Shown: positions 1-64,000, counted from the stretch's first letter. The stretch is 64,000 nucleotides of DNA from Sneathiellales bacterium (GCA_028277845.1 JANQFL010000011.1:124001-188000), one strand, 5' to 3'. Notes: generated by a model from the letters alone, not told the origin. Program-made: numbers and translations.

Positions 1-1
1 G

Positions 2-172
2 GGTGTCGAAGACCAGGAAACCTGGGATGCCTTGGCTGACCTGGGATGCGAAATCAGCCAGGGCTTCTATATGAGCCGGCCGTTGAGTGCCCCGGATTTC
101 GCCGCCTGGCTCAACGAATCGCCATGGGGACTGGAGGATTCCGAGAATCAGTCCGTGGCCCAAGCGAACTGA
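2..172 (+). CDS. EAL-domain protein, C-terminal fragment (cyclic-di-GMP phosphodiesterase family)
   Basis: Only the last 56 residues are in the window and the 5' end lies outside. The fragment opens with GVEDQETWDAL, then LGCEISQGFYMSRPL and a short acidic tail, ending in TGA. This matches the end of EAL domains, where the conserved GVE precedes the final helix and the QG(Y/F) motif precedes the closing strand. EAL proteins hydrolyse cyclic di-GMP; whether this copy is active cannot be judged because the ELTE and metal-binding residues are upstream. What precedes the domain (GGDEF, PAS or membrane sensor) is unknown. Confidence 0.85.
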   Translation, partial: GVEDQETWDALADLGCEISQGFYMSRPLSAPDFAAWLNESPWGLEDSENQSVAQAN

Positions 173-295
173 ACGACAGACAATAAGCCACACTATATTT
201 GCCAAGTCCGGCAATATGTTGAGGCAATAGCGTTACGAGCAACAAAATTTAGTTGTCGTGGTCAAAATGATCTGATAGGAATTGGGCAAAATAAA

Positions 296-358
296 GGGAC
301 GTCAGGAGCATAGGTCGGGCCCTATGCTTCGTATCTCGGAGAGATACTCCTGACGCCC
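296..358 (+). ncRNA. Candidate structured RNA: perfect three-way junction
   Basis: The stretch folds on paper into three stems with almost no unpaired bases. The closing stem is GGG, a bulged A, then CGTCAGGA (300-307) with TCCTGACG (348-355) and CCC. The second is GCATAGG (308-314) with CCTATGC (321-327). The third is GTATCTC (331-337) with GAGATAC (341-347). A terminator-like hairpin follows at 372-410, so the pair could be a small RNA of about 115 nt or a leader element. It matches no RNA family that I recognise. No protein gene starts within 1.2 kb downstream, which argues against a riboswitch. The strand is set by the downstream T-run; the promoter is not identifiable. Confidence 0.45.
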
Positions 359-371
359 CAGGAGCCGGTCA

Positions 372-410
372 AGCCCCAGTCGCGCGCGACGCGTGGCTGG
401 GCGGCTTTTT
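372..410 (+). terminator. Rho-independent terminator-like hairpin
   Basis: AGCCCCAG (372-379) can pair with CTGG plus GGCT (397-406, two bases bulged). The loop is GC-rich and contains the palindrome GTCGCGCGCGAC (379-390). The stem is followed directly by TTTTT and ATT. It could end the upstream EAL transcript or, more interestingly, the candidate RNA at 296-358. Confidence 0.5.
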
Positions 411-1199
411 ATTGGCCTGGCGCGTTTCCCGTGAAGAAAACCCACCTGACCAACATGCTCCAACCAAAAAGGCTTCGTCCGATCTACCGTTATGCCCGTT
501 TTCTTCCGCACAAGAAACCGAACCGATATTTCTTCCGATCTGCCCTGACCCCTTTCCCGAGACCTGCATTCCGGGATCGAAATGCGCGGCTTCAGGGCCG
601 GAGCCAGCCGGTAACCTCCCCCTTACGACCGTCCCCCGAAGGTTCCGCCCGAAAAGGACAGCCTACCTGCAGAACCCGCCGCCAGTTCACATTCCGGCAC
701 AGACGGGCAAACCCACCCGTACCGGTCCATGTCCTTGCGGCAAGGCCTTCAAGGTCTGGCGGCTGTGGCACCCACGCACCCGGCTGACGCCGGCCTTGTG
801 GCTGTCACGGCCACCACCTTCCGCGGATTTCCTTTGGCTTCGGAACGCCCCCGAAAGGGCATTCTGAAAACCGCGGAACCTCCTTCGTCCCGATCGGTCC
901 ACCGTCATGTCCGCCCCGAAGGGTAGCCATGTCGGATTCCCGGCCGAAACGGTAACCAGCCCCGATCTCTCTTCACTTGGCGCCCGAAGGCGCCACGATC
1001 CAATCAATCGTTTCCGGCTACGCGGAACGCTTTCCAAATCTCCAGACCAGCCGAAACCGGCCCGGGAATTCGCAAATCGCCCCACCGGAAGGGGAACTTG
1101 CCGTCCCCGTCGATTACTTTCGAAGCGCGACCTCTCAAGTAATCGACCGAAGATCAGGTTAGTTATTCGAAGGTTCTTCAAAGAAGAACTACCGGATAA
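411..1199. other. Gene-free, C-rich, hairpin-dense stretch
   Basis: No convincing gene is present: the open frames are proline/arginine-rich, unlike any family I know, and lack ribosome binding sites. The top strand is visibly richer in C and A than in G and T. Short hairpins recur: TGGCGCC-CGAA-GGCGCCA (978-995), CCC-CGAA-GGG (914-923), GCCC/GGGC (847-860), an 11-bp perfect inverted repeat GTCGATTACTT/AAGTAATCGAC (1109-1119 and 1137-1147), and GTTCTTC-AAA-GAAGAAC (1173-1189). Related CCCGAAGG-type words appear several more times. It may be one long structured transcript, the flank of a replication origin, or decayed sequence. Confidence 0.5.
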
Positions 1200-1447
1200 T
1201 GTCCCCTAAACCTTCGACGCTATCGCGTGCAGGAAAAGTATCGCTTATATTTTCTTTTATCTGCAACAATAAAATTTTAGAAATGGCAAAAAAATTGTGC
1301 ATAAAATTACTCAAATCGCACAAACAACAAACAAGTTATCCACAGAATTACTCACATCAACTATCCAAAGTATGTTCGTTTACTTGGCACCGCAAAATGT
1401 TGTTTGAATCGAACAGCCGGGTTTACCGCGGCCGAAATCCGTAGGAC
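1200..1447. other. AT-rich segment with DnaA-box-like cluster (origin-like, unproven)
   Basis: From about 1237 the sequence turns strongly AT-rich, in contrast to the GC-rich surroundings. It contains a perfect consensus DnaA box TTATCCACA (1336-1344) and a second perfect match to TTATNCACA on the minus strand (TGTGCATAA, 1296-1304). Three near matches lie nearby: TTACTCACA (1348-1356), CTATCCAAA (1361-1369) and TTACTCAAA (1307-1315). Five boxes within about 75 bp beside an AT-rich tract in a long intergenic gap is the usual look of a replication origin. The neighbouring genes are not the ones I associate with alphaproteobacterial chromosomal origins, so this could also be a DnaA-titrating or DnaA-regulated site. 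Confidence 0.4.
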
Positions 1448-1607
1448 TCACTTTTCACCGCGACGGCCGGTGCAGGCGTTCGAGCGTTCCGTTATCGGCT
1501 TCGGCAACGGTTCAAAGTTGCAACACTGTCGGCTTCATGGAACCATAGGCAGATAGTTCGACAGTCATTTCAATGTGCCTTCCCGGATATCGAGCGAATT
1601 CTCAGTG

Positions 1608-2252
1608 ATGGCTTCTTTTATTCTTCGTCGGAACGTCTTGCATTGCTTGGCCGCGTTTGCGGTCGTCCTGATCCTGTCTACCACCGCGGCGCACGCGGAA
1701 CGGCCCAACCCGGGCGACGCGGCGCGGTTCATTCAAAACCTCGGCGACCGCGCTATCGCGACATTGCGGCAACGGAACCTGTCGATGTCGGCGCGCGAAC
1801 AGACGTTCCGGCGGCTGCTGGCCGAGGGTTTCGCGCTTGATCTGATCGGGCGGTTCGCCATGGGACGCCACTGGCGCCGGGCAACCCCCGTCCAACGCAG
1901 CGACTACACCTCGCTGTTCTCCGTCTACATTCTGAAAACCTATTCCAAACGGCTCGGCGGGTACGCCGGCGAGACCCTTGCGGTCACGGGAACGAGACCG
2001 GCCGGCAAAAGGGACGTCCTGGTGCAAACCAAGATCTCGCGGCCATCGGGGCCGCCGCTGGTGGCCGGATGGCGGGTGCGAACGATCAACGGCGCGCCGA
2101 AGATCGTGGATATCATGGTGGAAGGGATCAGCATGGCGCTGACCCAGCGCCAGGAGTTCGCCTCGGTCATCTCTCAAAGGGGCGTGGACGGCCTGATCAT
2201 CGCCTTGCGCGCCCGGGCCGACGAACTGTCCGCGACGGCGTCACTGCAATGA
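1608..2252 (+). CDS. MlaC/Ttg2D-family periplasmic phospholipid-binding protein
   Basis: The protein has 214 residues from the ATG at 1608. That start gives a clean signal peptide (RRN, then a long hydrophobic core, cleavage after AHA near residue 30). A GTG at 1575 in the same frame would add 11 residues in front and looks less likely. The rest has the MlaC pattern: a helical part with FRRLLAEGFALDLIGRFAMG, then RSDYTSLFSVYILKTYSKRL and a beta-rich half ending in MVEGISMALTQRQEFASVI. MlaC ferries phospholipids between outer- and inner-membrane Mla complexes. The MlaA-like gene two positions downstream supports this role. The MlaFEDB transporter genes are not in the window. The stop overlaps the next start (ATGA), implying coupled translation. 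Confidence 0.85.
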   Translation: MASFILRRNVLHCLAAFAVVLILSTTAAHAERPNPGDAARFIQNLGDRAIATLRQRNLSMSAREQTFRRLLAEGFALDLIGRFAMGRHWRRATPVQRSDYTSLFSVYILKTYSKRLGGYAGETLAVTGTRPAGKRDVLVQTKISRPSGPPLVAGWRVRTINGAPKIVDIMVEGISMALTQRQEFASVISQRGVDGLIIALRARADELSATASLQ

Positions 2253-3124
2253 GCATCGGAAACACAGACATGACATTACGACGCATGCCGGAAAACCCGC
2301 GCGGCACGACCCGCGCAGCGCGGCGCCGGACAAGCGCGGCGTTTGCGATCGTGATCGCCTGCGTCATGGGTTCCGTCTCTGCCCATGCCGATTTCGAAAC
2401 AGGTTGGCAAGCGTACCAGAGAGGCGATTTCGCGGTTGCCCACGAGCAATGGATGTCGGCCGCCGGCGCCGGCGATGCGCGCGCGCAATTCAATCTCGGT
2501 GTCTTGTTCGCCGAGGGAAAAGGCGTCGACGCGGACCGCGGCAAGGCGCTCGAATGGTGGCGCAAGGCGGCGGACAGACAGCACACCGCAGCGCTGCACA
2601 ACCTGGCCAATCATCATATTTTCAGCGGCGGAACGGATCGGGATTACGCCACCGCCGTCGCGCTGCTGCGGCAGGCGGCGGGCCTCGGCCTGGCCAAGTC
2701 CCAGTATGCCCTGGGCAAGATGTACGAGGCCGGACTGGGCACCGAAAAGAACGAAGACGAGGCGGCAAAACTGTTCCTGGCCGCCGCCAATCAGGGCGAC
2801 ATGCGCGCTCAGTACAATCTCGGCAAGGTCTACCGGGACGGCCGCGGCGTGGACGCCGATCCCGCCGCCGCCGCACAATGGTTTCTGAAATCGGCGGAGC
2901 AAGGCTACGCCAAGGCGCAGAACCACATCGGCACCCGTTACGCCCGCGGCCTCGGCATCGAACAGAACGATGTCGAGGCGCTGAAATGGATCCTTCTGGC
3001 GGCCCGTCAGGGCCACGAAGCCGCCATCGAGAACAGAAAACCGCTTCTGATGCGCATGCCCGCGGAACAGGTGCGCAAGGCCCGGTCCCTGGCCGATCAC
3101 TGGATGCCGAAACCGGCCAACTGA
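2249..3124 (+). CDS. Secreted Sel1-repeat (TPR-like) protein
   Basis: The gene starts in an ATGA overlap with the MlaC-like gene; a second in-frame ATG at 2270 is also possible. The 291-residue product has a basic N-terminus, a hydrophobic stretch ending SVSAHA (signal peptide, processing near residue 50) and five consecutive Sel1 repeats of about 36 residues (patterns such as AQYNLGKVYRDGRGVDADP). Sel1 repeats form helix-turn-helix scaffolds for protein contacts. Its place between MlaC-like and MlaA-like genes suggests a periplasmic adaptor for the same envelope process, but that is inference; no substrate can be read from the sequence. Confidence 0.85.
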   Translation: MSIGNTDMTLRRMPENPRGTTRAARRRTSAAFAIVIACVMGSVSAHADFETGWQAYQRGDFAVAHEQWMSAAGAGDARAQFNLGVLFAEGKGVDADRGKALEWWRKAADRQHTAALHNLANHHIFSGGTDRDYATAVALLRQAAGLGLAKSQYALGKMYEAGLGTEKNEDEAAKLFLAAANQGDMRAQYNLGKVYRDGRGVDADPAAAAQWFLKSAEQGYAKAQNHIGTRYARGLGIEQNDVEALKWILLAARQGHEAAIENRKPLLMRMPAEQVRKARSLADHWMPKPAN

Positions 3125-3212
3125 ATCGGAGAAAAACATCCGCATTTCGTTAGAAAATCGTGAACCATCTCGCGGCTAAACTGCAAGTGCTCCAGGATAT
3201 GAGGGGGATCCG

Positions 3213-4721
3213 TTGAAGTACCGGCATGACCCGGACCAGGTGCGTGTGCCGACACGGTTTGCAGCAGCCGCGCGGACGGTCCTGGCCGCCTTCGCCTTGC
3301 TGGCGGGTATCGCCTTCGCAGGCGGCCAGCCGGCCGCGCAGCAGGCCCTGCCGGACAATTTCCGCGCCGCACTGGACGCCGCGGCCGCCTATGTGCGGCA
3401 CGGCCACAGTCTCGAAACCCGCGTCGCCAACAGTCTGAACAACCGCCCGCTATACGGCCGGTACCAGCGCCAGTCGCGGTCCCGCGCCGACGCCCAGATG
3501 GCGTCCACGGTGGTCGAACTGATCGAACGCCGGCCCGACCTGGCCAGAACCATCGTCGACTATGCCGGCCGTGTCGCTCCGGAGACCCGGCAATACGTGA
3601 CATATTCGGCGGCAACGGCCTTTCCCGCACTGGGCATCACCGGCGCGGCGTCGCCGGCGACCGCTGCCGTGCCGCCGCCGGCCCCGCCCCGGACGGCCTC
3701 CGGCGCCTATCCGGACTGGTACGCCCAGCCGCCACGGCGCACGATCCCGTCCTACGGCCGGCCGTCGGCGGCCCCGTCCGCGCCGGCCTCGCCGCCGCTG
3801 TCCGCCATATCGCCGCGGCAACCCGCCGGCTTCGGCATTCCGGCGTACATGGCCGGCGCCTATAACCGGCCGGCCACCATGCTGGGAAGCGCTCCGGCCG
3901 TCGGGCCCGGCCGCATCCCGTTGGTGCGCCCGCGCCACAGCTACGACGTGGATTACGGCAGCACCGCCACCGCGCCGGCCTATCCCGGCCAGACCGGTCC
4001 GGTGCGCCTTGCCCGCGTGGACCCGGACACGGCGACGTCCGCGGTCGAAGCGATCGAACCCGATGTCATGGTCGACCCGCTCGAGCCCATGAACCGGGCG
4101 ATCTTCGCCTTCAACGACGTGCTGGATACGGTCCTGTTCCGGCCGTTGGCCAAGCTCTACAGCTTCGCCCCGGCGCCGATCCGCAATTCCATGCGCCGTT
4201 TCTTCTCCAACCTCAACGAGCCGCTGGTGGCGGTCAACGACACCTTGCAGCTCGATCTGAAGGATGCGGGCACGGCCGTGGGCCGGTTCGCCGTCAACAG
4301 CACCATCGGCGTGCTCGGCCTGTTCGACCCGGCAACGTCGTTCGGTCTGGAGGCGCATCACGCGGACTTCGGGCAAACCCTGCACAGCTACGGCGTCGGT
4401 CCGGGGCCCTATATCGTGCTGCCCATCCTGGGCCCGTCCAACCTGCGCGACACGGTGGGCCGGGTCGGCGATGTTTTCCTCGACCCCCTGACCTACGCCC
4501 TGTGGAACGAGGAGGAAATCCGTCTCGCCCTGATCGGCGGCGGCCTGCTGGTCAAGCGCGAGGAACTGCTCGATCCGCTGGACGAGCTGAAATCCAGTTC
4601 CGTCGACTACTATGCGGCGACCCGCGGCGCCTACTACCAGAACCGCGCCCTGCAACTGGCGAAGGGCCGGGCGGACGCCGGCAACAAGTCCCTGGACAGG
4701 CTGTTTGACGAACTCGAATAA
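3213..4721 (+). CDS. MlaA/VacJ-family protein with long N-terminal extension and no lipobox
   Basis: A TTG start at 3213 is chosen because GAGGGGG sits at 3201-3207, at proper spacing, and because it begins a signal peptide (ARTVLAAFALLAGIAFAGG). The product is 502 residues. Residues about 40-130 are helical, about 130-280 are a Pro/Ala/Tyr-rich low-complexity linker, and from about 287 there is a full MlaA domain (VDPLEPMNRAIFAFNDVLD, VNSTIGVLGLFDPA, LPILGPSNLRDTVG). MlaA withdraws mislocalised phospholipids from the outer leaflet of the outer membrane. MlaA is normally a lipoprotein of about 250 residues; here I find no cysteine anywhere, so it must be held differently. It ends 18 nt from the convergent ACT gene. 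Confidence 0.88.
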   Translation: MKYRHDPDQVRVPTRFAAAARTVLAAFALLAGIAFAGGQPAAQQALPDNFRAALDAAAAYVRHGHSLETRVANSLNNRPLYGRYQRQSRSRADAQMASTVVELIERRPDLARTIVDYAGRVAPETRQYVTYSAATAFPALGITGAASPATAAVPPPAPPRTASGAYPDWYAQPPRRTIPSYGRPSAAPSAPASPPLSAISPRQPAGFGIPAYMAGAYNRPATMLGSAPAVGPGRIPLVRPRHSYDVDYGSTATAPAYPGQTGPVRLARVDPDTATSAVEAIEPDVMVDPLEPMNRAIFAFNDVLDTVLFRPLAKLYSFAPAPIRNSMRRFFSNLNEPLVAVNDTLQLDLKDAGTAVGRFAVNSTIGVLGLFDPATSFGLEAHHADFGQTLHSYGVGPGPYIVLPILGPSNLRDTVGRVGDVFLDPLTYALWNEEEIRLALIGGGLLVKREELLDPLDELKSSSVDYYAATRGAYYQNRALQLAKGRADAGNKSLDRLFDELE

Positions 4722-4739
4722 CGGGTCGGCGGTCGTCAG

Positions 4740-5264
4740 CTAGACGGACACCCAGTCGCACCCCATCTGCATCTGCTGCGCCGTATTGTCGACGGTGGCG
4801 AGGCATTTGTTCACCGCGCCGTCGGGGATCGAGACATTGTAGATGGTGACGTAGCGGTCGCCGTGGGACCCCGGGACCTTCTCGGAGTTCATGCGGACGA
4901 TGTTGGCGCCGAATTCGATGAACACTTCGCTCAGCCGCGCCACCAGGCCCGGCTGATCGCCGCCCTCGACGCGAATGCGGTGGGTGACACGGCCGCTGTC
5001 GTCGTGCGTGGTCTGGTGGTGAAACTCGCGCACCGTGATGTCGGCACCGTTGAGCAAGGGCACGGCGGCCAGGTCCGCCGCCGCATGGTCCGCCGTGACG
5101 TCCGACGGCAGTTCGACCACCGACGTGAACTCGAACCCGGTGCCCAGGACGGCGAAACTGGTGTCCCCCAGATTGGCGCCCATGTCGTAAAGCCGGCCGG
5201 TCAGCGCCGCGACAAGGCCGACCTTGTCGGATCCCAGGACGGAAATGAGGACGGTATGGCTCAT
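4740..5264 (-). CDS. Double ACT-domain protein, GcvR-like
   Basis: The 174-residue protein consists of two ACT domains: residues about 3-78 (TVLISVLGSDKVGLVAALTG) and about 93-168 (RIRVEGGDQPGLVARLSEVF). The D(K/Q)xGLVA turns are the usual amino-acid-binding elements. The arrangement resembles GcvR, the glycine cleavage repressor, which acts through GcvA. A GcvA-like LysR regulator does occur at 16487-17410, but far away, so a functional link is only suggested. There is no DNA-binding domain; action through a partner protein is expected. The gene converges on the MlaA-like gene. Confidence 0.78.
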   Translation of the reverse strand: MSHTVLISVLGSDKVGLVAALTGRLYDMGANLGDTSFAVLGTGFEFTSVVELPSDVTADHAAADLAAVPLLNGADITVREFHHQTTHDDSGRVTHRIRVEGGDQPGLVARLSEVFIEFGANIVRMNSEKVPGSHGDRYVTIYNVSIPDGAVNKCLATVDNTAQQMQMGCDWVSV

Positions 5265-5451
5265 GGTCGATCTGCCTGCGCGAATTCAATTACCGGGTTT
5301 CGATGGTACCATTGTGTATACCACCTTGGAACTCATCAATCAGGGAGGGTATAATCGCCGCTCGCCGCGGCTCGTTTCCGGACCGCGGCGTCTTTGATCC
5401 ACAGGCCGGCAGGCCACCTTCACCGTCCGGCTTCAGGGAGTCCACGAGGCG

Positions 5452-6042
5452 ATGGAATTCGGTCCCGACGTCACGCTCAACGAGCCCGCGTTCATCCACG
5501 ACACCGTGCGTATCTACGGCAAGGCGACCATCCACAAGGATGCGTCCCTGTGGCCCTACGCCGTTCTGCGCGCCGAATTTCACGAGATCGAAATCGGGGC
5601 ATGCACCAATATCCAGGATTTCGTCATGATCCACGTCGGGTCGTCGACGCCGACGCGCATCGGCGCCTATTGCTCCATCACCCATCACTGCACCATTCAT
5701 GGCGCCACCATCGGCGACAATTGCCTGATCGGTATCAACGCGACCATCATGGACGGCTGCGTGATCGGCGACAACTGCACCGTGGCCGGCGGCGCCTTCC
5801 TGCCGGAAAACACCGTCGTTCCCGACAACTCCGTCGTCATGGGCATGCCGGGCAAGGTCAAGCGGACCGACAATGGCTGGGTCAAGAACCGCTTCAACGC
5901 GTTCATCTACCATCAGAACGCCCTGGGATACGCCGAGGGTAACCACCGGGCCTGGACGGGCGAAAACTTCAGCCAGGCGGCCAATGCGGAGCTGAAACGC
6001 CTGACCGAGGCATTCGCCGCGATGACGGCCGGCGCGGAATAA
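5452..6042 (+). CDS. Gamma-carbonic-anhydrase-like left-handed beta-helix protein
   Basis: The 196-residue product is built from hexapeptide repeats (IGDNCLIGINATIMDGCVIGDNC). The three histidines expected for the zinc or iron site of gamma-class carbonic anhydrases are seen at H61 (MIHVG), H78 and H83 (THHCTIHG). A C-terminal helix (AELKRLTEAFAAM) closes the trimer fold. Homologues include YrdA/PaaY-type proteins; enzymatic carbonic anhydrase activity is not certain for that group. The GAGG just before the ATG supports the start. It lies 24 nt before dgcN, so the three genes probably form one operon, though its role with D-glutamate metabolism is unclear. Confidence 0.85.
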   Translation: MEFGPDVTLNEPAFIHDTVRIYGKATIHKDASLWPYAVLRAEFHEIEIGACTNIQDFVMIHVGSSTPTRIGAYCSITHHCTIHGATIGDNCLIGINATIMDGCVIGDNCTVAGGAFLPENTVVPDNSVVMGMPGKVKRTDNGWVKNRFNAFIYHQNALGYAEGNHRAWTGENFSQAANAELKRLTEAFAAMTAGAE

Positions 6043-6066
6043 CAGTTTCAGACAACGGGGCAGATC

Positions 6067-7059
6067 ATGGACCATCCCTATCTCATGTTCCTGGGCGACG
6101 CGCCCGACCAACTGGCGGCCAAAACGGCGCAGGGCATCGTCGACTGGCGGCCCGACTGGTGCGTCGGGCAATTGCGGCTGCCGGGCTGCAAGGCGGATCT
6201 CGGCATTCCGGACCTGACCCTGGAGGAAGCCCGGGACAAAGGCGTCAAAACGCTGATTGCCGGGGTGGCCAACGCCGGCGGGTTTCTGCCCGACACCTGG
6301 ATCGATACCCTGCGCGGCGCGCTGGAAGCCGACATGGACATCGCCAGCGGCCTGCACATGAAGCTGGCCGACATCGCCGAGGTCGCCGACCTGGCCGAAC
6401 GCCACGGCCGCCGGCTGTTCGACGTGCGGCACCCGACCCGCGCGTTCGCCACCGGCACCGGCCGCAAGCGCGGCGGCAAACGCCTGCTGACCGTCGGCAC
6501 CGACTGTTCCGTCGGTAAGATGTACACCGCCCTGGCGATCGAAAAGGAACTGCGCGACAGGGGTTCGAAAGCGGACTTTCGGGCCACCGGCCAGACCGGC
6601 ATTTTCATCGCCGGCGACGGCGTGTCCGTCGACGCCGTCGTCGCCGATTTCATCTCCGGCGCCGTCGAGTGGCTGTCGCCGGAAAACGATGCGGATCATT
6701 GGGACATCATCGAAGGCCAGGGTTCCCTCTACCATCCGGCGTTCGCCGGCGTCAGCATGGGTCTGCTGCACGGCGCCCAGGCCGATGCCCTGGTCATGTG
6801 CCACGAACCGACCCGCACCCACATGCGCGGACTGACCCATCAGCCGTTGCCCGACATCGGCGAATGCATCGCCGCCAACGAGGCCGCGGCGCGGCTGACC
6901 AACCCGGACGCCACCTGTATCGGCATCGCCGTCAATACCAAGGCGCTGACCGACGCGGAGCGCACGGCCTATCTCGCCGACCTGGAGGACAAACTCGCCC
7001 TGCCCTGCGCCGACCCCGTCGCCACGGGGATCTCCCGCATCGTGGACGCGCTTCCATGA
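6067..7059 (+). CDS. dgcN: DUF1611-family N-acetyltransferase DgcN
   Basis: The 330-residue protein carries an N-terminal Rossmann-like part and a central P-loop-like motif GTDCSVGKM (residues 144-152) typical of the DUF1611 family, followed by the family's ATGQTGIFIAGDGVSVDAVV and EGQGSLYHPAFAG blocks. DgcN acetylates D-glutamate in the DgcN-DgcA route of D-amino-acid catabolism. The immediate, translationally coupled dgcA downstream (ATGA overlap at 7056-7059) is the reason for choosing this name over a generic DUF1611 call. Its substrate in this organism is inferred from the pair. Confidence 0.85.
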   Translation: MDHPYLMFLGDAPDQLAAKTAQGIVDWRPDWCVGQLRLPGCKADLGIPDLTLEEARDKGVKTLIAGVANAGGFLPDTWIDTLRGALEADMDIASGLHMKLADIAEVADLAERHGRRLFDVRHPTRAFATGTGRKRGGKRLLTVGTDCSVGKMYTALAIEKELRDRGSKADFRATGQTGIFIAGDGVSVDAVVADFISGAVEWLSPENDADHWDIIEGQGSLYHPAFAGVSMGLLHGAQADALVMCHEPTRTHMRGLTHQPLPDIGECIAANEAAARLTNPDATCIGIAVNTKALTDAERTAYLADLEDKLALPCADPVATGISRIVDALP

Positions 7060-8042
7060 CCGCACGCTCCCTGTCGGTCGACACCGAGTCCTGGCCGCTC
7101 GAAACCGCGTTCACCATTTCCCGCGGCACCAAGACCAAGGCCGACGTGGTGACGGTGACGCTACGGCAGGGCGCGGCCACGGGCTGGGGCGAATGCGTGC
7201 CGTACGCCCGCTATGGCGAGAGCCTGGAGTCGGTCGTGGCGCAGATCGAGGCCTGCCGTGCGCAACTGGAGCAAGGCGCCGAACGCGCGGCCGTCCAGTC
7301 CCTGATGCCGGCCGGGGCGGCCCGCAATGCCGTCGATTGCGCGCTTTGGGACCTGGACGCCAAACTGTCCGGCCGGACCGCTTGGCAGTTGGCCGGCCTG
7401 GAGCCGCCGGCGCACTTGACCACGGCCTACACACTCAGCCTGGACACGCCGGAAAAGATGTACGAATCGGCCAAATCCAATGCGGACCGGCCGTTGCTGA
7501 AAATCAAGCTGGGCGGCCGCAAGGACATCGACCGGCTGCGGGCGATCCGCTCGGCGGCGCCGCAATCCGCGCTCATCGTCGACGCCAACGAGTCCTGGCC
7601 GGTGGAGGTCCTGGAACAGAACATCGCCGCCATGGCCGACCTGGGCGTCGCGTTGATCGAACAGCCCCTGCCGGCCGGGAAGGACGCGGCGCTGGCCCGC
7701 ATCGCCCATGCCGTGCCGATCTGCGCCGACGAATCGAGCCATCACAGACAAGGGCTCGCCGAATTGAAAGACCGCTACGACGTGGTGAACATCAAGCTGG
7801 ACAAGACCGGCGGCCTGACCGAGGCACTGGCCATGGCGCGGGAGGCAAAAAACCTGGGATTCCGGATCATGGTCGGCTGCATGGTCGGCACGTCCCTGGC
7901 CATGGCGCCCGCCATGCTGATCGGCAGCCTGGCGGAATTCGTCGACCTGGACGGCCCGCTCATTCTGGGTAAGGAACGCCGGCCGGGCATTGCCTACGAC
8001 CGCAGCACCATGCATATGGCGCCACGGGATCTTTGGGGCTGA
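7056..8042 (+). CDS. dgcA: N-acetyl-D-glutamate racemase DgcA (enolase superfamily, dipeptide epimerase-like)
   Basis: The 328-residue enolase-superfamily protein has all catalytic landmarks: KIK at 149-151, metal ligands D176 (VDANESW), E202 (EQPLPAGKD) and D225 (ADES), and the second-base lysine region NIKLDKTGG (247-253). This is the pattern of the L-Ala-D/L-Glu epimerase group. Next to dgcN it is best read as the enzyme that converts N-acetyl-D-Glu to N-acetyl-L-Glu. A muropeptide dipeptide epimerase role is the main alternative. It starts inside the end of dgcN (ATGA). Confidence 0.85.
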   Translation: MTARSLSVDTESWPLETAFTISRGTKTKADVVTVTLRQGAATGWGECVPYARYGESLESVVAQIEACRAQLEQGAERAAVQSLMPAGAARNAVDCALWDLDAKLSGRTAWQLAGLEPPAHLTTAYTLSLDTPEKMYESAKSNADRPLLKIKLGGRKDIDRLRAIRSAAPQSALIVDANESWPVEVLEQNIAAMADLGVALIEQPLPAGKDAALARIAHAVPICADESSHHRQGLAELKDRYDVVNIKLDKTGGLTEALAMAREAKNLGFRIMVGCMVGTSLAMAPAMLIGSLAEFVDLDGPLILGKERRPGIAYDRSTMHMAPRDLWG

Positions 8043-8066
8043 AGGACCGCCGGGCGGTGCGCCGGC

Positions 8067-8441
8067 TCAGGCGTGATAGACCGGCTGGACGTATTTCTTG
8101 ACGGTCGTGATGAACGGCACCAACGAGATCGGCTTGGCCATGTAGTCGTCGCAGCCGGCGGCACGGGCCAGGCGTTCGCTTTCCGCCGTGTCCGCCGCGG
8201 TGATGACGATAATCGGCACGGCGGCCAGTTCGTCTTCCGTCTTGACCCAACGGGTCAGCGCGATGCCGGAGGTATCGGGCAAATCCATGTCCATCAGGAT
8301 GAGATCGGGACGCTCGTCCTTGATCATCTGCATGGCCTGCACGCCTGAGCTCGTGGACCGGGTCTCGATGCCGTAGGCATCCAGCAAATCCCGGAAGAGT
8401 TTGCGGCACGTCCGGCTGTCTTCCACGATCAAGACGTTCAT
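8067..8441 (-). CDS. DivK-like single-domain response regulator
   Basis: The 124-residue protein is a bare receiver domain: acidic pocket E7/D8, phospho-acceptor D51 in LILMDMDLP, T81 and K103 in AKPIS. Wording such as KLFRDLLDAYGIET, DLILMDMDLPDTSGI and KPISLVPFITTVKKY closely follows DivK, the essential cell-fate response regulator of alphaproteobacteria that modulates the CckA-CtrA phosphorelay through DivL. A CtrA-type box lies 67 bp upstream of the start (8508-8523), as expected for a CtrA-controlled divK. It is not beside pleD, which often follows divK, so a DivK paralogue cannot be excluded. Confidence 0.8.
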   Translation of the reverse strand: MNVLIVEDSRTCRKLFRDLLDAYGIETRSTSSGVQAMQMIKDERPDLILMDMDLPDTSGIALTRWVKTEDELAAVPIIVITAADTAESERLARAAGCDDYMAKPISLVPFITTVKKYVQPVYHA

Positions 8442-8507
8442 AACACCACCCCGTATACCCTGTACAAACGCGTCGTCCGTTGCCGGGTTGCTTTCCCGAC
8501 CAACGTG

Positions 8508-8523
8508 TTAACGGATTTTTAAC
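8508..8523. promoter_or_regulatory. CtrA-type box, full TTAA-N7-TTAAC match
   Basis: TTAA at 8508-8511, seven bases, then TTAAC at 8519-8523 fit the CtrA consensus exactly. It is 67 bp upstream of the leftward DivK-like start. CtrA is the master cell-cycle regulator of alphaproteobacteria and controls divK in Caulobacter. In high-GC DNA such a match is infrequent, but a single site is only suggestive. Confidence 0.6.
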
Positions 8524-8872
8524 ACAATTCCGAAATGGGAACAGCGTATTTTTTTGTTTAATTTCAATTATTTATGGTTAATACCCGAAAACCCCGGGCG
8601 GACGTTGCGGAAGTTGTCGAATACGGCTTCCACGCCGCCCGACATGTGCCGGCCGGCGTCGCGCATCACCGCGGCCGCGCCGTGTCCGACCGTGCTTGAA
8701 AATGAAGGTGTCCCTCACGCCGAAAGGAAACCGGCACAAGGGGGGATCGGGGAGCACCGGCAAGGTCCAGCGAGAGGGACACACTTTAGACGTGCAAACA
8801 CCATGCCAGTTTGCCTCTACATAAAATCGGGTGATTTGGACGATTCCGCCCTCCCCAACAGGCGAAAGATTC

Positions 8873-8960
8873 GCAAATCGCTGCAAATCGATTTGCAAAA
8901 TGCAAATCATCTCCATCATGCATCGAATTGACCTTGATAATTGTTTGGCATCCAAACAAT
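8873..8960 (+). promoter_or_regulatory. Operator-like repeats upstream of acyl-CoA ligase
   Basis: The word GCAAATC occurs at 8873-8879, 8883-8889 and 8902-8908, and inverted (GATTTGC) at 8890-8896. The middle two copies make the 14-bp palindrome GCAAATCGATTTGC (8883-8896). Thirty-odd bases on is a second palindrome, ATTGTTTGG-CAT-CCAAACAAT (8940-8960), 50 bp before the ligase start. A TTGACC at 8928-8933 between them could be a -35 element. The arrangement suggests control by one or two dimeric repressors; no regulator gene is adjacent. Confidence 0.5.
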
Positions 8961-9009
8961 ATACCGCCGGAACGACGGCGAATCGCAACGCCGCGCCGAG
9001 ATCGGGGTT

Positions 9010-10575
9010 ATGGGCCAAACCATTCAGTTAACTGGCGAAATTCTCGCTCAGACCGCACGCCGGCTGCCCGGCAAGACCGCCATTCACGACGGCGACAGGC
9101 AGATGACTTACGGCGCCTTGGATCTGGCCGCAAATCGTGTCGCCAACGGTTTGTTGTCCGCCGGTTTCGGGCCTGGAAGCCGGATCGGACTTTTGTCTCC
9201 CAACACGATCGAGTTCGCCCAGGTTTACTTCGGCTCTGCGCGGGCCGGCACATTGCTGGTCACATTGTCCACCCGGTACACCGCGAAAGAGCTTGCGGGC
9301 GTTTTGACGCGCGCGAAGATCGATGCGCTCTTCGTGCATCCCGATTTCATGGCATTGTTCAACGGGATCGATACGCCCCTGCCCGGTTTGCGCAAAGTGT
9401 GGACCCTGCCGGAAATACCGGCACTACCGGAAAAGGCCGGTACGACGTTCGACAGCTTTTTCGACGATCAAAGTGATTCGCCACCCGGCGTCGCCATCGA
9501 CCCCGCCAGCGCTTTCTGCATGACCTTGACGGGCGGCACCACGGGAATTCCGAAGGGCGTGGTGGTCAGTCACCGTTCACGGGCGCTCAGCGCGGCCAGT
9601 GCCGTTGAAGCCTATGGTCTGCAGGAAAACGACGTCACCGGCATCGTCACGCCCATGTTCCACATCGCGGCCCTGTTCGTCTGGTTCCAGCCGGCCGTGT
9701 TGGCCGGCGCGACCATGGTATTCATGCAGTCCTGGAATCCGCACGAATTCGCCGACCTGGCGGACCGCCACGGCATTACCGCCATCACCACGGTTCCGAC
9801 CCAATTGAACGACCTGATTTCCCGCGAGGGTATCGATCTCGGCAAGCTCGGGACGCTACGCCGGGCCATCCACGGCGGCGCGCCCATGACGCCGGACCTG
9901 CTCGACCGCCTCACCGCCGCTTTACCGCAAACAGAGTTCGTCGACAATTACGGACAGTCCGAAGCCGGGCCATTGACCGCGCTGCGCCGGCATTGGTTTC
10001 CCGACAAACTGCACACGGTCGGCCGGCCCATGCCGGGCGTGGAACTGGCGATTTTCGACATTGAAGGCCGCAAGCTTCCCATCGGCGAAACCGGCGAGGT
10101 CGTCACGCGCAGTCCGCATATCATGCTCGGATACGACGACAATCCGGAACTGACGAAAACCGTTTTGCGCGGTGCGGACGGCTGGTTGTGGACGGGCGAC
10201 ATCGGCAAGCTGGATGACGATGGCTTTTTGACCATCGTCGACCGGTCCAAGGACATCATCATCGTCGGCGGTGAAAACGTTTACCCGCAAGAGGTGGAGA
10301 ACGCGGTATGCGAGCATCCGTCCGTTCTGGAATGCGCCGTATTCGGCATTCCCGATGAACGGCTGGGTGAAGTACCCGCCGCCCACGTGGTCCTGGCGGA
10401 CGACACGGCGATCGATGAACACGACTTGATTGAATTCTCGGCGACGCAGATTTCTCGGCAAAAGCGGCCGAGGAAAATCGTCTTTGTCGAAAGCCTGCCG
10501 AAGACTCCTGTCGGGAAGGTCAAGAAAAACGAACTCCGGGAACCCTATTGGAAGGATACCGGTCGCACGATCTGA
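9010..10575 (+). CDS. AMP-dependent acyl-CoA synthetase/ligase
   Basis: This is a 521-residue ANL-superfamily enzyme. It shows the P-loop TLTGGTTGIPKG, the A5-type block NYGQSEAGP, the hinge region GWLWTGDIGKLDDDGFLTIVDRSKD and the C-terminal lysine in KTPVGKVKKNEL that drives thioester formation. It activates a carboxylic acid with ATP and couples it to CoA; the side-chain specificity cannot be read. I chose the ATG at 9010 over an upstream in-frame ATG because homology begins there. It is preceded by operator-like palindromes and stands alone, with no beta-oxidation gene directly next to it. Confidence 0.88.
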   Translation: MGQTIQLTGEILAQTARRLPGKTAIHDGDRQMTYGALDLAANRVANGLLSAGFGPGSRIGLLSPNTIEFAQVYFGSARAGTLLVTLSTRYTAKELAGVLTRAKIDALFVHPDFMALFNGIDTPLPGLRKVWTLPEIPALPEKAGTTFDSFFDDQSDSPPGVAIDPASAFCMTLTGGTTGIPKGVVVSHRSRALSAASAVEAYGLQENDVTGIVTPMFHIAALFVWFQPAVLAGATMVFMQSWNPHEFADLADRHGITAITTVPTQLNDLISREGIDLGKLGTLRRAIHGGAPMTPDLLDRLTAALPQTEFVDNYGQSEAGPLTALRRHWFPDKLHTVGRPMPGVELAIFDIEGRKLPIGETGEVVTRSPHIMLGYDDNPELTKTVLRGADGWLWTGDIGKLDDDGFLTIVDRSKDIIIVGGENVYPQEVENAVCEHPSVLECAVFGIPDERLGEVPAAHVVLADDTAIDEHDLIEFSATQISRQKRPRKIVFVESLPKTPVGKVKKNELREPYWKDTGRTI

Positions 10576-10581
10576 TCCGGC

Positions 10582-10668
10582 CTAAATGCCGAACCAATGA
10601 ACGGCCACCGCACCGAACGCGGTTCCGACGGCAATCGTAAAAAACAGCAAGCTGACGTTCTTCAACAT
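10582..10668 (-). CDS. Possible 28-residue membrane microprotein
   Basis: A minus-strand frame encodes a single hydrophobic helix: MLKN, then about 20 mostly aliphatic and small residues (SLLFFTIAVGTAFGAVAV), ending HWFGI and TAG. The layout (one or two positive charges, one membrane span, short polar end) is typical of bacterial membrane microproteins. A GGGA lies upstream of the ATG, but spacing is poor. The frame is closed upstream by a stop at 10726-10728. There is no homology that I can name, so this is a candidate only. Confidence 0.35.
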   Translation of the reverse strand: MLKNVSLLFFTIAVGTAFGAVAVHWFGI

Positions 10669-10870
10669 CACGCGTCGTCCCACGGCAGGTCGTCTTGCCG
10701 CCGCGGCCCCAGATGGATCTGGGCGTCAGAATAGTGGCCTTGGCAAACCCGTCGCGTGACAAAGGCGTGACGACATTGTGTCTTTGCCGTGCCGTGAAAA
10801 AGTTCGCCGGCTGGCTTCGGCCACCGATTGCACATTGCTAAACTGACATCGCCTGATTTATGGGAACGCG

Positions 10871-11226
10871 ATGAGCTCGTTCAGATCGAACCTTTTGGGC
10901 GGAATTCAGTTGACCGGCGACAACGGCCGCACCATCGCCCTGACGTCGAAAAAGGACCGCGCCATGTCGGCTCTTTTGGCCCTGCATCCGGACAAAACCC
11001 GGACCCGGAACCACTTGGCGAACCGGTTGTGGGACGACAAATCGGAATCCCGGGCACGCACCGATCTGCGTCGGATTTCGGCCAGGAACCGCGACGTCTC
11101 GCGCGGGCCCTCGCCGCCCGGACGCAAGGGCATGATGCCGCGGCCGAATTGGAGAGGTATATTGCCTGGCGGGAAGAACTTCGCGGCCTGGGATTCCCGA
11201 ACCGCTTCATTGCCGAACAGATATGA
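10871..11226 (+). pseudogene. Remnant of a BTAD/SARP-type winged-helix regulator
   Basis: From the ATG at 10871 the first 65 residues look like the N-terminal DNA-binding domain of AfsR/BTAD-type regulators: NLLGGIQLTGDNGRTIALTS, then a KDRAMSALLALHP helix and a SRARTDLRR recognition-like segment. The frame then runs into unrelated, arginine- and proline-rich sequence. A different frame ends at 11226 with a plausible helical tail (AAELERYIAWREELRGLGF) whose TGA overlaps the next gene's ATG. The simplest reading is a regulator that lost its middle by deletion and frameshift, leaving both ends. Confidence 0.5.
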
Positions 11227-11936
11227 CCGAAAAAACATACGAGCACAACACGATCGCGGACACCGTCGACGCGGTCCTCGACGAACTGCGCGGACTGGGC
11301 CGGCCCGACCGCCTCGCGGGAATGGCGCGGTATGGCATTAATGTCGACAAAGCGTTCGGTGTGATCATTCCGGAACAACGGCGCATCGCCAAACGGCTGG
11401 GTCGCGATCAGGCCCTATCCCTCGCACTGTGGGAAACCGGCTTCCACGAAGCCCGGATCCTGGCGAGCATGGTGGGTGAACCCGACAAGGTCGGCGAGGA
11501 ACAGATGGAAGCCTGGGCCGCGACGTTCGATTCGTGGGATTTGTGTGACCAGGTGCTGATGAACCTGTTCGAAGACACGGCGTTGCGCTGGAAAAAGGCG
11601 CTCGATTGGGCCGGACGCGAGGAGGAATTCGTCAAGCGCGCGGGTTATGCCTTGATGGCCCGCCTGGCCGTTGCAGACAAAGGCGCTGACGACGCCCAAT
11701 TCGTCGCGCTGTTTCCGCTGATCGCGCAGGCATCCGACGATCCCCGGAATTTCGTCAAGAAGGCCGTTAACTGGGCACTGCGGCAAATCGGCAAACGCAA
11801 CCTACGACTGCACCCGCAAGCCCTGGCCTGCGCCGAACGCATCGCCGAACGGGACAGCAAACCGGCCCGTTGGATTGCCAAGGACGCGATCAGGGAACTC
11901 ACCGACCCGAAAACCATTGGACGGATCAAAGCATGA
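11223..11936 (+). CDS. AlkD-family DNA alkylation repair protein
   Basis: The 237-residue all-helical protein fits the AlkD/DUF of HEAT-like DNA glycosylases: an N-terminal helix with MARYGINVDKAFGVIIPEQR, the conserved FDSWDLCDQV block with the catalytic-region aspartate, and FVKKAVNWALRQIGKRN in the C-terminal repeats. These enzymes remove bulky or cationic N-alkylpurines without flipping the base. The gene starts in an ATGA overlap with the decayed frame before it and overlaps the next gene in the same manner, so it belongs to a coupled run of genes although the partners are metabolic. Confidence 0.85.
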   Translation: MTEKTYEHNTIADTVDAVLDELRGLGRPDRLAGMARYGINVDKAFGVIIPEQRRIAKRLGRDQALSLALWETGFHEARILASMVGEPDKVGEEQMEAWAATFDSWDLCDQVLMNLFEDTALRWKKALDWAGREEEFVKRAGYALMARLAVADKGADDAQFVALFPLIAQASDDPRNFVKKAVNWALRQIGKRNLRLHPQALACAERIAERDSKPARWIAKDAIRELTDPKTIGRIKA

Positions 11937-12901
11937 AAATCGTTATTACCGGCGGCGCCGGGTTTCTCGGCAGGAAGCTGACCGCAAGGCTGCTGGACCG
12001 GGGATCGATCGACATTGCGGGACAAAAGCGCGAGATTTCCTCGATCGTGTTGTTCGACCGGGTGGCGGCGGACTGGAACGATTCCCGAGCCAAATCCATC
12101 ATTGGAGATATCGGCGATCATGGGGATGTCGCCAACCTGATCGATGCCGATACGGGATGTGTCTTTCATCTTGCCGCCGTCGTCAGCGCCCAGGCCGAGG
12201 CTGATTTCGACCTGGGCATGCGCATCAATTGGGGCGGTACGCGCAACGTCCTGGACCAATGCCGGACGGCGGGATCCGTGCCGCGGCTCGTCTTCGCCAG
12301 TTCCATTGCCGTCTACGGCGGAGATCTGCCGGAGACGGTGATCGACGAAACACCGCTCACGCCGACAACGTCCTACGGCAGCCAGAAAGCGGCCGGCGAG
12401 CTGATGCTCAGCGACTTCAGCCGCAAGGGATTTGTCGACGGCGTCACGGTTCGTTTGCCGACCGTCACGGTGCGCCCCGGCAAGCCCAACAAGGCGGCAT
12501 CGACCTGGGTCAGCTCCATTGTGCGTGAGCCGCTCAATGGTGTCGATGTCACCTGTCCGGTGCGGCCCGAATCACCCATGGCCTGCATGAGCCCCCGCAC
12601 AGCCGTCGATGCGTTGATCCACGCCGCCGGGATCGACACCGGCGCGCTCGGCGCAAGCCGCTCGGTGCTGCTGACGGGCCCGCGGGTCACGGCGCGGGAA
12701 ATGACGGATACGGTAATGCGGCTGGGATCCGGACGACCGCTCGGCAAAATTACCTTTGAGCCGGATCCGGACATCCAGCGCATCGTCGACGGCTGGCCAC
12801 GCGCCTCCCGGTCGGCGCGGGCCGAGCGGCTCGGCTTTGCCGCCGACCGAAGTTTCGACGACATCGTCAACGCCTACATCGAGGATGACCTGAAGCCATG
12901 A
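11933..12901 (+). CDS. NAD-dependent epimerase/dehydratase family, D-erythronate dehydrogenase (DenD)-like
   Basis: This is a 322-residue extended SDR. GGAGFLG (7-13) binds the nucleotide, FHLAAVVS marks the fourth strand, and the catalytic triad is S123/S124, Y148 and K152 (YGSQK). The pattern LTPTTSYGSQKAAGEL and VRLPTVTVRPGKPNKAAS matches the DenD group that oxidises D-erythronate at C2. No DenE or DenK/DtnK kinase gene is adjacent, so the exact substrate remains open; a related four-carbon acid sugar is likely. It overlaps both neighbours by four bases. Confidence 0.78.
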   Translation: MKIVITGGAGFLGRKLTARLLDRGSIDIAGQKREISSIVLFDRVAADWNDSRAKSIIGDIGDHGDVANLIDADTGCVFHLAAVVSAQAEADFDLGMRINWGGTRNVLDQCRTAGSVPRLVFASSIAVYGGDLPETVIDETPLTPTTSYGSQKAAGELMLSDFSRKGFVDGVTVRLPTVTVRPGKPNKAASTWVSSIVREPLNGVDVTCPVRPESPMACMSPRTAVDALIHAAGIDTGALGASRSVLLTGPRVTAREMTDTVMRLGSGRPLGKITFEPDPDIQRIVDGWPRASRSARAERLGFAADRSFDDIVNAYIEDDLKP

Positions 12902-13638
12902 CTGCAAGACTGGAGGGAAAGACGGCGTTCATCACGGCGGCCGGCCAAGGGATCGGCCGCGCATCCGTCCTGGCCTTTCTGCGTGAGGGCGCGCGGGTCA
13001 TCGCCACCGACCGCACCAGCGACAAGCTGGCCGACCTTGCCGGTACGGGCGGATTGACGGTCGAGTCACTGGATGTGACCGACGATACCGCCGTGCAAGC
13101 GGCCGCCGACCGGGCCGGTGCCGTGGATGTCCTGTTCAACTGCGCCGGTTGGGTCCACCACGGTGCCCTGTTGGAGACGGATCCGGACGCCTGGGACGCC
13201 TCGTTCGCCCTCAACGCCCGGGGCATGTACATGGTGGCGCGGGCGTTCCTGCCGGCCATGCTGGAGGCCGGCGGCGGTTCGATCATCAACATGGCCTCGA
13301 TCGCCGGTTCGGAGATGGGCGTGGTCAACCGCTGCGCCTACGGCGCCAGCAAAGCGGCCGTGATCGGCCTCACCAAATCCATCGCCGCCGATTACATCGG
13401 ACGCGGTATCCGCTGCAACGCCTTGTGCCCGGGCACGGTCGATACGCCATCGCTGCAGGACCGTATCGACGCCCTGCCCGACCCCGTCCAGGCCCGCAAG
13501 GATTTCATTGCCCGTCAGCCCATGGGACGGTTGGCCAAGGCCGAGGAAATCGCCGAGCTGGCCGTCTACCTGGCCGGCGACGACTCGGCCTTCGTCACCG
13601 GCCAGGCGATGATCATCGACGGCGGCATGCATCTTTGA
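12898..13638 (+). CDS. SDR-family oxidoreductase (classical)
   Basis: The 246-residue classical short-chain dehydrogenase has the nucleotide motif TAAGQGIG (13-20), D38 after the second strand (prefers NAD), NCAG at 81-84, and the catalytic S134, Y148, K152. The end, FVTGQAMIIDGGMHL, is the usual SDR close. The sequence resembles the BDH2/DHRS6 and 2-keto-3-deoxy-L-fuconate dehydrogenase group. Coupled to the DenD-like gene (ATGA), it probably acts on a neighbouring intermediate of the same sugar-acid route. Confidence 0.85.
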   Translation: MTARLEGKTAFITAAGQGIGRASVLAFLREGARVIATDRTSDKLADLAGTGGLTVESLDVTDDTAVQAAADRAGAVDVLFNCAGWVHHGALLETDPDAWDASFALNARGMYMVARAFLPAMLEAGGGSIINMASIAGSEMGVVNRCAYGASKAAVIGLTKSIAADYIGRGIRCNALCPGTVDTPSLQDRIDALPDPVQARKDFIARQPMGRLAKAEEIAELAVYLAGDDSAFVTGQAMIIDGGMHL

Positions 13639-13695
13639 CCCAAAGCCTACCGCGCTATACGATCCCGCCGGACACAATCTCCGGGGGAATCGGGA

Positions 13696-14889
13696 ATGGC
13701 CAGTGAAACCATGGTCGCGGAGCCGCAGCCGGCAGAGAGGCCGGCCACCACACGGGTGGTCGAGCCGGACGAGGCACGCCTGTCCTACCACGGCCACAAA
13801 GGCAGGCTGGCGATTCTCGCGATCGTCAATCTGCTGCTGACCATCCTGACACTCGGCCTGTACCGGTTTTGGGCGCGGACACGGTTCCGCATCTACTTCT
13901 GGGGCAATATCGGCTTTCTCGGCGACCGGTTCGAATACACCGGCCGCGGCCTCGAGTTGTTCCTCGGCTTCCTGATGACCCTCCCGGTTATCTTTGTGCT
14001 CGGCGCCGCGTTCTACGCGGTCCAGTTCTTCATCCTGATCCCGTACGGCGAACTGTACGGCTTTGCGTCATTGGCCGCGCTGGCCGTGATCACGTATTTT
14101 CTGATCGGCTTTGCCACCTATCGTGCCCGCCGTTACCGCCTTTCACGGACAGCCTGGCGCGGCATCCGCGCCGCGCAGACCGGATCGTCCATCGGATATG
14201 CCTTTCGCTGGCTGGGTTTTTTCTTCTTGAACATTTTGACGCTGGGCCTAGCCGCGCCGCTCGCCACGGTGCGATTACAACGCTACGCCATGAACAATAC
14301 CTGGTTCGGCGACCAGCAGTTCGAGACGAATTACGCGGCATGGGAATTGTTCAGGAAGTACATCTGGTACTGGCTGTTCCTGCTCCCGACCTTCGGCCTG
14401 ACCTATGTCTGGTACAGCGCCAGGAAGTTCCGCTATCTGGCCCGCAACACCAAACTCGACCAGTTGACGTTCAGCTCCCGCCTGAAGGGCGGCCGGTTGT
14501 TCCGGATATTTCTCGGCTACGGCATATTGGTGGTGATCGCCGCCGCACCACTCGGCGCGGCCATCGGTGTCTACGTCTTCCCGGTCTTCCAGGAGCTCAA
14601 GCAATCCGGCGCCGTACCGCCGGATGCGGACCCGGCCCTGTTGCTTTTGCCTGTTGTGCTGAGCATGACACCGATCGCACAGGCGGCGCTTGCCGGATCG
14701 TTCGTACTCTATGTCCTCTCGCTGTCCATATTCGCGATGGTGTTTTATCTCGAACCACTCATCCGCGCCGCCACCGAAAGCATCCATGTCGCCGTCGCCC
14801 AGGATTTCGTCACCATCCAACAAAGTGCGCAGCCGGCGCCCCGGCGGGGCGAGGGCCTGGCCGATTCCTTCGATCTGAGCGGCTTCTAG
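13696..14889 (+). CDS. YjgN/DUF898-family multi-span membrane protein
   Basis: The 397-residue inner-membrane protein has a short acidic and proline-rich cytosolic N-terminus, then repeated hydrophobic segments (about seven to eight). The duplicated signature LTLGLYRFWARTRFRIYFWGN and ILTLGLAAPLATVRLQRYAMNNTWFGD defines DUF898. No biochemical role is established for the family. The M48 protease gene follows with one base between stop and start, the recurrent partnership of this family, suggesting a joint membrane-quality or processing function. Confidence 0.85.
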   Translation: MASETMVAEPQPAERPATTRVVEPDEARLSYHGHKGRLAILAIVNLLLTILTLGLYRFWARTRFRIYFWGNIGFLGDRFEYTGRGLELFLGFLMTLPVIFVLGAAFYAVQFFILIPYGELYGFASLAALAVITYFLIGFATYRARRYRLSRTAWRGIRAAQTGSSIGYAFRWLGFFFLNILTLGLAAPLATVRLQRYAMNNTWFGDQQFETNYAAWELFRKYIWYWLFLLPTFGLTYVWYSARKFRYLARNTKLDQLTFSSRLKGGRLFRIFLGYGILVVIAAAPLGAAIGVYVFPVFQELKQSGAVPPDADPALLLLPVVLSMTPIAQAALAGSFVLYVLSLSIFAMVFYLEPLIRAATESIHVAVAQDFVTIQQSAQPAPRRGEGLADSFDLSGF

Positions 14890-14890
14890 C

Positions 14891-15985
14891 GTGACGGTTT
14901 TCGCGGCGCGCTACTCGGACGGGCGATCCGCGTCGGTTCAGATCGTTGCGGTTCGGCTGGGCCCTGACGGACTTTCCGTCTACCCGGCCGAAAATGACGG
15001 CGGAAATCGCTCGGGCCTGGCGACCTGGCCCTACGATGCCATCGTCCTGATCGACGGCCGTCACAAACGCGGCCCGGTCCGGCTCACCGTGTCCGACGAC
15101 GAAGATGCGCGCCTGACGGTGGAGTTCGAGACCGCGGCCTTCTTGAAGGCGCTTTACGCCGTCATGCCCCGGGTGAAAAAAAGTCATCCGATCGGCCGTG
15201 GTATCGCCGCGTCCTTCGCGGCCCTGATCGTTGCCGCGGGTTTGTTTTATGCCGCCTTGGTCTGGATGCCGCCATTGGCCGCCCGCGTGATTCCCGAAAG
15301 TTGGGAAGCGCGCATGGGCGAGCAGACGGCGGAAGGCCTGGCATCCCTGTTCGGCCGGCTGCACGACGGGGCCGGGTACTGCACCAATGCGGCGGGCCAG
15401 GCCGTCATCAACGGCTTGACCCGCACGCTCGCCCGTGCGGCGGATAGCCCGTTCGCCTATCGGGTCAGGGTCCTGAACATCGACATGATCAATGCTTTCG
15501 CCGCGTCCGGCGGACACATCGTCGTGTTTCGCGGGCTGATCGACTCGGCGGAACACCCCGACGAAGTGGCTGCCGTTCTGGCCCACGAAATCGCGCACGT
15601 CGAAGAGCATCACGTGACCGAAGCCATGGTCCGCGCCATGGGTACGCAGATCGTGATCAACGCGATGCTCGGCGGCGGGGGCGATACGCTCGCCGGTTTC
15701 GGGCACAATCTCATCAACACCGGCTACAGCCGGGAGGCCGAGAGGGCCGCCGACAAGCGCGGCCTGGAGATCTTGCGGGCCGCCGGACTGCGTACCCACG
15801 GCATGACGCGGTTTTTCCAGCGGCTGAAGGAGGCGCACGGCGACACGGCGGCCGCCCTGGGCATTTTTTCGACCCACCCGCCGACGGAAGAACGGATTCG
15901 AAGCGCTAAAGAGCAGATCGAGGACGGCAACCCGGCGTTGTCGGGCGGCCAGTGGCAGGCCTTGAAGGCCATCTGCACGGACTAG
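14891..15985 (+). CDS. M48-family membrane metallopeptidase
   Basis: The 364-residue protein starts at GTG 14891, one base after the DUF898 stop. An N-terminal beta domain of about 95 residues precedes a membrane span (IAASFAALIVAAGLFYAAL) and then the zinc protease domain with HEIAH at 232-236 and the third-ligand region REAERAADKRGLEIL. The end, STHPPTEERI, is typical of M48 proteases such as HtpX/BepA-like enzymes and YcaL. The catalytic domain follows the span and would face the periplasm, which suggests envelope protein quality control. All catalytic residues are intact. A strong bidirectional hairpin follows. Confidence 0.88.
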   Translation: MTVFAARYSDGRSASVQIVAVRLGPDGLSVYPAENDGGNRSGLATWPYDAIVLIDGRHKRGPVRLTVSDDEDARLTVEFETAAFLKALYAVMPRVKKSHPIGRGIAASFAALIVAAGLFYAALVWMPPLAARVIPESWEARMGEQTAEGLASLFGRLHDGAGYCTNAAGQAVINGLTRTLARAADSPFAYRVRVLNIDMINAFAASGGHIVVFRGLIDSAEHPDEVAAVLAHEIAHVEEHHVTEAMVRAMGTQIVINAMLGGGGDTLAGFGHNLINTGYSREAERAADKRGLEILRAAGLRTHGMTRFFQRLKEAHGDTAAALGIFSTHPPTEERIRSAKEQIEDGNPALSGGQWQALKAICTD

Positions 15986-15999
15986 CCGGTAAAAGAAAA

Positions 16000-16044
16000 C
16001 CCTTCGCCGGACCGTGCGGGGGGCGCAAATGGTCCGGCGAAGGG
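16000..16044. terminator. Bidirectional terminator between M48 and DUF1127 genes
   Basis: A 14-bp perfect inverted repeat, CCCTTCGCCGGACC (16000-16013) with GGTCCGGCGAAGGG (16031-16044), lies between convergent genes. On the minus strand it is followed by TTTTCTTTT, a good intrinsic terminator for the DUF1127 gene; it can also stop rightward transcription. Confidence 0.8.
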
Positions 16045-16074
16045 CTTAGTCTACAGAGAAGGCTCTGGCCGGTG

Positions 16075-16323
16075 TCACACCCGCCAGAACGGCTTGGACG
16101 CCTCTTTCAAGGCATCCGCGCGGTTGAGGCCGATATCGGCCAGAATGCGTGGATCCATTTCCGCCAGGTGGCGGCGTTCGTTTGCCCGGGCCTGCCAGAC
16201 CAGAAGAGCGTCGAACATCCGCGTTGCGGCGTTTTTCACGATCTCAAGGGCGTTGTGCCGCCCGGAGGCGAACCGGGCGTCCCCTGAGGTAACCGGCCGG
16301 TTTTGCGAAACCAATGTCGTCAT
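16075..16323 (-). CDS. DUF1127-domain small protein
   Basis: The 82-residue protein has the DUF1127 signature in its second half: WQARANERRHLAEMDPRILADIGLNRADALKEASKPFW. The start at 16323 is preferred over one five codons upstream because GAGG lies about eight bases before it. Short DUF1127 proteins in alphaproteobacteria are arginine-rich, often RNA-related, and can affect phosphate and carbon metabolism; this one has a longer N-terminal part of unknown role. It is divergent from the LysR gene with an AT-rich control region between. Confidence 0.85.
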   Translation of the reverse strand: MTTLVSQNRPVTSGDARFASGRHNALEIVKNAATRMFDALLVWQARANERRHLAEMDPRILADIGLNRADALKEASKPFWRV

Positions 16324-16371
16324 GGCTATATACCTCATAAGAACAAAAGTGGGACATTTCTGCGGAACAAA

Positions 16372-16391
16372 ACGTTAATTTCGATTAACGT
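16372..16391. promoter_or_regulatory. Palindrome in DUF1127/LysR divergent promoter
   Basis: ACGTTAAT-TTCG-ATTAACGT is a perfect 8-bp inverted repeat with a 4-base centre, 96 bp upstream of the LysR start and 49 bp upstream of the DUF1127 start. It includes TTAA-N6-TTAA, one base short of a CtrA box, so CtrA is less likely than a dimeric regulator, possibly the adjacent LysR protein itself. Confidence 0.45.
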
Positions 16392-16486
16392 CTTGTTTAT
16401 ATGAAGAATATAGGTGAAACTCGGAATCGCTACAAACGATGCTTTCTCATCCTCGTAATTAGTTTTTCTAATGTGAAAGGCAAAAA

Positions 16487-17410
16487 TTGGCGCGTCGCCT
16501 ACCTCCGCTGAATGGTGTCCGGGCTTTCGAAGCCGCCGCCCGTCACATGAGCTTCACTTCGGCGGCGGATGAGCTGAACGTCACCCAGTCCGCCGTCAGC
16601 CACCAGATCAAGGCCCTGGAGGAACGGCTGGGGACGCGGCTGTTCCGCCGCCTCAACCGCAAGCTCCTGCTGACCGATGAAGGGCAGGCCTATTTGCCCG
16701 ACCTGCGCGACGCCCTGGACCGCATCGCGACGGCCACCGACCGCATCATGGCCGGCGATGCGTCCGGCGCCCTCAACGTCAGCGTGCTGCCCTCCTTCGC
16801 CGCGCGCTGGCTGGTGCCCCGGCTGTGGCGCTTCCGGCAGTTACATCCGGATATCGACGTGCGGGTCTCCGCGACCGAGCATTTGACCGATTTCAGCCGG
16901 GAAAACGTCGACCTCGCCATCCGCTTCGGCAACGGCGACTACAGCAATGACCTGTTCGTCGAGCAAATCCTGCACGAGGAGGTTTTCCCGGTGTGCAGCC
17001 CGGAATTGCTGGGCGGGGAACACCCGCTGCGCACGCCCGAAGACCTGCAATACAGGACATTGCTGCACGACCAGATGGACGCCACCTGCCCCGATTGGCG
17101 GGACTGGCTGCGCACCGCCGGCGTCACCAGCGTCGACGCCACCCGCGGCCCGTTCTTCAACGATTCTTCGCTGCTCCTGCAAGCCGCCGTCGATGGCCAG
17201 GGCGTGGCGCTCGGCCGCAGCGCCCTGGCCGCCGGTGAAATGGCCGCCGGGCGCCTGGTGCGTCCGTTCGACCTCAAATTCACGCGCGACAAGGCCTATT
17301 ACTTTGTCTGCCCGAAAAACTGCGAGGATCGGCCGAAAGTGGCCGCCTTCCGCCAGTGGCTTATGCAGGAGGCCCAGGAAAGCGCCGAACACCGCGCCTT
17401 CGGCCCCTGA
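16487..17410 (+). CDS. LysR-family regulator, GcvA-like
   Basis: The 307-residue protein starts at TTG 16487 with AAAGG six bases before it. Residues 1-60 form the winged helix (LNGVRAFEAAARHMSFTSAA, VTQSAVSHQIKALEERLG), followed by a linker helix and a substrate-binding domain. LPPLNGVRAFEAAARH and the early pattern are typical of the GcvA/AmpR branch. GcvA activates or represses glycine cleavage genes, but many GcvA-like proteins control other targets; no gcv operon is in view. A GcvR-like ACT protein is encoded at 4740-5264. Confidence 0.85.
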   Translation: MARRLPPLNGVRAFEAAARHMSFTSAADELNVTQSAVSHQIKALEERLGTRLFRRLNRKLLLTDEGQAYLPDLRDALDRIATATDRIMAGDASGALNVSVLPSFAARWLVPRLWRFRQLHPDIDVRVSATEHLTDFSRENVDLAIRFGNGDYSNDLFVEQILHEEVFPVCSPELLGGEHPLRTPEDLQYRTLLHDQMDATCPDWRDWLRTAGVTSVDATRGPFFNDSSLLLQAAVDGQGVALGRSALAAGEMAAGRLVRPFDLKFTRDKAYYFVCPKNCEDRPKVAAFRQWLMQEAQESAEHRAFGP

Positions 17411-17583
17411 TCCGGCAAAATCTTAACCAAATGGGCCTAAAACGCCGATGGCTTGCCACGGCGCCCACAGTCTGCTATTTCGGCGGCGCACCGGCCCAGG
17501 AGCCCGGCAGGCCCAGGTTTGGCAATGCCCGCCGCCCCGGCGCATTTCAGGAAGACACCGTTCCAGCCCATCGGAGAGCCGAC

Positions 17584-19410
17584 TTGGACATCCGCAACGT
17601 CGCCATTATCGCCCATGTCGACCACGGCAAGACCACCCTGGTGGATTCGCTGCTGCACCAGAGCGGCACCTTCCGCAGCAACCAGCGGGTCGCCGAACGG
17701 GCCATGGATTCCAACGACCTGGAACGGGAACGGGGCATCACCATCCTGGCCAAGTGCACGTCGCTGGAATGGAACGGCACCCGCATCAACATCGTCGACA
17801 CGCCCGGCCACGCCGATTTCGGCGGCGAGGTGGAGCGGGTGCTGGAGATGGTCGACGGCGTGCTGGTGCTGGTCGACGCCTCCGAAGGCCCCATGCCGCA
17901 GACCAAGTTCGTCACGGCCAAGGCCCTGGCCGCCGGTCTCAATCCCATCGTCGTGGTCAACAAGGCCGACAAGCCCGACGCCCGCTGCGACGAGGTGCAT
18001 GAGGAAGTCTTCGACCTGCTGGTCGCCCTCGACGCCAACGAAGAGCAGCTCGACTTCCCCATTCTGTACGCCTCCGCCAAGGAAGGCTGGGCGGTGGCCG
18101 ACCTGGACGAGCCCCGCGACGGCATGGCGCCGCTGTTCGAGCGGATCGTCGGCCACGTGCAACCGCCCGAGGTCGACGCGGACGCGCCGTTCAGCATGCT
18201 GGTCACCCTGCTGGATTCGGACCCCTATCTCGGCCGCGTGCTGACCGGGCGCATTCATGCCGGCCGCATCCGCGCCAACGACACCGTTCAGGCCCTGCAC
18301 GTGGACGGCAACCGCATCGAGCAGGCCCGCATTTCCAAGCTGCTGGGCTTCCGCGGCCTCGAAAGGGTCGGCGTCGAGGAGGCCGAGGCCGGGGACATCG
18401 TCGCCCTGGCCGGCCTGGAGACCGCCACCGTCGCCGACACCCTGTGCAGCCCCGACGTGACCCGGGCCCTGACCGCCACGCCGGTCGATCCGCCGACCCT
18501 GGCCATGACGCTGTCAATCAACAATTCCCCCCTCGCCGGCACCGAGGGCGACAAGGTGACCAGCCGGGTCATCCGCGCCCGGCTGATGCGCGAAGCGGAA
18601 AGCAACGTCTCGATCCGCATCTCCGACACCGCCGACCGGGACGCCTTCGAGATCGCCGGCCGCGGCGAACTGCAGCTCGGCGTGCTGATCGAGACCATGC
18701 GCCGCGAGGGCTTCGAGATGTCCATCAGCCGGCCGCGCGTGCTGTACAAGACCGACCCCGACAGCGGCCAACGCCTCGAACCCATCGAGGAAGTGCAGGT
18801 CGACGTGGACGATGCCTACACCGGCGTGGTCGTCGAGAAGCTGGGCGTGCGCAAGGCGGAGATGACCGACATGCGGCCCTCGGGCGGCGGCAAGACCCGG
18901 CTGACGTTCCTCATCCCGGCCCGCGGCCTGATCGGCTATCACGGCGAGTTTCTCACCGATACCCGCGGCACCGGCATCATGCACCAGGTGTTTCACGGCT
19001 ACGCGCCGTACAAGGGCGCCATCGCCGGCCGCCGCAACGGCGTGCTGATCTCCATGGTCAACGGCGACGCCGTCGCCTATGCCCTGTGGAACCTGGAGGA
19101 ACGGGGCCCGCTGTTCGTCGATCCGGGCAACAAGGTCTATGAAGGCATGATCATCGGCGAGCACAGCCGCGGCGCCGACCTGATCGTCAATCCGCTCAAG
19201 GCCAAGCAGTTGACCAACATCCGCGCCGCCGGCAAGGACGACGCCGTGCGCCTGACGCCGCCGCGCAAGATGACGCTCGAAGACGCCATCGCCTACATCC
19301 AGGATGACGAACTGGTCGAAGTGACGCCGGAGAGCATCCGGCTGCGCAAGCGCCACCTCGACCCGCACGAACGCAAACGGGCGGAACGCAAGGCCGAACA
19401 GGCCGCCTAG
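17584..19410 (+). CDS. typA: Translational GTPase TypA/BipA
   Basis: The 608-residue protein is full length for BipA. I place the start at TTG 17584 (GGAGAG just upstream); sequence before it in the same frame has no homology. The G1 motif AHVDHGKTT is at residues 10-18, then RGITI (switch), [14 protein letters not shown] and NKADKPDAR. Later come the EF-G-like domains and the BipA C-terminal domain ([20 protein letters not shown] and [15 protein letters not shown]). BipA is a ribosome-associated GTPase needed for 50S assembly and growth under cold or stress. The stop codon overlaps the stop of the convergent YciI gene in the tetramer CTAG. Confidence 0.95.
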
Positions 19411-19694
19411 GCGAGCAGGAAATTCAGCCGCTCGTCCGCCCGCGCCGGCGCCATCTCGATAATTTCCGCGTCGACGACGCGTTCGGCGACGAACGGGTCC
19501 TCGGCCACCCTGCTCTGCAGGTCCGGCAACGACGTGTTGTGGGCCACGATACCGCCGCCCAGATTGGGTTGCAGGCTGCCGGCCAGCACGAAGACCCCGT
19601 CGTCGAAGCCGCGCTGCAGCCAGACCTTGTGGCCCTCCATGAACTGCCCGGCCTGGTCCCGGTTGCCGGCGAATTTGAGCAAAACGATAAACAT
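19407..19694 (-). CDS. YciI-family dimeric alpha/beta-barrel protein
   Basis: The 95-residue protein shows the YCII fold pattern: MFIVLLKFAGNRDQAGQFMEGHKVWLQRGFDDGVFVLAGSLQPN, cut here into short blocks around H22 and the FVLAGSL strand, then DPFVAERVVDAEIIEM. H22 and the aspartates around 72 would be the conserved polar residues. YCII proteins are small dimers with putative hydrolase or dehalogenase-like chemistry, mostly uncharacterised. It lies 23 nt downstream of the TetR gene on the same strand and is probably its co-transcribed target. Confidence 0.75.
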   Translation of the reverse strand: MFIVLLKFAGNRDQAGQFMEGHKVWLQRGFDDGVFVLAGSLQPNLGGGIVAHNTSLPDLQSRVAEDPFVAERVVDAEIIEMAPARADERLNFLLA

Positions 19695-19717
19695 CTGTGT
19701 TGATCTCCTGCAGTCTG

Positions 19718-20305
19718 TCAGTGTGTCGTCGGGGCCGCGTCTCGCGCACAGGCATCCACCCACGCATACATCGCGTCCACCTCCCGTTTCACGAAGGCTT
19801 CGTCGCGAAAGGCGTTGAACAGCGTCGCAACGCCCTGGCTGCGGACAAGCAGATGCATGGCAAGGTCATCCGCATCTCCCTCACGGCCCAGCAGCGCGAA
19901 TTGCCGGCGCAGCCATGTGCGGAACAGGGTGAACAGGCTGTTGGCCTCCCCTTGCGCGGCATGGTTCAGTTTCGCCAGTTCGGTGCTGAGCGTGCCGATC
20001 GGGCAGCCGTAGCGTTCGATTTTCGCCTGGTTGACGATCAGAATGTCGATGAAGCAGCGGATGCGTGCCGCCGGCGTTTCGCCCGCGACCTCCCACCGCG
20101 CCAGCATGGTCCGGCGCTCCGCCAGCCGCGCGTCGATCACGGCATCGAGGATCTCGTCCTTGGTCTTGAAGTGGTAATAGAAGTTGCCGCGCGAGATCCG
20201 CACCACGCCGGCGATGTCGGCGAACGACGTGTGATCGAATCCCCGCCGGTAGAACAGGTCGTCGGCGGCTTCGACAATCCTGTCGCGGGTCGTTGCGTCG
20301 CGCAT
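19718..20305 (-). CDS. TetR/AcrR-family transcriptional regulator
   Basis: The 195-residue protein has a canonical N-terminal helix-turn-helix: TRDRIVEAADDLFYRRGFDH, TSFADIAGVVRISRGNFYYH, FKTKDEILDAVID. The C-terminal ligand domain contains one cysteine (RYGCPIG), the arrangement of the YcdC/NemR-like branch (C-terminal TetR_C-type domain), some members of which sense electrophiles through cysteine. Immediately upstream of its start is a duplicated palindromic operator (20331-20374), so it most likely represses itself and the YciI gene behind it. Confidence 0.88.
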   Translation of the reverse strand: MRDATTRDRIVEAADDLFYRRGFDHTSFADIAGVVRISRGNFYYHFKTKDEILDAVIDARLAERRTMLARWEVAGETPAARIRCFIDILIVNQAKIERYGCPIGTLSTELAKLNHAAQGEANSLFTLFRTWLRRQFALLGREGDADDLAMHLLVRSQGVATLFNAFRDEAFVKREVDAMYAWVDACARDAAPTTH

Positions 20306-20330
20306 GCCTTGTTTTCCTTGCCGAATTTGA

Positions 20331-20374
20331 TTTGGACAAATGTCCTAGCAATCTATTTAGGACAACTGTCCAAA
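20331..20374. promoter_or_regulatory. Double TetR-type operator
   Basis: TTTGGACAAATGTCCTA (20331-20347) and TAGGACAACTGTCCAAA (20358-20374) are near-perfect inverted copies of each other, differing at two positions. Each contains its own palindrome GGACA-NN-TGTCC. They lie 26 bp upstream of the TetR start. Two dimers binding cooperatively is the natural reading. The spacing of the centres (27 bp) is close to two and a half helical turns. Confidence 0.75.
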
Positions 20375-20402
20375 TCTGTCAAGCGCGGGCCGCGCAAACG
20401 AA

Positions 20403-20428
20403 CGGGGCGGCCCGTTTGGACCGCCCCG
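20403..20428 (-). terminator. GC-rich hairpin after cytochrome b561 gene
   Basis: CGGGGCGG (20403-20410) pairs with CCGCCCCG (20421-20428), eight bases, between the end of the leftward cytochrome gene and the TetR control region. There is no clear T-run on the minus side, so termination efficiency is uncertain. Confidence 0.4.
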
Positions 20429-20457
20429 AACTGGACGCACCGCTGTGTGGAAACACT

Positions 20458-21021
20458 CTAGGCGGCGGCCGTATCCATCCGCGACTTGCGGTCCGGCAGC
20501 ATGCGCCTGAGCACGCCGTTCTTCTTGATGAAGCGGTGCCGCAGCGCCGCCAGGATGTGCACGATGGTCAGCAGGGCGATGGCAGCGAAGCCGAAGCCGT
20601 GCAACTGCGCCAAGGCGAAGTAGGCGATCGGGTCCGGCAAACCCAGCAGCGACAGATTGAACAGGCCGAACGGCTCCACGTCGTAGCCCGCCGTCAACGC
20701 CAGGCCGACACCCACGACCGGCTGCAGCAGCAGGAAGAAGTAGAGCAAGCCCTGTACCGTCTTGGACAGGCGCCGCTCCCATGTCGTCAACTCGGGCGAC
20801 GGCGCCACCGGGTGCAGGAAACGCCAGACAATGCGGAACAGCATCAGTGCGAACACCAGGATGCCCAAGCCGGCATGCATAACGGCTTCTTCGGCCTTCA
20901 CCCGGGCGGGCACGTCTTCCAGGGCGTGCCCGCCGATCAGCAGGCCGATGATGAGGACAGCCAGAACCCAATGAACGACGATGCTGACTGTGTCGTATCG
21001 TTCCGATTTCCGCCGTGCCAT
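20458..21021 (-). CDS. Cytochrome b561-family membrane protein
   Basis: The 187-residue protein has four hydrophobic helices with histidines placed as haem ligands: H17 (IVVHWVLAVL), H49 (AVMHAGLGILVF), H141 (LHGFGF) and H155 (IVHILAALRH). This is the bacterial CybB/YodB type that accepts electrons from quinol at the inner membrane. A histidine/lysine-rich C-terminal tail follows. It precedes, on the same strand, no obvious partner; the Spy-like gene upstream (21100-21624) is co-directional with a 78-bp gap and may be co-transcribed. Confidence 0.87.
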   Translation of the reverse strand: MARRKSERYDTVSIVVHWVLAVLIIGLLIGGHALEDVPARVKAEEAVMHAGLGILVFALMLFRIVWRFLHPVAPSPELTTWERRLSKTVQGLLYFFLLLQPVVGVGLALTAGYDVEPFGLFNLSLLGLPDPIAYFALAQLHGFGFAAIALLTIVHILAALRHRFIKKNGVLRRMLPDRKSRMDTAAA

Positions 21022-21099
21022 GGCCGAGCCTCCTTCACATGAACGATGTCGGGCGAAATCCCGGATGAAGCCCGACCGGCCTCATCCGGGACTTACCGA

Positions 21100-21624
21100 T
21101 TAGATCCGCCGGTAGCGGCGAAACATGCTGTCGATGGCTTTCTTCTGCCGGTCGTCCAGCGAGGTATAGAACTCGTCATAGGCCGGCCGGACCTGCCTGA
21201 TGATGTCGAGGCCGATGGTCAGCAGCTTCTCGGCCATGTCGAGTTTCTCGGCCGATGTGACCGGGCGGTTCTTGAACGAATCGTCCTTGCAGGCCTCGCC
21301 GATGCGGTCGCTGCCCGAGCGCACGGCCTCGGTCAGTTTCTGCCAGGCGGCGCTCTGCGGCGGCGTGAAGTCGACGAAGCTTTCGACGAATTCCACCACC
21401 TTGTCGACCTTCTCATCGCGGAAGTCGCTGCAGATCATCTTGTGGCCGCGGCGATGCCGCCAGCCGCCCCAACGGTGGTCCTTATCGTCGTAGTCGACGG
21501 TTTGGACCTGGGCGTTGCGGTCCTGCGCCGGGAACAGGGTCTGGGCGGCTTGCGGGGCCGTGAACGCCACGGTCAGACCGATCACCGAGGCCGAGGACAG
21601 CATGAGAAAGCGCGTACGGTTCAT
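21100..21624 (-). CDS. Secreted Spy/CpxP-like (LTXXQ-type) helical protein
   Basis: The 174-residue product has a signal peptide (residues 1-25, FTAPQAA) and then an unusual basic and aromatic segment, DDKDHRWGGWRHRRGHK. Helices with SAAWQKLTEAVRSG, AEKLDMAEKLLTIG and SLDDRQKKAIDSMF follow. The spacing of helices and the LDDRQKKAID motif fit the Spy/CpxP family of periplasmic chaperone/sensor proteins. CpxP binds the sensor CpxA; here the divergent neighbour is an EnvZ/CpxA-type two-component pair, and a large palindrome between them suggests that the pair controls this gene. Confidence 0.72.
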   Translation of the reverse strand: MNRTRFLMLSSASVIGLTVAFTAPQAAQTLFPAQDRNAQVQTVDYDDKDHRWGGWRHRRGHKMICSDFRDEKVDKVVEFVESFVDFTPPQSAAWQKLTEAVRSGSDRIGEACKDDSFKNRPVTSAEKLDMAEKLLTIGLDIIRQVRPAYDEFYTSLDDRQKKAIDSMFRRYRRI

Positions 21625-21726
21625 TGACGTGTCTCCTTGGTTGACTTGAAGCAAGGAAGGCTCCCTTGCACACTGAAATGATAGGAACCGCCTTTTTCCC
21701 TTCGATTTCAGCCGCTTGGGATTTTT

Positions 21727-21769
21727 GTAACACTGTGTTTCAGGCCCGGGCGCTGAAACACTCTGTTAC
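21727..21769. promoter_or_regulatory. Large inverted repeat between Spy-like gene and two-component operon
   Basis: GTAACACTGTGTTTCAG (21727-21743) and CTGAAACACTCTGTTAC (21753-21769) are inverted copies matching at 15 of 17 positions around GCCCGGGCG. The site lies 45 bp upstream of the response-regulator start and about 100 bp upstream of the Spy-like start. OmpR-type regulators bind direct or inverted GTAAC/GTTTC-like half-sites, so this is the probable site for auto-activation and control of the divergent gene. It could also form a strong hairpin in RNA. Confidence 0.6.
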
Positions 21770-21814
21770 GAAACAACTGGCATTGCTTGGAAATGACACG
21801 CATATAATCCCGTC

Positions 21815-22543
21815 ATGAGCACCCCAGGATCCAACCCCGTCAAACTGCTGATCGTCGACGACGACCGCGAAATCCGTGACCTGCTGGCCAAGTTCCTGCA
21901 GAAGCACGGCTACGCGGTGTCGGCCGCTGCCGACGGCGTGGCGATGATGCGGGCACTGGACAACGACCGCTTCGACCTGATCGTGCTCGACGTGATGATG
22001 CCCGGCGAGGACGGCCTGACGCTTTGCCGCAAGGTGCGCGCCTCTTCCGACCAGCCCATCATCATGCTGACGGCGCTGGGCGAGGACACCGACCGCATCA
22101 TCGGCCTGGAGATGGGCGCCGACGATTACCTGCCCAAGCCGTTCAATCCGCGCGAGCTGCTGGCTCGCATCAAGGCCGTGCTGCGCCGCACGGAACAGCG
22201 CCCCCGGCCGATGGACGTGGGCGGCGATTGCCTGCAATTCGAAAACTGGAAACTGGATCTCGGCCAGCGCGAATTGCGCACGGCGGACGACGTGGTCCTC
22301 AGCCTGACCGCCGGCGAGTTCGACCTGTTGGCGGCCTTCGCCCAGAACCCGCAACGGGTACTCAGTCGCGACCGGCTGCTCGACCTGACCAAGGGCCGCA
22401 CCGGTACACCGTACGACCGCAGCATCGACGTTCAGCTCAGCCGGCTGCGGCGCAAGATCGAGGAGGACCCGAAAGAGCCCCGCCTGATCAAGACGGTGCG
22501 CAGCGGCGGCTATATTTTCACGCCACAGGTGATGAAGCTATGA
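21815..22543 (+). CDS. OmpR-family response regulator
   Basis: The 242-residue protein has a receiver domain (D15-D17 acidic pocket, phosphorylation site D59 in LIVLDVMMPGEDG, K109 in LPKPFNPREL) and a C-terminal winged helix (about 140-240) with LSLTAGEFDLLAAFAQNPQ, then the RSIDVQLSRLRRKIEEDP recognition region. It forms an operon with the histidine kinase through an ATGA overlap. The neighbouring Spy-like gene suggests that it responds to envelope stress. Confidence 0.92.
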   Translation: MSTPGSNPVKLLIVDDDREIRDLLAKFLQKHGYAVSAAADGVAMMRALDNDRFDLIVLDVMMPGEDGLTLCRKVRASSDQPIIMLTALGEDTDRIIGLEMGADDYLPKPFNPRELLARIKAVLRRTEQRPRPMDVGGDCLQFENWKLDLGQRELRTADDVVLSLTAGEFDLLAAFAQNPQRVLSRDRLLDLTKGRTGTPYDRSIDVQLSRLRRKIEEDPKEPRLIKTVRSGGYIFTPQVMKL

Positions 22544-24015
22544 GACGGTTCTGGCCGAGCGGCATGGCGACGCGGATCACGCTTGTGATCCTGATTTTCC
22601 TGTTCGCGGCCCAGGCGTTCAGCATTATCTACTATGTGCGCGAACGCGCCCTGGCGACGGAACTGATCCTGACCCATTCGGTGGTCAAGCGGATCGGCAC
22701 CATCGTACGGTTGATGGAAACCACGCCACCCAACCGGCGCCAGATCCTGATCGACGCCGTCAACAGTCCGACGCTTTGGGTCACCCTGTCGCAACGGCCG
22801 CTGGCGCCCGGCGCACCCGGCCGGCGCAGGGATCAGGACCACCTGGCCGCGATGGTGGAGCAGGGCCTCGAAGCGCTCGGCGGCCGCAAAGTCCTCATCT
22901 CGTTTCTCAGAGACTTTCACGATGATGACGATGACCATGAATACGATGACGACGATGACGACGACCTGACCTGGCGCGAGCGCCGCGAGCGGCGCAAATG
23001 GGGCGGCTGGCCGAGACCCCTGCGCGAACGGTATCTGAAGCGTTATGCCCAGCCGGACCTGTTGCCGAGCCGCAGCAAGGCCGCCATTTCGGTGCAGCGG
23101 ATCGACGGCGGCTGGATCAATTTCACCGTGTCGTCGGACCGCACTTCACTGCGCTGGGCCGGGCGCATCGGTTTCTGGGTCATCGTATCCGGCCTGTTCA
23201 TTCTGGTCTTTGCCATGTGGGCGGCGCGCCGGGTCACCAAACCGCTGAAACAGTTCGCCGAAGCCGCCGACCGGCTCGGCGTCGATGTGCACGCTCATCC
23301 CATGGAGGAGAAAGGCTCGGGCGAACTGAAAAAGGCCACGCGCGCCTTCAACCGCATGCAGCAGCGCATCCGCCGCTTCGTCGACGACCGCACCCTCATG
23401 CTGGCCGCCATTTCCCATGACCTGCGCACCGCCCTGACCCGGCTGCGCCTGCGCGCCGAGTTCATCGAGGACGAGGAGCAGCAGCGCAAGGCCATCGCCG
23501 ATTTGGACGAAATGCAGACCATGCTGGACGAGACCCTGTCTTTCGCCCGGGAAGACGCCGGTATGGAGGTCCGCAGCAAAGTCGATCTGACGTCCATGCT
23601 GCAAAGCATCTGCGACGATCTGGCCGACGCCGGCGCCAAGACGACGTTCGAGGACGGCGCCCGGGTCACCTACCGCTGTCAACCCGTGGCCGTGCGCCGC
23701 GCCCTGTTCAATCTGATCAACAATGCGGTGAAATACGGCGAGGAAGCCGCCGTGAAGATGGAGGACACGGAAACCGAAGTCGTCATCACCATCGGCGACC
23801 GGGGCCCTGGCATCGCCGAGGAATTGCACGAACGGGTCTTTACGCCGTTTTACCGCATCGAGGGATCGCGCAACCGGGCCACGGGCGGCACGGGACTGGG
23901 CCTGGCGGTAGCCCGGTCGATCATCCGCCGTCATGGCGGCGACATCACGCTGCGTGACCGGGAGGGTGGTGGCCTGCTGGTGCGGGTCGGCTTGCCGAAA
24001 ACCGAGGACGTTTAG
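22540..24015 (+). CDS. EnvZ-type sensor histidine kinase with aspartate-rich periplasmic run
   Basis: The 491-residue kinase has membrane spans at about 10-30 and 208-228 enclosing a periplasmic domain. HAMP follows (about 228-280), then the EnvZ-type H box AISHDLRTALTRLRLRAEF with H293, and an ATPase domain (N box LFNLINNAVKYGE, G1 GDRGPGIAEE, G2 GGTGLGLAV). The periplasmic part holds an extreme acidic run (about 126-142, FHDDDDDHEYDDDDDDD) next to a basic and tryptophan-rich segment (RRERRKWGGW). The acidic run could bind metal ions or polycations; PhoQ uses an acidic patch that way. It is coupled to the response regulator. Confidence 0.9.
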   Translation: MRRFWPSGMATRITLVILIFLFAAQAFSIIYYVRERALATELILTHSVVKRIGTIVRLMETTPPNRRQILIDAVNSPTLWVTLSQRPLAPGAPGRRRDQDHLAAMVEQGLEALGGRKVLISFLRDFHDDDDDHEYDDDDDDDLTWRERRERRKWGGWPRPLRERYLKRYAQPDLLPSRSKAAISVQRIDGGWINFTVSSDRTSLRWAGRIGFWVIVSGLFILVFAMWAARRVTKPLKQFAEAADRLGVDVHAHPMEEKGSGELKKATRAFNRMQQRIRRFVDDRTLMLAAISHDLRTALTRLRLRAEFIEDEEQQRKAIADLDEMQTMLDETLSFAREDAGMEVRSKVDLTSMLQSICDDLADAGAKTTFEDGARVTYRCQPVAVRRALFNLINNAVKYGEEAAVKMEDTETEVVITIGDRGPGIAEELHERVFTPFYRIEGSRNRATGGTGLGLAVARSIIRRHGGDITLRDREGGGLLVRVGLPKTEDV

Positions 24016-24033
24016 AGCAGTTCCTCTTTAGAT

Positions 24034-24840
24034 CTACTGTTTGCAGGCCGGGACAGAAAGACCGTCCGGCAACCGGGTGTCGCCGTCGCCGCAGGCGTCT
24101 TCGAGCTGTTCCGCGCTCAGGCCCTCGGCGCCGCTCAGGTCGGCGCCGCGTAAATTGGCCAGCCGCAGGCTGGCGTCGGTCAGGTCGGCGCCATCGAAAT
24201 TGGTCTCCGACAGATTGGCCCGCTTCATCTTGGCCTCGCGCAGGTCGGCGTCGCGCAGATCGGACCGGCTGAGGTCTATCCGGTCCAAATCGGCTTTGTT
24301 GAGCTTGACGTCCCGCAGGACGGAATCCTGCAGATTGGATCGCTCCAAGTTGGAACCGCGCAAATCCGTGCCGGTCAGGTCGACGCCGCGCAGATCTGCG
24401 CGTTTGATGTCCGTATCGCGCAAATCGGCCTCATGCACGCGGGCACGGATGAGAACCACCTTCTCCATATCCGAATTGCGCAGGTCGGTGCGGCTGAGAT
24501 CCGCATCGGTGAACACCGCCTTTTCCATGTCGGCGCCGCTCATCTTGGCGCCGTAGAGATCGGCTTTGGTGAAATCCGCCCGTTCCAGGTTGGCCCGGCG
24601 CAAATCGGCGCCTTTCAGGTTGGCGCCGATCAGCTTGGCTTCCTTCAAATCGGCATCACGGAGTTTCGAATCCACCAGGTGGGCGCCTGTCAGGTCGGTA
24701 TATTTCAGGCCCGCCTTGACCAGATCGCAATCCTCGCACTTCTTGGTGTCCAGGAGTTTCTTGACGTCGGAGTCGTCATACGCCGCCGCCGACACGGCAA
24801 TGCCGGTTACGCCGATCATGGCCAGAATGAGGGTTTTCAC
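24034..24840 (-). CDS. Secreted pentapeptide-repeat protein
   Basis: The 268-residue protein has a signal peptide (MKTLILAMIGVTGIAVSAAA) and a CEDC pair near residue 36. Then about 35 nearly uninterrupted pentapeptide repeats A(D/N)LXX (for example ADLKEAKLIGANLKGADLRR) run to about residue 245, with a short cysteine-containing tail (DACGDGD, VPACKQ). Such repeats fold into a right-handed quadrilateral beta helix. The signal peptide and CxxC pair point to a periplasmic, perhaps disulfide-capped rod, unlike the cytosolic gyrase-protecting relatives. It converges on the kinase gene 18 nt away. Function unknown. Confidence 0.88.
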   Translation of the reverse strand: MKTLILAMIGVTGIAVSAAAYDDSDVKKLLDTKKCEDCDLVKAGLKYTDLTGAHLVDSKLRDADLKEAKLIGANLKGADLRRANLERADFTKADLYGAKMSGADMEKAVFTDADLSRTDLRNSDMEKVVLIRARVHEADLRDTDIKRADLRGVDLTGTDLRGSNLERSNLQDSVLRDVKLNKADLDRIDLSRSDLRDADLREAKMKRANLSETNFDGADLTDASLRLANLRGADLSGAEGLSAEQLEDACGDGDTRLPDGLSVPACKQ

Positions 24841-24965
24841 GACTGATCCTAACTCCCTTTTGCCGCCCCGGAGCGTTGGTGCCCCTGCGTGTTCAAAACG
24901 CCCTACTTAAGTACATGGGGACGGATGTACCGCCCTGCAATATAGCGGTACGGCATAACAACCGG

Positions 24966-26843
24966 CTAGCCGGCCCACAGAATCCTGTGCGGCACGGCAA
25001 ATGCACCAAGGATCCGCGTGATTTCCTCTTCCAGTGGGCTCTTTTCGGCGCCCGCGACGACGGAAACCGAAACGGTCGCAAGGGTGCCGAGGGTATCGTC
25101 GGCGGCGACGGTCACGGAAATGTCGACGCCCCGGTCGCGGACAGATTGCAACGCTGCCTCATACACGCGCCGTGTCGCGTCGTACCGCAAGGTCGGTTTG
25201 AAGATCTTGCCGACGGCCGTAACGGGCATTTCGTCGATGACGATCACTTCGGCGGGCGCCGCCGGACGCTCGAAGACGTTCTCCTTGGCATAGTCGCACA
25301 AGCTGGCCGCGTCGGCGGTGGCACCGGGCTTCAAGGCCACATAGGCGATCGGGATTTCACCGGCGTAGGAGTCCGGCATGCCGACGGCGGCGGCAAGATC
25401 CACATCGGGGTGCTGATGCAGGGTTTCCTCGATCATGGCGGGATCGATATTGTGGCCGCCCCGGATGATCAGGTCCTTGGCCCGGCCGGTCAGCCAGAAA
25501 TAACCGTCCGCGTCCTGGCGTCCCAGGTCGCCGGTATTGAACCAGCCGTCCTCGACCCAGATGCCGTCGTTGAACTGGTCCTGCTTGTAGCCGGGAAAGA
25601 CGTTGGGTCCGCTGATGGCGACGACGCCCTGCTCGTCGGTCTGGCAGTCGCCCGCATACGTGCCGTTGCCGTCCACCTTGACCGCTTTCATGGGCTGATA
25701 GGGGAAACGCACGCCGATGGAGCCGATCCGCTGCTCACCGTCGGGCGGGTTGAGGGAACTGGCGGTGGTGCCTTCGGTGAGGCCGTAGCCCTCCATGATC
25801 TTGATGCCGGTTCGGTCTTGGAACGCCTTGAACACTTCCACCGGCATGGGCGCTGCGCCGCAAATGGCGTAGCGCAGCGAACTGACGTCAGCGCCGTCCA
25901 TGGGCACGTTCAGCAAGGCCGAATAGATCGTTGGCACGGCGCTGAAGAACGTGGCTCGGTAGCGGTCGACGATTTTCCAGAAATTGTTGATCACCGCCGG
26001 ATTGCGATACCCCGCCGGGCTGAGAATGACGGTCGAGGCGCCGGCCATGAATGGCGCCAGGCCGGTGACCACGACGGCATTGACGTGGAACAGGGGCAGG
26101 CCGAGCAACAGGCAGTCGTCGCCGCCCATCTTGGCCATCGCACTGATCGCCCAGGCCTCGTAGACTTCGCCGAAATGGGTGTGCTGCGCCAGTTTGGGTG
26201 CACCGGTGGTGCCGCCCGTGTGAAAATAGGCGGCGATATCATCCGGAGCGATCTCCCGGCCGCTGGTCAGCCGGTCGGCCGGGTACTTGGCGACCAGGCT
26301 GTCGAAATCATGGATGCCGTCGCTGCCGTCGGCCGCACCGCCGACCTGCAGGACCGCTTCGATGCCGGGTACCAGCTTCCGCACCGCCTGGGCCTTTTCC
26401 CAAATATCGGTGTGCGGACTGGGCCCCAATGCCACCAGGATCTTGCTGTTGGCCGCGATCATGATGTCGGCGATTTGCGCCGGCGTGAGCAGCGGATTGA
26501 CGGCATTGACGATGCCGGCCGCCTCGCCGCCCCAGATGACAAAATGGGTTTGCGGCAGGTTGGGCAACAGGTAGGAAACCGATTGGCCCGGTTTCAGACC
26601 CAGGTCATGCAGCATATTGGCCGTCTGATTGACCCGGGCAAGCAGTTGGGCGTAGCTGACCGTTACCGGATCTTCGTCCGCCGTACCGCCCGGCAGGAAA
26701 TTGATGGCGATTTTGTCCGGCGACCGCGCGGCGGCATTGCATAGGACGTCATAGGTTGTTCGTTCGGCGAACTGCTCGTCCAGCGGCGTTTGTTCGATCC
26801 GCTCGATGTCGGCGAGGCTGCCGATCACACCCAAATCACGCAA
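24966..26843 (-). CDS. Acyl-CoA synthetase, about 630-residue FadD-like subgroup (copy 1)
   Basis: The 625-residue AMP-forming ligase has the P-loop YFHTGGTTGAPKLAQHTH, the A5 block MEGYGLTEGT, NTGDLGRQDADGYFWLTGRAKD, and the catalytic C-terminal lysine in TAVGKIFKPTLR. Residues beyond about 560 form an extra C-terminal domain not found in standard 520-residue ligases. It is a close paralogue of the gene just upstream (26960-28846), sharing motif wording and length from end to end. It probably activates a medium or long acyl chain; specificity cannot be read. Confidence 0.9.
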   Translation of the reverse strand: MRDLGVIGSLADIERIEQTPLDEQFAERTTYDVLCNAAARSPDKIAINFLPGGTADEDPVTVSYAQLLARVNQTANMLHDLGLKPGQSVSYLLPNLPQTHFVIWGGEAAGIVNAVNPLLTPAQIADIMIAANSKILVALGPSPHTDIWEKAQAVRKLVPGIEAVLQVGGAADGSDGIHDFDSLVAKYPADRLTSGREIAPDDIAAYFHTGGTTGAPKLAQHTHFGEVYEAWAISAMAKMGGDDCLLLGLPLFHVNAVVVTGLAPFMAGASTVILSPAGYRNPAVINNFWKIVDRYRATFFSAVPTIYSALLNVPMDGADVSSLRYAICGAAPMPVEVFKAFQDRTGIKIMEGYGLTEGTTASSLNPPDGEQRIGSIGVRFPYQPMKAVKVDGNGTYAGDCQTDEQGVVAISGPNVFPGYKQDQFNDGIWVEDGWFNTGDLGRQDADGYFWLTGRAKDLIIRGGHNIDPAMIEETLHQHPDVDLAAAVGMPDSYAGEIPIAYVALKPGATADAASLCDYAKENVFERPAAPAEVIVIDEMPVTAVGKIFKPTLRYDATRRVYEAALQSVRDRGVDISVTVAADDTLGTLATVSVSVVAGAEKSPLEEEITRILGAFAVPHRILWAG

Positions 26844-26959
26844 TGTACCTTCCTCCCGGACTCGCGTTACACGTTTCTCTTTTTATCGCCAATTCAGCCC
26901 GTTCCTGGCAAGTCCGGCTGTCCATTCACCGCATTCGATCGGCGGACCGGGACGAAATG

Positions 26960-28846
26960 TCACGCCCAATCGATCCGGTGAGCAATCGTGAAGACGTTGA
27001 GTGCCTTTTCGATGGCACTTTGCAGCGCCTGGCGCTGGCCGGCATCGGCGCACCTCCGCACGGTGACAATGGCCGACGTACCGTGCGTTTCGTCGGGACC
27101 GGCGGTAATTTCCATGGCGACGCCATCCGGCGCGACGGCCTCAACGGCCGCCCGGAAGACCCGCTCGACGGCGTCGTAACGCAGGGCCGGCTTGAAGATC
27201 TTGCCGACGGCGGTCACCGGCATGTCGTCGATGACAAACACATCGGCCGGCGCCGCCGGACGTTCGGTCACGTGTGTGCGGGCAAATTCCCGCAGCTCTT
27301 GGGCCGATACCGTTGCGTCCGGTTTCAGCACGGCGTAGACCACCGGCAGTTCGCCGGCATAGCTGTCCGGCTTGCCGACCGCCGCGGCCAGGGCGACATC
27401 GGGATGCTGGTGCAGCGCGTTCTCGATCATCTCGGGGTCGATGTTGTGGCCGCCGCGGATGATCAGATCCTTGGCCCGGCCGGTCAGCCAGAGATATCCG
27501 TCTTCATCCATGCGGCCGAGATCGCCGGTGTTGAACCAACCGTCCTCGGGCCAAATCCCGGTATTGTGTCTGTCCTGTTTGTAGCCCGGAAAGATGTTGG
27601 GTCCGCTGATGGCGACGATACCCTGTTCGCCGACCGCGCAGTCCCGTACGTGCCTGCCCTTTTCGTCGACCACGATGGCTTTCATATCCTGATAGGGCAA
27701 CCGGATGCCGACGGAGCCGACCTTGCGCTCGCCGTCGGGCGGATTGAAGCTGATGACCGTGGTGGCCTCCGTCGCCCCGTAGCCTTCCAGGATCTTGATG
27801 CCGGTGCGCTCCTCGAACGCCTTGAACACCTCCACCGGCATGGGCGCGGCGCCGCACACGGCATAACGCATGGGCGGGTAGGTCACGCCCGTATCGTCCT
27901 GCTCCAACATGGCCGAATAGACGGTCGGAACGGCCATCGCCATCGTCGCCTCATAGCGCCGGGCAATGTTCCAGAACTCCGGCACCACGGACGGATTGCG
28001 GTACCCGTTGGGGCTCATCATTACCGTGGTCGCGCCCACCATGAACGGCGCCAGGCCGGCCATCATCACCGCCGCCACATGAAACAGCGGCAATCCCATG
28101 AGGACGATGTCATCCGCGTTGTAACGCAGGGCGGCGGTCGTCGACCAGGCGTTGACGGTTTCGCCCCAATGGGTGTGCTGCGCGAGTTTCGGCGTACCCG
28201 TCGTACCGCCGGTATGGAAGTAAGACGCGATGTCGCTGCCCTTGATGTCACGGCCGCCGGTCAAACGGTCACCGGGTTGCTCCTCGATCCCGGCGCCGAA
28301 GTCATGAATGCCTTTGCCGGGATCGTCTTCGCCACCGATCACCAACAGCGGTATTGCGGAATTCAGCTTGTCCCGTACCACCAAGGCCTTTTGCCAGATC
28401 GCCGGATCGATATCCGGCCCGGCGGCGATCAAGACCCGGCTATCGCCGGCTTGCATGATCTCGGCAATCTGCTCCGGCGAAAGCAGGGGATTGATCGGAT
28501 TGACGATGCCGGCGGCTTCCCCGCCCCATAGGACATAATGGGTTTCCGGCAGATTGGGCAGCATGTACGACACCGTACCGCCCGCCGGCATGCCCAGGTC
28601 GTGCAACAGGTTCGCCGTCTGCGTGATACGGCGGAACAACGCGGCGTAGGAGATATCCAGGGGATCTTCAGTCGCGTTGCCCTGACGCAAAAATCGGATC
28701 GCCGGCTTGTCCGGATAGGTGGCCGCGGTTTTACGAAAAACATCGTAGGTGTTGCGTTCGGCCAGTTGCTGTTCGACCGGCACGGATTCGATCGCCGCGA
28801 TATCGGCCAGGTTCCTGATGAGCCCACTCACTATCTTGCCCCCCAC
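26960..28846 (-). CDS. Acyl-CoA synthetase, about 630-residue FadD-like subgroup (copy 2)
   Basis: The product has 628 residues from the ATG at 28846, or 622 from a GTG at 28828. The domain layout is the same as copy 1: YFHTGGTTGTPKLAQHTHWG, LEGYGATEATTVISF, NTGDLGRMDEDGYLWLTGRAKD, TAVGKIFKPALR. The two are separated by 116 bp and clearly arose by tandem duplication, but the acyl-pocket stretch differs, so specificities may have split. It is divergent from the alpha/beta hydrolase gene. Confidence 0.9.
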   Translation of the reverse strand: MGGKIVSGLIRNLADIAAIESVPVEQQLAERNTYDVFRKTAATYPDKPAIRFLRQGNATEDPLDISYAALFRRITQTANLLHDLGMPAGGTVSYMLPNLPETHYVLWGGEAAGIVNPINPLLSPEQIAEIMQAGDSRVLIAAGPDIDPAIWQKALVVRDKLNSAIPLLVIGGEDDPGKGIHDFGAGIEEQPGDRLTGGRDIKGSDIASYFHTGGTTGTPKLAQHTHWGETVNAWSTTAALRYNADDIVLMGLPLFHVAAVMMAGLAPFMVGATTVMMSPNGYRNPSVVPEFWNIARRYEATMAMAVPTVYSAMLEQDDTGVTYPPMRYAVCGAAPMPVEVFKAFEERTGIKILEGYGATEATTVISFNPPDGERKVGSVGIRLPYQDMKAIVVDEKGRHVRDCAVGEQGIVAISGPNIFPGYKQDRHNTGIWPEDGWFNTGDLGRMDEDGYLWLTGRAKDLIIRGGHNIDPEMIENALHQHPDVALAAAVGKPDSYAGELPVVYAVLKPDATVSAQELREFARTHVTERPAAPADVFVIDDMPVTAVGKIFKPALRYDAVERVFRAAVEAVAPDGVAMEITAGPDETHGTSAIVTVRRCADAGQRQALQSAIEKALNVFTIAHRIDWA

Positions 28847-28972
28847 TCACGCATCGTATTCCCGCAAGCTCGAACTGTAGCAGGTCACGAGACATTACCC
28901 TTCACGTCATTGACTCTGACGTTACGTCATCCGGTACAGATAGGCGCAATATCAATCCCTACGGCAAGGAAA

Positions 28973-29860
28973 ATGAGCGTTTCTCAGGCCATGGAACCCG
29001 AATATGTGACCACCGACGACGGATGGTCCCTGGGGGTGCGGTGTTTTGAACCCGCCGAGACCGGAAATACCGCCGAAGCTCCCGCCCTCATCCTTCTGCC
29101 CGCCATGGGGGCCCATGGCGGCATCTATTTGCGCATGGCGGCGCACCTCGCCGGTAAGGGACATCCCGTCGCCGTCACCGATCCTCGGGGCGTCGGCATC
29201 AGCGAACCGGCGCCCAAACGCGGAATCGATTATGGCGTCAGCGAACATGCGGAAAGGGACATCCCCGCGGTCCTGGACTGGATCCGCGCACGGCATCCCG
29301 GCCGGCGGGTCGTTTTGGGCGGACATAGCCTGGGCGGCCATCTCAGCGCCATATATGCGGCGCGCAACGCCGGAAGTGTGGACGGCCTGGTTTTCCTCAC
29401 CGTCTCCCACGTGCACTACAGGAATTTTTCGCCGCTATCCTTGCTGGTATTTGCCGGATTCAGCGGTTTGTCCCGATTGATGGGATACCTGCCCGGCCAT
29501 CGCATCGGCTGGGGCAGCCCGATCGCGCGCCAGGTGGTGCTGGACTGGGCCGGATGGGGTATCTCGGGCCGCTGGCGGGACAGCCGTGGCGAAGACATGA
29601 TACCGCTGTTCGCCGATCTCGATCTGCCGCTATTGTCGATTTCCTTTGCCGACGACCTCCGGCTGAGTCCCAAGATCGCGGTCGACCGGTTTGCCGAGCT
29701 GTTTCCGGCCGCCGACGTCCACCGGTGGCATCTGTCTCCCGAGGAACTCGACGTGGCCAAGGCCGGACATTTCGACCACTTGCGTGGCTGCCCGGTGTTG
29801 TGGGACCGAATAAGCAACTGGCTGTGCACCGTTCCCGGCGCACAGCCAGCCACCGACTGA
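28973..29860 (+). CDS. Alpha/beta hydrolase
   Basis: The 295-residue protein shows the alpha/beta-hydrolase fold: oxyanion region LLPAMGAHGG, nucleophile elbow GGHSLGG with S119, and a closing histidine in AGHFDHL. AAGGA-type ribosome binding sequence precedes the ATG at 28973; earlier in-frame sequence has no homology. The PAMG-AHGGIY signature places it with serine-hydrolase/lipase-like proteins annotated as lysophospholipase-like. It is divergent from the acyl-CoA synthetase pair, so it may release the fatty acids those enzymes activate (inference). Confidence 0.85.
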   Translation: MSVSQAMEPEYVTTDDGWSLGVRCFEPAETGNTAEAPALILLPAMGAHGGIYLRMAAHLAGKGHPVAVTDPRGVGISEPAPKRGIDYGVSEHAERDIPAVLDWIRARHPGRRVVLGGHSLGGHLSAIYAARNAGSVDGLVFLTVSHVHYRNFSPLSLLVFAGFSGLSRLMGYLPGHRIGWGSPIARQVVLDWAGWGISGRWRDSRGEDMIPLFADLDLPLLSISFADDLRLSPKIAVDRFAELFPAADVHRWHLSPEELDVAKAGHFDHLRGCPVLWDRISNWLCTVPGAQPATD

Positions 29861-29887
29861 TCCCCTCTCAATCGGGAGCGGCATGTT

Positions 29888-31429
29888 CTAACGCGACAGG
29901 CGCAGATCGGAGAGATTGTTGGCCACTTCCTTGAACACCTGACTCAGGGTATCGGCGTCCGGCGCGTAGTTGTAGAACGGCGAATCCGGGCCGGTCGCCA
30001 CGTCCTTGAGCAATTGGGTCACCACGGATTCGCTGTTGGCGAACTGAATCGTATAGATGGTGACTTCGTTGGACTTGATGTTGTCGGACAGGGCACGCAG
30101 GCGGGCATCCATGGGCGCCCGCGGCGGGCTACCGGTTCCGGTGCCGAAGACCTGCTTGTACGAATCGCCCCACATGCCCGTGTTGGCACCGTCCGTCAGC
30201 AGCACGATGGCGCGCATTCGGCGGGTCGCGGACGTCGCGGCATCGGCCTCGGTGAACGGTGCCTCGGGCATCAGCACATGCCAGGCCCAGTTCAGACCGG
30301 CCGGAATGTTGGTGTAGCCGGTCGGCGACGTCAGTTCGTTGATGGCGTCGAGAATATCGGTCTTGGTACTTTGCAGCGGCGTGATGCCATGGGACAGGCA
30401 CGGCGTACATTCGTTGTTGCCCCACGTCGGCGCCATGGAACAGCGATGGTAATACCAACCCGATCCGGGGACCCAGGTCCGGCCCGAGACCGGTTCGCCT
30501 TCCGCACTCTTGACGGGTTCCCAGCCCATCCAGTCCTTGCGCGGCGACGAGCCGATACTGGTCGGGCCGTAGTGAACATCGGCATCGTTGGTATCATCGC
30601 CGTCGTCGGCGTATTGGTGGTAGACGCAACCACGCCAATCCGACTGCGGCGCGTCCAGCAAGGGAACCGGCGAATTGTTGGCGTAGTAGACGACGCTTTG
30701 CGACGCGCCCGTCACCGGGTGCGTGAAGGTGGGCACCACCTGAGTCGTTGTCGACGAGTGATCGAACGTCGATCCGTTCAACGTGACGTTCACTTTCGCG
30801 TTCCACGGAACGACGCCGATGCGCAGCAGTTCCTTGGTTTCGTCGTCGCCGTACAGAATGTTGACCAGTTCGATGGCGGCTTCCCGCGCGGCCTGAATAC
30901 GCGACGTGCCGCTGCTGCCGCCGGCCGGATTGTTCATGGAACCCGACATATCGATGGCCAGGACGACTTCGAGCAGAACCGCCTTACGGGTCACTTCCGT
31001 CTCGGAGGCCACGTCCATGGTGTCGATCTGCAAAAGCTGCATGAACGTCGTACCCACGGTGGCACTGGCGGTCACGGTCAATTTGGTGCCGTCCTCGCTG
31101 GGCGTAATGGTGGGGCCGTCAACCGTCGCCCCGAGGAAGTCATCGGGAAAGTTCGCCTCGAAATACATGCGGATGTCGTCATCGCGGAAATCGGAATAGA
31201 ACACGCGCGCGCCGGCCAGACCGGCGGCGTCCAACGCATATTGCAAGCGCGACTTGACCAAGTATCCGCGCGCGACATCGGTGGCCAAACCCAGGAATCC
31301 GACCAGGGGAATGATGGTAATGCCGAGGAACAGATAGGTACTGCCGCGGCGGTCGCGGGCGAATCGGTTGATGAATCCACCGACCTTGCGGGCAGTTCGC
31401 TTGATGAAGGAGCCGTGTCCGTTACTCAT
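29888..31429 (-). CDS. TadG-like pilus-associated protein with von Willebrand A domain
   Basis: The 513-residue product starts at MSNGHGS (an extra 18 residues upstream are unlikely). The N-terminal helix DRRGSTYLFLGITIIPLVGFLGLATDVARG, split here, is the TadE/TadG-like anchor. A vWA domain follows from about residue 160 with the metal-site motif DMSGS (about 167-171) and later ATRRMRAIVLLTDGANTG. It contains several cysteines (CVYHQ, CSMAPTWGNNECTPC) that may form disulfides outside the cell. TadG-like proteins take part in Flp pilus assembly and surface attachment. It is divergent from two TadE-type genes. Confidence 0.87.
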   Translation of the reverse strand: MSNGHGSFIKRTARKVGGFINRFARDRRGSTYLFLGITIIPLVGFLGLATDVARGYLVKSRLQYALDAAGLAGARVFYSDFRDDDIRMYFEANFPDDFLGATVDGPTITPSEDGTKLTVTASATVGTTFMQLLQIDTMDVASETEVTRKAVLLEVVLAIDMSGSMNNPAGGSSGTSRIQAAREAAIELVNILYGDDETKELLRIGVVPWNAKVNVTLNGSTFDHSSTTTQVVPTFTHPVTGASQSVVYYANNSPVPLLDAPQSDWRGCVYHQYADDGDDTNDADVHYGPTSIGSSPRKDWMGWEPVKSAEGEPVSGRTWVPGSGWYYHRCSMAPTWGNNECTPCLSHGITPLQSTKTDILDAINELTSPTGYTNIPAGLNWAWHVLMPEAPFTEADAATSATRRMRAIVLLTDGANTGMWGDSYKQVFGTGTGSPPRAPMDARLRALSDNIKSNEVTIYTIQFANSESVVTQLLKDVATGPDSPFYNYAPDADTLSQVFKEVANNLSDLRLSR

Positions 31430-31750
31430 ATTACTCGCCAGCCTTGGATGACTGTGAAGACAGTTGACCCGAAGGCTAAGCAAAATTCGTTGACGGGCGA
31501 TTAACCGTTCCAGTCACATTTGACCTTTATTGTATCGTTTAAAACAACAGACGATTGCTCGTAGTATTCCTGTTTGGGACAACAATAAAATTATTCGAAA
31601 TACATAAAATTTTATTGAATTTTATTGTGAGGTGAGCCGAAGGCTTAGCGTCTTCTTAAGGATCTCTCTCTAGCCTCACCCGCGTAAGGTTAGGTCGAAT
31701 TCCCGTACACGGTTCCGGCCGGACGTACGAACAGTTGAGTACCGATTGCC
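31430..31750. promoter_or_regulatory. AT-rich divergent control region of tad-type genes
   Basis: The 10-mer AATTTTATTG occurs in tandem at 31608-31617 and 31618-31627, and inverted (CAATAAAATT) at 31583-31592; a shorter TTTATTG lies at 31526-31532. Exactly 10-bp spacing puts the two direct copies on the same face of the helix. The region is far more AT-rich than its surroundings and carries no gene. It probably holds promoters for TadG (leftward) and TadE (rightward) and an operator for an unknown regulator. Confidence 0.55.
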
Positions 31751-32335
31751 ATGAGTTCGCTGCACGCCTTCCTGAAAAGACTGCGGAACGACAACGAGGG
31801 TACGTCCTTGTTGGAGTTCGGTTTCGTTGCACCCATTCTGATCCTGGCCGTTCTGGGTATCATGGAACTGGGCATGATCCTGTTCGTGACGTCCATGCTG
31901 GAAGGCAGCGTGCGCACGGCGGCGCGGTTCGGCATCACCGGTTATGCGCCGAGCAGCGTGAGCCGCGAAGCACAGATCCGCGAAATCCTCGAAGACAACA
32001 CGGCCGGCCTGATCGACATGGACCAGGTGTCGTTCACGCAGTTCGTTTATGAAAACTTCAGCGACATCGGCCAGCCCGAACCCTATGTGGACGACAATCC
32101 GGCCAACGGGTCCTACGACTCCGGCGAATCCTATCAGGACGTCAACGGCAACGGTGAATGGGACTCCGATATGGGTGTCGCCGGTGTCGGCGGCCCGGGT
32201 GCCGTGGTGATTTATCGCGTCAACTACGATTGGCCCCTGTTGACCCCGTACCTTGCCGACATCCTCGGTGAGAACGGCAAGATCCCGTTGTCCGCCAGCA
32301 TCGTTGTGCGCAACGAGCCGTTCCCCGAAACCTAA
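31751..32335 (+). CDS. TadE-family pseudopilin-like protein with calcium-loop insert
   Basis: The 194-residue protein has a short basic N-terminus, then the TadE helix NEGTSLLEFGFVAPILILAV with the conserved glutamate five residues after the glycine where TadV-type peptidase cuts. At about residues 134-146 there is a loop DVNGNGEWDSDMG that fits the DxNxNGxxDxD calcium-binding pattern, inside an acidic stretch. TadE-type minor pilins help initiate Flp pili. The stop overlaps the next start (TAATG). Confidence 0.87.
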   Translation: MSSLHAFLKRLRNDNEGTSLLEFGFVAPILILAVLGIMELGMILFVTSMLEGSVRTAARFGITGYAPSSVSREAQIREILEDNTAGLIDMDQVSFTQFVYENFSDIGQPEPYVDDNPANGSYDSGESYQDVNGNGEWDSDMGVAGVGGPGAVVIYRVNYDWPLLTPYLADILGENGKIPLSASIVVRNEPFPET

Positions 32336-32916
32336 TGGCAAAACGTGTTCAGGTTGCGATGATGATCAGATCCTTTCTCAAACGGTTTCTCAAGGACCGC
32401 GGCGGCGCCACACTGGTGGAGTTCGCCTTCGTCGCGCCCATCCTGGTGACCATGATCATCGGCGGGTTCGAAATTTCCCGCTACGTCCTGCTGCAGCAGA
32501 AGCTGAACGGCGTGTCGGCCAGCATGGCCGATCTGGTGGCCCAGGCCGAGACCTTGTCGGCGGCGGAACTGAGTTCCCTGTTCACGTCGGTCGACTTTCT
32601 GACCAAGCCTTTCGAACTCGGCAGCGACGGCGTGGTCATCGTGTCGTCGATCGGTGCCGTCGACGGCGGCGCGCCGACGGTGTTCTGGCAACGCAATGGC
32701 GGCGGCAGCCTGTCCAAAAACAGCGAATTCGGCGCCGAGGGCGACAACGCCACGCTGCCCACCGGTTTCGTTATCCGCTCGGGCGAGAGCCTGATCGTGG
32801 CGGAGGTCTATTACAATTTCACGCCGCTGCTGGGCGAGAAATTCGTCTCCAGCAAAGAGATATATCACCGGGCGTTCCTGCGCCCGCGTTTCGGCGCCCT
32901 GCAGCAGTTGATGTAG
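32335..32916 (+). CDS. TadE-family pseudopilin-like protein
   Basis: The 193-residue protein starts in a TAATG overlap; an alternative start eight codons on (MIRSFLKR) would match its neighbour better. DRGGATLVEFAFVAPILVTM is the TadE helix with the cleavage-site glutamate. The remainder is beta-rich with no recognisable binding motif. It is coupled to the preceding TadE gene, so both minor pilins are made together; the main Flp pilin and the TadA/B/C machinery are not in the window. Confidence 0.85.
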   Translation: MAKRVQVAMMIRSFLKRFLKDRGGATLVEFAFVAPILVTMIIGGFEISRYVLLQQKLNGVSASMADLVAQAETLSAAELSSLFTSVDFLTKPFELGSDGVVIVSSIGAVDGGAPTVFWQRNGGGSLSKNSEFGAEGDNATLPTGFVIRSGESLIVAEVYYNFTPLLGEKFVSSKEIYHRAFLRPRFGALQQLM

Positions 32917-32921
32917 CGGCG

Positions 32922-35900
32922 CTACACCCGCCCCAGGGCGCGGGCCAGCAACACATAAAGCTTGCCGACATCGGCGGTCAGGAAGGCGGCGCTGAGGATG
33001 TCGTCGTGCTCGTTATCCTTGGCCTGGCTCAACAGCCGTTCGAACTCCCGCACATAACGCTCGACATAACCGCGGAACTCGGGGTCGCCGCGGAACCGGG
33101 CCTGGATCTTGCCGGCGTCGGCGCCGCTCAGCAGCCGCCGGGTGAAGACGCCGTGATCGCCGGCGTGGTAGCGCTTCCAGGTGTCGTCGGGCAGGTCGTG
33201 CTCCAACAGGCGGTCGACGTCCAGCGCCGTCGAGTGCAGCCCCTCGGTGATCAGGCTGGCGAGGTGCAGGAACGTGTCGCCGCGCACCTCGCGCTTGCGC
33301 TCCTCCAGGTCGTCGGCCTGCTTGGCGGCGGCCCGTGACGCGGCGCTGAGGGCGGCGACCTGTTCCTTGAACGCCGCGCCGATGCGGCGGGCGCGGGAGA
33401 CGGTCTGATCGGCGGAATCGATCATGTTCTCGGTCTGGCGACGGAGCGATTCGCCGGTTTCCCGCATGCGCTCGCTGGCCCGTTCGGAGACGGTGGAAAT
33501 ATCGTCCGCCCGGTCCTGCAGGATTTCGGCGACGGAGCGCAGCAACTGCTCTGAATACTCCGACGTTCCCGTCAGCCCCTCGGTCGTCGCGCTCAGCATA
33601 TGCTCGGCCTCGTGCATGCCGGCGACGGCGCGCTCGGCGGCCTCGGACAGGGCATCGGCCCCTTCGCGGCTGGTCTGGTTGGCGTCCGACATGGCCTGGA
33701 CCACGTCGAGGATGGTCGCCGCGATGTCCTGCGCCTGGCCGCGCAGATCGGCGCCCGACTTGGTGATGCCCTGTACGGCGATATCGGCGATTTCGCTGAA
33801 CTGCCTGGTCCGTTCGGCGATGGAATCGGCGGCCTCCTGCGTGCGCTTGTAGGACGTGTCGGCGGTATCGGCGAGCGCCTCCGAGGCCGTGCCGACGGTC
33901 GCGCCGGCCTGCGACATGCGGGCGGCCACCCGGTCGGAGGTGGTGGCGATGGCGGCGGTCTGGCGGCGCAGCACCTCGCCGACCTGGGAGACCTTCTCGG
34001 TCGACTGCACCAGTTGGTCGGTGTGGCCGCGGAACGACGCCTGCAATTCGTGGATGCGCACCGAGGCTTCGTCCGTCGCCCGGCCGATGTCGGCGGATTG
34101 CCTGTGGAAGGCGTTGCCGATCTCGGCCGTGCGCGCCGTCACCGAATTGGCCACGTCGGCCAGTTCCTGGGCCTGTTTCTGGAACGTGGCGATCATGCCG
34201 CGCGCCTGGTCCACGGTCTGGCCGGTGACCGTGGCCAGTTCGCCGCCGTGCTGGCGGAAGGCCTCGCCCAAGGCGGCGGCCCGGGCCGCGGCCCGGTCGG
34301 CCATGGCGATGATTTCCGTCGAATGCCCGCGCAGATCGTCCCTGGACGCGCCGAGATTGTCGCTGATGCGTTTCGAGAGGACGTTGAGTTCCTCGGACGA
34401 CTGCGCGAACGCCTCGTCCACCGTCCGCAGATTCTGCACGGCCTGTTCCGCCGTATCGCGCAAAACGCCCGTCATCTTGTCGGCCTGTCCGCCGGCGACA
34501 CCCAGTTCCGCGGCTTTTTCCTTGGCCGTATCGCCGGTCCTGGCGATGCGCTCCTCGGCGTCGCGGGCGGATTCGGACAGGGCCGTGACGGACGCCCGGG
34601 CCTGCTGTCCCACCTGCTGCAGCGCGGCGCGGTTGGCCGCCAGGATGCGCTCGAGCGACTCCGCCCGCAGCTTGGTGGCCTGCTCGAGCCGGGCCGACTG
34701 GGTGGCGAACTGCTCCTGAATGTCGCTGGCCTGGTGGCCCGCCCGCTCGGTCGACTGTTCGACGACGGCGACCGTATCGCGCAAGGTCGCCGAGACGCCG
34801 GACGCCGTCCTGGTCACGTCGTCGGCCAGGTCCGACAGCATCTGCGCCTGTTGGGAAATCGTCTCCGACAATTTGTCGACGCTGGCCTCGCTGCCCGCCG
34901 AGGCATCGCCGAGCAGCCGGGCCTGCTGGGCGAAGGCCTCGCTCAGCGCCGACGACTGGGCGCCGGCCTTGTCCACGGCATCGTGCAGCAGGGTCGACTG
35001 ACGGGTCAGGATGTCGCCGGCTTCCGACAAACGGGTCACGACCCGGCCCGACGTCGCCTCCAGTCCGCGGCCGCTTTGCCAGAAGACATCGTTCAACGAC
35101 CGCGCCTGTGCCGCCGCCTTGTCGACCAGTTCCGTTACCTCGCGGGCGTGATGGCGCAGCGCCTCGCCCACCTCCGCAATGGTCGCGCCGGCCCGGTCGG
35201 CCGCCTGGTCGAGGGTCTCGGCGCCGTGCACCATGTTCGCCGTCTGGTCCTGCAACGCCGCACCGGCGGCCTCCATTTTCCCGACCGCGTCGTCGGAGGC
35301 GGCATACAACGCGCCGGCCCGGTCCTCCATCGCCTCGCCGGCCCGGTCCAGCCGGTCCAGGGCGATGTCGGCGGCGCGCTCGACGTCGTCGGTCTGGCGG
35401 CCGAACGCCTGGGCCGCCTGCTCGGCCCGGGCGGCGGCGTTTTCGGACGCCACGGCCAGGGTCTGTGCCTCCCCCTGCAGCTTGGCGCCCATGGTCTCCG
35501 CCCGCTGCATGGCATCGTCGGTCACGTCGCGCATGTTGTCGGCATAGCGGCCCAGCGCTTCGCCGATTTCCTGCGCCTGCACCGTCGCCCGGTCGGCCGT
35601 GCGCAACAGATCGTCGGCCTGGCGCCGCATGGCCTGGCGCAGGTCGCGGGATTGCAGCCCAGCCCGTTCGGTGGCCGTGCTCAGCTCCTCCGCCTGATGG
35701 CGGGTCGCCTCGGTCACCGCCTGGGACTGCAGGGCGACGGCCTTCGATATGGTCGACAATTCATCCGCCTTGCGCTGCAGGATATCCCGGAATTCGTCGG
35801 CCTGGGACGTGATGTCGGAACTGGCCGTCGACAGGGCACCGGTCTTGTCGCTGAGCGCGGCGCCGAGGCTCTCGACCGTGGCCGCCGCGTTTTCCGTGGC

Positions 35901-36320
35901 GGCCTGGACTTCCTGGGTCTGGCGCCGCAAGGCCAGCGTCAGGGCGCTGACCCGCGCCTCGGCCTCGGCCGAGGGGTAGTTCATTTCCGACAGGGTCTGG
36001 TTCAGCGCCTGGGTGGTCTGGCGCAGCTCGATGCCGCGCACCCGGTAGGACGCGGCCAGCCACAGAAACGCCAGCGGCGCCGTGACCCCGGCGATGATAC
36101 CGCCCAGCTCGTGGGGCAGCAGCAGTTCGAGGCTGCCCCAGCCGACGATGAAGTGCATGTAGGCGGCGCACGCCGCCAGCCACAGCACCGTGCCGCCGAC
36201 ACCGACGGACAGCACCCAGATGCGCCGGTTGCGCAGCCCTTTCTCGACGGCCTTTGAGGGTGGAGGTTGCGGACTTTCCGGTGTTTCGCGGATGCCGGAT
36301 CGGGGATGGGTAAGCAGCAT
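32922..36320 (-). CDS. 1132-residue membrane-anchored coiled-coil protein
   Basis: A cytosolic proline-rich N-terminus (about 30 residues) and two membrane spans (about 33-57 and 70-90) are followed by roughly 900 residues of near-continuous coiled coil. The coil is built from degenerate repeats of about 35 residues such as ALSEAFAQQARLLGDAS and related AGEAL/AEALRRQT-type units. A compact C-terminal domain (about 1010-1132) has RFRGDPEFRGYVERYVREFE. The repeats resemble apolipoprotein or MCP-signalling helices, but the hairpin motif of chemoreceptors is absent. I do not recognise a function; such proteins are candidates for envelope- or pole-localised scaffolds. Confidence 0.85.
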   Translation of the reverse strand: MLLTHPRSGIRETPESPQPPPSKAVEKGLRNRRIWVLSVGVGGTVLWLAACAAYMHFIVGWGSLELLLPHELGGIIAGVTAPLAFLWLAASYRVRGIELRQTTQALNQTLSEMNYPSAEAEARVSALTLALRRQTQEVQAATENAAATVESLGAALSDKTGALSTASSDITSQADEFRDILQRKADELSTISKAVALQSQAVTEATRHQAEELSTATERAGLQSRDLRQAMRRQADDLLRTADRATVQAQEIGEALGRYADNMRDVTDDAMQRAETMGAKLQGEAQTLAVASENAAARAEQAAQAFGRQTDDVERAADIALDRLDRAGEAMEDRAGALYAASDDAVGKMEAAGAALQDQTANMVHGAETLDQAADRAGATIAEVGEALRHHAREVTELVDKAAAQARSLNDVFWQSGRGLEATSGRVVTRLSEAGDILTRQSTLLHDAVDKAGAQSSALSEAFAQQARLLGDASAGSEASVDKLSETISQQAQMLSDLADDVTRTASGVSATLRDTVAVVEQSTERAGHQASDIQEQFATQSARLEQATKLRAESLERILAANRAALQQVGQQARASVTALSESARDAEERIARTGDTAKEKAAELGVAGGQADKMTGVLRDTAEQAVQNLRTVDEAFAQSSEELNVLSKRISDNLGASRDDLRGHSTEIIAMADRAAARAAALGEAFRQHGGELATVTGQTVDQARGMIATFQKQAQELADVANSVTARTAEIGNAFHRQSADIGRATDEASVRIHELQASFRGHTDQLVQSTEKVSQVGEVLRRQTAAIATTSDRVAARMSQAGATVGTASEALADTADTSYKRTQEAADSIAERTRQFSEIADIAVQGITKSGADLRGQAQDIAATILDVVQAMSDANQTSREGADALSEAAERAVAGMHEAEHMLSATTEGLTGTSEYSEQLLRSVAEILQDRADDISTVSERASERMRETGESLRRQTENMIDSADQTVSRARRIGAAFKEQVAALSAASRAAAKQADDLEERKREVRGDTFLHLASLITEGLHSTALDVDRLLEHDLPDDTWKRYHAGDHGVFTRRLLSGADAGKIQARFRGDPEFRGYVERYVREFERLLSQAKDNEHDDILSAAFLTADVGKLYVLLARALGRV

Positions 36321-36482
36321 GGTGAGACCTGTTTCGACGCCTGAAAACAGGGTCCAACAATGGCGCGTTCAGGTCAATAGCCTGGCCCGCTCCGATCCCC
36401 CTGCGGCGGCGGCGAAGCCTGGTTTCGCGCGGATTTCCGGCTCGTGCCCGATTCTCATCCGGCGCCATCCGGCCTTATGGAG

Positions 36483-37277
36483 TCAGCCGCCCGTGAACTT
36501 GGGCGGCCGCTTCTCCAGGAACGCCCGCACGCCCTCCCTATGGTCCTCCGACGTTTGCGCCAGGGCGAACTGGTCCAGGTCCATATGGCTGGCGGCGTGG
36601 CCCAACGCGTTGCAGTAGGCATTGACGGCCTGTTTGACCATTTTGACCGGCACCGGCGGCATGGCCGCCGCCTTTTCGGCCAGGGCCAGGGCGTCGTCCA
36701 GGGAGCCGCCGGCCGGTGCGATCGATTGCGCCAGCCCCCAGGCCAGGGCCTCTTCCGCGCCGACCCGTTCGCACAGGATGACGATCTGTTTGGCCCGCGC
36801 CGGACCGACCAGATTGGCGATGCGCGGCAGGCTGTTCCAGCTCATGTTCATGCCCAGTTCCAGCTCGGGCACGCGAAAGAAGCCGTCCTCGGCGACCACC
36901 CGCCAGTCGCAGGCGACGGTCAGCGCGACACCGCCACCGATGCAGAAGCCTTCCACGGCGGCGACGGTGACCGCCTCCACCCGCTCCCACGCGGCGCACA
37001 GCTTGGGCCCGACGGCGAGGCGTTTGCGCCGTTCCGCCAACGGCAGTTGGCCGATTTCCGCCATGCCGGGATCGCGCAGATCCATGCCCGCCGTAAACGC
37101 GGTCGGCGACCCGGTCAGGACCACGGCACCGACCTCGGTATCGTCGGCCAGACTGTCGGCCGCCTGGGTCAACTCGGTCATCAGCCGGGCGGACAGCGCA
37201 TTGGTCTTGTCCCCCCGGTCGAACCGGACCACCGCGACCCGGCCGCGGCGCTCGATCTTCACAAACTCCCACTGCAT
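36483..37277 (-). CDS. Enoyl-CoA hydratase/isomerase family protein
   Basis: The 264-residue crotonase-fold protein starts at ATG 37277 with AGGAG seven bases before it. The oxyanion-hole segments are FTAGMDLRD and VEGFCIGGGVAL, and VPELELGMNM holds a glutamate position (E144) where hydratases have a catalytic residue. The alanine and glycine rich substrate loop is normal in length. It probably hydrates or isomerises an enoyl-CoA. It lies 64 nt downstream of the CoA-transferase gene on the same strand and may be co-transcribed. Confidence 0.87.
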   Translation of the reverse strand: MQWEFVKIERRGRVAVVRFDRGDKTNALSARLMTELTQAADSLADDTEVGAVVLTGSPTAFTAGMDLRDPGMAEIGQLPLAERRKRLAVGPKLCAAWERVEAVTVAAVEGFCIGGGVALTVACDWRVVAEDGFFRVPELELGMNMSWNSLPRIANLVGPARAKQIVILCERVGAEEALAWGLAQSIAPAGGSLDDALALAEKAAAMPPVPVKMVKQAVNAYCNALGHAASHMDLDQFALAQTSEDHREGVRAFLEKRPPKFTGG

Positions 37278-37341
37278 CGGATACTCCTGTGCTTGCAAGT
37301 CACGGCGGCCCGTCTCGATCCCAAACCCGGGCCGCCCGCCG

Positions 37342-38484
37342 TCACCGCGCCGCGCCGGCCCCTTTCAACGCGGTGATCTCATCGGCCGAAAGTCCCCAGT
37401 CGGCCAAGGCCTCGTCCGTATGCTGGCCGGGCGCCGCCGGTGGCGACTGGATCCCCGGCGCCGTGCGGCTGAATCGCGGCGCCGGCGCAGGCTGTACGAT
37501 GCCGTCAACCTCAACGAAGGTTTCGCGGGCGGCGTTGTGCGGATGCCCGGGCGCTTCCTCCAATGACAGAACGGGGGCAAAGCACACGTCGCTGCCCTCC
37601 ATGACCGCACACCATTCGTCACGGGACTTGGTCTTGAAGGCGTCGGCGATGCTTTGTTTGGTGGCCGGCCAGTTGCCGATATCGAATTGTTGGGCCAGCC
37701 CGGCTTCCTTGAGGCCGGATTTCTCCATCAATTCGGCATAGAACTTCGGTTCGATGGAGCCGATGGCGACGTGTTTGCCGTCGGCCGTTTCGTAGACGTC
37801 ATAGAACGGTGCCGCGCCGTCCAACAGATTGACGCCGCGCCGGTCCTGCCACAGGCCGGCGGCCTTCATGCCGTAAAACATGGTCATCAGCGACGCCGCG
37901 CCGTCGGTCATGGCGGCGTCCACCACCTGTCCCTGGCCGGATTGCCGGGCCTCCAACAGGGCGCACACCACGCCGAAGGCCAGGTAGACACCGCCGCCAC
38001 CGAAATCGCCCACCAGGTTCAGCGGTACGGACGGCTTGCCCTCCTGCGGGCCGATGGCGTGCAACGCCCCGCTGAGGGCGATGTAATTGATATCGTGCCC
38101 GGCGGCGTGGGCCAGCGTCCCGGTCTGTCCCCAGCCGGTCATGCGGCCGTAGACCAGCTTGGCGTTGCGCTTGCGGCAATCGTCGGGGCCGATGCCCAAC
38201 CGCTCCGCCACGCCGGGCCGGAAGCCCTCGATCAACGCATCGGCCTGCTCCACCAGGCGCAACAATGCCGCGACACCGGCCGGGTCCTTCAGATTCAGGG
38301 CGACGGAACGGCGGCCCCGGTTAAGCAGGTCGGTGCGTGGATCGGTCTTGACGCCGAGGCCGGACTCCTCGGTCCGGTCGACCCGCAACACCTCGGCGCC
38401 CATGTCGGACAGCATCATGGCGCAGAACGGCCCGGGCCCGATGCCCGCGATTTCGATCACTTTTACCCCGGCCAAAGGTCCCAT
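37342..38484 (-). CDS. CaiB/BaiF family CoA-transferase (alpha-methylacyl-CoA racemase-like)
   Basis: The 380-residue class III CoA-transferase fold shows [49 protein letters not shown] and the catalytic region [15 protein letters not shown] with the family's aspartate. The [12 protein letters not shown]-terminus and [13 protein letters not shown] are closest to alpha-methylacyl-CoA racemases. Racemisation would allow beta-oxidation of 2-methyl-branched acids, in keeping with two nearby enoyl-CoA hydratases. A true CoA-transferase is the alternative. Confidence 0.87.
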
Positions 38485-38643
38485 CGTCCGTTCCTTCCCA
38501 TTCGATGCTTGCTGTTTGTCAATCGTTCTAACCCATTGTCGGATCGATTCGAAGACTGACGTAAGGGAAGGATTGCGTCTTGGCCGCGAAAAGCCACAAT
38601 GCCCACAATAACCACCGCCCAAAACCGGCAGGAGACGCAGACA

Positions 38644-39429
38644 ATGGACACGGAAGGCACCATCACGACGGAATCCCGGGATCATCTGTTGCTGATCGGC
38701 CTGAACCGGCCGGCCAAGTTGAACGGGTTCTCGCCGACCATGCTGCACCAGTTGGCGGAGGCCTATACCGAGCTGGAACGGAACGACGACCACTGGTGCG
38801 GCGTATTGCACGCGCACGGCGACCATTTCACGGCCGGCCTGGAGCTGGACAAGGTCGCGCCGCTGATCAAGGAGAAAGGCCGGCTGTGGCCGGACGATCT
38901 GGTCGACCCATTGGATCTGCGCCCGCCCCACCGGTCGAAGCCGGTTGTCGCCGCGGTCAAGGGGTATTGTTACACCATCGGCATCGAACTGATGCTGGCG
39001 GCCGACATGGTTGTCGCCGCCAGCGACACCCGGTTTTCCCAGCTCGAGGTCAAACGGGGCATCATGGCGACCGGCGGCGCCACGGTGCGCATGGTGGAGC
39101 GGGCCGGTTGGGGCAACGCCATGAAACATCTGCTGACCGGGGACGTGTTCGACGCCGAGGAAGCCCTACGGTGCGGCTTCATCCAGGAAACCGTCGAACC
39201 CGGCATGGAGTTGTCCCGCGCCTTGTCGCTTGCGGTATCCATTGCCGAACAGGCGCCGTTGGCGGTCCGCGCAACCCGGCTGTCGTCCCTCAAGTCCGTG
39301 CGCGAAGGCCCCGCGGCCGCCGTCGCCGAGTTCAAGTCCACGCAAATGGGATTGATGGCCAGCGCGGATGCCGCCGAGGGCGTTCTTTCATTTACGGAGC
39401 GGCGCCAGGCCCGGTTCCAGGGCAAGTAA
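38644..39429 (+). CDS. Enoyl-CoA hydratase-related protein
   Basis: The 261-residue crotonase-fold protein starts at ATG 38644 with AGGAGA upstream. Oxyanion-hole segments are FTAGLELDK and [14 protein letters not shown]. The position after the second oxyanion loop reads [18 protein letters not shown]; the glutamates usual in hydratases are at least partly replaced, so it may have a different crotonase activity. It is divergent from the CoA-transferase gene with 159 bp between, holding shared promoters. Confidence 0.83.
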
Positions 39430-39437
39430 CGGCGGGG

Positions 39438-40064
39438 CTATTTGCCGTTGCGGCAATGCAGCAGCGTGAACATGCCGAAGGGATCGGTGTTGCGCAGCTC
39501 GACCACTTCAAGGGTTCCGGACGAGAGCAGCAAGTCGAGGGAAAAGTCCGGCCGCCAGCCGAGATGGCGGGACCAGCGGGCCAGGTGGCGTTCCGTCAGG
39601 CCGCGTAGCCCGTCCTGTTTGGCGAAGTGATTGACGATCAGAATGTCTCCGCCGGGCTCACACACCCGTTGCATTTCCGCCACCAGCCGGTCCGGATTGG
39701 GAACCACGGAGGCCACGAACATGGCGACGACGACCTGATAGGAATCGTCGGAAAACTCCAGATCCTCGGCATCCATTTCAAACAGGCCCTCGACATTGCC
39801 GAGGCCCCGGTCCATCACCCTTCTGCGGGCCCGGTCGAGCATGTGCGTGGATACGTCGATACCGGTGACATGCATGGCCGGGCGATAGAACGGCAGCGAC
39901 AGACCCGTGCCGACCCCGACCTCGAGCAAGGTGGACTTGCCGAGATTGTTCGCCAATTCGACGGCCCGCCGCCGGCCACGGCCGAGCAGGGTGCCGAATA
40001 CGATGTCGTAATAGGGGGCATGACGATGGTACGCGCGCCGGACCGACGCCAGATCCATGGTCAT
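39438..40064 (-). CDS. PmtA-like phospholipid N-methyltransferase
   Basis: The 208-residue class I methyltransferase has the SAM motif LLEVGVGTGLSLPFY, a second motif TGIDVS and an acidic MDAEDLEF. RRAYHRHAPYYDIVFG and VPNPDRLVAEMQRVCEPGGDI closely follow the Rhodobacter-type PmtA that methylates phosphatidylethanolamine to phosphatidylcholine. Whether it makes phosphatidylcholine here is likely but depends on homology; UbiE-like enzymes are a weaker alternative. It converges on the hydratase gene with eight nt between. Confidence 0.78.
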   Translation of the reverse strand: MTMDLASVRRAYHRHAPYYDIVFGTLLGRGRRRAVELANNLGKSTLLEVGVGTGLSLPFYRPAMHVTGIDVSTHMLDRARRRVMDRGLGNVEGLFEMDAEDLEFSDDSYQVVVAMFVASVVPNPDRLVAEMQRVCEPGGDILIVNHFAKQDGLRGLTERHLARWSRHLGWRPDFSLDLLLSSGTLEVVELRNTDPFGMFTLLHCRNGK

Positions 40065-40195
40065 GATGCCGTCACCACCGGTTGCGCCGGCACGGTCAAA
40101 TGATCTAAGTAACCGGCGGCAAGAACCGAGCGATACGGGTATTCTGTACGCACCCCTGACACCCCCACGAATATCTGTCGTAGGCTAAAGGTAAT

Positions 40196-40825
40196 ATGTC
40201 CTCGCAAAGTTGCAACAATCGTCGTCATTCGCCGTCAACCGAGCGCAACCGTTCGGCCATACTCGATGTTTTGCGCGGCGTCATGCCGCAGTCCGGGACC
40301 ATCCTGGAAATCGCCAGCGGCACCGGCGAACACGCGGCCTGGCTGACGCCGCAATTGCCCGAAATGACTTGGCAGCCCAGCGACCTGGATACCGATAATT
40401 TTGCCAGCATCGAAGCATGGGCCGAGGACGCGCGTGTCCTCAAACCCATCCGTCTGGACGTCACCGAAAACGACTGGGGAGAAGGCGCCGTCGCGGACCG
40501 CTTGGTGGCCATCGTGTGTATCAACATGATTCACATTTCTCCGTGGACGGCCTGCGAGGGATTGATCGAAGGCGCCAGCCGCCTGTTGCCGGAGGGCGGG
40601 GTTCTCTATCTCTATGGCCCCTATCGGCGAAACGGTCGGCACACCGCCCAAAGCAATGCGGATTTCGATTTTTCCTTGCGCCAACGTAACCCGGAGTGGG
40701 GTGTACGGGATTTGGAAACCGTCGTCGCCTACGCCGATATCAACGGCTTGATCCTGGACCGGGTGGTCGACATGCCGGCCAATAACCTCTCGGTGATATT
40801 TCGCCGCCGTGCGCCGGCGCAGTAG
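40196..40825 (+). CDS. DUF938-family SAM-dependent methyltransferase
   Basis: The 209-residue protein has PSTERNRSAILDVLRGVMP, the SAM motif LEIASGTGEHAAWL, WQPSDLD and INMIHISPWTACEGL, all hallmarks of DUF938. The substrate of this family is not established. It converges on the NrtS-SIS gene eight nt away. A glycine-rich or metal-binding motif is not seen beyond the methyltransferase fold. Confidence 0.87.
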   Translation: MSSQSCNNRRHSPSTERNRSAILDVLRGVMPQSGTILEIASGTGEHAAWLTPQLPEMTWQPSDLDTDNFASIEAWAEDARVLKPIRLDVTENDWGEGAVADRLVAIVCINMIHISPWTACEGLIEGASRLLPEGGVLYLYGPYRRNGRHTAQSNADFDFSLRQRNPEWGVRDLETVVAYADINGLILDRVVDMPANNLSVIFRRRAPAQ

Positions 40826-40833
40826 ACCGGTAT

Positions 40834-41763
40834 TCAGTCCGTTGACGCTTGTGCGCAGCGGGCTTCAACGTGCTGGCAGATATAGTGATACAGCACGACA
40901 TGTATTTCCTGGATGCGTGGTGTCGATGATGACGGGACGTCCAATAGGACGTCACAACGATCCCTCATGTCCCCGCCACCTTGGCCGGTCAGGCCGATCA
41001 CCGTCATGCCCGCTGTTTTGGCCCTATCGCAGGCGGCAACCACATTGGCGGAGTTTCCGCTCGTGCTGATGCCAACCAAAACACCGCCTTGTTCCCCATA
41101 GGCCTCGACCTGACGGGCGAACACGGTTTGATAGTCGTAGTCGTTGCTCCACGCCGTCATGGTGGCAACGTTGGAGCACAGGTCGATCACCTTGAGGCCC
41201 GGCCGCTCCACAAGGAACCGGGCCACCAGCTCTCCGGCGATATGCTGAGAATCCGCGGCCGATCCGCCATTGCCGCAAACCAGAACGGGTTTGCCCGCCG
41301 ACAACGCCGTGGTCATCGCCGTAATGGCGGCTTCGACTTTCGGCCCCAGGTCCGCTTCACGCGTCTTGGCAAGAAGGTTCTGGGCGGACGTCAGATAGTC
41401 GAGAAAACTGTCACTCATACCGGCAGAAATTGGATTTTGCTTCGAAACGGTGCCCCCTATGCCGGGGCGCGGCATTGTGGTCGACGCGGCGCCCGCATGC
41501 AAGCCCGCGGTCGGTGCAATATGGGACGTTGCGTCACGTAGAAACTTGCGGCGCATGCCGACGGCGCCCAACGTCGCCACGCAATAGGGCACAAGCAATG
41601 TCAGCGCGACCTTGGTCCAGTCCAAGGGCGCTTGGCCAACGACGGCTTGCCACTGGTTGATCACCGTCAGCAACGGTCCGACGATCAGGGCAACTTTGAG
41701 GGCCCGTTTGGGAACCCCGCCCGAGGTGGCCAGCGATAGGAACGTGTCTTGTCTCAATTGCAT
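40834..41763 (-). CDS. NrtS-like membrane segment fused to SIS-domain (GmhA-like) protein
   Basis: One uninterrupted frame of 309 residues has two parts. Residues about 20-72 are an NrtS-like two-helix unit (ALKVALIVGPLLTVINQW, KVALTLLVPYCVATLGAVG), followed by a polar linker to about 115. Residues 116-309 form a SIS domain with CGNGGSAADSQHIAGELVARF and LVGISTSGNSANVVAACD, the signature of phosphoheptose isomerase GmhA. GmhA converts sedoheptulose-7-phosphate to D-glycero-D-manno-heptose-7-phosphate. An internal ATG at 41418 could start a free SIS protein but has no good ribosome binding site, so a membrane-tethered fusion is the more direct reading. Confidence 0.72.
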   Translation of the reverse strand: MQLRQDTFLSLATSGGVPKRALKVALIVGPLLTVINQWQAVVGQAPLDWTKVALTLLVPYCVATLGAVGMRRKFLRDATSHIAPTAGLHAGAASTTMPRPGIGGTVSKQNPISAGMSDSFLDYLTSAQNLLAKTREADLGPKVEAAITAMTTALSAGKPVLVCGNGGSAADSQHIAGELVARFLVERPGLKVIDLCSNVATMTAWSNDYDYQTVFARQVEAYGEQGGVLVGISTSGNSANVVAACDRAKTAGMTVIGLTGQGGGDMRDRCDVLLDVPSSSTPRIQEIHVVLYHYICQHVEARCAQASTD

Positions 41764-41965
41764 CCTCCGGGCGTTGCAGGTCCGTCGTTTGCCTCAAACG
41801 TAGGGTGTTCGGGCCGGCTTGTCCCTACACTTACGCTTGACCGCCGTTTGAACCACAAATGGGTTGAGCGATCCGCCGGGCGATGTCATAAGCTGCGGAC
41901 AGGGGTCGATCCGCCCCGTTTTCCCACGAATTCACCGCTCGCCTGTAAGGAAAGGACCTCGGCGC

Positions 41966-43699
41966 TTGATCATCCTGGGCATACATACAGGAGGGCATGA
42001 CGGCACCGCGGCCGTATTCGACGACTACGAACTCCTTTCGGCGGTTCAGTTGGAGCGCCTGACCCGGAAGAAGGGGGACGGCAAGGGCATACCGCTGCCC
42101 GCCATCGACGAGGCCCTGGACATTGCCGGGATGCGCCGCCGCGACGTGGACGTCGTGGTGACGTCACGGGCGCTGTTCCACGCCCGCCACTACCGTATGC
42201 CGCCCTATCGCCGGTTCGAGGACTGGATCAACCGGATGATCGGGCGCGGCAAGATGAAGGTCATGGAAAGCGAGCTGTTCCGCCGCCAGGTGGCCGATGC
42301 GTCATCGATTTTCCGGACCGATGCATTCCTCGCCGAGTACGGCTTCCGGCCGGACGCCAAGCTCGTCTTTTCCAATCATCACTTCGCCCACGCCCTGTCG
42401 GCCCTGTTCTTCACCGACTGGGACGACGCGCTGCTCTACACGGCGGACGGCGGCGGCGACAATGTGCACTACAGCATGCGTCACCTCAAAGACGGCCGGA
42501 TCACCGACCTTTTCGGGGACGACCGCTGGCTGTTGCGACCACGGCGCGTCGACAGCCTGGGCCTAGCCTACGGCTATACCACGCAGGCGCTGGGCTACCG
42601 CATGAACCGCCACGAAGGCAAATTGACCGGACTGGCGGCCTACGGCCAACCCACCCTGCTGGACGATCTGGCCTGTCATTTCAAGGTTGACGACAACGGC
42701 GAAGTGCACAGCGACTTCGAGTCCGACGTCGTTATGCGCGGCGAGATCTTTCGCATGGCGGACGGCCAGGACCCCGCCAATGTCGCCGCGTCGATTCAGC
42801 AGTTGCTGGAAGATGTCCTGCTGCAGTCGGTCAAACGGTTCGTCGAGCGCACCGGCGCCGCCAATCTGGCCTTGGCCGGCGGTGTGTTCGCCAACGTCCG
42901 GTTGAACCGTCTGCTTTGCGAAACGACCGGCGTGCGGGAAACGTTTATTTTCCCGGGCATGGGCGACGAAGGCATGGCCGTCGGCGGCGCGCTGGAATTC
43001 CTGTTGCAACGGGATGGCCTGGCAACGTGGCTCGACAATCGCCGGCGGCTCGATTCGGTGTATCTGGGACGGGACTATTCGTCCAGGATCGATCAGGTTC
43101 TCGGCAATGCAACCGGCGTCAAGCGATACAATGGTCCGCCCGGCGAAACCGCGGCGGCGTTGCTCGCCGCGGACAAAATCGGCGCCATCTATGAAGGCCG
43201 CATGGAGTACGGCCCCCGTGCCTTGGGTGCCCGCAGCATCCTGGCGAGCCCGGCCCAACGGGATGTCAACCAATCCCTGAACGACCGGCTCGAACGCACC
43301 GAGTTCATGCCGTTCGCGCCCTATGTCCTGGAAGAGGACGCCGAAGCCGTATTCGATGTCCATGGCGGCAACCGCTATGCCTGCCGTTTCATGACGATCA
43401 CGACGAACGTCAAGGAAGACTGGCGTGAGCGCATTCCGGCCGTGGTGCATGTGGACGGCACCGCCCGCCCGCAGATTATCGAGCGCGCCACCAATCCGCT
43501 TTATGCCGATATCCTCAGCGGATTTCGCACCCGGAGCGGACTGCCCGTGCTGGTCAACACCAGTTTCAACGCCCACGAGGAGCCGATCATCAATTCGCCG
43601 GAAGAGTGCCTGCGCGCCCTGCAGGACGACCGGGTCGATTTCATCGTGACCGGTCAGGCGGTGTACGGCGTCAAGGATCTCGGCGTGGCGGCCGGCTGA
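41966..43699 (+). CDS. NodU/CmcH-family carbamoyltransferase
   Basis: The 577-residue protein starts at TTG 41966 with AAGGAAAGGA upstream; a longer in-frame extension to an ATG at 41864 lacks homology. The N-terminal domain begins ILGIHTGGHDGTAAVFDDY and includes the metal-binding SNHHFAHALSALFFT. The C-terminal half contains YEGRMEYGPRALGARSILA and LVNTSFNAHEEPIINSPEEC. These enzymes use carbamoyl phosphate to carbamoylate a hydroxyl of a sugar or antibiotic. The last 46 bases overlap the convergent glycosyltransferase gene. Confidence 0.9.
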   Translation: MIILGIHTGGHDGTAAVFDDYELLSAVQLERLTRKKGDGKGIPLPAIDEALDIAGMRRRDVDVVVTSRALFHARHYRMPPYRRFEDWINRMIGRGKMKVMESELFRRQVADASSIFRTDAFLAEYGFRPDAKLVFSNHHFAHALSALFFTDWDDALLYTADGGGDNVHYSMRHLKDGRITDLFGDDRWLLRPRRVDSLGLAYGYTTQALGYRMNRHEGKLTGLAAYGQPTLLDDLACHFKVDDNGEVHSDFESDVVMRGEIFRMADGQDPANVAASIQQLLEDVLLQSVKRFVERTGAANLALAGGVFANVRLNRLLCETTGVRETFIFPGMGDEGMAVGGALEFLLQRDGLATWLDNRRRLDSVYLGRDYSSRIDQVLGNATGVKRYNGPPGETAAALLAADKIGAIYEGRMEYGPRALGARSILASPAQRDVNQSLNDRLERTEFMPFAPYVLEEDAEAVFDVHGGNRYACRFMTITTNVKEDWRERIPAVVHVDGTARPQIIERATNPLYADILSGFRTRSGLPVLVNTSFNAHEEPIINSPEECLRALQDDRVDFIVTGQAVYGVKDLGVAAG

Positions 43700-44877
43700 C
43701 CGTGAGCATTCGCAGCGTTCAGTTCCGATAGGCAACAATCGACAACTTTCGACAGCGTGTCGTATGGTCCCGCGTCGGCAATCTGTTGCGCGATCGCCTG
43801 GGCGCGTTCTCCGACCAGCGGATCGGCCAGTCCGCGTTGAACCGATTCGACCACCAGGCCCGGGTCGGCGTCCTTGTGGAAGGACGCGGCGATGCCGGCC
43901 TTGAACAGGACGGCGCCGGTCAGGCGCTGTTCCAAATACCGTGGCAACAAGACCTGCGGCCTGCCGACGGAGAGCGCGGCCGTGGTAACCCCGGCGCCAC
44001 CGTGATGGATGACCAGCTTGGACCGTCCCAGCACCTGCTCCAGCGGCTGCGGTTCGTCGTAAACCGTGTATCCCAGCCCGCGGACCTGTTCCCTTTGCTC
44101 GGCTGTCGCTTCGTGAACGAACATTTGACCCGGCACGCGGGCCTGCGCCAAAGCCTGCAGAAGCTTTCCCACCAATGGATGGCCGGCAAACAGATAGGCG
44201 TAAAACCCGCCGTCCTCTGGAATGGGTTGCAGCCCGGGTGGCGGCTGCAAAGGCCCATGCACGGTCTCGGTCCGGTGTGGCCGGTAGGGATCGATATGCG
44301 GCAGATTGACCAGAAACCGGTGGGCCTGACCGTACATGCGGGTCAACTTCTCGAACGGTTCGATGCCCAGCGCCTTCTGGGTGTCGCGGACCACGTGCAG
44401 GACCTCCGGTTCCGGTAAGACCGGCGGCACGTCCGCCCTGAGCGGCGGAAACACGTCGCCATCGCTTGGCGGCAGCGTGAAACCGTCGCCAACAACGACG
44501 ATCGGAATCGTCCCGTTGATGGCCGCGCACACCGTCGGGCTGTGGTCGGCGACGATCAGATCCGGTTTGATCAGATCGATCAGCGCGAGCCATGCGGCCA
44601 TGTGCGGTTCAAGCACATCCCGGCGGGCAAAGCCGCGGTCCGCCAGCAGGCAGGCAAACGTCCGTGTCGGGTTCTTCGGAAAACACCGGCCACGCCAAAA
44701 CGGCGCCTGGATCACCGGGAAGTCGTCGTCCGACAGGGCCGGCGCCACGGCCGCGACGTCGTGGACCGCGATGACCGAGTCATGCCCATGCGCCTTCAAG
44801 GCCCGGGCGATCGGCAGCATTCGGGTGATATGTCCCAGACCGGCACCCAACTCGTTGGCGAACAGGACGACGCCCAT
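43654..44877 (-). CDS. MGT-type UDP-glycosyltransferase-like protein
   Basis: The 407-residue GT-B protein has the N-terminal GAGLGHITRMLPIARAL and the C-terminal donor site SKLVIHHGGAGVTTAALSVG, with LLPRYLEQR in place of the common P..DQ. This fits family GT1-like macrolide/rhamnosyl transferases that act on small acceptors. The start overlaps the stop of the first CapK-like gene (TAATG), indicating that the two are expressed as a unit. The C-terminus overlaps the convergent carbamoyltransferase gene. Confidence 0.83.
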   Translation of the reverse strand: MGVVLFANELGAGLGHITRMLPIARALKAHGHDSVIAVHDVAAVAPALSDDDFPVIQAPFWRGRCFPKNPTRTFACLLADRGFARRDVLEPHMAAWLALIDLIKPDLIVADHSPTVCAAINGTIPIVVVGDGFTLPPSDGDVFPPLRADVPPVLPEPEVLHVVRDTQKALGIEPFEKLTRMYGQAHRFLVNLPHIDPYRPHRTETVHGPLQPPPGLQPIPEDGGFYAYLFAGHPLVGKLLQALAQARVPGQMFVHEATAEQREQVRGLGYTVYDEPQPLEQVLGRSKLVIHHGGAGVTTAALSVGRPQVLLPRYLEQRLTGAVLFKAGIAASFHKDADPGLVVESVQRGLADPLVGERAQAIAQQIADAGPYDTLSKVVDCCLSELNAANAHGQPAATPRSLTPYTA

Positions 44878-46319
44878 TATTCGCTCTTCCCGGTTTTCGT
44901 GGAAATACGAGTCGTCATGTTGGCCGCGGTCTCGACATTGCACACGACATCTTCGAATTTTCCGTTTTTCGGCCGTTCAAACCGGTCGACGACGACAATG
45001 TTGACCGCCATGCCGGGACGCAGCACCGCCGCGACGGCATCGCCGACGGCCCGTTCCTGGTCCTGATCGATCGTATCGGCGACGACGATGCGAAAATCGA
45101 CACTGTCTTCCGTTTGCTGGATCAGTTGCGCCTGGCGCACGGGCGCCTTGGACATGACGTCTTTCACCAGATCGGTAAAGCCCGGCAGGAATCGCGTGCC
45201 GTCGGGCGCTACCAGCAGATTGCGGTAACGGCCCAGCACCCGCTTCAGAACCGGTAAGCCGCGGCCGCAGGAACACCCGGCTCCGACCTCGGCGTAGTCG
45301 CCCACTTCGTAGCGGATCAGCGGCATGGCGAAGTTGTGCAGGTCCGTGGCCACTATACGGCCGACCTGACCGGGCCGGCAGGGCTGGTCCCGGTCGTCGA
45401 GAACCTCGATCAGGACGCTTTCGGACTGCACGTGATAGTGCCTTTCGGCCGGGCATTCCAACGCCATCAGGCCCATTTCCTGGGATGAGTAGATATCGTG
45501 CAACGGCACGCCCCAAATCGACAAGCACTCGTCACGCAATGCCGGGTCGAGCATCTCGGCCATGGTGGATACTTCGGCCAAGGTATCGGGCGTGAGCCCG
45601 GCCTCGTTGCTGTACTGCAGCAGTTCACGCAGGATGGACGGATATGTCACCAGGTACCGGGGTTTGACTTTCCGCAGCCAGTCGAGTTGATCGCGGACCG
45701 GCTCGCTGGAGTCGAGGAAGAACATCGGCCCCGACGGGTATCCGGGCGCCCAACCCAAACCCTTGCCGTCCTGCGCCGCTTTCAGCTGCGCCCCGCGCAG
45801 GGCGCGAATGGACGCATTGACTGCCCGGAAGTCCCGGCCGTGCCAGGTGTGATAACGCAGGTTGAGGGCGTTGAAAAACAGATTGGTGACGGCGTTCCGG
45901 GTCACCGCAATGGGCCGGCCCGTGGATCCCGACGTACGGATCACGCCGCCCTTGCCGTGATCCTTGGGTGGCTTCCGGCTGTGAACGGCGTCCCCGTGTT
46001 CCTGCAGATCGGCACGGCACAGGATCGGTATCTGCCGGAACGCTTCAAGTGTCAGCCCGCCCGCCGGTATGCCGGCAAGAACCCTGAGCCGGGCGTGGTA
46101 GAACGGACTGGTCTTCGCCGCGTGGGTCAGCAACTGCTCCAACTGCAGCAATTGCATGTGTTGAAGTGTTTCCGCCGGCCACCATTCGCTTTCTTCCAAC
46201 TGGTATTGCAAAGCGACCAAACGAGACGCCTGTGGACTCGGAACCGACGGCCAGACCATGCCTTTGCGGCCGGTAACCGGAAGCACGTCATCCTGGTAGT
46301 GCGGTTTATCCAACGGCAC
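44877..46319 (-). CDS. CapK/PaaK-like adenylate-forming enzyme (copy 1)
   Basis: The 480-residue ANL-related protein has VIRTSGSTGRPIAVTRN as phosphate loop, DIYSSQEMGLMALECP as the A5-like block, IVATDLHNFAMPLIRYEVGD with D-box-like aspartate, and a CSCGRGLPVLKRVLGRYRN cysteine pair characteristic of the CapK/phenylacetate-CoA-ligase-like branch. The usual C-terminal catalytic lysine region is shortened, so it may make an acyl-adenylate for transfer rather than a CoA ester. It is coupled to the glycosyltransferase and lies nine nt after copy 2. Confidence 0.85.
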   Translation of the reverse strand: MPLDKPHYQDDVLPVTGRKGMVWPSVPSPQASRLVALQYQLEESEWWPAETLQHMQLLQLEQLLTHAAKTSPFYHARLRVLAGIPAGGLTLEAFRQIPILCRADLQEHGDAVHSRKPPKDHGKGGVIRTSGSTGRPIAVTRNAVTNLFFNALNLRYHTWHGRDFRAVNASIRALRGAQLKAAQDGKGLGWAPGYPSGPMFFLDSSEPVRDQLDWLRKVKPRYLVTYPSILRELLQYSNEAGLTPDTLAEVSTMAEMLDPALRDECLSIWGVPLHDIYSSQEMGLMALECPAERHYHVQSESVLIEVLDDRDQPCRPGQVGRIVATDLHNFAMPLIRYEVGDYAEVGAGCSCGRGLPVLKRVLGRYRNLLVAPDGTRFLPGFTDLVKDVMSKAPVRQAQLIQQTEDSVDFRIVVADTIDQDQERAVGDAVAAVLRPGMAVNIVVVDRFERPKNGKFEDVVCNVETAANMTTRISTKTGKSE

Positions 46320-46328
46320 GGCCGGGCC

Positions 46329-47702
46329 TCACGCCTCGACCAGGGAGATGAAATCCTCGTACTTGCCACTCGCCGTGCGGGGGATCTCGTCGACGTAATC
46401 GAACGTCAGCTCGAACGGGTGCTTGAGGCAGTCGAGCAAATAGTCCTTGAGCTTTGTTTCCTCTTCCTCGCTCAACGGCCGGGCGGTGACGAGTTTGACG
46501 TCGATCCGATGAACGGATGGCTGAATGAGCTGGATTTGCCGCACCGGCGCGATGGGCATCATGCTGGCGGAGAAATAGGCGATCGGCCAGATCTTGTCGC
46601 CGTTCGGCAGGACCGCCATGTTGCGGCTCCGGCCCAGGACCCGGTTGATCACCGGCAGGCCGCGCCCGCACGAGCACGGCTCTCCGACCTCGGCGTGATC
46701 GCCCAGTTCGTAGCGGATCAACGGGGTGGCGAAACTGTGCAGATCGGTGATCACCACCCGGCCCACCTCGCCGGGCATGCACGGCTTGTCGTCCTCGTTC
46801 AAGACTTCGACGATCACGCTTTCGGACTGGATATGGTAGTGGTCGTGATCGGGGCACTGAATCGCAAGTATGCCCGCCTCCTGGCAGGAATAGGAATCCG
46901 TCACCTTGGCGCCGAAGACGCGCTGCGTGATGTCCCGGATGTCCGGTTCCATCACTTCGCTCATGGTGATGACTTGCTTGAGATTGGGCAGCGACACGCC
47001 CTTCTCCTCCGCCAGCAATCCGAGTGCCTTCAGGTTGGATGGAAAGGTCAGCAGATAATCGGCATTTTGTTCGGCCAGCCAGTCAAGCTGCTCGGAAACG
47101 GGCCTGGTGATGTCGAACATCATCATCGGACCTGTCGGGTATTCGTTGATCCAGCGGATCGGCTTGCCCGATTTCGCGGCCGCGGCCATTTTCTCCGACA
47201 TCAGGCTGCGCACGCCGGCGACCTTGGCCCTCAGGTCGCGTTTATGCCATTCGTGAAACCGCAAGGTAAACGCACGGAATTTCAGCCCGGTAATCCGGGT
47301 GGCCTTCAGTGCGATCGGCTGGCCGGTCGAGCCGGCCGTGCGGACGTCCGATACCGGTTCATGCCCTTTCGGCAATCGCGTGCTTTCAAGCGCCGCTCCG
47401 GCGTTTTGAATATCGGTCCGCTTGAGAATGGGGATGGTCCGCCAGATCTGCGGGTTCAATTGCCCGCGGCGCAGGCCCTTCAGGCTATTCAGCCTGTCCC
47501 GGTAAAACGGCACGGTGGATGCCGCGTGGGCCAACAGCAGTTCGGCCTGCCGGGATTGCAGCATCTCCAACTGCCCAAACGTCAGCCACTGCGACTCGGT
47601 CAACTGAAACAGGTACGACATGACCACGGCGTTGCCGACACCCGGCACGGCGGGCCAGACGACGCCGTCATAGGCGGAATGAGGAACCGTCCGGTTCAGC
47701 AT
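46329..47702 (-). CDS. CapK/PaaK-like adenylate-forming enzyme (copy 2)
   Basis: The 457-residue relative of copy 1 has VRTAGSTGQPIALK (phosphate loop), DSYSCQEAGILAIQCP, VVITDLHSFATPLIRYELGD and CSCGRGLPVINRVLGRSRN. Its end, DEIPRTASGKYEDFISLVEA, places a lysine where ANL enzymes have their catalytic lysine. I start at ATG 47702 because homology begins there; the open frame extends to 47924 over the sulfotransferase 3' end. Two sister enzymes side by side suggest sequential or alternative acyl activation. Confidence 0.85.
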   Translation of the reverse strand: MLNRTVPHSAYDGVVWPAVPGVGNAVVMSYLFQLTESQWLTFGQLEMLQSRQAELLLAHAASTVPFYRDRLNSLKGLRRGQLNPQIWRTIPILKRTDIQNAGAALESTRLPKGHEPVSDVRTAGSTGQPIALKATRITGLKFRAFTLRFHEWHKRDLRAKVAGVRSLMSEKMAAAAKSGKPIRWINEYPTGPMMMFDITRPVSEQLDWLAEQNADYLLTFPSNLKALGLLAEEKGVSLPNLKQVITMSEVMEPDIRDITQRVFGAKVTDSYSCQEAGILAIQCPDHDHYHIQSESVIVEVLNEDDKPCMPGEVGRVVITDLHSFATPLIRYELGDHAEVGEPCSCGRGLPVINRVLGRSRNMAVLPNGDKIWPIAYFSASMMPIAPVRQIQLIQPSVHRIDVKLVTARPLSEEEETKLKDYLLDCLKHPFELTFDYVDEIPRTASGKYEDFISLVEA

Positions 47703-47772
47703 CGTCCGCACTCCCGGTGTGACGTCTTGGCCGGTATTCGCCTTTCCATGCGGTGGATGGTGCGCCGGGGCT

Positions 47773-48741
47773 TCACGATCGTTCTTCGACCAAATCCGTC
47801 GGCACCTTGGTCGGCTTGAAAATGCGGCCGACCCGGGCAGCCGCAAAATCCGGGCCTTCGGGCAGGACGGTCTCTTCGCCCAGCGGTTCGGGCGAAACCG
47901 CAACGGTCTGCGCATCCGGTGCAAGCGTGTAACCCAGATCCGTCATCGTTGGTGAAAACGCCGCCATGAAGTCGGCCCGGACGGTCTCGGGCAAATCCCG
48001 GGCCGGACGGTCGGCCGGGCTGATGACACGGGCGCCGCGCAGCAGGGCGGCTTCCAGTTCGGGGCGGTAGAACAAGCCTTTCTTTCGCGATTTGAGTTCG
48101 TGGATCTCCAGCGCCTGCAGGATATCCCGGCGCGATTTCCTGACGATCCGGTCCGCCGCCGCGTCATCGAGCGGGGCACGGAGGAACCGGCACATGCGTT
48201 TCAACTGCCCGGCGGTGTCCGCCAGAAGGTCCTCATAGCGGACATAGAGTGCCGGCACGCCCTCGGCCCGGCGCCAACTGGCGACGTGGTTGACCCAGTT
48301 CAGATGGTCCGCGCCGGCGTCGCGCAGGGGATGCCCGGCACTGGCGGTGAAACGTTCGGCGTAGGCCTGCCAGGCCTTCTCCAGCGTCTCTTCGTCCGGC
48401 GGACGGTTGGCCGGCACGTATTCCATGCGGTTGAACTGAAACAGGGAGCGCATGACATCGAGGGGGTTGCGCACGATGCAGATATAGCCATCCGTCGTGC
48501 CGGATGCGAATGTGTCCGCTTTCCGGGGCCAGCGGGTGGCGATCAAGGTCCGGCGCCCGGGCGGCAAGGCGACGCGGCGGCCGGTCGTGGCATCGATTTC
48601 CGGAATGACCTGTTGAAGCTGCGCCGACGATTGCAGGTCGCCGACCAGCAGGTTTCCGATCAAGGCGCGCAGCCACAAGGCCCCGGACCTGGGATAGGAC
48701 GCGAGCCAAATCACCCGCGATGGACCGGCTTGATCGTTCAT
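47773..48741 (-). CDS. PAPS-dependent sulfotransferase family protein
   Basis: The 322-residue protein shows the 5'-phosphosulfate loop IWLASYPRSGALWLRALIGN near residue 10 and the 3'-phosphate site YICIVRNPLDVMRSLFQF near 110. These are diagnostic for sulfotransferases that use 3'-phosphoadenylyl sulfate. ALYVRYEDLLADTAGQLKRM also fits. No PAPS-synthesis gene is nearby. It begins the leftward sulfotransferase-CapK-CapK-glycosyltransferase run. Its frame is open upstream through a 24-bp tandem repeat (48808-48923), although the ATG at 48741 is the natural start. Confidence 0.87.
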   Translation of the reverse strand: MNDQAGPSRVIWLASYPRSGALWLRALIGNLLVGDLQSSAQLQQVIPEIDATTGRRVALPPGRRTLIATRWPRKADTFASGTTDGYICIVRNPLDVMRSLFQFNRMEYVPANRPPDEETLEKAWQAYAERFTASAGHPLRDAGADHLNWVNHVASWRRAEGVPALYVRYEDLLADTAGQLKRMCRFLRAPLDDAAADRIVRKSRRDILQALEIHELKSRKKGLFYRPELEAALLRGARVISPADRPARDLPETVRADFMAAFSPTMTDLGYTLAPDAQTVAVSPEPLGEETVLPEGPDFAAARVGRIFKPTKVPTDLVEERS

Positions 48742-48807
48742 ACTGTCCGAACCCCCAACCAAGTTAATGCGTGTACGCGCGGTTTGTCCGTGCGCGGAAA
48801 AAATTAC

Positions 48808-48923
48808 TGGCTCGTGCGCGAACAGATGCACCGGCTCGCGCGCAAACAGATGTACCGGCTCACACACAAACAGATGCACCGGCTCGCGCGCAAACAGATG
48901 TGTTGGCTCACGCGCAAACGCTG
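48808..48923. repeat. 24-bp tandem repeat, about five copies
   Basis: A unit with the core CGGCTCGCGCGCAAACAGAT repeats at 48808, 48832, 48856, 48880 and 48904 (the last partial), with the copies differing at a few positions. The period (24 bp) is a multiple of three, so all copies stay in frame. On the minus strand they would read EPVHLFAR-type octapeptides continuous with the sulfotransferase frame. The remaining bases of 48742-49078 contain no gene. Confidence 0.9.
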
Positions 48924-49078
48924 TCTATGGGCGGCGACTATAGCCCCCAGGAGTAAACAGTTCTTTTCAATCCATGTCCGCGGAGATCCCGCCCTGGCAT
49001 TTATGTGTATATGCATATTTGAAATATTATGCGTTTGATTCCAGTAGGATAGACTTAAGTCAAAAATACGGTCAAAGT

Positions 49079-49930
49079 CTAGACGCCGCCCTGCCCCGGG
49101 TCATCCTCAAAATCCGCCGCCAGCAGATACGCCAGGTCCACCATGCCGATCACGGTCGTTTCCGTGTCAACCGGCGCCCCCGTGTGTTCCCATCCGGCAT
49201 CCAGGGTTTCGTTCATGGCAACCATCCGGAACGCCACCGGTGCGGTTGGCGGCAGCACGCCGCTCATAGCATGAATGACCGGCAGGACCATCAATTGCGC
49301 CGGCATGAGGGACGCTCCCGCCGGCGCGATGTCGCCGGCTGGCAAGCCGCCGAATGACGCGGGCCGATCGCTTTCCCGGAGCGCCGTGCCGGGCGTTCGA
49401 GAGGAGTTGGCCTTATCGGGTGCATCAAAGTTTGAACCGACAAAGCTGTCCGCGCCTGATGTGTCACCGCCCGACACTTGCCTGACAGACCAGTCGTAGA
49501 CAAAAGCCCCCAACCCCAAGCCCGATGCCGTTCCGGCGAAAAACAATCCAGTCACCAACTGCAGATCGTTCTGGCGATAAAGCGCGACCGGCCGGTACGG
49601 AAACAGCCCGTAGGTCACCCGCGCGGCCCGCACGCACCCAACACTATTGGACTGTGCCCGATTTTCCGTGGTTTCGGTATGCGATTGGAAATCGCCTGGC
49701 TCCGCCGCTTCTAGTCCCGCTAAGGACACGCACTCCTCGACCAATAGCGGTTCCAGCGCTGTTCGCCGGGATGGCGCCCAATCAGTTCCAATGCGGTGCC
49801 AATCGTTCTCATTCGACGCAGTCAATGCGATCGGAACCAGGATACCGAAACCGTCATAAGTACGGCCGGCCAAGCGCACCTGAGCAACCAATGCATATTG
49901 ATGGCTGTCGTTTTCCCGAGAGTCGGACAT
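49079..49930 (-). CDS. Hypothetical protein, 283 residues
   Basis: I do not recognise this protein. Residues 1-60 look like a beta-rich domain (QYALVAQVRLAGRTYDGFGILV). The centre has YGLFPYRPVALYRQNDLQLV, then a glycine- and alanine-rich hydrophobic stretch (LVTGLFFAGTASGLGLGAFVY) that may cross a membrane. A disordered serine-, proline- and alanine-rich part leads to a hydrophobic C-terminal segment with VDLAYLLAADFEDDPG. There are two cysteines (ECVSL, GCVRA). It follows the terminator of the large acidic protein gene and is not obviously co-transcribed with anything. The codon use looks normal for the window, which supports it as a gene. Confidence 0.6.
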   Translation of the reverse strand: MSDSRENDSHQYALVAQVRLAGRTYDGFGILVPIALTASNENDWHRIGTDWAPSRRTALEPLLVEECVSLAGLEAAEPGDFQSHTETTENRAQSNSVGCVRAARVTYGLFPYRPVALYRQNDLQLVTGLFFAGTASGLGLGAFVYDWSVRQVSGGDTSGADSFVGSNFDAPDKANSSRTPGTALRESDRPASFGGLPAGDIAPAGASLMPAQLMVLPVIHAMSGVLPPTAPVAFRMVAMNETLDAGWEHTGAPVDTETTVIGMVDLAYLLAADFEDDPGQGGV

Positions 49931-49998
49931 GTATCGCTTTTCGTCTCGTCCTTGTTACGGCACGGCTTATCTTGCCTCAGCCTAGCGCTGCCAGAAAC

Positions 49999-50027
49999 GA
50001 AAAAAACGGGCGCCCGGTGGGCGCCCG
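49999..50027 (-). terminator. Intrinsic terminator of the large acidic repeat protein gene
   Basis: CGGGCGCCC-GGT-GGGCGCCCG (50007-50027) is a perfect 9-bp stem with a 3-base loop, followed on the minus strand by seven T residues. It lies 25 bp beyond the stop at 50053. Confidence 0.92.
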
Positions 50028-50052
50028 CCTTTCAACACAACCGTGTTTATGT

Positions 50053-53000
50053 TCAGGGGATCGTGGTGTCAAACAGTGCAGCGTTGACATCCGCGACCGA
50101 TGTGTTGAGCACTGTGGCGAGGATTTCCCCCGAGGCAATGACTTTAATTACAGTGTCAGATCCGTCTGCCGTCACCGAGACATCGCCTACTGCCAGACCA
50201 TCATAGAGGCCGATGCTGTCTCCCTCGGAAAGATCGAAGTCGGTGATGACATCGCCTGTTTCGATGATGTCATCGAGTTCGGACAATCCGGGGTCACCTG
50301 CGGACGGCATGGACCCGTCGCCTTCGGCGAACCAGAAGGTATCCGCACCGTCTCCACCGGTCAGTGTGTCGGAACCGATTTGGCCGTAGAGGTCGTCGTC
50401 TCCATCGCCACCGACCAGGATGTCGGAGAACATGGTGAGATCCGAGTTATCGACACCTTCACCCAATTCGACGGTGATTCCGACATCCGTCTTACCTTCG
50501 TGGTAGAAGTCACCGTACATCTCGTCGTCACCGTCACCGCCTTCCATGGTGTCGCTGAACAGCTTGTAGGTGCCGTCGCTCGAGTCGTTGGAGTCGATTT
50601 GTACGGCGATCTCGCCGGTGGTGCCTTCCTCGATATAGCCGTCACCGACCATGAAGTCACCTTCGTCACCACCGTCCATGGTGTCGTTGAACATGTTGAA
50701 CTCGCCAACACCGCTGACTTCGATGTCCATGTCGCCTTCACCACCGAGGTAGAAGTCGCCAGCCATGTAATCACCTTCACCGAACCCGTTCATGGTGTCG
50801 TTGAAGAGATTGTAGGTGCCGTCGGCTACGTCGTAACTTTCAGAATCGCTGCCGGCCCTGATGCTGGTGAAGCCGTCCATGTCGAGGTAGAGGTCACCGA
50901 CCATCTCGTCTTCATGGGCGCCGCCATCGATGCTGTCGGACCAGGCCAGGAAAGTGTCGCTGAATTCGTCGTCACCTTCGCCGACCGTGCCGTAGGTGCC
51001 CAAGGCTTCAAGAGAAACGATGGCCGGGCAACTATTGCCGTGGCTGTCGAAGTAGACGTCGCCGATCAGCAGGTTGTTACCGTCGCGGCCGTCGATCGTG
51101 TCGTTGAAGCCTTCGAACGTCGTCCGCGAGGCATCGCTCGACGCGACATTGCCGTCACCGTCCCTGTCGGTATCGTTGTCCAGGCGCATCTCCAACTGGT
51201 GCAGCTTGCTGCCGAAGACATAGACGTCACCGACCAGGGTGTCGTCACGATCATGGCCCGTGATGGTGTCGTTGAAGACATCGAAGGTGTTGTCCGTCGC
51301 CTTGCCGTTGTAGTCGGCTCTGTTGTGGGCGACCAACTCGATGTCCAGTCCACCTTCGCCACAAGCGCCCTCAGCGAACACATCGCCCACCATGACGCCT
51401 TCACCGAAGCCCATGGTCATGGTGTCGTTGAACGCGTTGAACGTGTTGTTCGAGGCGCTGTTCTGCGAGTCGCTGTAGCTGTGGTAAATAGAGTCCGCGT
51501 GATTGTGAACCTCGAGGTCGATGTCCCCGGCACCTTCGGCCATGACGTCGCCGACGATGGTGTTGGTTTCGTAGAAATAGTAGCCATCGAGCGGACCGTT
51601 GTCGGTTTCCTCGATCTCGGGCAGATCCGGACCGTCTTCCGGGCCGCCGACGATGGTGTCGTTGTAGGCGTTGAACGTGTTGTTGTCCGCCGTACCGCCG
51701 GCACCATATTCGCCGTAATAGTCGTCACCGCGCGCTTCGTTGTGGATCTGCAGTTCCAACTCAGGGGTATTGCCGATGTTGTAGTAGCCGCCCATGAACA
51801 GGGCATCACCGACCAGGGTGTCGTGCGAACCGAAGCGGTAACGGGCTTCGGTCACGGTCGGCTTGGACGGGAACTCGAAGTCGTCAATGCCGCCGACAAT
51901 GGTGTCGTTGAAGGCATTGAACGTATTGTTGCTGGCCGAGCCGCCACCGAAATCGTATTGGTCGGTCCAGATCGAGAACCCTTCGGCGACGTTGACCACA
52001 TCCAGATCGAGATCGCCACGGCCGTAGCCACCGAAGTACAGGTCACCGACGGCGACGCCGCCGCCATTGCCGATATCGATGTCGTCGCTGAAGGTATTGA
52101 AGGTGTTGTTGTTGGCTTCGCCGCCTTCACCGTACGAACCGGTGGCATGGTTTTCGGTCACCATGACCAAGCCGCCGTCTTCGCTGTAGGGCCACTCCTG
52201 ATCGCCGCCGTCGACATTGCCGTCGTAGTAGACATCGCCGACGGCCTTGTCCCAGCCGTCCTGTCCGACGATGGTGTCGTTGAAGGCATTGAACTCGTTG
52301 TTATTCGCTTCGCCGCCTTCGCCGTAATAGCCGCTGGAATAGTAGTAGCTGCTGACAGCCTCATTGGTGACCTCGAGTTCACCTTCACCATAGCCACTAT
52401 AGGTGGTGACCATCAGATCGCCGATCAGATAGTCTTCGCCTTCGCTACCCTTGATGTTGTCGCTGAAGGCCGTGAAGGTGTTGTTATTGGCGTCACCGGC
52501 CACCGCATTGTAGTAGTGGCCACCCGTGCTCGAATGATAAGCGGTGTTTTCAACGTCGAAGTCGAACTTGAACTTGGATTTGTAATTGAATTCCTGGATC
52601 CAGACGTCGCCGACGATCGTACCGCCGCTGGCATTCTTGGTCAGGACTTCGATATCCGGTTCTTCGCTTTCTTCTTCCGGCGCGGCGTCGCCGCCGTGCA
52701 GGACATCGTTGAAGGCATTGAAGGTATTGCCACTGGCGCTCGGGTCCATGGCGCCTTCGGCGAACGTACCGCTCGCCGAGTTGTGGATGTCGAGGTCGGT
52801 CTCGTTATTGGAACCTTCGGCGAACACGTCACCGATGAGTACGTCTTCGCCCTCGTCGTCGCAGATACGGTCGTTGTAAGCAAAGAACGTGTTGCCGTCA
52901 GCCGAAAGGCCATTGTGCGACTTATTATGTATGTCGAGATCGATATCCTGTTTGTATCCCCAGACATGCACATCGCCGACGCTCAGGTCGTTGCCCTCAC

Positions 53001-54954
53001 CCGGACGCATGACGTCGTTGTAGGCATCGTAGTCGTTGCCGTCGGCTTCTTCTCCGCCGAAACGGAAACTCGACACACGATTTTCGACCGACAGGTCGAT
53101 GTCGCTACCTTCGCCCAGGTTGAAGCCCAGCACGTCACCGACCAGGTGATCGTCGCCGCCATGGCCGAGGATCGTGTCATTGTAGGCGTTGACGGACGCG
53201 CCGTTCACCGCAATGCCTTCCGCGAAAAGGCTGATTTGCTGATCGTCCTGATTGCCTTCACCGGGGCCGAACAGGCCATGGACGCCGACCTGCATGACGT
53301 CGCCCACCAGGATGTCATTCGCATCCGAACCGCACAGATCGTCATTGAAGGCCGTGACACTGCTGCCGTCGGCACCTTCGGCAAAAAACGCGCCGACTTG
53401 GGCGTTCAGCGAGATACCTTCGCCAAAACCGTAATAGTAGTTGTCGAAGCCCACTTCACCGAGGGCGCCCACATCACCGATCAGGACATTGCCGAAATCG
53501 TCGCCGAATTTGTCGCCGATACCGCCGAACGGCAGGCCAGAAAAGTCGCCGCTGCCTTCCGTGAAGACCGGGCCTTCCGCCTTGATGAAATCGTTGAACG
53601 CATTGACGCTGCCGCCTTCGGTAGCGACGGCGTCAAGCGCAACACCTTCGGCAAAGCCGATGCCTTCGCCATAAATGCCGCCCTGGCCGCCTTCACCGCT
53701 GAAGAACAGGCCGGTGGCGCCCACGTCACCGATCATGATGGCGTGGCCGTTGCCGGAGAACAGCACGTCGTTGAAATTGTTCGAACGGGATTCTTCGTGA
53801 TCGGACGCATGAAGATAGCTGCGGCCGATGCCGAACACGTCGTATCCATAGGGGCCAGCGACCTGCGGGCCGTAATCGAACTTGGCAAACGACACAGCCA
53901 TCGAGTCGCCGACGATCAACTCGTGACCGTCGCGGGCGTCGATGTAATCGTTGCCGCCGCCGCCGACCAGAACTTCGTAACCGCCTGAGGTGTCGCTGCC
54001 GAAAATGACATCGTCACCGGGCTCGCCGTAATCACCGTAGTAATAGTCAGCACTGGTAACCGGGTAATAGCCTTCGCCGGTGGACCACAGCTGCGGCGTG
54101 TCGCCATGCGCCAGATTGACGAGACCTTCGCCCGTCGAGACCATCCAGTCGTCGTCGCCGTGACCGATCATCGCCTGGAAGCCCTCGGCGCCCAGGCCGA
54201 TCATGACATCCGGGCCCTTGGTGCCTTCGAAGATTTCGTCGTGGCTTTCTTCGCCGCCATCCGGCGTATCTTCGACCGAAATCCGGCCGGACACCGGTCC
54301 GTCCCAGGTCGACATGTAAGCCGTAAACAGTTGCTCACAGGTGATTTCCGGGCAAATCTCTTCTTCCTCAGGCGCAAGCGCCGGGGCCACGTCGGGCTCC
54401 AGGAACACCACTTCCAGATCGACATCGGGAGCCGTGAACGACAGGCTGGTCGGACCCAACGGACCCAGCGGGTCGCCGGCCGGGCCGATCGGGCCCTGCG
54501 CCTGAGGCGCCACTGTCGAACCATCGTCATCCAGCGTACCGGTGGCGCCGGCGGCCGGAGCAATACCGGCCGGCAGTTCGCCGCCCGCGGCAGGGGTCGT
54601 CTGCGCCGCGGCGGTCGCCAGCATGTCGCCAGCCGCCATCTGCAAGTCACCCGAGAACGCGAAAGTCGGCGGCGTATCGGACTGCGATGCCGTGACGAAA
54701 TCCTTCAGGAGAATGCGAGTGCCGTCGCCCAAGGTGAGCATCAGGCCGTCGCCGATCAGCGTCATCGACGAGCCGTCGAGGTTTACATCGCTCAGATCAA
54801 TGCGGGCACCCGGCGCCACATCGATGACCCGATCCGCCGTGGCATCGGAAGCCGTCGTCGATGCTTGTGCGACTTGAACGAACGCCTGCTCGCTCGCAAC
54901 CTGCGTCTTGTTTTCCTGGGTTTCGGAAATACCAGACTTGTGATTCGTCGACAT
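50053..54954 (-). CDS. 1633-residue acidic secreted repeat protein with RTX-like C-terminus (candidate type I secretion substrate)
   Basis: AAGGGGT upstream of the ATG supports the start. No signal peptide is present. Residues 1-40 are polar. Residues 65-86 hold a short beta motif (LIGDGLMLTLGDGTRILLKD) also seen in the giant protein at 57409. Residues about 90-220 are a Pro/Ala/Gly linker with CPEITCEQLF. About 240-1500 consist of some 20 irregular repeats centred on NTFNAFNDTI...VGDV. The last 130 residues have RTX-like GGDGDDDLYGQIGSDTLTGG, then an aspartate-rich stretch and a hydrophobic end (ALFDTTIP), as in type I secreted proteins. Asp/Glu greatly exceed Lys/Arg. The TolC-like gene is divergent from it. 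Confidence 0.88.
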   Translation of the reverse strand: MSTNHKSGISETQENKTQVASEQAFVQVAQASTTASDATADRVIDVAPGARIDLSDVNLDGSSMTLIGDGLMLTLGDGTRILLKDFVTASQSDTPPTFAFSGDLQMAAGDMLATAAAQTTPAAGGELPAGIAPAAGATGTLDDDGSTVAPQAQGPIGPAGDPLGPLGPTSLSFTAPDVDLEVVFLEPDVAPALAPEEEEICPEITCEQLFTAYMSTWDGPVSGRISVEDTPDGGEESHDEIFEGTKGPDVMIGLGAEGFQAMIGHGDDDWMVSTGEGLVNLAHGDTPQLWSTGEGYYPVTSADYYYGDYGEPGDDVIFGSDTSGGYEVLVGGGGNDYIDARDGHELIVGDSMAVSFAKFDYGPQVAGPYGYDVFGIGRSYLHASDHEESRSNNFNDVLFSGNGHAIMIGDVGATGLFFSGEGGQGGIYGEGIGFAEGVALDAVATEGGSVNAFNDFIKAEGPVFTEGSGDFSGLPFGGIGDKFGDDFGNVLIGDVGALGEVGFDNYYYGFGEGISLNAQVGAFFAEGADGSSVTAFNDDLCGSDANDILVGDVMQVGVHGLFGPGEGNQDDQQISLFAEGIAVNGASVNAYNDTILGHGGDDHLVGDVLGFNLGEGSDIDLSVENRVSSFRFGGEEADGNDYDAYNDVMRPGEGNDLSVGDVHVWGYKQDIDLDIHNKSHNGLSADGNTFFAYNDRICDDEGEDVLIGDVFAEGSNNETDLDIHNSASGTFAEGAMDPSASGNTFNAFNDVLHGGDAAPEEESEEPDIEVLTKNASGGTIVGDVWIQEFNYKSKFKFDFDVENTAYHSSTGGHYYNAVAGDANNNTFTAFSDNIKGSEGEDYLIGDLMVTTYSGYGEGELEVTNEAVSSYYYSSGYYGEGGEANNNEFNAFNDTIVGQDGWDKAVGDVYYDGNVDGGDQEWPYSEDGGLVMVTENHATGSYGEGGEANNNTFNTFSDDIDIGNGGGVAVGDLYFGGYGRGDLDLDVVNVAEGFSIWTDQYDFGGGSASNNTFNAFNDTIVGGIDDFEFPSKPTVTEARYRFGSHDTLVGDALFMGGYYNIGNTPELELQIHNEARGDDYYGEYGAGGTADNNTFNAYNDTIVGGPEDGPDLPEIEETDNGPLDGYYFYETNTIVGDVMAEGAGDIDLEVHNHADSIYHSYSDSQNSASNNTFNAFNDTMTMGFGEGVMVGDVFAEGACGEGGLDIELVAHNRADYNGKATDNTFDVFNDTITGHDRDDTLVGDVYVFGSKLHQLEMRLDNDTDRDGDGNVASSDASRTTFEGFNDTIDGRDGNNLLIGDVYFDSHGNSCPAIVSLEALGTYGTVGEGDDEFSDTFLAWSDSIDGGAHEDEMVGDLYLDMDGFTSIRAGSDSESYDVADGTYNLFNDTMNGFGEGDYMAGDFYLGGEGDMDIEVSGVGEFNMFNDTMDGGDEGDFMVGDGYIEEGTTGEIAVQIDSNDSSDGTYKLFSDTMEGGDGDDEMYGDFYHEGKTDVGITVELGEGVDNSDLTMFSDILVGGDGDDDLYGQIGSDTLTGGDGADTFWFAEGDGSMPSAGDPGLSELDDIIETGDVITDFDLSEGDSIGLYDGLAVGDVSVTADGSDTVIKVIASGEILATVLNTSVADVNAALFDTTIP

Positions 54955-55629
54955 CTGTTTAGACCCCTTAATTTTTAGTCGGTACGCACGGCGAGCCCCG
55001 CCACGCGAGGTTTCGCCAATATTCCAATCAAATTTTACTCATCCGGTTTTCTGGAGGGGAATCAAAATAGGCCTGTCCTATACATCATAGTGTGAGCAAT
55101 GTCATTTTTTTGCCCCACTAAAGTTAACGCGCCGACCCGATGGTCAATTCCCGGAGAGACCTGCACCCAAAGGGCTGAATAACTCGTCCACCGTGTCACT
55201 TTACGGCACCGTCCAACGCCTGGCGCGTATCCCGACCCACGACTAATCATTTGAAAATAAAGTGAAACCTCCGCACAACTCCGTCACGACAGGGCTGCAG
55301 CAACTTTGGCCGGGATGTTGCCACGCAGTAATCGATCGGCGGTCGCGTGCGGTTCGCCGATTGCCGGACGGTTGAAGCGGGCGAATTGTGTTTGCCGGAC
55401 ATGGTTAACATCCGCGGACATCGAACAACGCCGAAGTATTAACAACGATTAAGATTTTCCCGAGGGAAAACAGTGCTGTAGGACATCAACCGTTGCTCGC
55501 AATTCCCTGTGCTACAATCAATCGTTGCAAGCGAACCGCAATTTGTAAAATGGTTAACGACGATGGTTGACCGGACGCATCGGTCGGGTGATTATGCCGC
55601 CGATGCAACCGAGAGCGGCAGGGAGCGCG
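54955..55629. other. 675-bp divergent intergenic region of secretion locus
   Basis: I find no gene and no strong repeat. A TTAA-N6-TTAA occurs at 55439-55452, one base short of a CtrA box, and a GTTAAC at 55132. Promoters for the large leftward gene and the TolC-like gene must lie here. Confidence 0.5.
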
Positions 55630-56958
55630 ATGAAACCGATGCGTCCGACGGCGTCACATTGCGCTGGGGTTTTTGGCCTCTTTTTGGCCGGAACAGTACT
55701 CACCGGGCTACCGACCAGCGCCGAAACCCTGAACCAGGAGCTTAAGGTTCTGCTCTCGACTCACCCGCAGCTACATGCCGCCTCAAAGGCCGTTAATTCA
55801 GCCAAATCGGCCCGGACCGAGGCGTTTTCGGGATTTTTGCCGCAGGTCACGTTATCGGGTGATTATGGTTACGAATACACGGACAGTCCGGCCCGCCGGG
55901 CCAACCCGGGCGATGCCCTGGACACCACGCGAAACAGCGTGACTTTGACCGTTACGGAAAACCTGTTCGACGGATTTCGCGATTCGGCCAATGTCGACCT
56001 GGCCGCCGTGAATCAGAACATCGCGTCAGATAACCTGGAAAGCGTCAGCCAAACCCTGCTGTTCCAGGGCACCACGGCTTTTTTGAATGTCATCCGTTCG
56101 AGCCGTCTGGTCCAGCTCGCGCGGGAAGACGAAGTGACCATACAGCGTCAGCTCAAGCTGGAAAACGAACGGGTACGCAAGGGTTCCGGCATTGGCGTCG
56201 ACGTTCTGCTGGCCAAATCCCGCTTGCAGGTTTCGAAGGAGCGGCGCGTCGCGTTCGAAGGCCGATTGCGCCAGTCCATGGATACCTATTTGAAATTGTT
56301 TGGGAAAATGGCCGACCCGGAGGCTCTCGTCGACCCGATCCCGCCGTTGGATATTCTGCCGGCAAACGTCAATGAGGCGATTTCGATCGCCCTGAAGACC
56401 AATCCGCGGCTGAAATCGGCATCCCGCAATATCGACGCCGCGGAACACCGCCGCCGCGCCGCCGAGGCCGACCTGTATCCGCGCATCGATCTGGTGGCCA
56501 AAGGCAACCATGAGAACGACGTTGACGGCGTGGTCGGTCGCCGGACCGATTATTCGGTGCTGCTGGAAGCCCGCTGGGACCTGTTTTCCGGTTTCCGCAC
56601 ACGCTCGCGCATCGATCAGGCGGAAATCGCCCAGGCTATCAGCCGGGACGACCTGTCCGACAACAACCGCAGCGTCATCGAGGAAACCCGGCTGGCCTGG
56701 GATGCCTTGTCGACGACGAAGGAGCGGGTCAGCCTGCTGGGCAATGCGGTCACCATTGCCAGCGAAGTTTTCGAAGCCCGCGAGAAACTGCGCCGGGCAG
56801 GCAAGGAATCGGTGATCAATGTGCTCGACGCGCAGCAGGAACTCAACCGCGCCCGCATCAACTTCACCGAAGCCAATTACGACGCGCGAACGGCGGCCTA
56901 CCGCCTGCTCCTGGCGATGGGCCGGATGACCGTCAAGGACATGGGCCTGAGCGAATAG
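55630..56958 (+). CDS. TolC-family outer-membrane channel
   Basis: The 442-residue protein starts at ATG 55630 with AGGGAG upstream and has a signal peptide (HCAGVFGLFLAGTVLTGLPTSA). The body is the internally duplicated TolC pattern: ETLNQELKVLLSTHPQLHAA, QVTLSGDYGYEY, TVTENLFDGFRD, and in the second half ISIALKTNPRLKSA, LEARWDLFSGFRT, SVINVLDAQQELNRARINF. TolC proteins form the outer-membrane exit of type I secretion systems. Placed between the two very large secreted-type proteins it is almost surely their channel; the ABC and membrane-fusion partners are not in the window. Confidence 0.9.
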   Translation: MKPMRPTASHCAGVFGLFLAGTVLTGLPTSAETLNQELKVLLSTHPQLHAASKAVNSAKSARTEAFSGFLPQVTLSGDYGYEYTDSPARRANPGDALDTTRNSVTLTVTENLFDGFRDSANVDLAAVNQNIASDNLESVSQTLLFQGTTAFLNVIRSSRLVQLAREDEVTIQRQLKLENERVRKGSGIGVDVLLAKSRLQVSKERRVAFEGRLRQSMDTYLKLFGKMADPEALVDPIPPLDILPANVNEAISIALKTNPRLKSASRNIDAAEHRRRAAEADLYPRIDLVAKGNHENDVDGVVGRRTDYSVLLEARWDLFSGFRTRSRIDQAEIAQAISRDDLSDNNRSVIEETRLAWDALSTTKERVSLLGNAVTIASEVFEAREKLRRAGKESVINVLDAQQELNRARINFTEANYDARTAAYRLLLAMGRMTVKDMGLSE

Positions 56959-57408
56959 TCCGATTGCCCGGCAATTCGGGACTGTCGAAGTTTCTTACAC
57001 GCAAAATCGCATCCTATGTCAACCCGACCCTTGATTAACGCCGGGGAAACTGGGGAAAATGAAGCAACCATCGGCATCGGCCCCATTCCTGTGAGTCGGA
57101 ATACTTTACAATTCCTGGTCCCTGAATTGTCCCGTAAACCATAAGGTTTCAGCCGTTCCGCCAAAATTCTGATTTGGCACAAGCTTTGCTCGCCTCAGGG
57201 TTAAGCAAGTGTTAATTTGCTTTGGTTTTGAGCGATTAGCTTTGTAAAAGTGTTTGTCTGAACCCGTTTCACGGGCGTCTGTACCGACCGGGTCGTGATC
57301 GCGGTCACATACGCCGCCGTGGAGCGGTGTTTTCTTTGGAACCGCACCGGACGGTTTGTCCGGTTCTTGAAAAACGATGACGGTTCCAGGAATGCCAAAA
57401 GGGGTGGC
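56959..57408. other. 450-bp leader region of the giant gene
   Basis: No gene is supported. The region is less GC-rich than its flanks and contains the CtrA-type site at 57201-57215. The 190 bp between that site and the start may be a 5' untranslated leader; small stems can be drawn, but none is striking. Confidence 0.5.
57201..57215. promoter_or_regulatory. CtrA-type box TTAA-N7-TTAA
   Basis: TTAA (57201-57204), seven bases, TTAA (57212-57215) followed by T instead of the preferred C. It lies 194 bp upstream of the giant adhesin-like gene. Together with the DivK-like gene and its own box, it suggests that this organism has a CtrA regulon; one site alone is weak evidence. Confidence 0.45.
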
Positions 57409-60400
57409 ATGAGGACGGAAGAATCGGATACGACCGCTGGCGCGGGGGGCACGGGTGCCGACACAGTCGTTTTACATGCGGCCGAGGCACCGCGCCTGGT
57501 CGTCCCGGGTGGTGATTTTCTCCTCAAGGCGGCTTTTTCCCGTGACGGCGATGACCTGATCCTGACCGGCGCTGACGGCGCGACTGTCATCGTCCAAGAT
57601 TTTTTCCTGCAGGAGGCACCGCCGACACTGGAAACCCTGTCGGGTGCCCGGATCCCGCCGGACCTGGCGACGGCACTGGCGGGCCCGCAAGTGGCCGGCA
57701 TGATGGCACAGGCGGGCGGTGCTTCCGGCGGCCAGCCGATCGGCACGGTCAAGACCATCGAAGGCGAGGTGTTCGCTACCCGGGCCAACGGCGTCGTCGA
57801 CACGCTTTCGACCAACGATCCGGTCTTCCAGGGGGACGTCATCACGACCGGCGACGGCAGCCAGATCGGCATCGTCTTCGTCGATGGCACCAATTTCTCC
57901 TTGAGCGCCAACGCCCGCATGGTGCTGGACAGCCTGGTTTACGATCCCGGCACCGGCGGCGGCGGCATGCAGGTTTCCGCTCTGCAGGGCGCATTCGCGT
58001 TTATCACCGGCTCCATCGCCAAGAGTGGCGGCGAGGGCATGACCGTACGCACGCCGGTGGCCGAAATCGGCATCCGCGGCACCACCGTCAATGGCGACCT
58101 GCAGGTCGAAGGCGCGGAAAGCCGGATCACCCTGACGCCCGACCTGGTCACCAAACACGTCGGCAAGGTGGAAGTGCGCAACGCCGCGGGCCTCGAAATC
58201 CTCGATGAGGCGTTCGAAAGCACCACGGTTTTCAGTTTCTTCGCGCCGCCGAGCCAGCCGGAAATCATTCCGCCGGCCGAATTTCAGGCCGTACACGGCG
58301 GCGCCGCCAACGTTCTCCAGAACACCTATCAGTTGTACCTGGAAGACGAGCGGCGGCGCGAAAACGGTGACGACGACGCGCCACCGGGCGCCCCCGGCAG
58401 CGCACCCGGTGGCGGGTCCGACGAGGAGAGTGGCGGCGGCGGCGCGCCCGGAGCCGAAGGCGGCGACGGCGATCAAGGTAGCCTGGACCCGACACCGGAA
58501 GAACTGGCCCAAATCGCGGCTGCCGCCGGCGGCCAGGAAGGCGACGGGGGCGACGAAGGCCAGGACGACGGCACCGGCGATCAACCGGGTGACGACCAGG
58601 GCGATACCGGCGACGGGCAAGGCGGCGGCCAGCAGACCCAAGGCGGTGCCGGGTCTCCGTTTGTCGTCACAACCAATGAGCCGTCCACGACGATCACGCC
58701 ACCTCCACCTGCACCGCCGACGCCGACCAGCACGCCGACACCGACACCTCCTGCCCCGAGCACGCCGACTAGTCCCAGTCCACCGCCGCCACCGCCGCCG
58801 CCTGTGGTGATTCCGGATCCTCCGACGCCACCGGTCAATCAGACCATCGTTGGTGACGCGGGCGACAACGTTCTGACCGGCGGTGCGGGCAATGACTTCA
58901 TCGACGGCGGCGCCGGCAACGACACCATCTCCGGCGGCGACGGCGACGATACGATCCGCGGCGGCGAAGGCGACGACACCATCGACGGTGGCGCCGGCAA
59001 TGACGACATCATCGCCACGCCTGGCGCCGACAACGTGCAGGGCGGCAGCGGCAACGACATCATCGTCACGGGCGAGGACGACGACACCGTCGACGGTGGC
59101 GCGGGCGACGACCAGATCACAGGCGGCGAGGACGACGATACCATCGAAGGCGGTTCGGGCACGGATACCGCCATTTACAGCGGCGCCTACAACAACGGCG
59201 AAGGCTATACGGTGACGATCGTCGACGGCACCATCACGGTTACCGACGACGATGACAGCGACGGTGATGACGGCACCGATACTTTGACCGGTATCGAACG
59301 GCTGCAGTTCACGGACATCACCATCGACGTTGCCAACCTGCCGACCATCTCGGTCGACGACCCTGTCGTCGACGAAGACGCCGGCACGGTCACGTTCATT
59401 CTGACTCTGTCGGCCGTCCCGGTGCTGCCGGTGCAGGTGGACTACGCTACGGCAGACGGCACCGCTCAGGCCGACAGCGACTATGTCGCTGAGGCCAGCA
59501 CCGCAAACTTCGCGATTGGCCAGACCCAGACCACGGTCACCGTCGACCTGACCGACGACAGCCTGGTGGAAGGGCCGGAAGGCTTTACCCTCAATCTCAG
59601 CAACCCGGTCAATGCCACCATCGCCGACGGTTCCGGCGCGGCAACTATCAACGACGACGACACCGCGCCGGTCATTGCGCCCAACCAGTCGTTCTCGGTC
59701 GACGAGAACAGCGGATCCGGCGTTTTGGTCGGCACGGTCCTGGCCTCCGACGCCGACGGCGACGCGCCGGAAAACTTCCAGATCGTTTCGGGCAACGAAG
59801 CCGGCAATTTCACCATCAACTCGAAGACCGGTGAGATTTCCGTATCCACGACAGCCGATCTGGACTTCGAGGGTACCAATACGTTTACCCTCGGCATCAC
59901 GACGTCCGACGGCGCCAACACCTCGGCTGAGGTGGATGTCGTCATCAATCTGAACGACGTCAACGAACAGCCGACCGATGTCGACGCGCCCAGCGCCAGC
60001 GTCGCCGAAGATGCGGCCGCGGGCACAGTGGTGGGTAGTCTGGCCGCCACCGATCCCGACGCAGGAGACAGCCACACCTTCTCGTTCGCATCCGGCGGCG
60101 ACGGGGGCGGACGGTTCGAAATCGTCGGCGATCAAATCCGTGTGGCCAGTGGGGCCAGCTTCGACTTCGAAACCGAACCGTCCATCGACGTCACCGTGAT
60201 CGCCGAAGACAGCGGCGGCCTGACCCACCAGGAAGTGATATCGGTCGCCATCGGCGACGCCAACGACGCCCCGGTCGTCGATAGCGAGATACCCGACCAG
60301 GCCGCGGCGGAAGACCAACAGTTCAATTTCACCTTCGATGCCGACGCCTTCGACGATCCGGACGCCGGCGATAGCCTGACCTATACGGCGGCCTTGCCCG

Positions 60401-63400
60401 GCGGCGGCGATCTGCCGTCATGGCTGAGCTTCGATGGCGGCACACGCACGTTCACGGGGACGCCGCTGCAAGCCGATGTCGGCACCCTCACAGTGCGGGT
60501 CACGGCGACCGATGGCGGTGGGTTGAGCACCTTCGACGATTTCGACATCGTTGTCGGCGACACGCCCGATGCGCCGGTGATCACGCCGGGCCAGACGTTT
60601 GACATTGCCGAAAACAGTCCGTCCGGCCAATCCGTCGGATTTGTCGCGGCCAGTGATGAAGACGGTGATCCACTCGAGCAGTTCCAATTCGCCAGCGGCA
60701 ACGATCTCGGCTTTTTCGACATCGATCCGCTCACCGGGGAAATCACGGTCAGCAGCACCGCCAACCTGGATTTCGAGGGCACTGCGTCGTTTACGCTGGG
60801 TATCACCGTTTCGGACGGCACCAACACCTCGGCGCCGGTCGATGTCGTCGTCAACCTGACGAACGTCAACGAACAACCGACCGTCGATAACGAAATTCCG
60901 GACCAAAATGCGTTCGAGGACGCCGCGTTCAATTTCGTCGTCGCCGCCGGCGCGTTCGGTGACCCCGACGCCGGCGACAGCCTGACGTTTGCGGCGGCTC
61001 TGCCCAACGGCGACGACCTGCCGTCGTGGCTGAACTTCGATGGCGGTACGCGCACGTTCACCGGTACACCGCTACAAGCGGATGTCGGGACGCTCACGGT
61101 GCGAGTCACGGCGACCGATGGCGACGGCCTAAGCACATTCGACGATTTTGACATCGTTGTCAGCAATACGACGGACGCTCCGGTCATCACGCCCGGCCAG
61201 TCCTTCGATATCGAGGAAAACAGCGAACCCTCGACGCCGGTGGGAACCGTGGATGCCAACGATCCGGATGGTGATCCGCTGCAGAGTTTCCAGATCGTTT
61301 CCGGCAATGACGGCAACTTCCAGATTCATCCGACGACGGGTCAGATCACGCTCGCAGCCGGCGCCCAATTGGACCACGAAGGCACGGACACCTACACGCT
61401 CGGTATCACCGTCTCCGACGGCACGAACACGTCGGCGCCTGTGGACGTTACGGTCAATGTTCTTGACATCAACGAGAACCCGACGGACATCGCCATCACG
61501 GGCGCGGTCGTCACCGAAGATGCACCCGATGCGACGGTTGTCGGCACCTTGTCGGCCAGCGATCCGGATGACGGCGACACCCACACTTTTGCTTTCGCGC
61601 CGGGCGGTGACGGCGGTGGACGCTTTGTCATCGTCGGCAACGAACTGCGGGTGGCCAGCGGAGCCAGTTTCGATCACGAAACCGAGCCATCGGTCGACGT
61701 CACCATCATCGCCACCGACAGCGGAACGCCGGGCAGGATTTATCAGGAAACGCTGACCGTTTCCGTCGACGACGCCAACGAGGCGCCGACGGATCTCGAC
61801 ATCTCGTCGTCCGCCATTGCCGAGGATGCTACGGCCGGTCTTGTGGTCGGCACACTATCGGCAACGGACCCGGATAGCGGCGATAGTCACACCTTCTCGT
61901 TTGCGCCGGGCGGCGACGGGGGCGGGCGGTTCGTTATCGTCGGCAACGAGTTGCGGGTGGCCAACGGCGCCAGCTTCGATCATGAGACCGAAGCAACGAT
62001 CGACGTCACCGTCATTGCGACCGACAGCGGCAACGAGACCCGTCAGGAAACCATCACCGTCGACATCGGCGACGTCAACGAACAGCCGGCGGTCGACAAC
62101 CCGATCCCGGACCAGACCGCCAACGAAGACGCGGCGTTCAGTTTTACCTTCGCGGCGGACGCGTTCGGCGACGAGGACGCCGGCGATTCGCTGACATTCG
62201 AGGCCGAGCTGTCCAACGGCGACCCCCTGCCCGGCTGGCTCCAGTTCGACGCCGGCACGCGCACGTTCGCCGGCACACCGCAACAGGCGGACCTGGGCAC
62301 GATCACCGTGCGCGTGACCGCTACGGACAGTGGCAGTCTTGAAACGTTCGATGAATTCGACATCGAGGTCTTCGGCCAGAACGACGCACCGGACGTAACC
62401 GCCGCGGCATCGCCCATCAGCTATGACGAAGGTGACGGCGTCATCAACGTCGACACCGGCATTTCGGTGACCGACGTCGACTCGTCGGATTTCGACGGTG
62501 GCAACCTCACCGTGTCACTCCTGAACGGCCAGGCCAACGATACGCTGTTCATCGAGGACCAGGGCACGGGCACCGGCCAGATCGCTGTGGTGACATCGGG
62601 CCAGGTCGTGCAGTACCAGGGCACCGAAATCGGCACCTATAGCGGCGGGACCTCCGGCTCCGATCCGTTGGTCATTGCGTTGAATGCAAGCGCCACCCCG
62701 GAGGCCGTGCAGGCCCTGGCCCGGGCAATCACTTTCGAAAACACATCCGACGACCCGGCCGGCGGCGCACGCACGGTGCGGTTCGTCGCCAACGACGGCG
62801 ACGGCGGCACCAGCGATCCGGCGGACGTTACCCTGACCGTCAATCCGGTCAACGATCCGCCTGTCATCACACCGAACCAATCCTTCTCGGTGGACGAAAA
62901 CAGCCCGGAGTCTACGGTGGTCGGTGGGGTTGCGGTCACGGACCCGGACGGCGGCCCGCTGCAGAACTACCAGATCGTCTCGGGCAATAGCGCGGGCAAC
63001 TTCCAGATCGATCCGACTTCCGGCCTGATTACGGTCGCCGCCAATCCCGGTTTGAACTTCGAGCAGACCGACAGCTACGACCTGGGCATTACCGTATCCG
63101 ACGGCACGGACACGTCGCAGACCGTCACGGTGACGGTCAACATCAACGACATGAACGAACCGCCAACGGACATCGGCATTTCTTCCAACGACGTGTTCGA
63201 AAATGCGGTGGCGGGCGCCGCGGTCGGTGTTCTTACGGTGACGGACGAGGACGGCGGCGACACGCACACGTTCTCCTTCGCGCCGGGCGGCGATGGCGGC
63301 GGACGCTTCGTCATCGTCGGCAACGAATTGCGGGTGGCCAACGGCGCCGGCTTCGATCATGAGACCGAGCCCACTATCGACGTCACCATCATCGCCACCG

Positions 63401-64000
63401 ACAACGGCAACGAAACGGTGCAGAAGACCATCACCGTCGATATCGACGACGCCAACGAGGCCCCGACGGACGTCGACATCACGTCGAACCTTGTGCTCGA
63501 AGACGCCGCCGCCGGCACCATCGTCGGCGGTCTGCTGGCGACGGACGAAGACAGCGGAGATACGCACACATTCTCCTTCGCGCCGGGCGGCGACGCGGGC
63601 GGCCGGTTCGTCATCGACGGCGACCTGCTCCGGGTCGCCAATGGCGCCGGCTTCGATCATGAGACCGAACCCACGGTCGATGTCACGATCATCGCCACCG
63701 ACAGCGGCAATGAGACGGTGCAGAAGATCTTGTCGATCACCATCGATGATGCCAACGAGGCACCGACGGACATCGGCATCTCGGCGAGCACTGTCTTCGA
63801 GGACGCCGCGGCGGGCGTTCTGGTGGGGAATCTCTCGGCCACGGACGAAGACACCGGCGACACGCACACATTTACGTTCGCGCCGGGCGGTGACGGCGGC
63901 GGTCGGTTCGTCATCGCCGGCACACAGTTGCAGGTGGCCAACGGCGCCATCTTCGACTTCGAAACCGAACCCACGGTCGATGTCACGATTGTCGCCACCG
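57409..64000 (+). CDS. Giant FecR/RTX/Calx-beta/cadherin-like secreted protein (5' part; continues past window)
   Basis: The frame is open for 2197 codons from the ATG at 57409 (AAGGGG upstream) to the window end. Residues 43-65 carry the short motif shared with the protein at 50053. Residues about 111-225 form a FecR-like, retention-module-like domain (GTVKTIEGEVFATR, GDVITTGDGSQIG, AEIGIRGT). A Gly/Asp-rich linker follows (260-425) with an AQIAAAAGGQE stretch, then a Pro/Thr spacer (425-475), RTX nonapeptides (482-587), a Calx-beta domain (about 643-750) and from about 754 a long chain of cadherin-like and putative-Ig repeats. It is a probable type I secreted adhesin that may be held at the surface by its N-terminus. 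Confidence 0.9.
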   Translation, partial: MRTEESDTTAGAGGTGADTVVLHAAEAPRLVVPGGDFLLKAAFSRDGDDLILTGADGATVIVQDFFLQEAPPTLETLSGARIPPDLATALAGPQVAGMMAQAGGASGGQPIGTVKTIEGEVFATRANGVVDTLSTNDPVFQGDVITTGDGSQIGIVFVDGTNFSLSANARMVLDSLVYDPGTGGGGMQVSALQGAFAFITGSIAKSGGEGMTVRTPVAEIGIRGTTVNGDLQVEGAESRITLTPDLVTKHVGKVEVRNAAGLEILDEAFESTTVFSFFAPPSQPEIIPPAEFQAVHGGAANVLQNTYQLYLEDERRRENGDDDAPPGAPGSAPGGGSDEESGGGGAPGAEGGDGDQGSLDPTPEELAQIAAAAGGQEGDGGDEGQDDGTGDQPGDDQGDTGDGQGGGQQTQGGAGSPFVVTTNEPSTTITPPPPAPPTPTSTPTPTPPAPSTPTSPSPPPPPPPPVVIPDPPTPPVNQTIVGDAGDNVLTGGAGNDFIDGGAGNDTISGGDGDDTIRGGEGDDTIDGGAGNDDIIATPGADNVQGGSGNDIIVTGEDDDTVDGGAGDDQITGGEDDDTIEGGSGTDTAIYSGAYNNGEGYTVTIVDGTITVTDDDDSDGDDGTDTLTGIERLQFTDITIDVANLPTISVDDPVVDEDAGTVTFILTLSAVPVLPVQVDYATADGTAQADSDYVAEASTANFAIGQTQTTVTVDLTDDSLVEGPEGFTLNLSNPVNATIADGSGAATINDDDTAPVIAPNQSFSVDENSGSGVLVGTVLASDADGDAPENFQIVSGNEAGNFTINSKTGEISVSTTADLDFEGTNTFTLGITTSDGANTSAEVDVVINLNDVNEQPTDVDAPSASVAEDAAAGTVVGSLAATDPDAGDSHTFSFASGGDGGGRFEIVGDQIRVASGASFDFETEPSIDVTVIAEDSGGLTHQEVISVAIGDANDAPVVDSEIPDQAAAEDQQFNFTFDADAFDDPDAGDSLTYTAALPGGGDLPSWLSFDGGTRTFTGTPLQADVGTLTVRVTATDGGGLSTFDDFDIVVGDTPDAPVITPGQTFDIAENSPSGQSVGFVAASDEDGDPLEQFQFASGNDLGFFDIDPLTGEITVSSTANLDFEGTASFTLGITVSDGTNTSAPVDVVVNLTNVNEQPTVDNEIPDQNAFEDAAFNFVVAAGAFGDPDAGDSLTFAAALPNGDDLPSWLNFDGGTRTFTGTPLQADVGTLTVRVTATDGDGLSTFDDFDIVVSNTTDAPVITPGQSFDIEENSEPSTPVGTVDANDPDGDPLQSFQIVSGNDGNFQIHPTTGQITLAAGAQLDHEGTDTYTLGITVSDGTNTSAPVDVTVNVLDINENPTDIAITGAVVTEDAPDATVVGTLSASDPDDGDTHTFAFAPGGDGGGRFVIVGNELRVASGASFDHETEPSVDVTIIATDSGTPGRIYQETLTVSVDDANEAPTDLDISSSAIAEDATAGLVVGTLSATDPDSGDSHTFSFAPGGDGGGRFVIVGNELRVANGASFDHETEATIDVTVIATDSGNETRQETITVDIGDVNEQPAVDNPIPDQTANEDAAFSFTFAADAFGDEDAGDSLTFEAELSNGDPLPGWLQFDAGTRTFAGTPQQADLGTITVRVTATDSGSLETFDEFDIEVFGQNDAPDVTAAASPISYDEGDGVINVDTGISVTDVDSSDFDGGNLTVSLLNGQANDTLFIEDQGTGTGQIAVVTSGQVVQYQGTEIGTYSGGTSGSDPLVIALNASATPEAVQALARAITFENTSDDPAGGARTVRFVANDGDGGTSDPADVTLTVNPVNDPPVITPNQSFSVDENSPESTVVGGVAVTDPDGGPLQNYQIVSGNSAGNFQIDPTSGLITVAANPGLNFEQTDSYDLGITVSDGTDTSQTVTVTVNINDMNEPPTDIGISSNDVFENAVAGAAVGVLTVTDEDGGDTHTFSFAPGGDGGGRFVIVGNELRVANGAGFDHETEPTIDVTIIATDNGNETVQKTITVDIDDANEAPTDVDITSNLVLEDAAAGTIVGGLLATDEDSGDTHTFSFAPGGDAGGRFVIDGDLLRVANGAGFDHETEPTVDVTIIATDSGNETVQKILSITIDDANEAPTDIGISASTVFEDAAAGVLVGNLSATDEDTGDTHTFTFAPGGDGGGRFVIAGTQLQVANGAIFDFETEPTVDVTIVAT
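58852..59169 (+). repeat. RTX nonapeptide calcium-binding repeat array inside the giant gene
   Basis: About eleven GGxGxDxUx-type repeats (for example GGAGNDFIDGGAGNDTI) run over residues 482-587. Each pair of half-repeats binds calcium and folds into a parallel beta roll after secretion. Unlike typical RTX toxins, the array lies near the N-terminus, between the proline-rich spacer and the Calx-beta domain. Confidence 0.9.
59671..64000 (+). repeat. Cadherin-like repeat chain inside the giant gene
   Basis: Units of about 95-105 residues repeat with fixed signatures. One type has VDENS, DxDG, NFxI and GxI, then LDFEGT and TLGITVSDGTNTS. A second has EDA, VVGxLxATDxDxGDSHTF, GGDGGGRFVIVGNELRVANG and FDHETEPTVDVTIIATD, ending in DANEAPTD. 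A third has NEDAAFxFxF, FDAGTRTFAGTPxQADLGT. The type-two copies near the window end (61490-64000) are close to each other at the DNA level, suggesting recent duplication. The chain is cut by the end of the window. Confidence 0.9.

What the first reader, a model, noticed from the sequence alone, without database searches (positions are those of the whole stretch)
40834..48741. Undescribed tailoring island: carbamoyl-, sulfo- and glycosyl-transfer plus two CapK-like enzymes
The set combines a NodU-type carbamoyltransferase, a PAPS sulfotransferase, an MGT-type glycosyltransferase, two CapK-like adenylating enzymes and a heptose-type isomerase. Carbamoylation and sulfation of a glycosylated acyl compound recall Nod-factor decoration, but NodA/B/C are absent. 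The leftward genes are translationally linked, so they act together. I know of no described pathway with this combination.
Basis: partly seen in the sequence, partly recalled or inferred. Interest (0 to 1): 0.72.

Follow-up and report, generated by a model that had tools for sequence, protein, structure and literature searches.

The report
RTX-protein-linked sugar and sulfate operon
A four-gene bacterial operon for adding sugar, sulfate and possibly an acyl group sits beside genes for giant exported calcium-binding repeat proteins, and its sugar-adding enzyme belongs to a branch that in other bacteria also tends to lie next to such proteins, so it probably decorates an exported surface protein or the coat around it rather than making a Nod-factor-like lipid.

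Summary
The genes are real and the coordinates right. They are three units, not one island. (1) A leftward operon: sulfotransferase, two CapK/PaaK-like adenylating enzymes and a GT1-fold glycosyltransferase (GT). (2) A NodU-like carbamoyltransferase on the other strand; its orthologues occur in 10 of 289 class genomes without these neighbours. (3) A GmhA-like isomerase. No other sampled locus held more than two of the five families. The best clue lies outside the given range. The operon is downstream of a large RTX repeat protein and next to a complete type I secretion locus. The genome has exactly two GTs of this family and exactly two RTX proteins with this N-terminal domain, and they are paired both times. 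In 68 relatives from other species, 20 of 28 GTs in the window's clade, but 2 of 40 outside it, lie within 10 kb of RTX or type I secretion genes. I conclude, at moderate confidence, that the operon tailors the RTX protein or its surface glycan. The acceptor, the sugar and the acid activated by CapK are not shown. The Nod-factor-like reading is not supported.

The parts
40834..41763 (-). GmhA-like SIS isomerase with an NrtS-like N-terminal membrane segment in the same ORF; neighbour, probably not part of the operon
   Evidence: PF13580 8e-28, TIGR00441 186 bits under its 209 cut-off, NrtS 33 bits; internal ATG 41418 without a clear ribosome-binding site
41966..43699 (+). NodU/TobZ-like O-carbamoyltransferase (start TTG 41966 inferred); opposite strand; own orthologue group
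   Evidence: PF02543/PF16861; 51-61% identity orthologues in 10 other class genomes, aligned from about residue 34, no shared operon neighbours
43654..44877 (-). GT: GT1-fold (MGT/EryCIII-like) glycosyltransferase of an RTX/type I secretion-associated clade; last gene of the operon
   Evidence: AlphaFold model pLDDT 90.4, best matches macrolide and natural-product GTs
44877..46319 (-). CapK1: PaaK/CapK-like adenylate-forming enzyme; P-loop TSGSTGRP and PKNGKFED lysine motif present
   Evidence: TAATG overlap with GT
46329..47702 (-). CapK2: second PaaK/CapK-like enzyme; P-loop AGSTGQP and TASGKYED lysine motif present
   Evidence: 9-bp gap to CapK1
47773..48741 (-). PAPS-type sulfotransferase PF00685; first gene of the operon; PAPS-site motif YPRSG and second motif RNPLDV present
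   Evidence: nearest solved relatives StaL, Teg14, Teg12
48809..48919 (.). 24-bp tandem repeat, 4.6 copies, just upstream of the sulfotransferase start
   Evidence: Tandem Repeats Finder
50001..50033 (-). strong intrinsic terminator after the RTX gene; the own-genome paralogue has a similar one
   Evidence: 15-pair stem; paralogue sequence
50053..54954 (-). RTX-type repeat protein, 1633 aa, about 20 repeats of 40-80 aa (NNTFNAFNDTIVG..LVGDV); proposed protein partner or substrate
   Evidence: PF00353 2e-5; repeats; paralogue next to the GT paralogue
55567..56958 (+). TolC-type outer membrane channel of type I secretion
   Evidence: TIGR01844 248 bits over cut-off 225
57295..64000 (+). giant cadherin/Ig/RTX protein, runs on past the window (about 6,670 aa in all), followed by type I ABC transporter and HlyD genes

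Best explanation
The sulfotransferase-CapK2-CapK1-GT operon is a tailoring unit tied to the RTX protein encoded upstream on the same strand and to the adjacent type I secretion locus. Most likely the GT adds a sugar in the cytoplasm to the RTX protein, or to a glycan carried by it or anchoring it, before export. The CapK pair activates an acyl or aryl acid used to acylate that sugar, and the sulfotransferase adds sulfate. Carbamoyltransferase and isomerase are neighbours with separate histories. Shown: gene order, operon spacing, enzyme families, intact motifs, and the GT-RTX association. Inferred: that the linkage is functional, that protein or glycan is the acceptor, and every reaction step.
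For: G000 has exactly two GTs of this family (C2 and C34) and exactly two proteins with this RTX N-terminal domain (same two contigs). They are paired both times; at C34 the GT lies about 77 bp downstream of the RTX gene on the same strand, and the two N-termini are 50% identical over 202 alignment columns. GT tree: the window sits in a 30-row clade (support 100/98) in which 22 loci have RTX or HlyD genes within 10 kb; leaving out the two own loci, 20 of 28 inside against 2 of 40 outside, Fisher 6e-9. That test ignores relatedness; the tree needs 7 or more label changes and no shuffle of 500 was as clustered. Natural control: a paralogous clade, partly from the same genomes (Nisaea, Thalassobaculum, BAL199), 0 of 15. 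In several islands the order is GT4, TPR protein, GT, RTX. A complete type I system adjoins the window RTX gene. Sulfotransferase, both CapKs and GT are closely spaced on one strand.
Against: Only the GT carries the RTX association. The sulfotransferase has no close relative in 270 class genomes (best 31%), and CapK relatives lie near RTX genes in 1 of 30 loci. A strong terminator and about 1.3 kb separate the RTX gene from the operon. G000 lacks the GT4 and TPR partners of the other islands. The solved structures nearest the GT are mostly enzymes acting on small molecules or lipids. Adjacency is not a demonstrated reaction.
Confidence: 0.48

Rival explanations
1. The operon builds or decorates a surface polysaccharide (LPS or exopolysaccharide) that holds the RTX protein at the cell surface, rather than modifying the protein itself. 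From general knowledge, the RTX-type S-layer protein of Caulobacter is exported by type I secretion and needs LPS O-polysaccharide to attach.
For: Some GT islands carry sugar-nucleotide and polysaccharide genes: UDP-sugar dehydrogenase and several GT4 in L079, nucleotidyltransferase in L087. A GmhA-like heptose isomerase is close by.
Against: No polymerase, flippase or O-antigen export gene among the annotated genes of the window. The own-genome paralogue locus has only the GT beside the RTX gene.
Confidence: 0.22
2. The operon tailors a secreted small molecule or lipid (aryl or acyl glycoside sulfate); the RTX neighbourhood is incidental here.
For: Closest solved relatives of each enzyme act on small molecules: StaL and Teg sulfotransferases, macrolide-type GTs, PaaK-like ligases, TobZ and GdmN carbamoyltransferases. 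CapK relatives elsewhere often lie in acyl-CoA settings.
Against: No PKS or NRPS core among the proteins scanned in the window. GT-RTX pairing recurs twice in this genome and in most of the GT clade.
Confidence: 0.15
3. A chance neighbourhood: unrelated enzyme genes accumulated beside a type I secretion locus in one lineage and do not act together.
For: The set is not conserved anywhere sampled. CapK1 is closer to a distant paralogue on contig C94 than to CapK2. Carbamoyltransferase orthologues lack these neighbours.
Against: Operon spacing with a 9-bp gap and a TAATG overlap; GT-RTX association far above the controls.
Confidence: 0.15

Closest known systems
GT4 / TPR protein / GT / RTX islands of Rhodospirillales (Thalassobaculum, BAL199 and relatives)
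   Same: GT of the same clade beside RTX genes
   Different: Those carry a ~580-aa GT4 and a ~610-aa TPR protein, both missing from this genome, and no sulfotransferase was detected; of the 78 GT loci only L169 has a CapK relative. I found no paper on them in the held library.
FlmG flagellin glycosylation of Caulobacter (PMC7591256)
   Same: Idea of cytoplasmic O-glycosylation of an exported protein before secretion; the TPR proteins of the related islands are about FlmG's length (596 aa) and also start with TPR repeats
   Different: No TPR glycosyltransferase in the window; homology of the island TPR proteins to FlmG not tested; substrate would be RTX protein, not flagellin
raxX-raxSTAB (PMC6637879)
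   Same: A sulfotransferase gene next to a type I secretion system and its exported polypeptide
   Different: RaxX is a 60-residue precursor; here the protein is 1633 aa, with CapK and GT genes added; relation of the two sulfotransferases not tested
NodU / Nod-factor decoration
   Same: NodU-like carbamoyltransferase and a PAPS sulfotransferase near each other
   Different: Carbamoyltransferase scores 138 bits against a NodU cut-off of 1000; no NodA/B/C families among the window proteins scanned; opposite strand
StaL / Teg glycopeptide sulfotransferases with GtfA-D-type glycosyltransferases
   Same: Nearest solved structures for the sulfotransferase and among the nearest for the GT
   Different: Low identity; no glycopeptide assembly genes seen in the window

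Membership tests
Nod-factor type tailoring | NodU-grade carbamoyltransferase | tested here: not met
   138 bits against the NCBIfam NodU cut-off of 1000
Nod-factor type tailoring | NodA/NodB/NodC core synthesis genes nearby | tested here: not met
   None among the Pfam or NCBIfam matches of the window proteins scanned; the rest of the genome was not searched for them
RTX/type I secretion-associated GT clade | GT places inside the clade with good support | tested here: met
   30-row clade, support 100/98, though on a long end branch of 1.12
RTX/type I secretion-associated GT clade | RTX gene or type I secretion gene within 10 kb | tested here: met
   RTX at 50053-54954 starts about 5 kb from the GT, TolC at 55567 just over 10 kb away, ABC and HlyD after the giant protein
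RTX/type I secretion-associated GT clade | GT4 and TPR-protein partners, as in several member islands | tested here: not met
   No good match in the whole genome: GT4 best 30 bits; TPR model matches only in its TPR part
GT1-fold (MGT/EryCIII-like) glycosyltransferase | Two-lobed GT-B model matching MGT structures, conserved GxGH and HHGG motifs | tested here: met
   pLDDT 90.4, Z 27.9, rmsd 4.3 over 354 residues to 6j31 and Z 27.6, rmsd 4.4 over 351 to 2iya, motifs
CapK/PaaK-like adenylate-forming enzymes | P-loop and C-terminal catalytic lysine motif | tested here: met
   TSGSTGRP and PKNGKFED in CapK1; AGSTGQP and TASGKYED in CapK2
PAPS sulfotransferase PF00685 | Family score over cut-off, PAPS-binding motifs | tested here: met
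   68 bits, cut-off 22; YPRSG and RNPLDV in the sequence
D-sedoheptulose 7-phosphate isomerase GmhA | Score over the TIGR00441 equivalog cut-off | tested here: not met
   186 bits against 209; GmhB search of the genome also under its cut-off, 87 against 149.6
Protein glycosylation or sulfation system | Modification of the RTX protein observed | not testable with these tools
   Needs mass spectrometry of the protein

The most novel reading that the evidence does not exclude
The operon modifies a giant type I-secreted RTX protein in the cytoplasm with sulfate (possibly on its tyrosines: 4.2% Tyr and ten Tyr-Tyr runs, against 3.0% and none in the paralogue that has no sulfotransferase gene beside it) and with an acylated sugar: a multi-enzyme modification system for RTX proteins, with relatives of the GT in such islands across Rhodospirillales.
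Probability: 0.12. Interest if true: 0.75.

Novelty: new variant of a known kind. Interest (0 to 1): 0.45.

Why it matters
If right, it would mean that RTX proteins exported by type I secretion, a large class of bacterial surface and secreted proteins, can have dedicated sugar and sulfate decoration. The GT clade gives a genomic marker for finding such systems in cultured strains such as Thalassobaculum, Nisaea, Stella and Azospirillum, where it can be tested.

Tried and rejected
One conserved five-family pathway: rejected; no second locus found with more than two of the families. CapK tandem pairs as one ancient conserved pair: rejected; first and second copies do not form clades, and CapK1 groups with the C94 paralogue at 99/94. 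CapK neighbourhoods as a guide to function: mixed acyl-CoA, methyltransferase, amidase and other settings, no single theme. Plasmid relatives: only distant hits for CapK, GT and sulfotransferase. Structure of the RTX repeat region: pLDDT 31, unusable. GmhB as evidence for a heptose pathway: under the cut-off. Tyrosine sulfation of the RTX protein: only mildly suggestive; other RTX proteins reach 4.7% Tyr, kept as the novel case. Papers on RTX glycosylation by such islands: three general reviews for the broad query, none for the narrower ones; library limited to open licences.

Full report
What is there. The window is G000:C2:124001-188000 of a 5.39-Mb genome; the search tool lists its kin only at class level. 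Leftward order: sulfotransferase (ATG 48741), CapK2 (ATG 47702, 70 bp after the sulfotransferase stop), CapK1 (GTG 46319, 9 bp after CapK2), GT (ATG 44877, TAATG overlap with the CapK1 stop). These four form a convincing operon. The carbamoyltransferase is on the other strand, tail to tail with the GT, and the isomerase diverges from it. Catalytic motifs look intact: CapK P-loops and lysine motifs, PAPS-site motifs, GxGH and HHGG in the GT.

Is the set conserved? No. CapK2 was searched in 289 class genomes and 398 phylum genomes, GT and carbamoyltransferase in 289 class genomes, the sulfotransferase in 270, and the GT alignment across 84,980 GTDB species by a motif-based scan. Neighbourhoods of the CapK, GT and carbamoyltransferase hits were screened with all window proteins. 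The largest overlap found is two families: a CapK relative (407 bits) just ahead of a GT relative in L169, a gammaproteobacterial MAG. Searches were sampled and motif-limited, so absence is not proof. The sulfotransferase is diverged (best 31%); only the best of its weak hits had its neighbourhood read. The carbamoyltransferase has a clear orthologue group at 51-61% identity in 10 genomes, without shared operon neighbours beyond pairs or trios of related loci.

The stronger signal. Next to the operon, upstream and on the same strand, is a 1633-aa RTX-type protein with about 20 repeats. Beyond it a complete type I system lies on the other strand: TolC, a cadherin/RTX giant of about 6,670 aa, ABC transporter, HlyD (ABC and HlyD recognised by reading the frames). 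The genome has two GTs of this family and two RTX proteins with this N-terminal domain. At contig C34 the GT follows the RTX gene directly, with a GC-rich terminator between them like the one after the window RTX gene. Among 78 GT loci with named organisms, RTX and secretion genes cluster in one part of the tree: 22 of 30 rows in the clade with the window, 2 of 40 outside; without the two own loci 20 of 28 against 2 of 40, Fisher 6e-9. Relatedness makes that p-value too small, but the label needs 7 or more changes on starred branches and 0 of 500 shuffles were as clustered. A paralogous clade of 15 GTs, partly from the same genomes, has none. Loci fetched for CapK and carbamoyltransferase had an RTX gene in 1 of about 42. 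In several islands the order is GT4, TPR protein, GT, RTX.

Mechanism. The likeliest reading is that the operon decorates the RTX protein or a glycan bound to it before or during export: GT adds a sugar, the CapK pair activates an acyl or aryl acid, the sulfotransferase adds sulfate. None of these reactions is shown. The main weakness is that only the GT carries the RTX association; the others are tied in by operon spacing alone. GT fold neighbours mostly act on small molecules, which keeps the small-molecule rival alive. The surface-glycan rival is hard to separate by genomics, since sugar-nucleotide genes occur in some related islands. Two published systems make a protein target conceivable: cytoplasmic flagellin O-glycosylation by FlmG (PMC7591256) and sulfation of a type I-exported peptide by RaxST (PMC6637879). 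They are analogies; membership was not tested.

Verdict. The pathway idea is partly supported: a real four-gene tailoring operon, but no five-enzyme pathway and no sign of a Nod-factor-like lipid. The GT-RTX association is, as far as I could search, not described, and is the part worth following.

Noticed in passing
L129, L137, L138, L146 (also L125, L126, L128, L130, L132, L135, L143, L148, L172): Recurring genes: ~580-aa GT4, ~610-aa TPR protein with a well conserved C-terminal part that Pfam does not recognise, and the GT; in the first four an RTX protein follows the GT directly. Possibly an undescribed RTX glycosylation island.
   Followed up: partly
window 40834-41763: An NrtS-like membrane segment and a GmhA-like SIS domain share one open reading frame, joined by about 40 residues; fusion or two genes in one frame is unclear.
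   Followed up: partly
window 48809-48919: Four to five copies of a 24-bp tandem repeat between the upstream ORF and the sulfotransferase start.
   Followed up: no
window 49079-49930: 283-aa ORF between the RTX gene and the operon, weak coding score and no Pfam match.
   Followed up: no
L169 1076-4423: CapK relative (407 bits) and GT relative (117 bits) on one strand in a gammaproteobacterial MAG, with a TPR protein nearby.
   Followed up: partly
L035 2296-10546: RTX protein of 1984 aa, then a methyltransferase overlapping a CapK relative by 4 bp; methyltransferase-CapK neighbours also in L042 and L051.
   Followed up: no
window 24966-28846: Two adjacent acyl-CoA synthetase-like AMP-binding genes of 625 and 628 aa beside a pentapeptide-repeat protein.
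   Followed up: no
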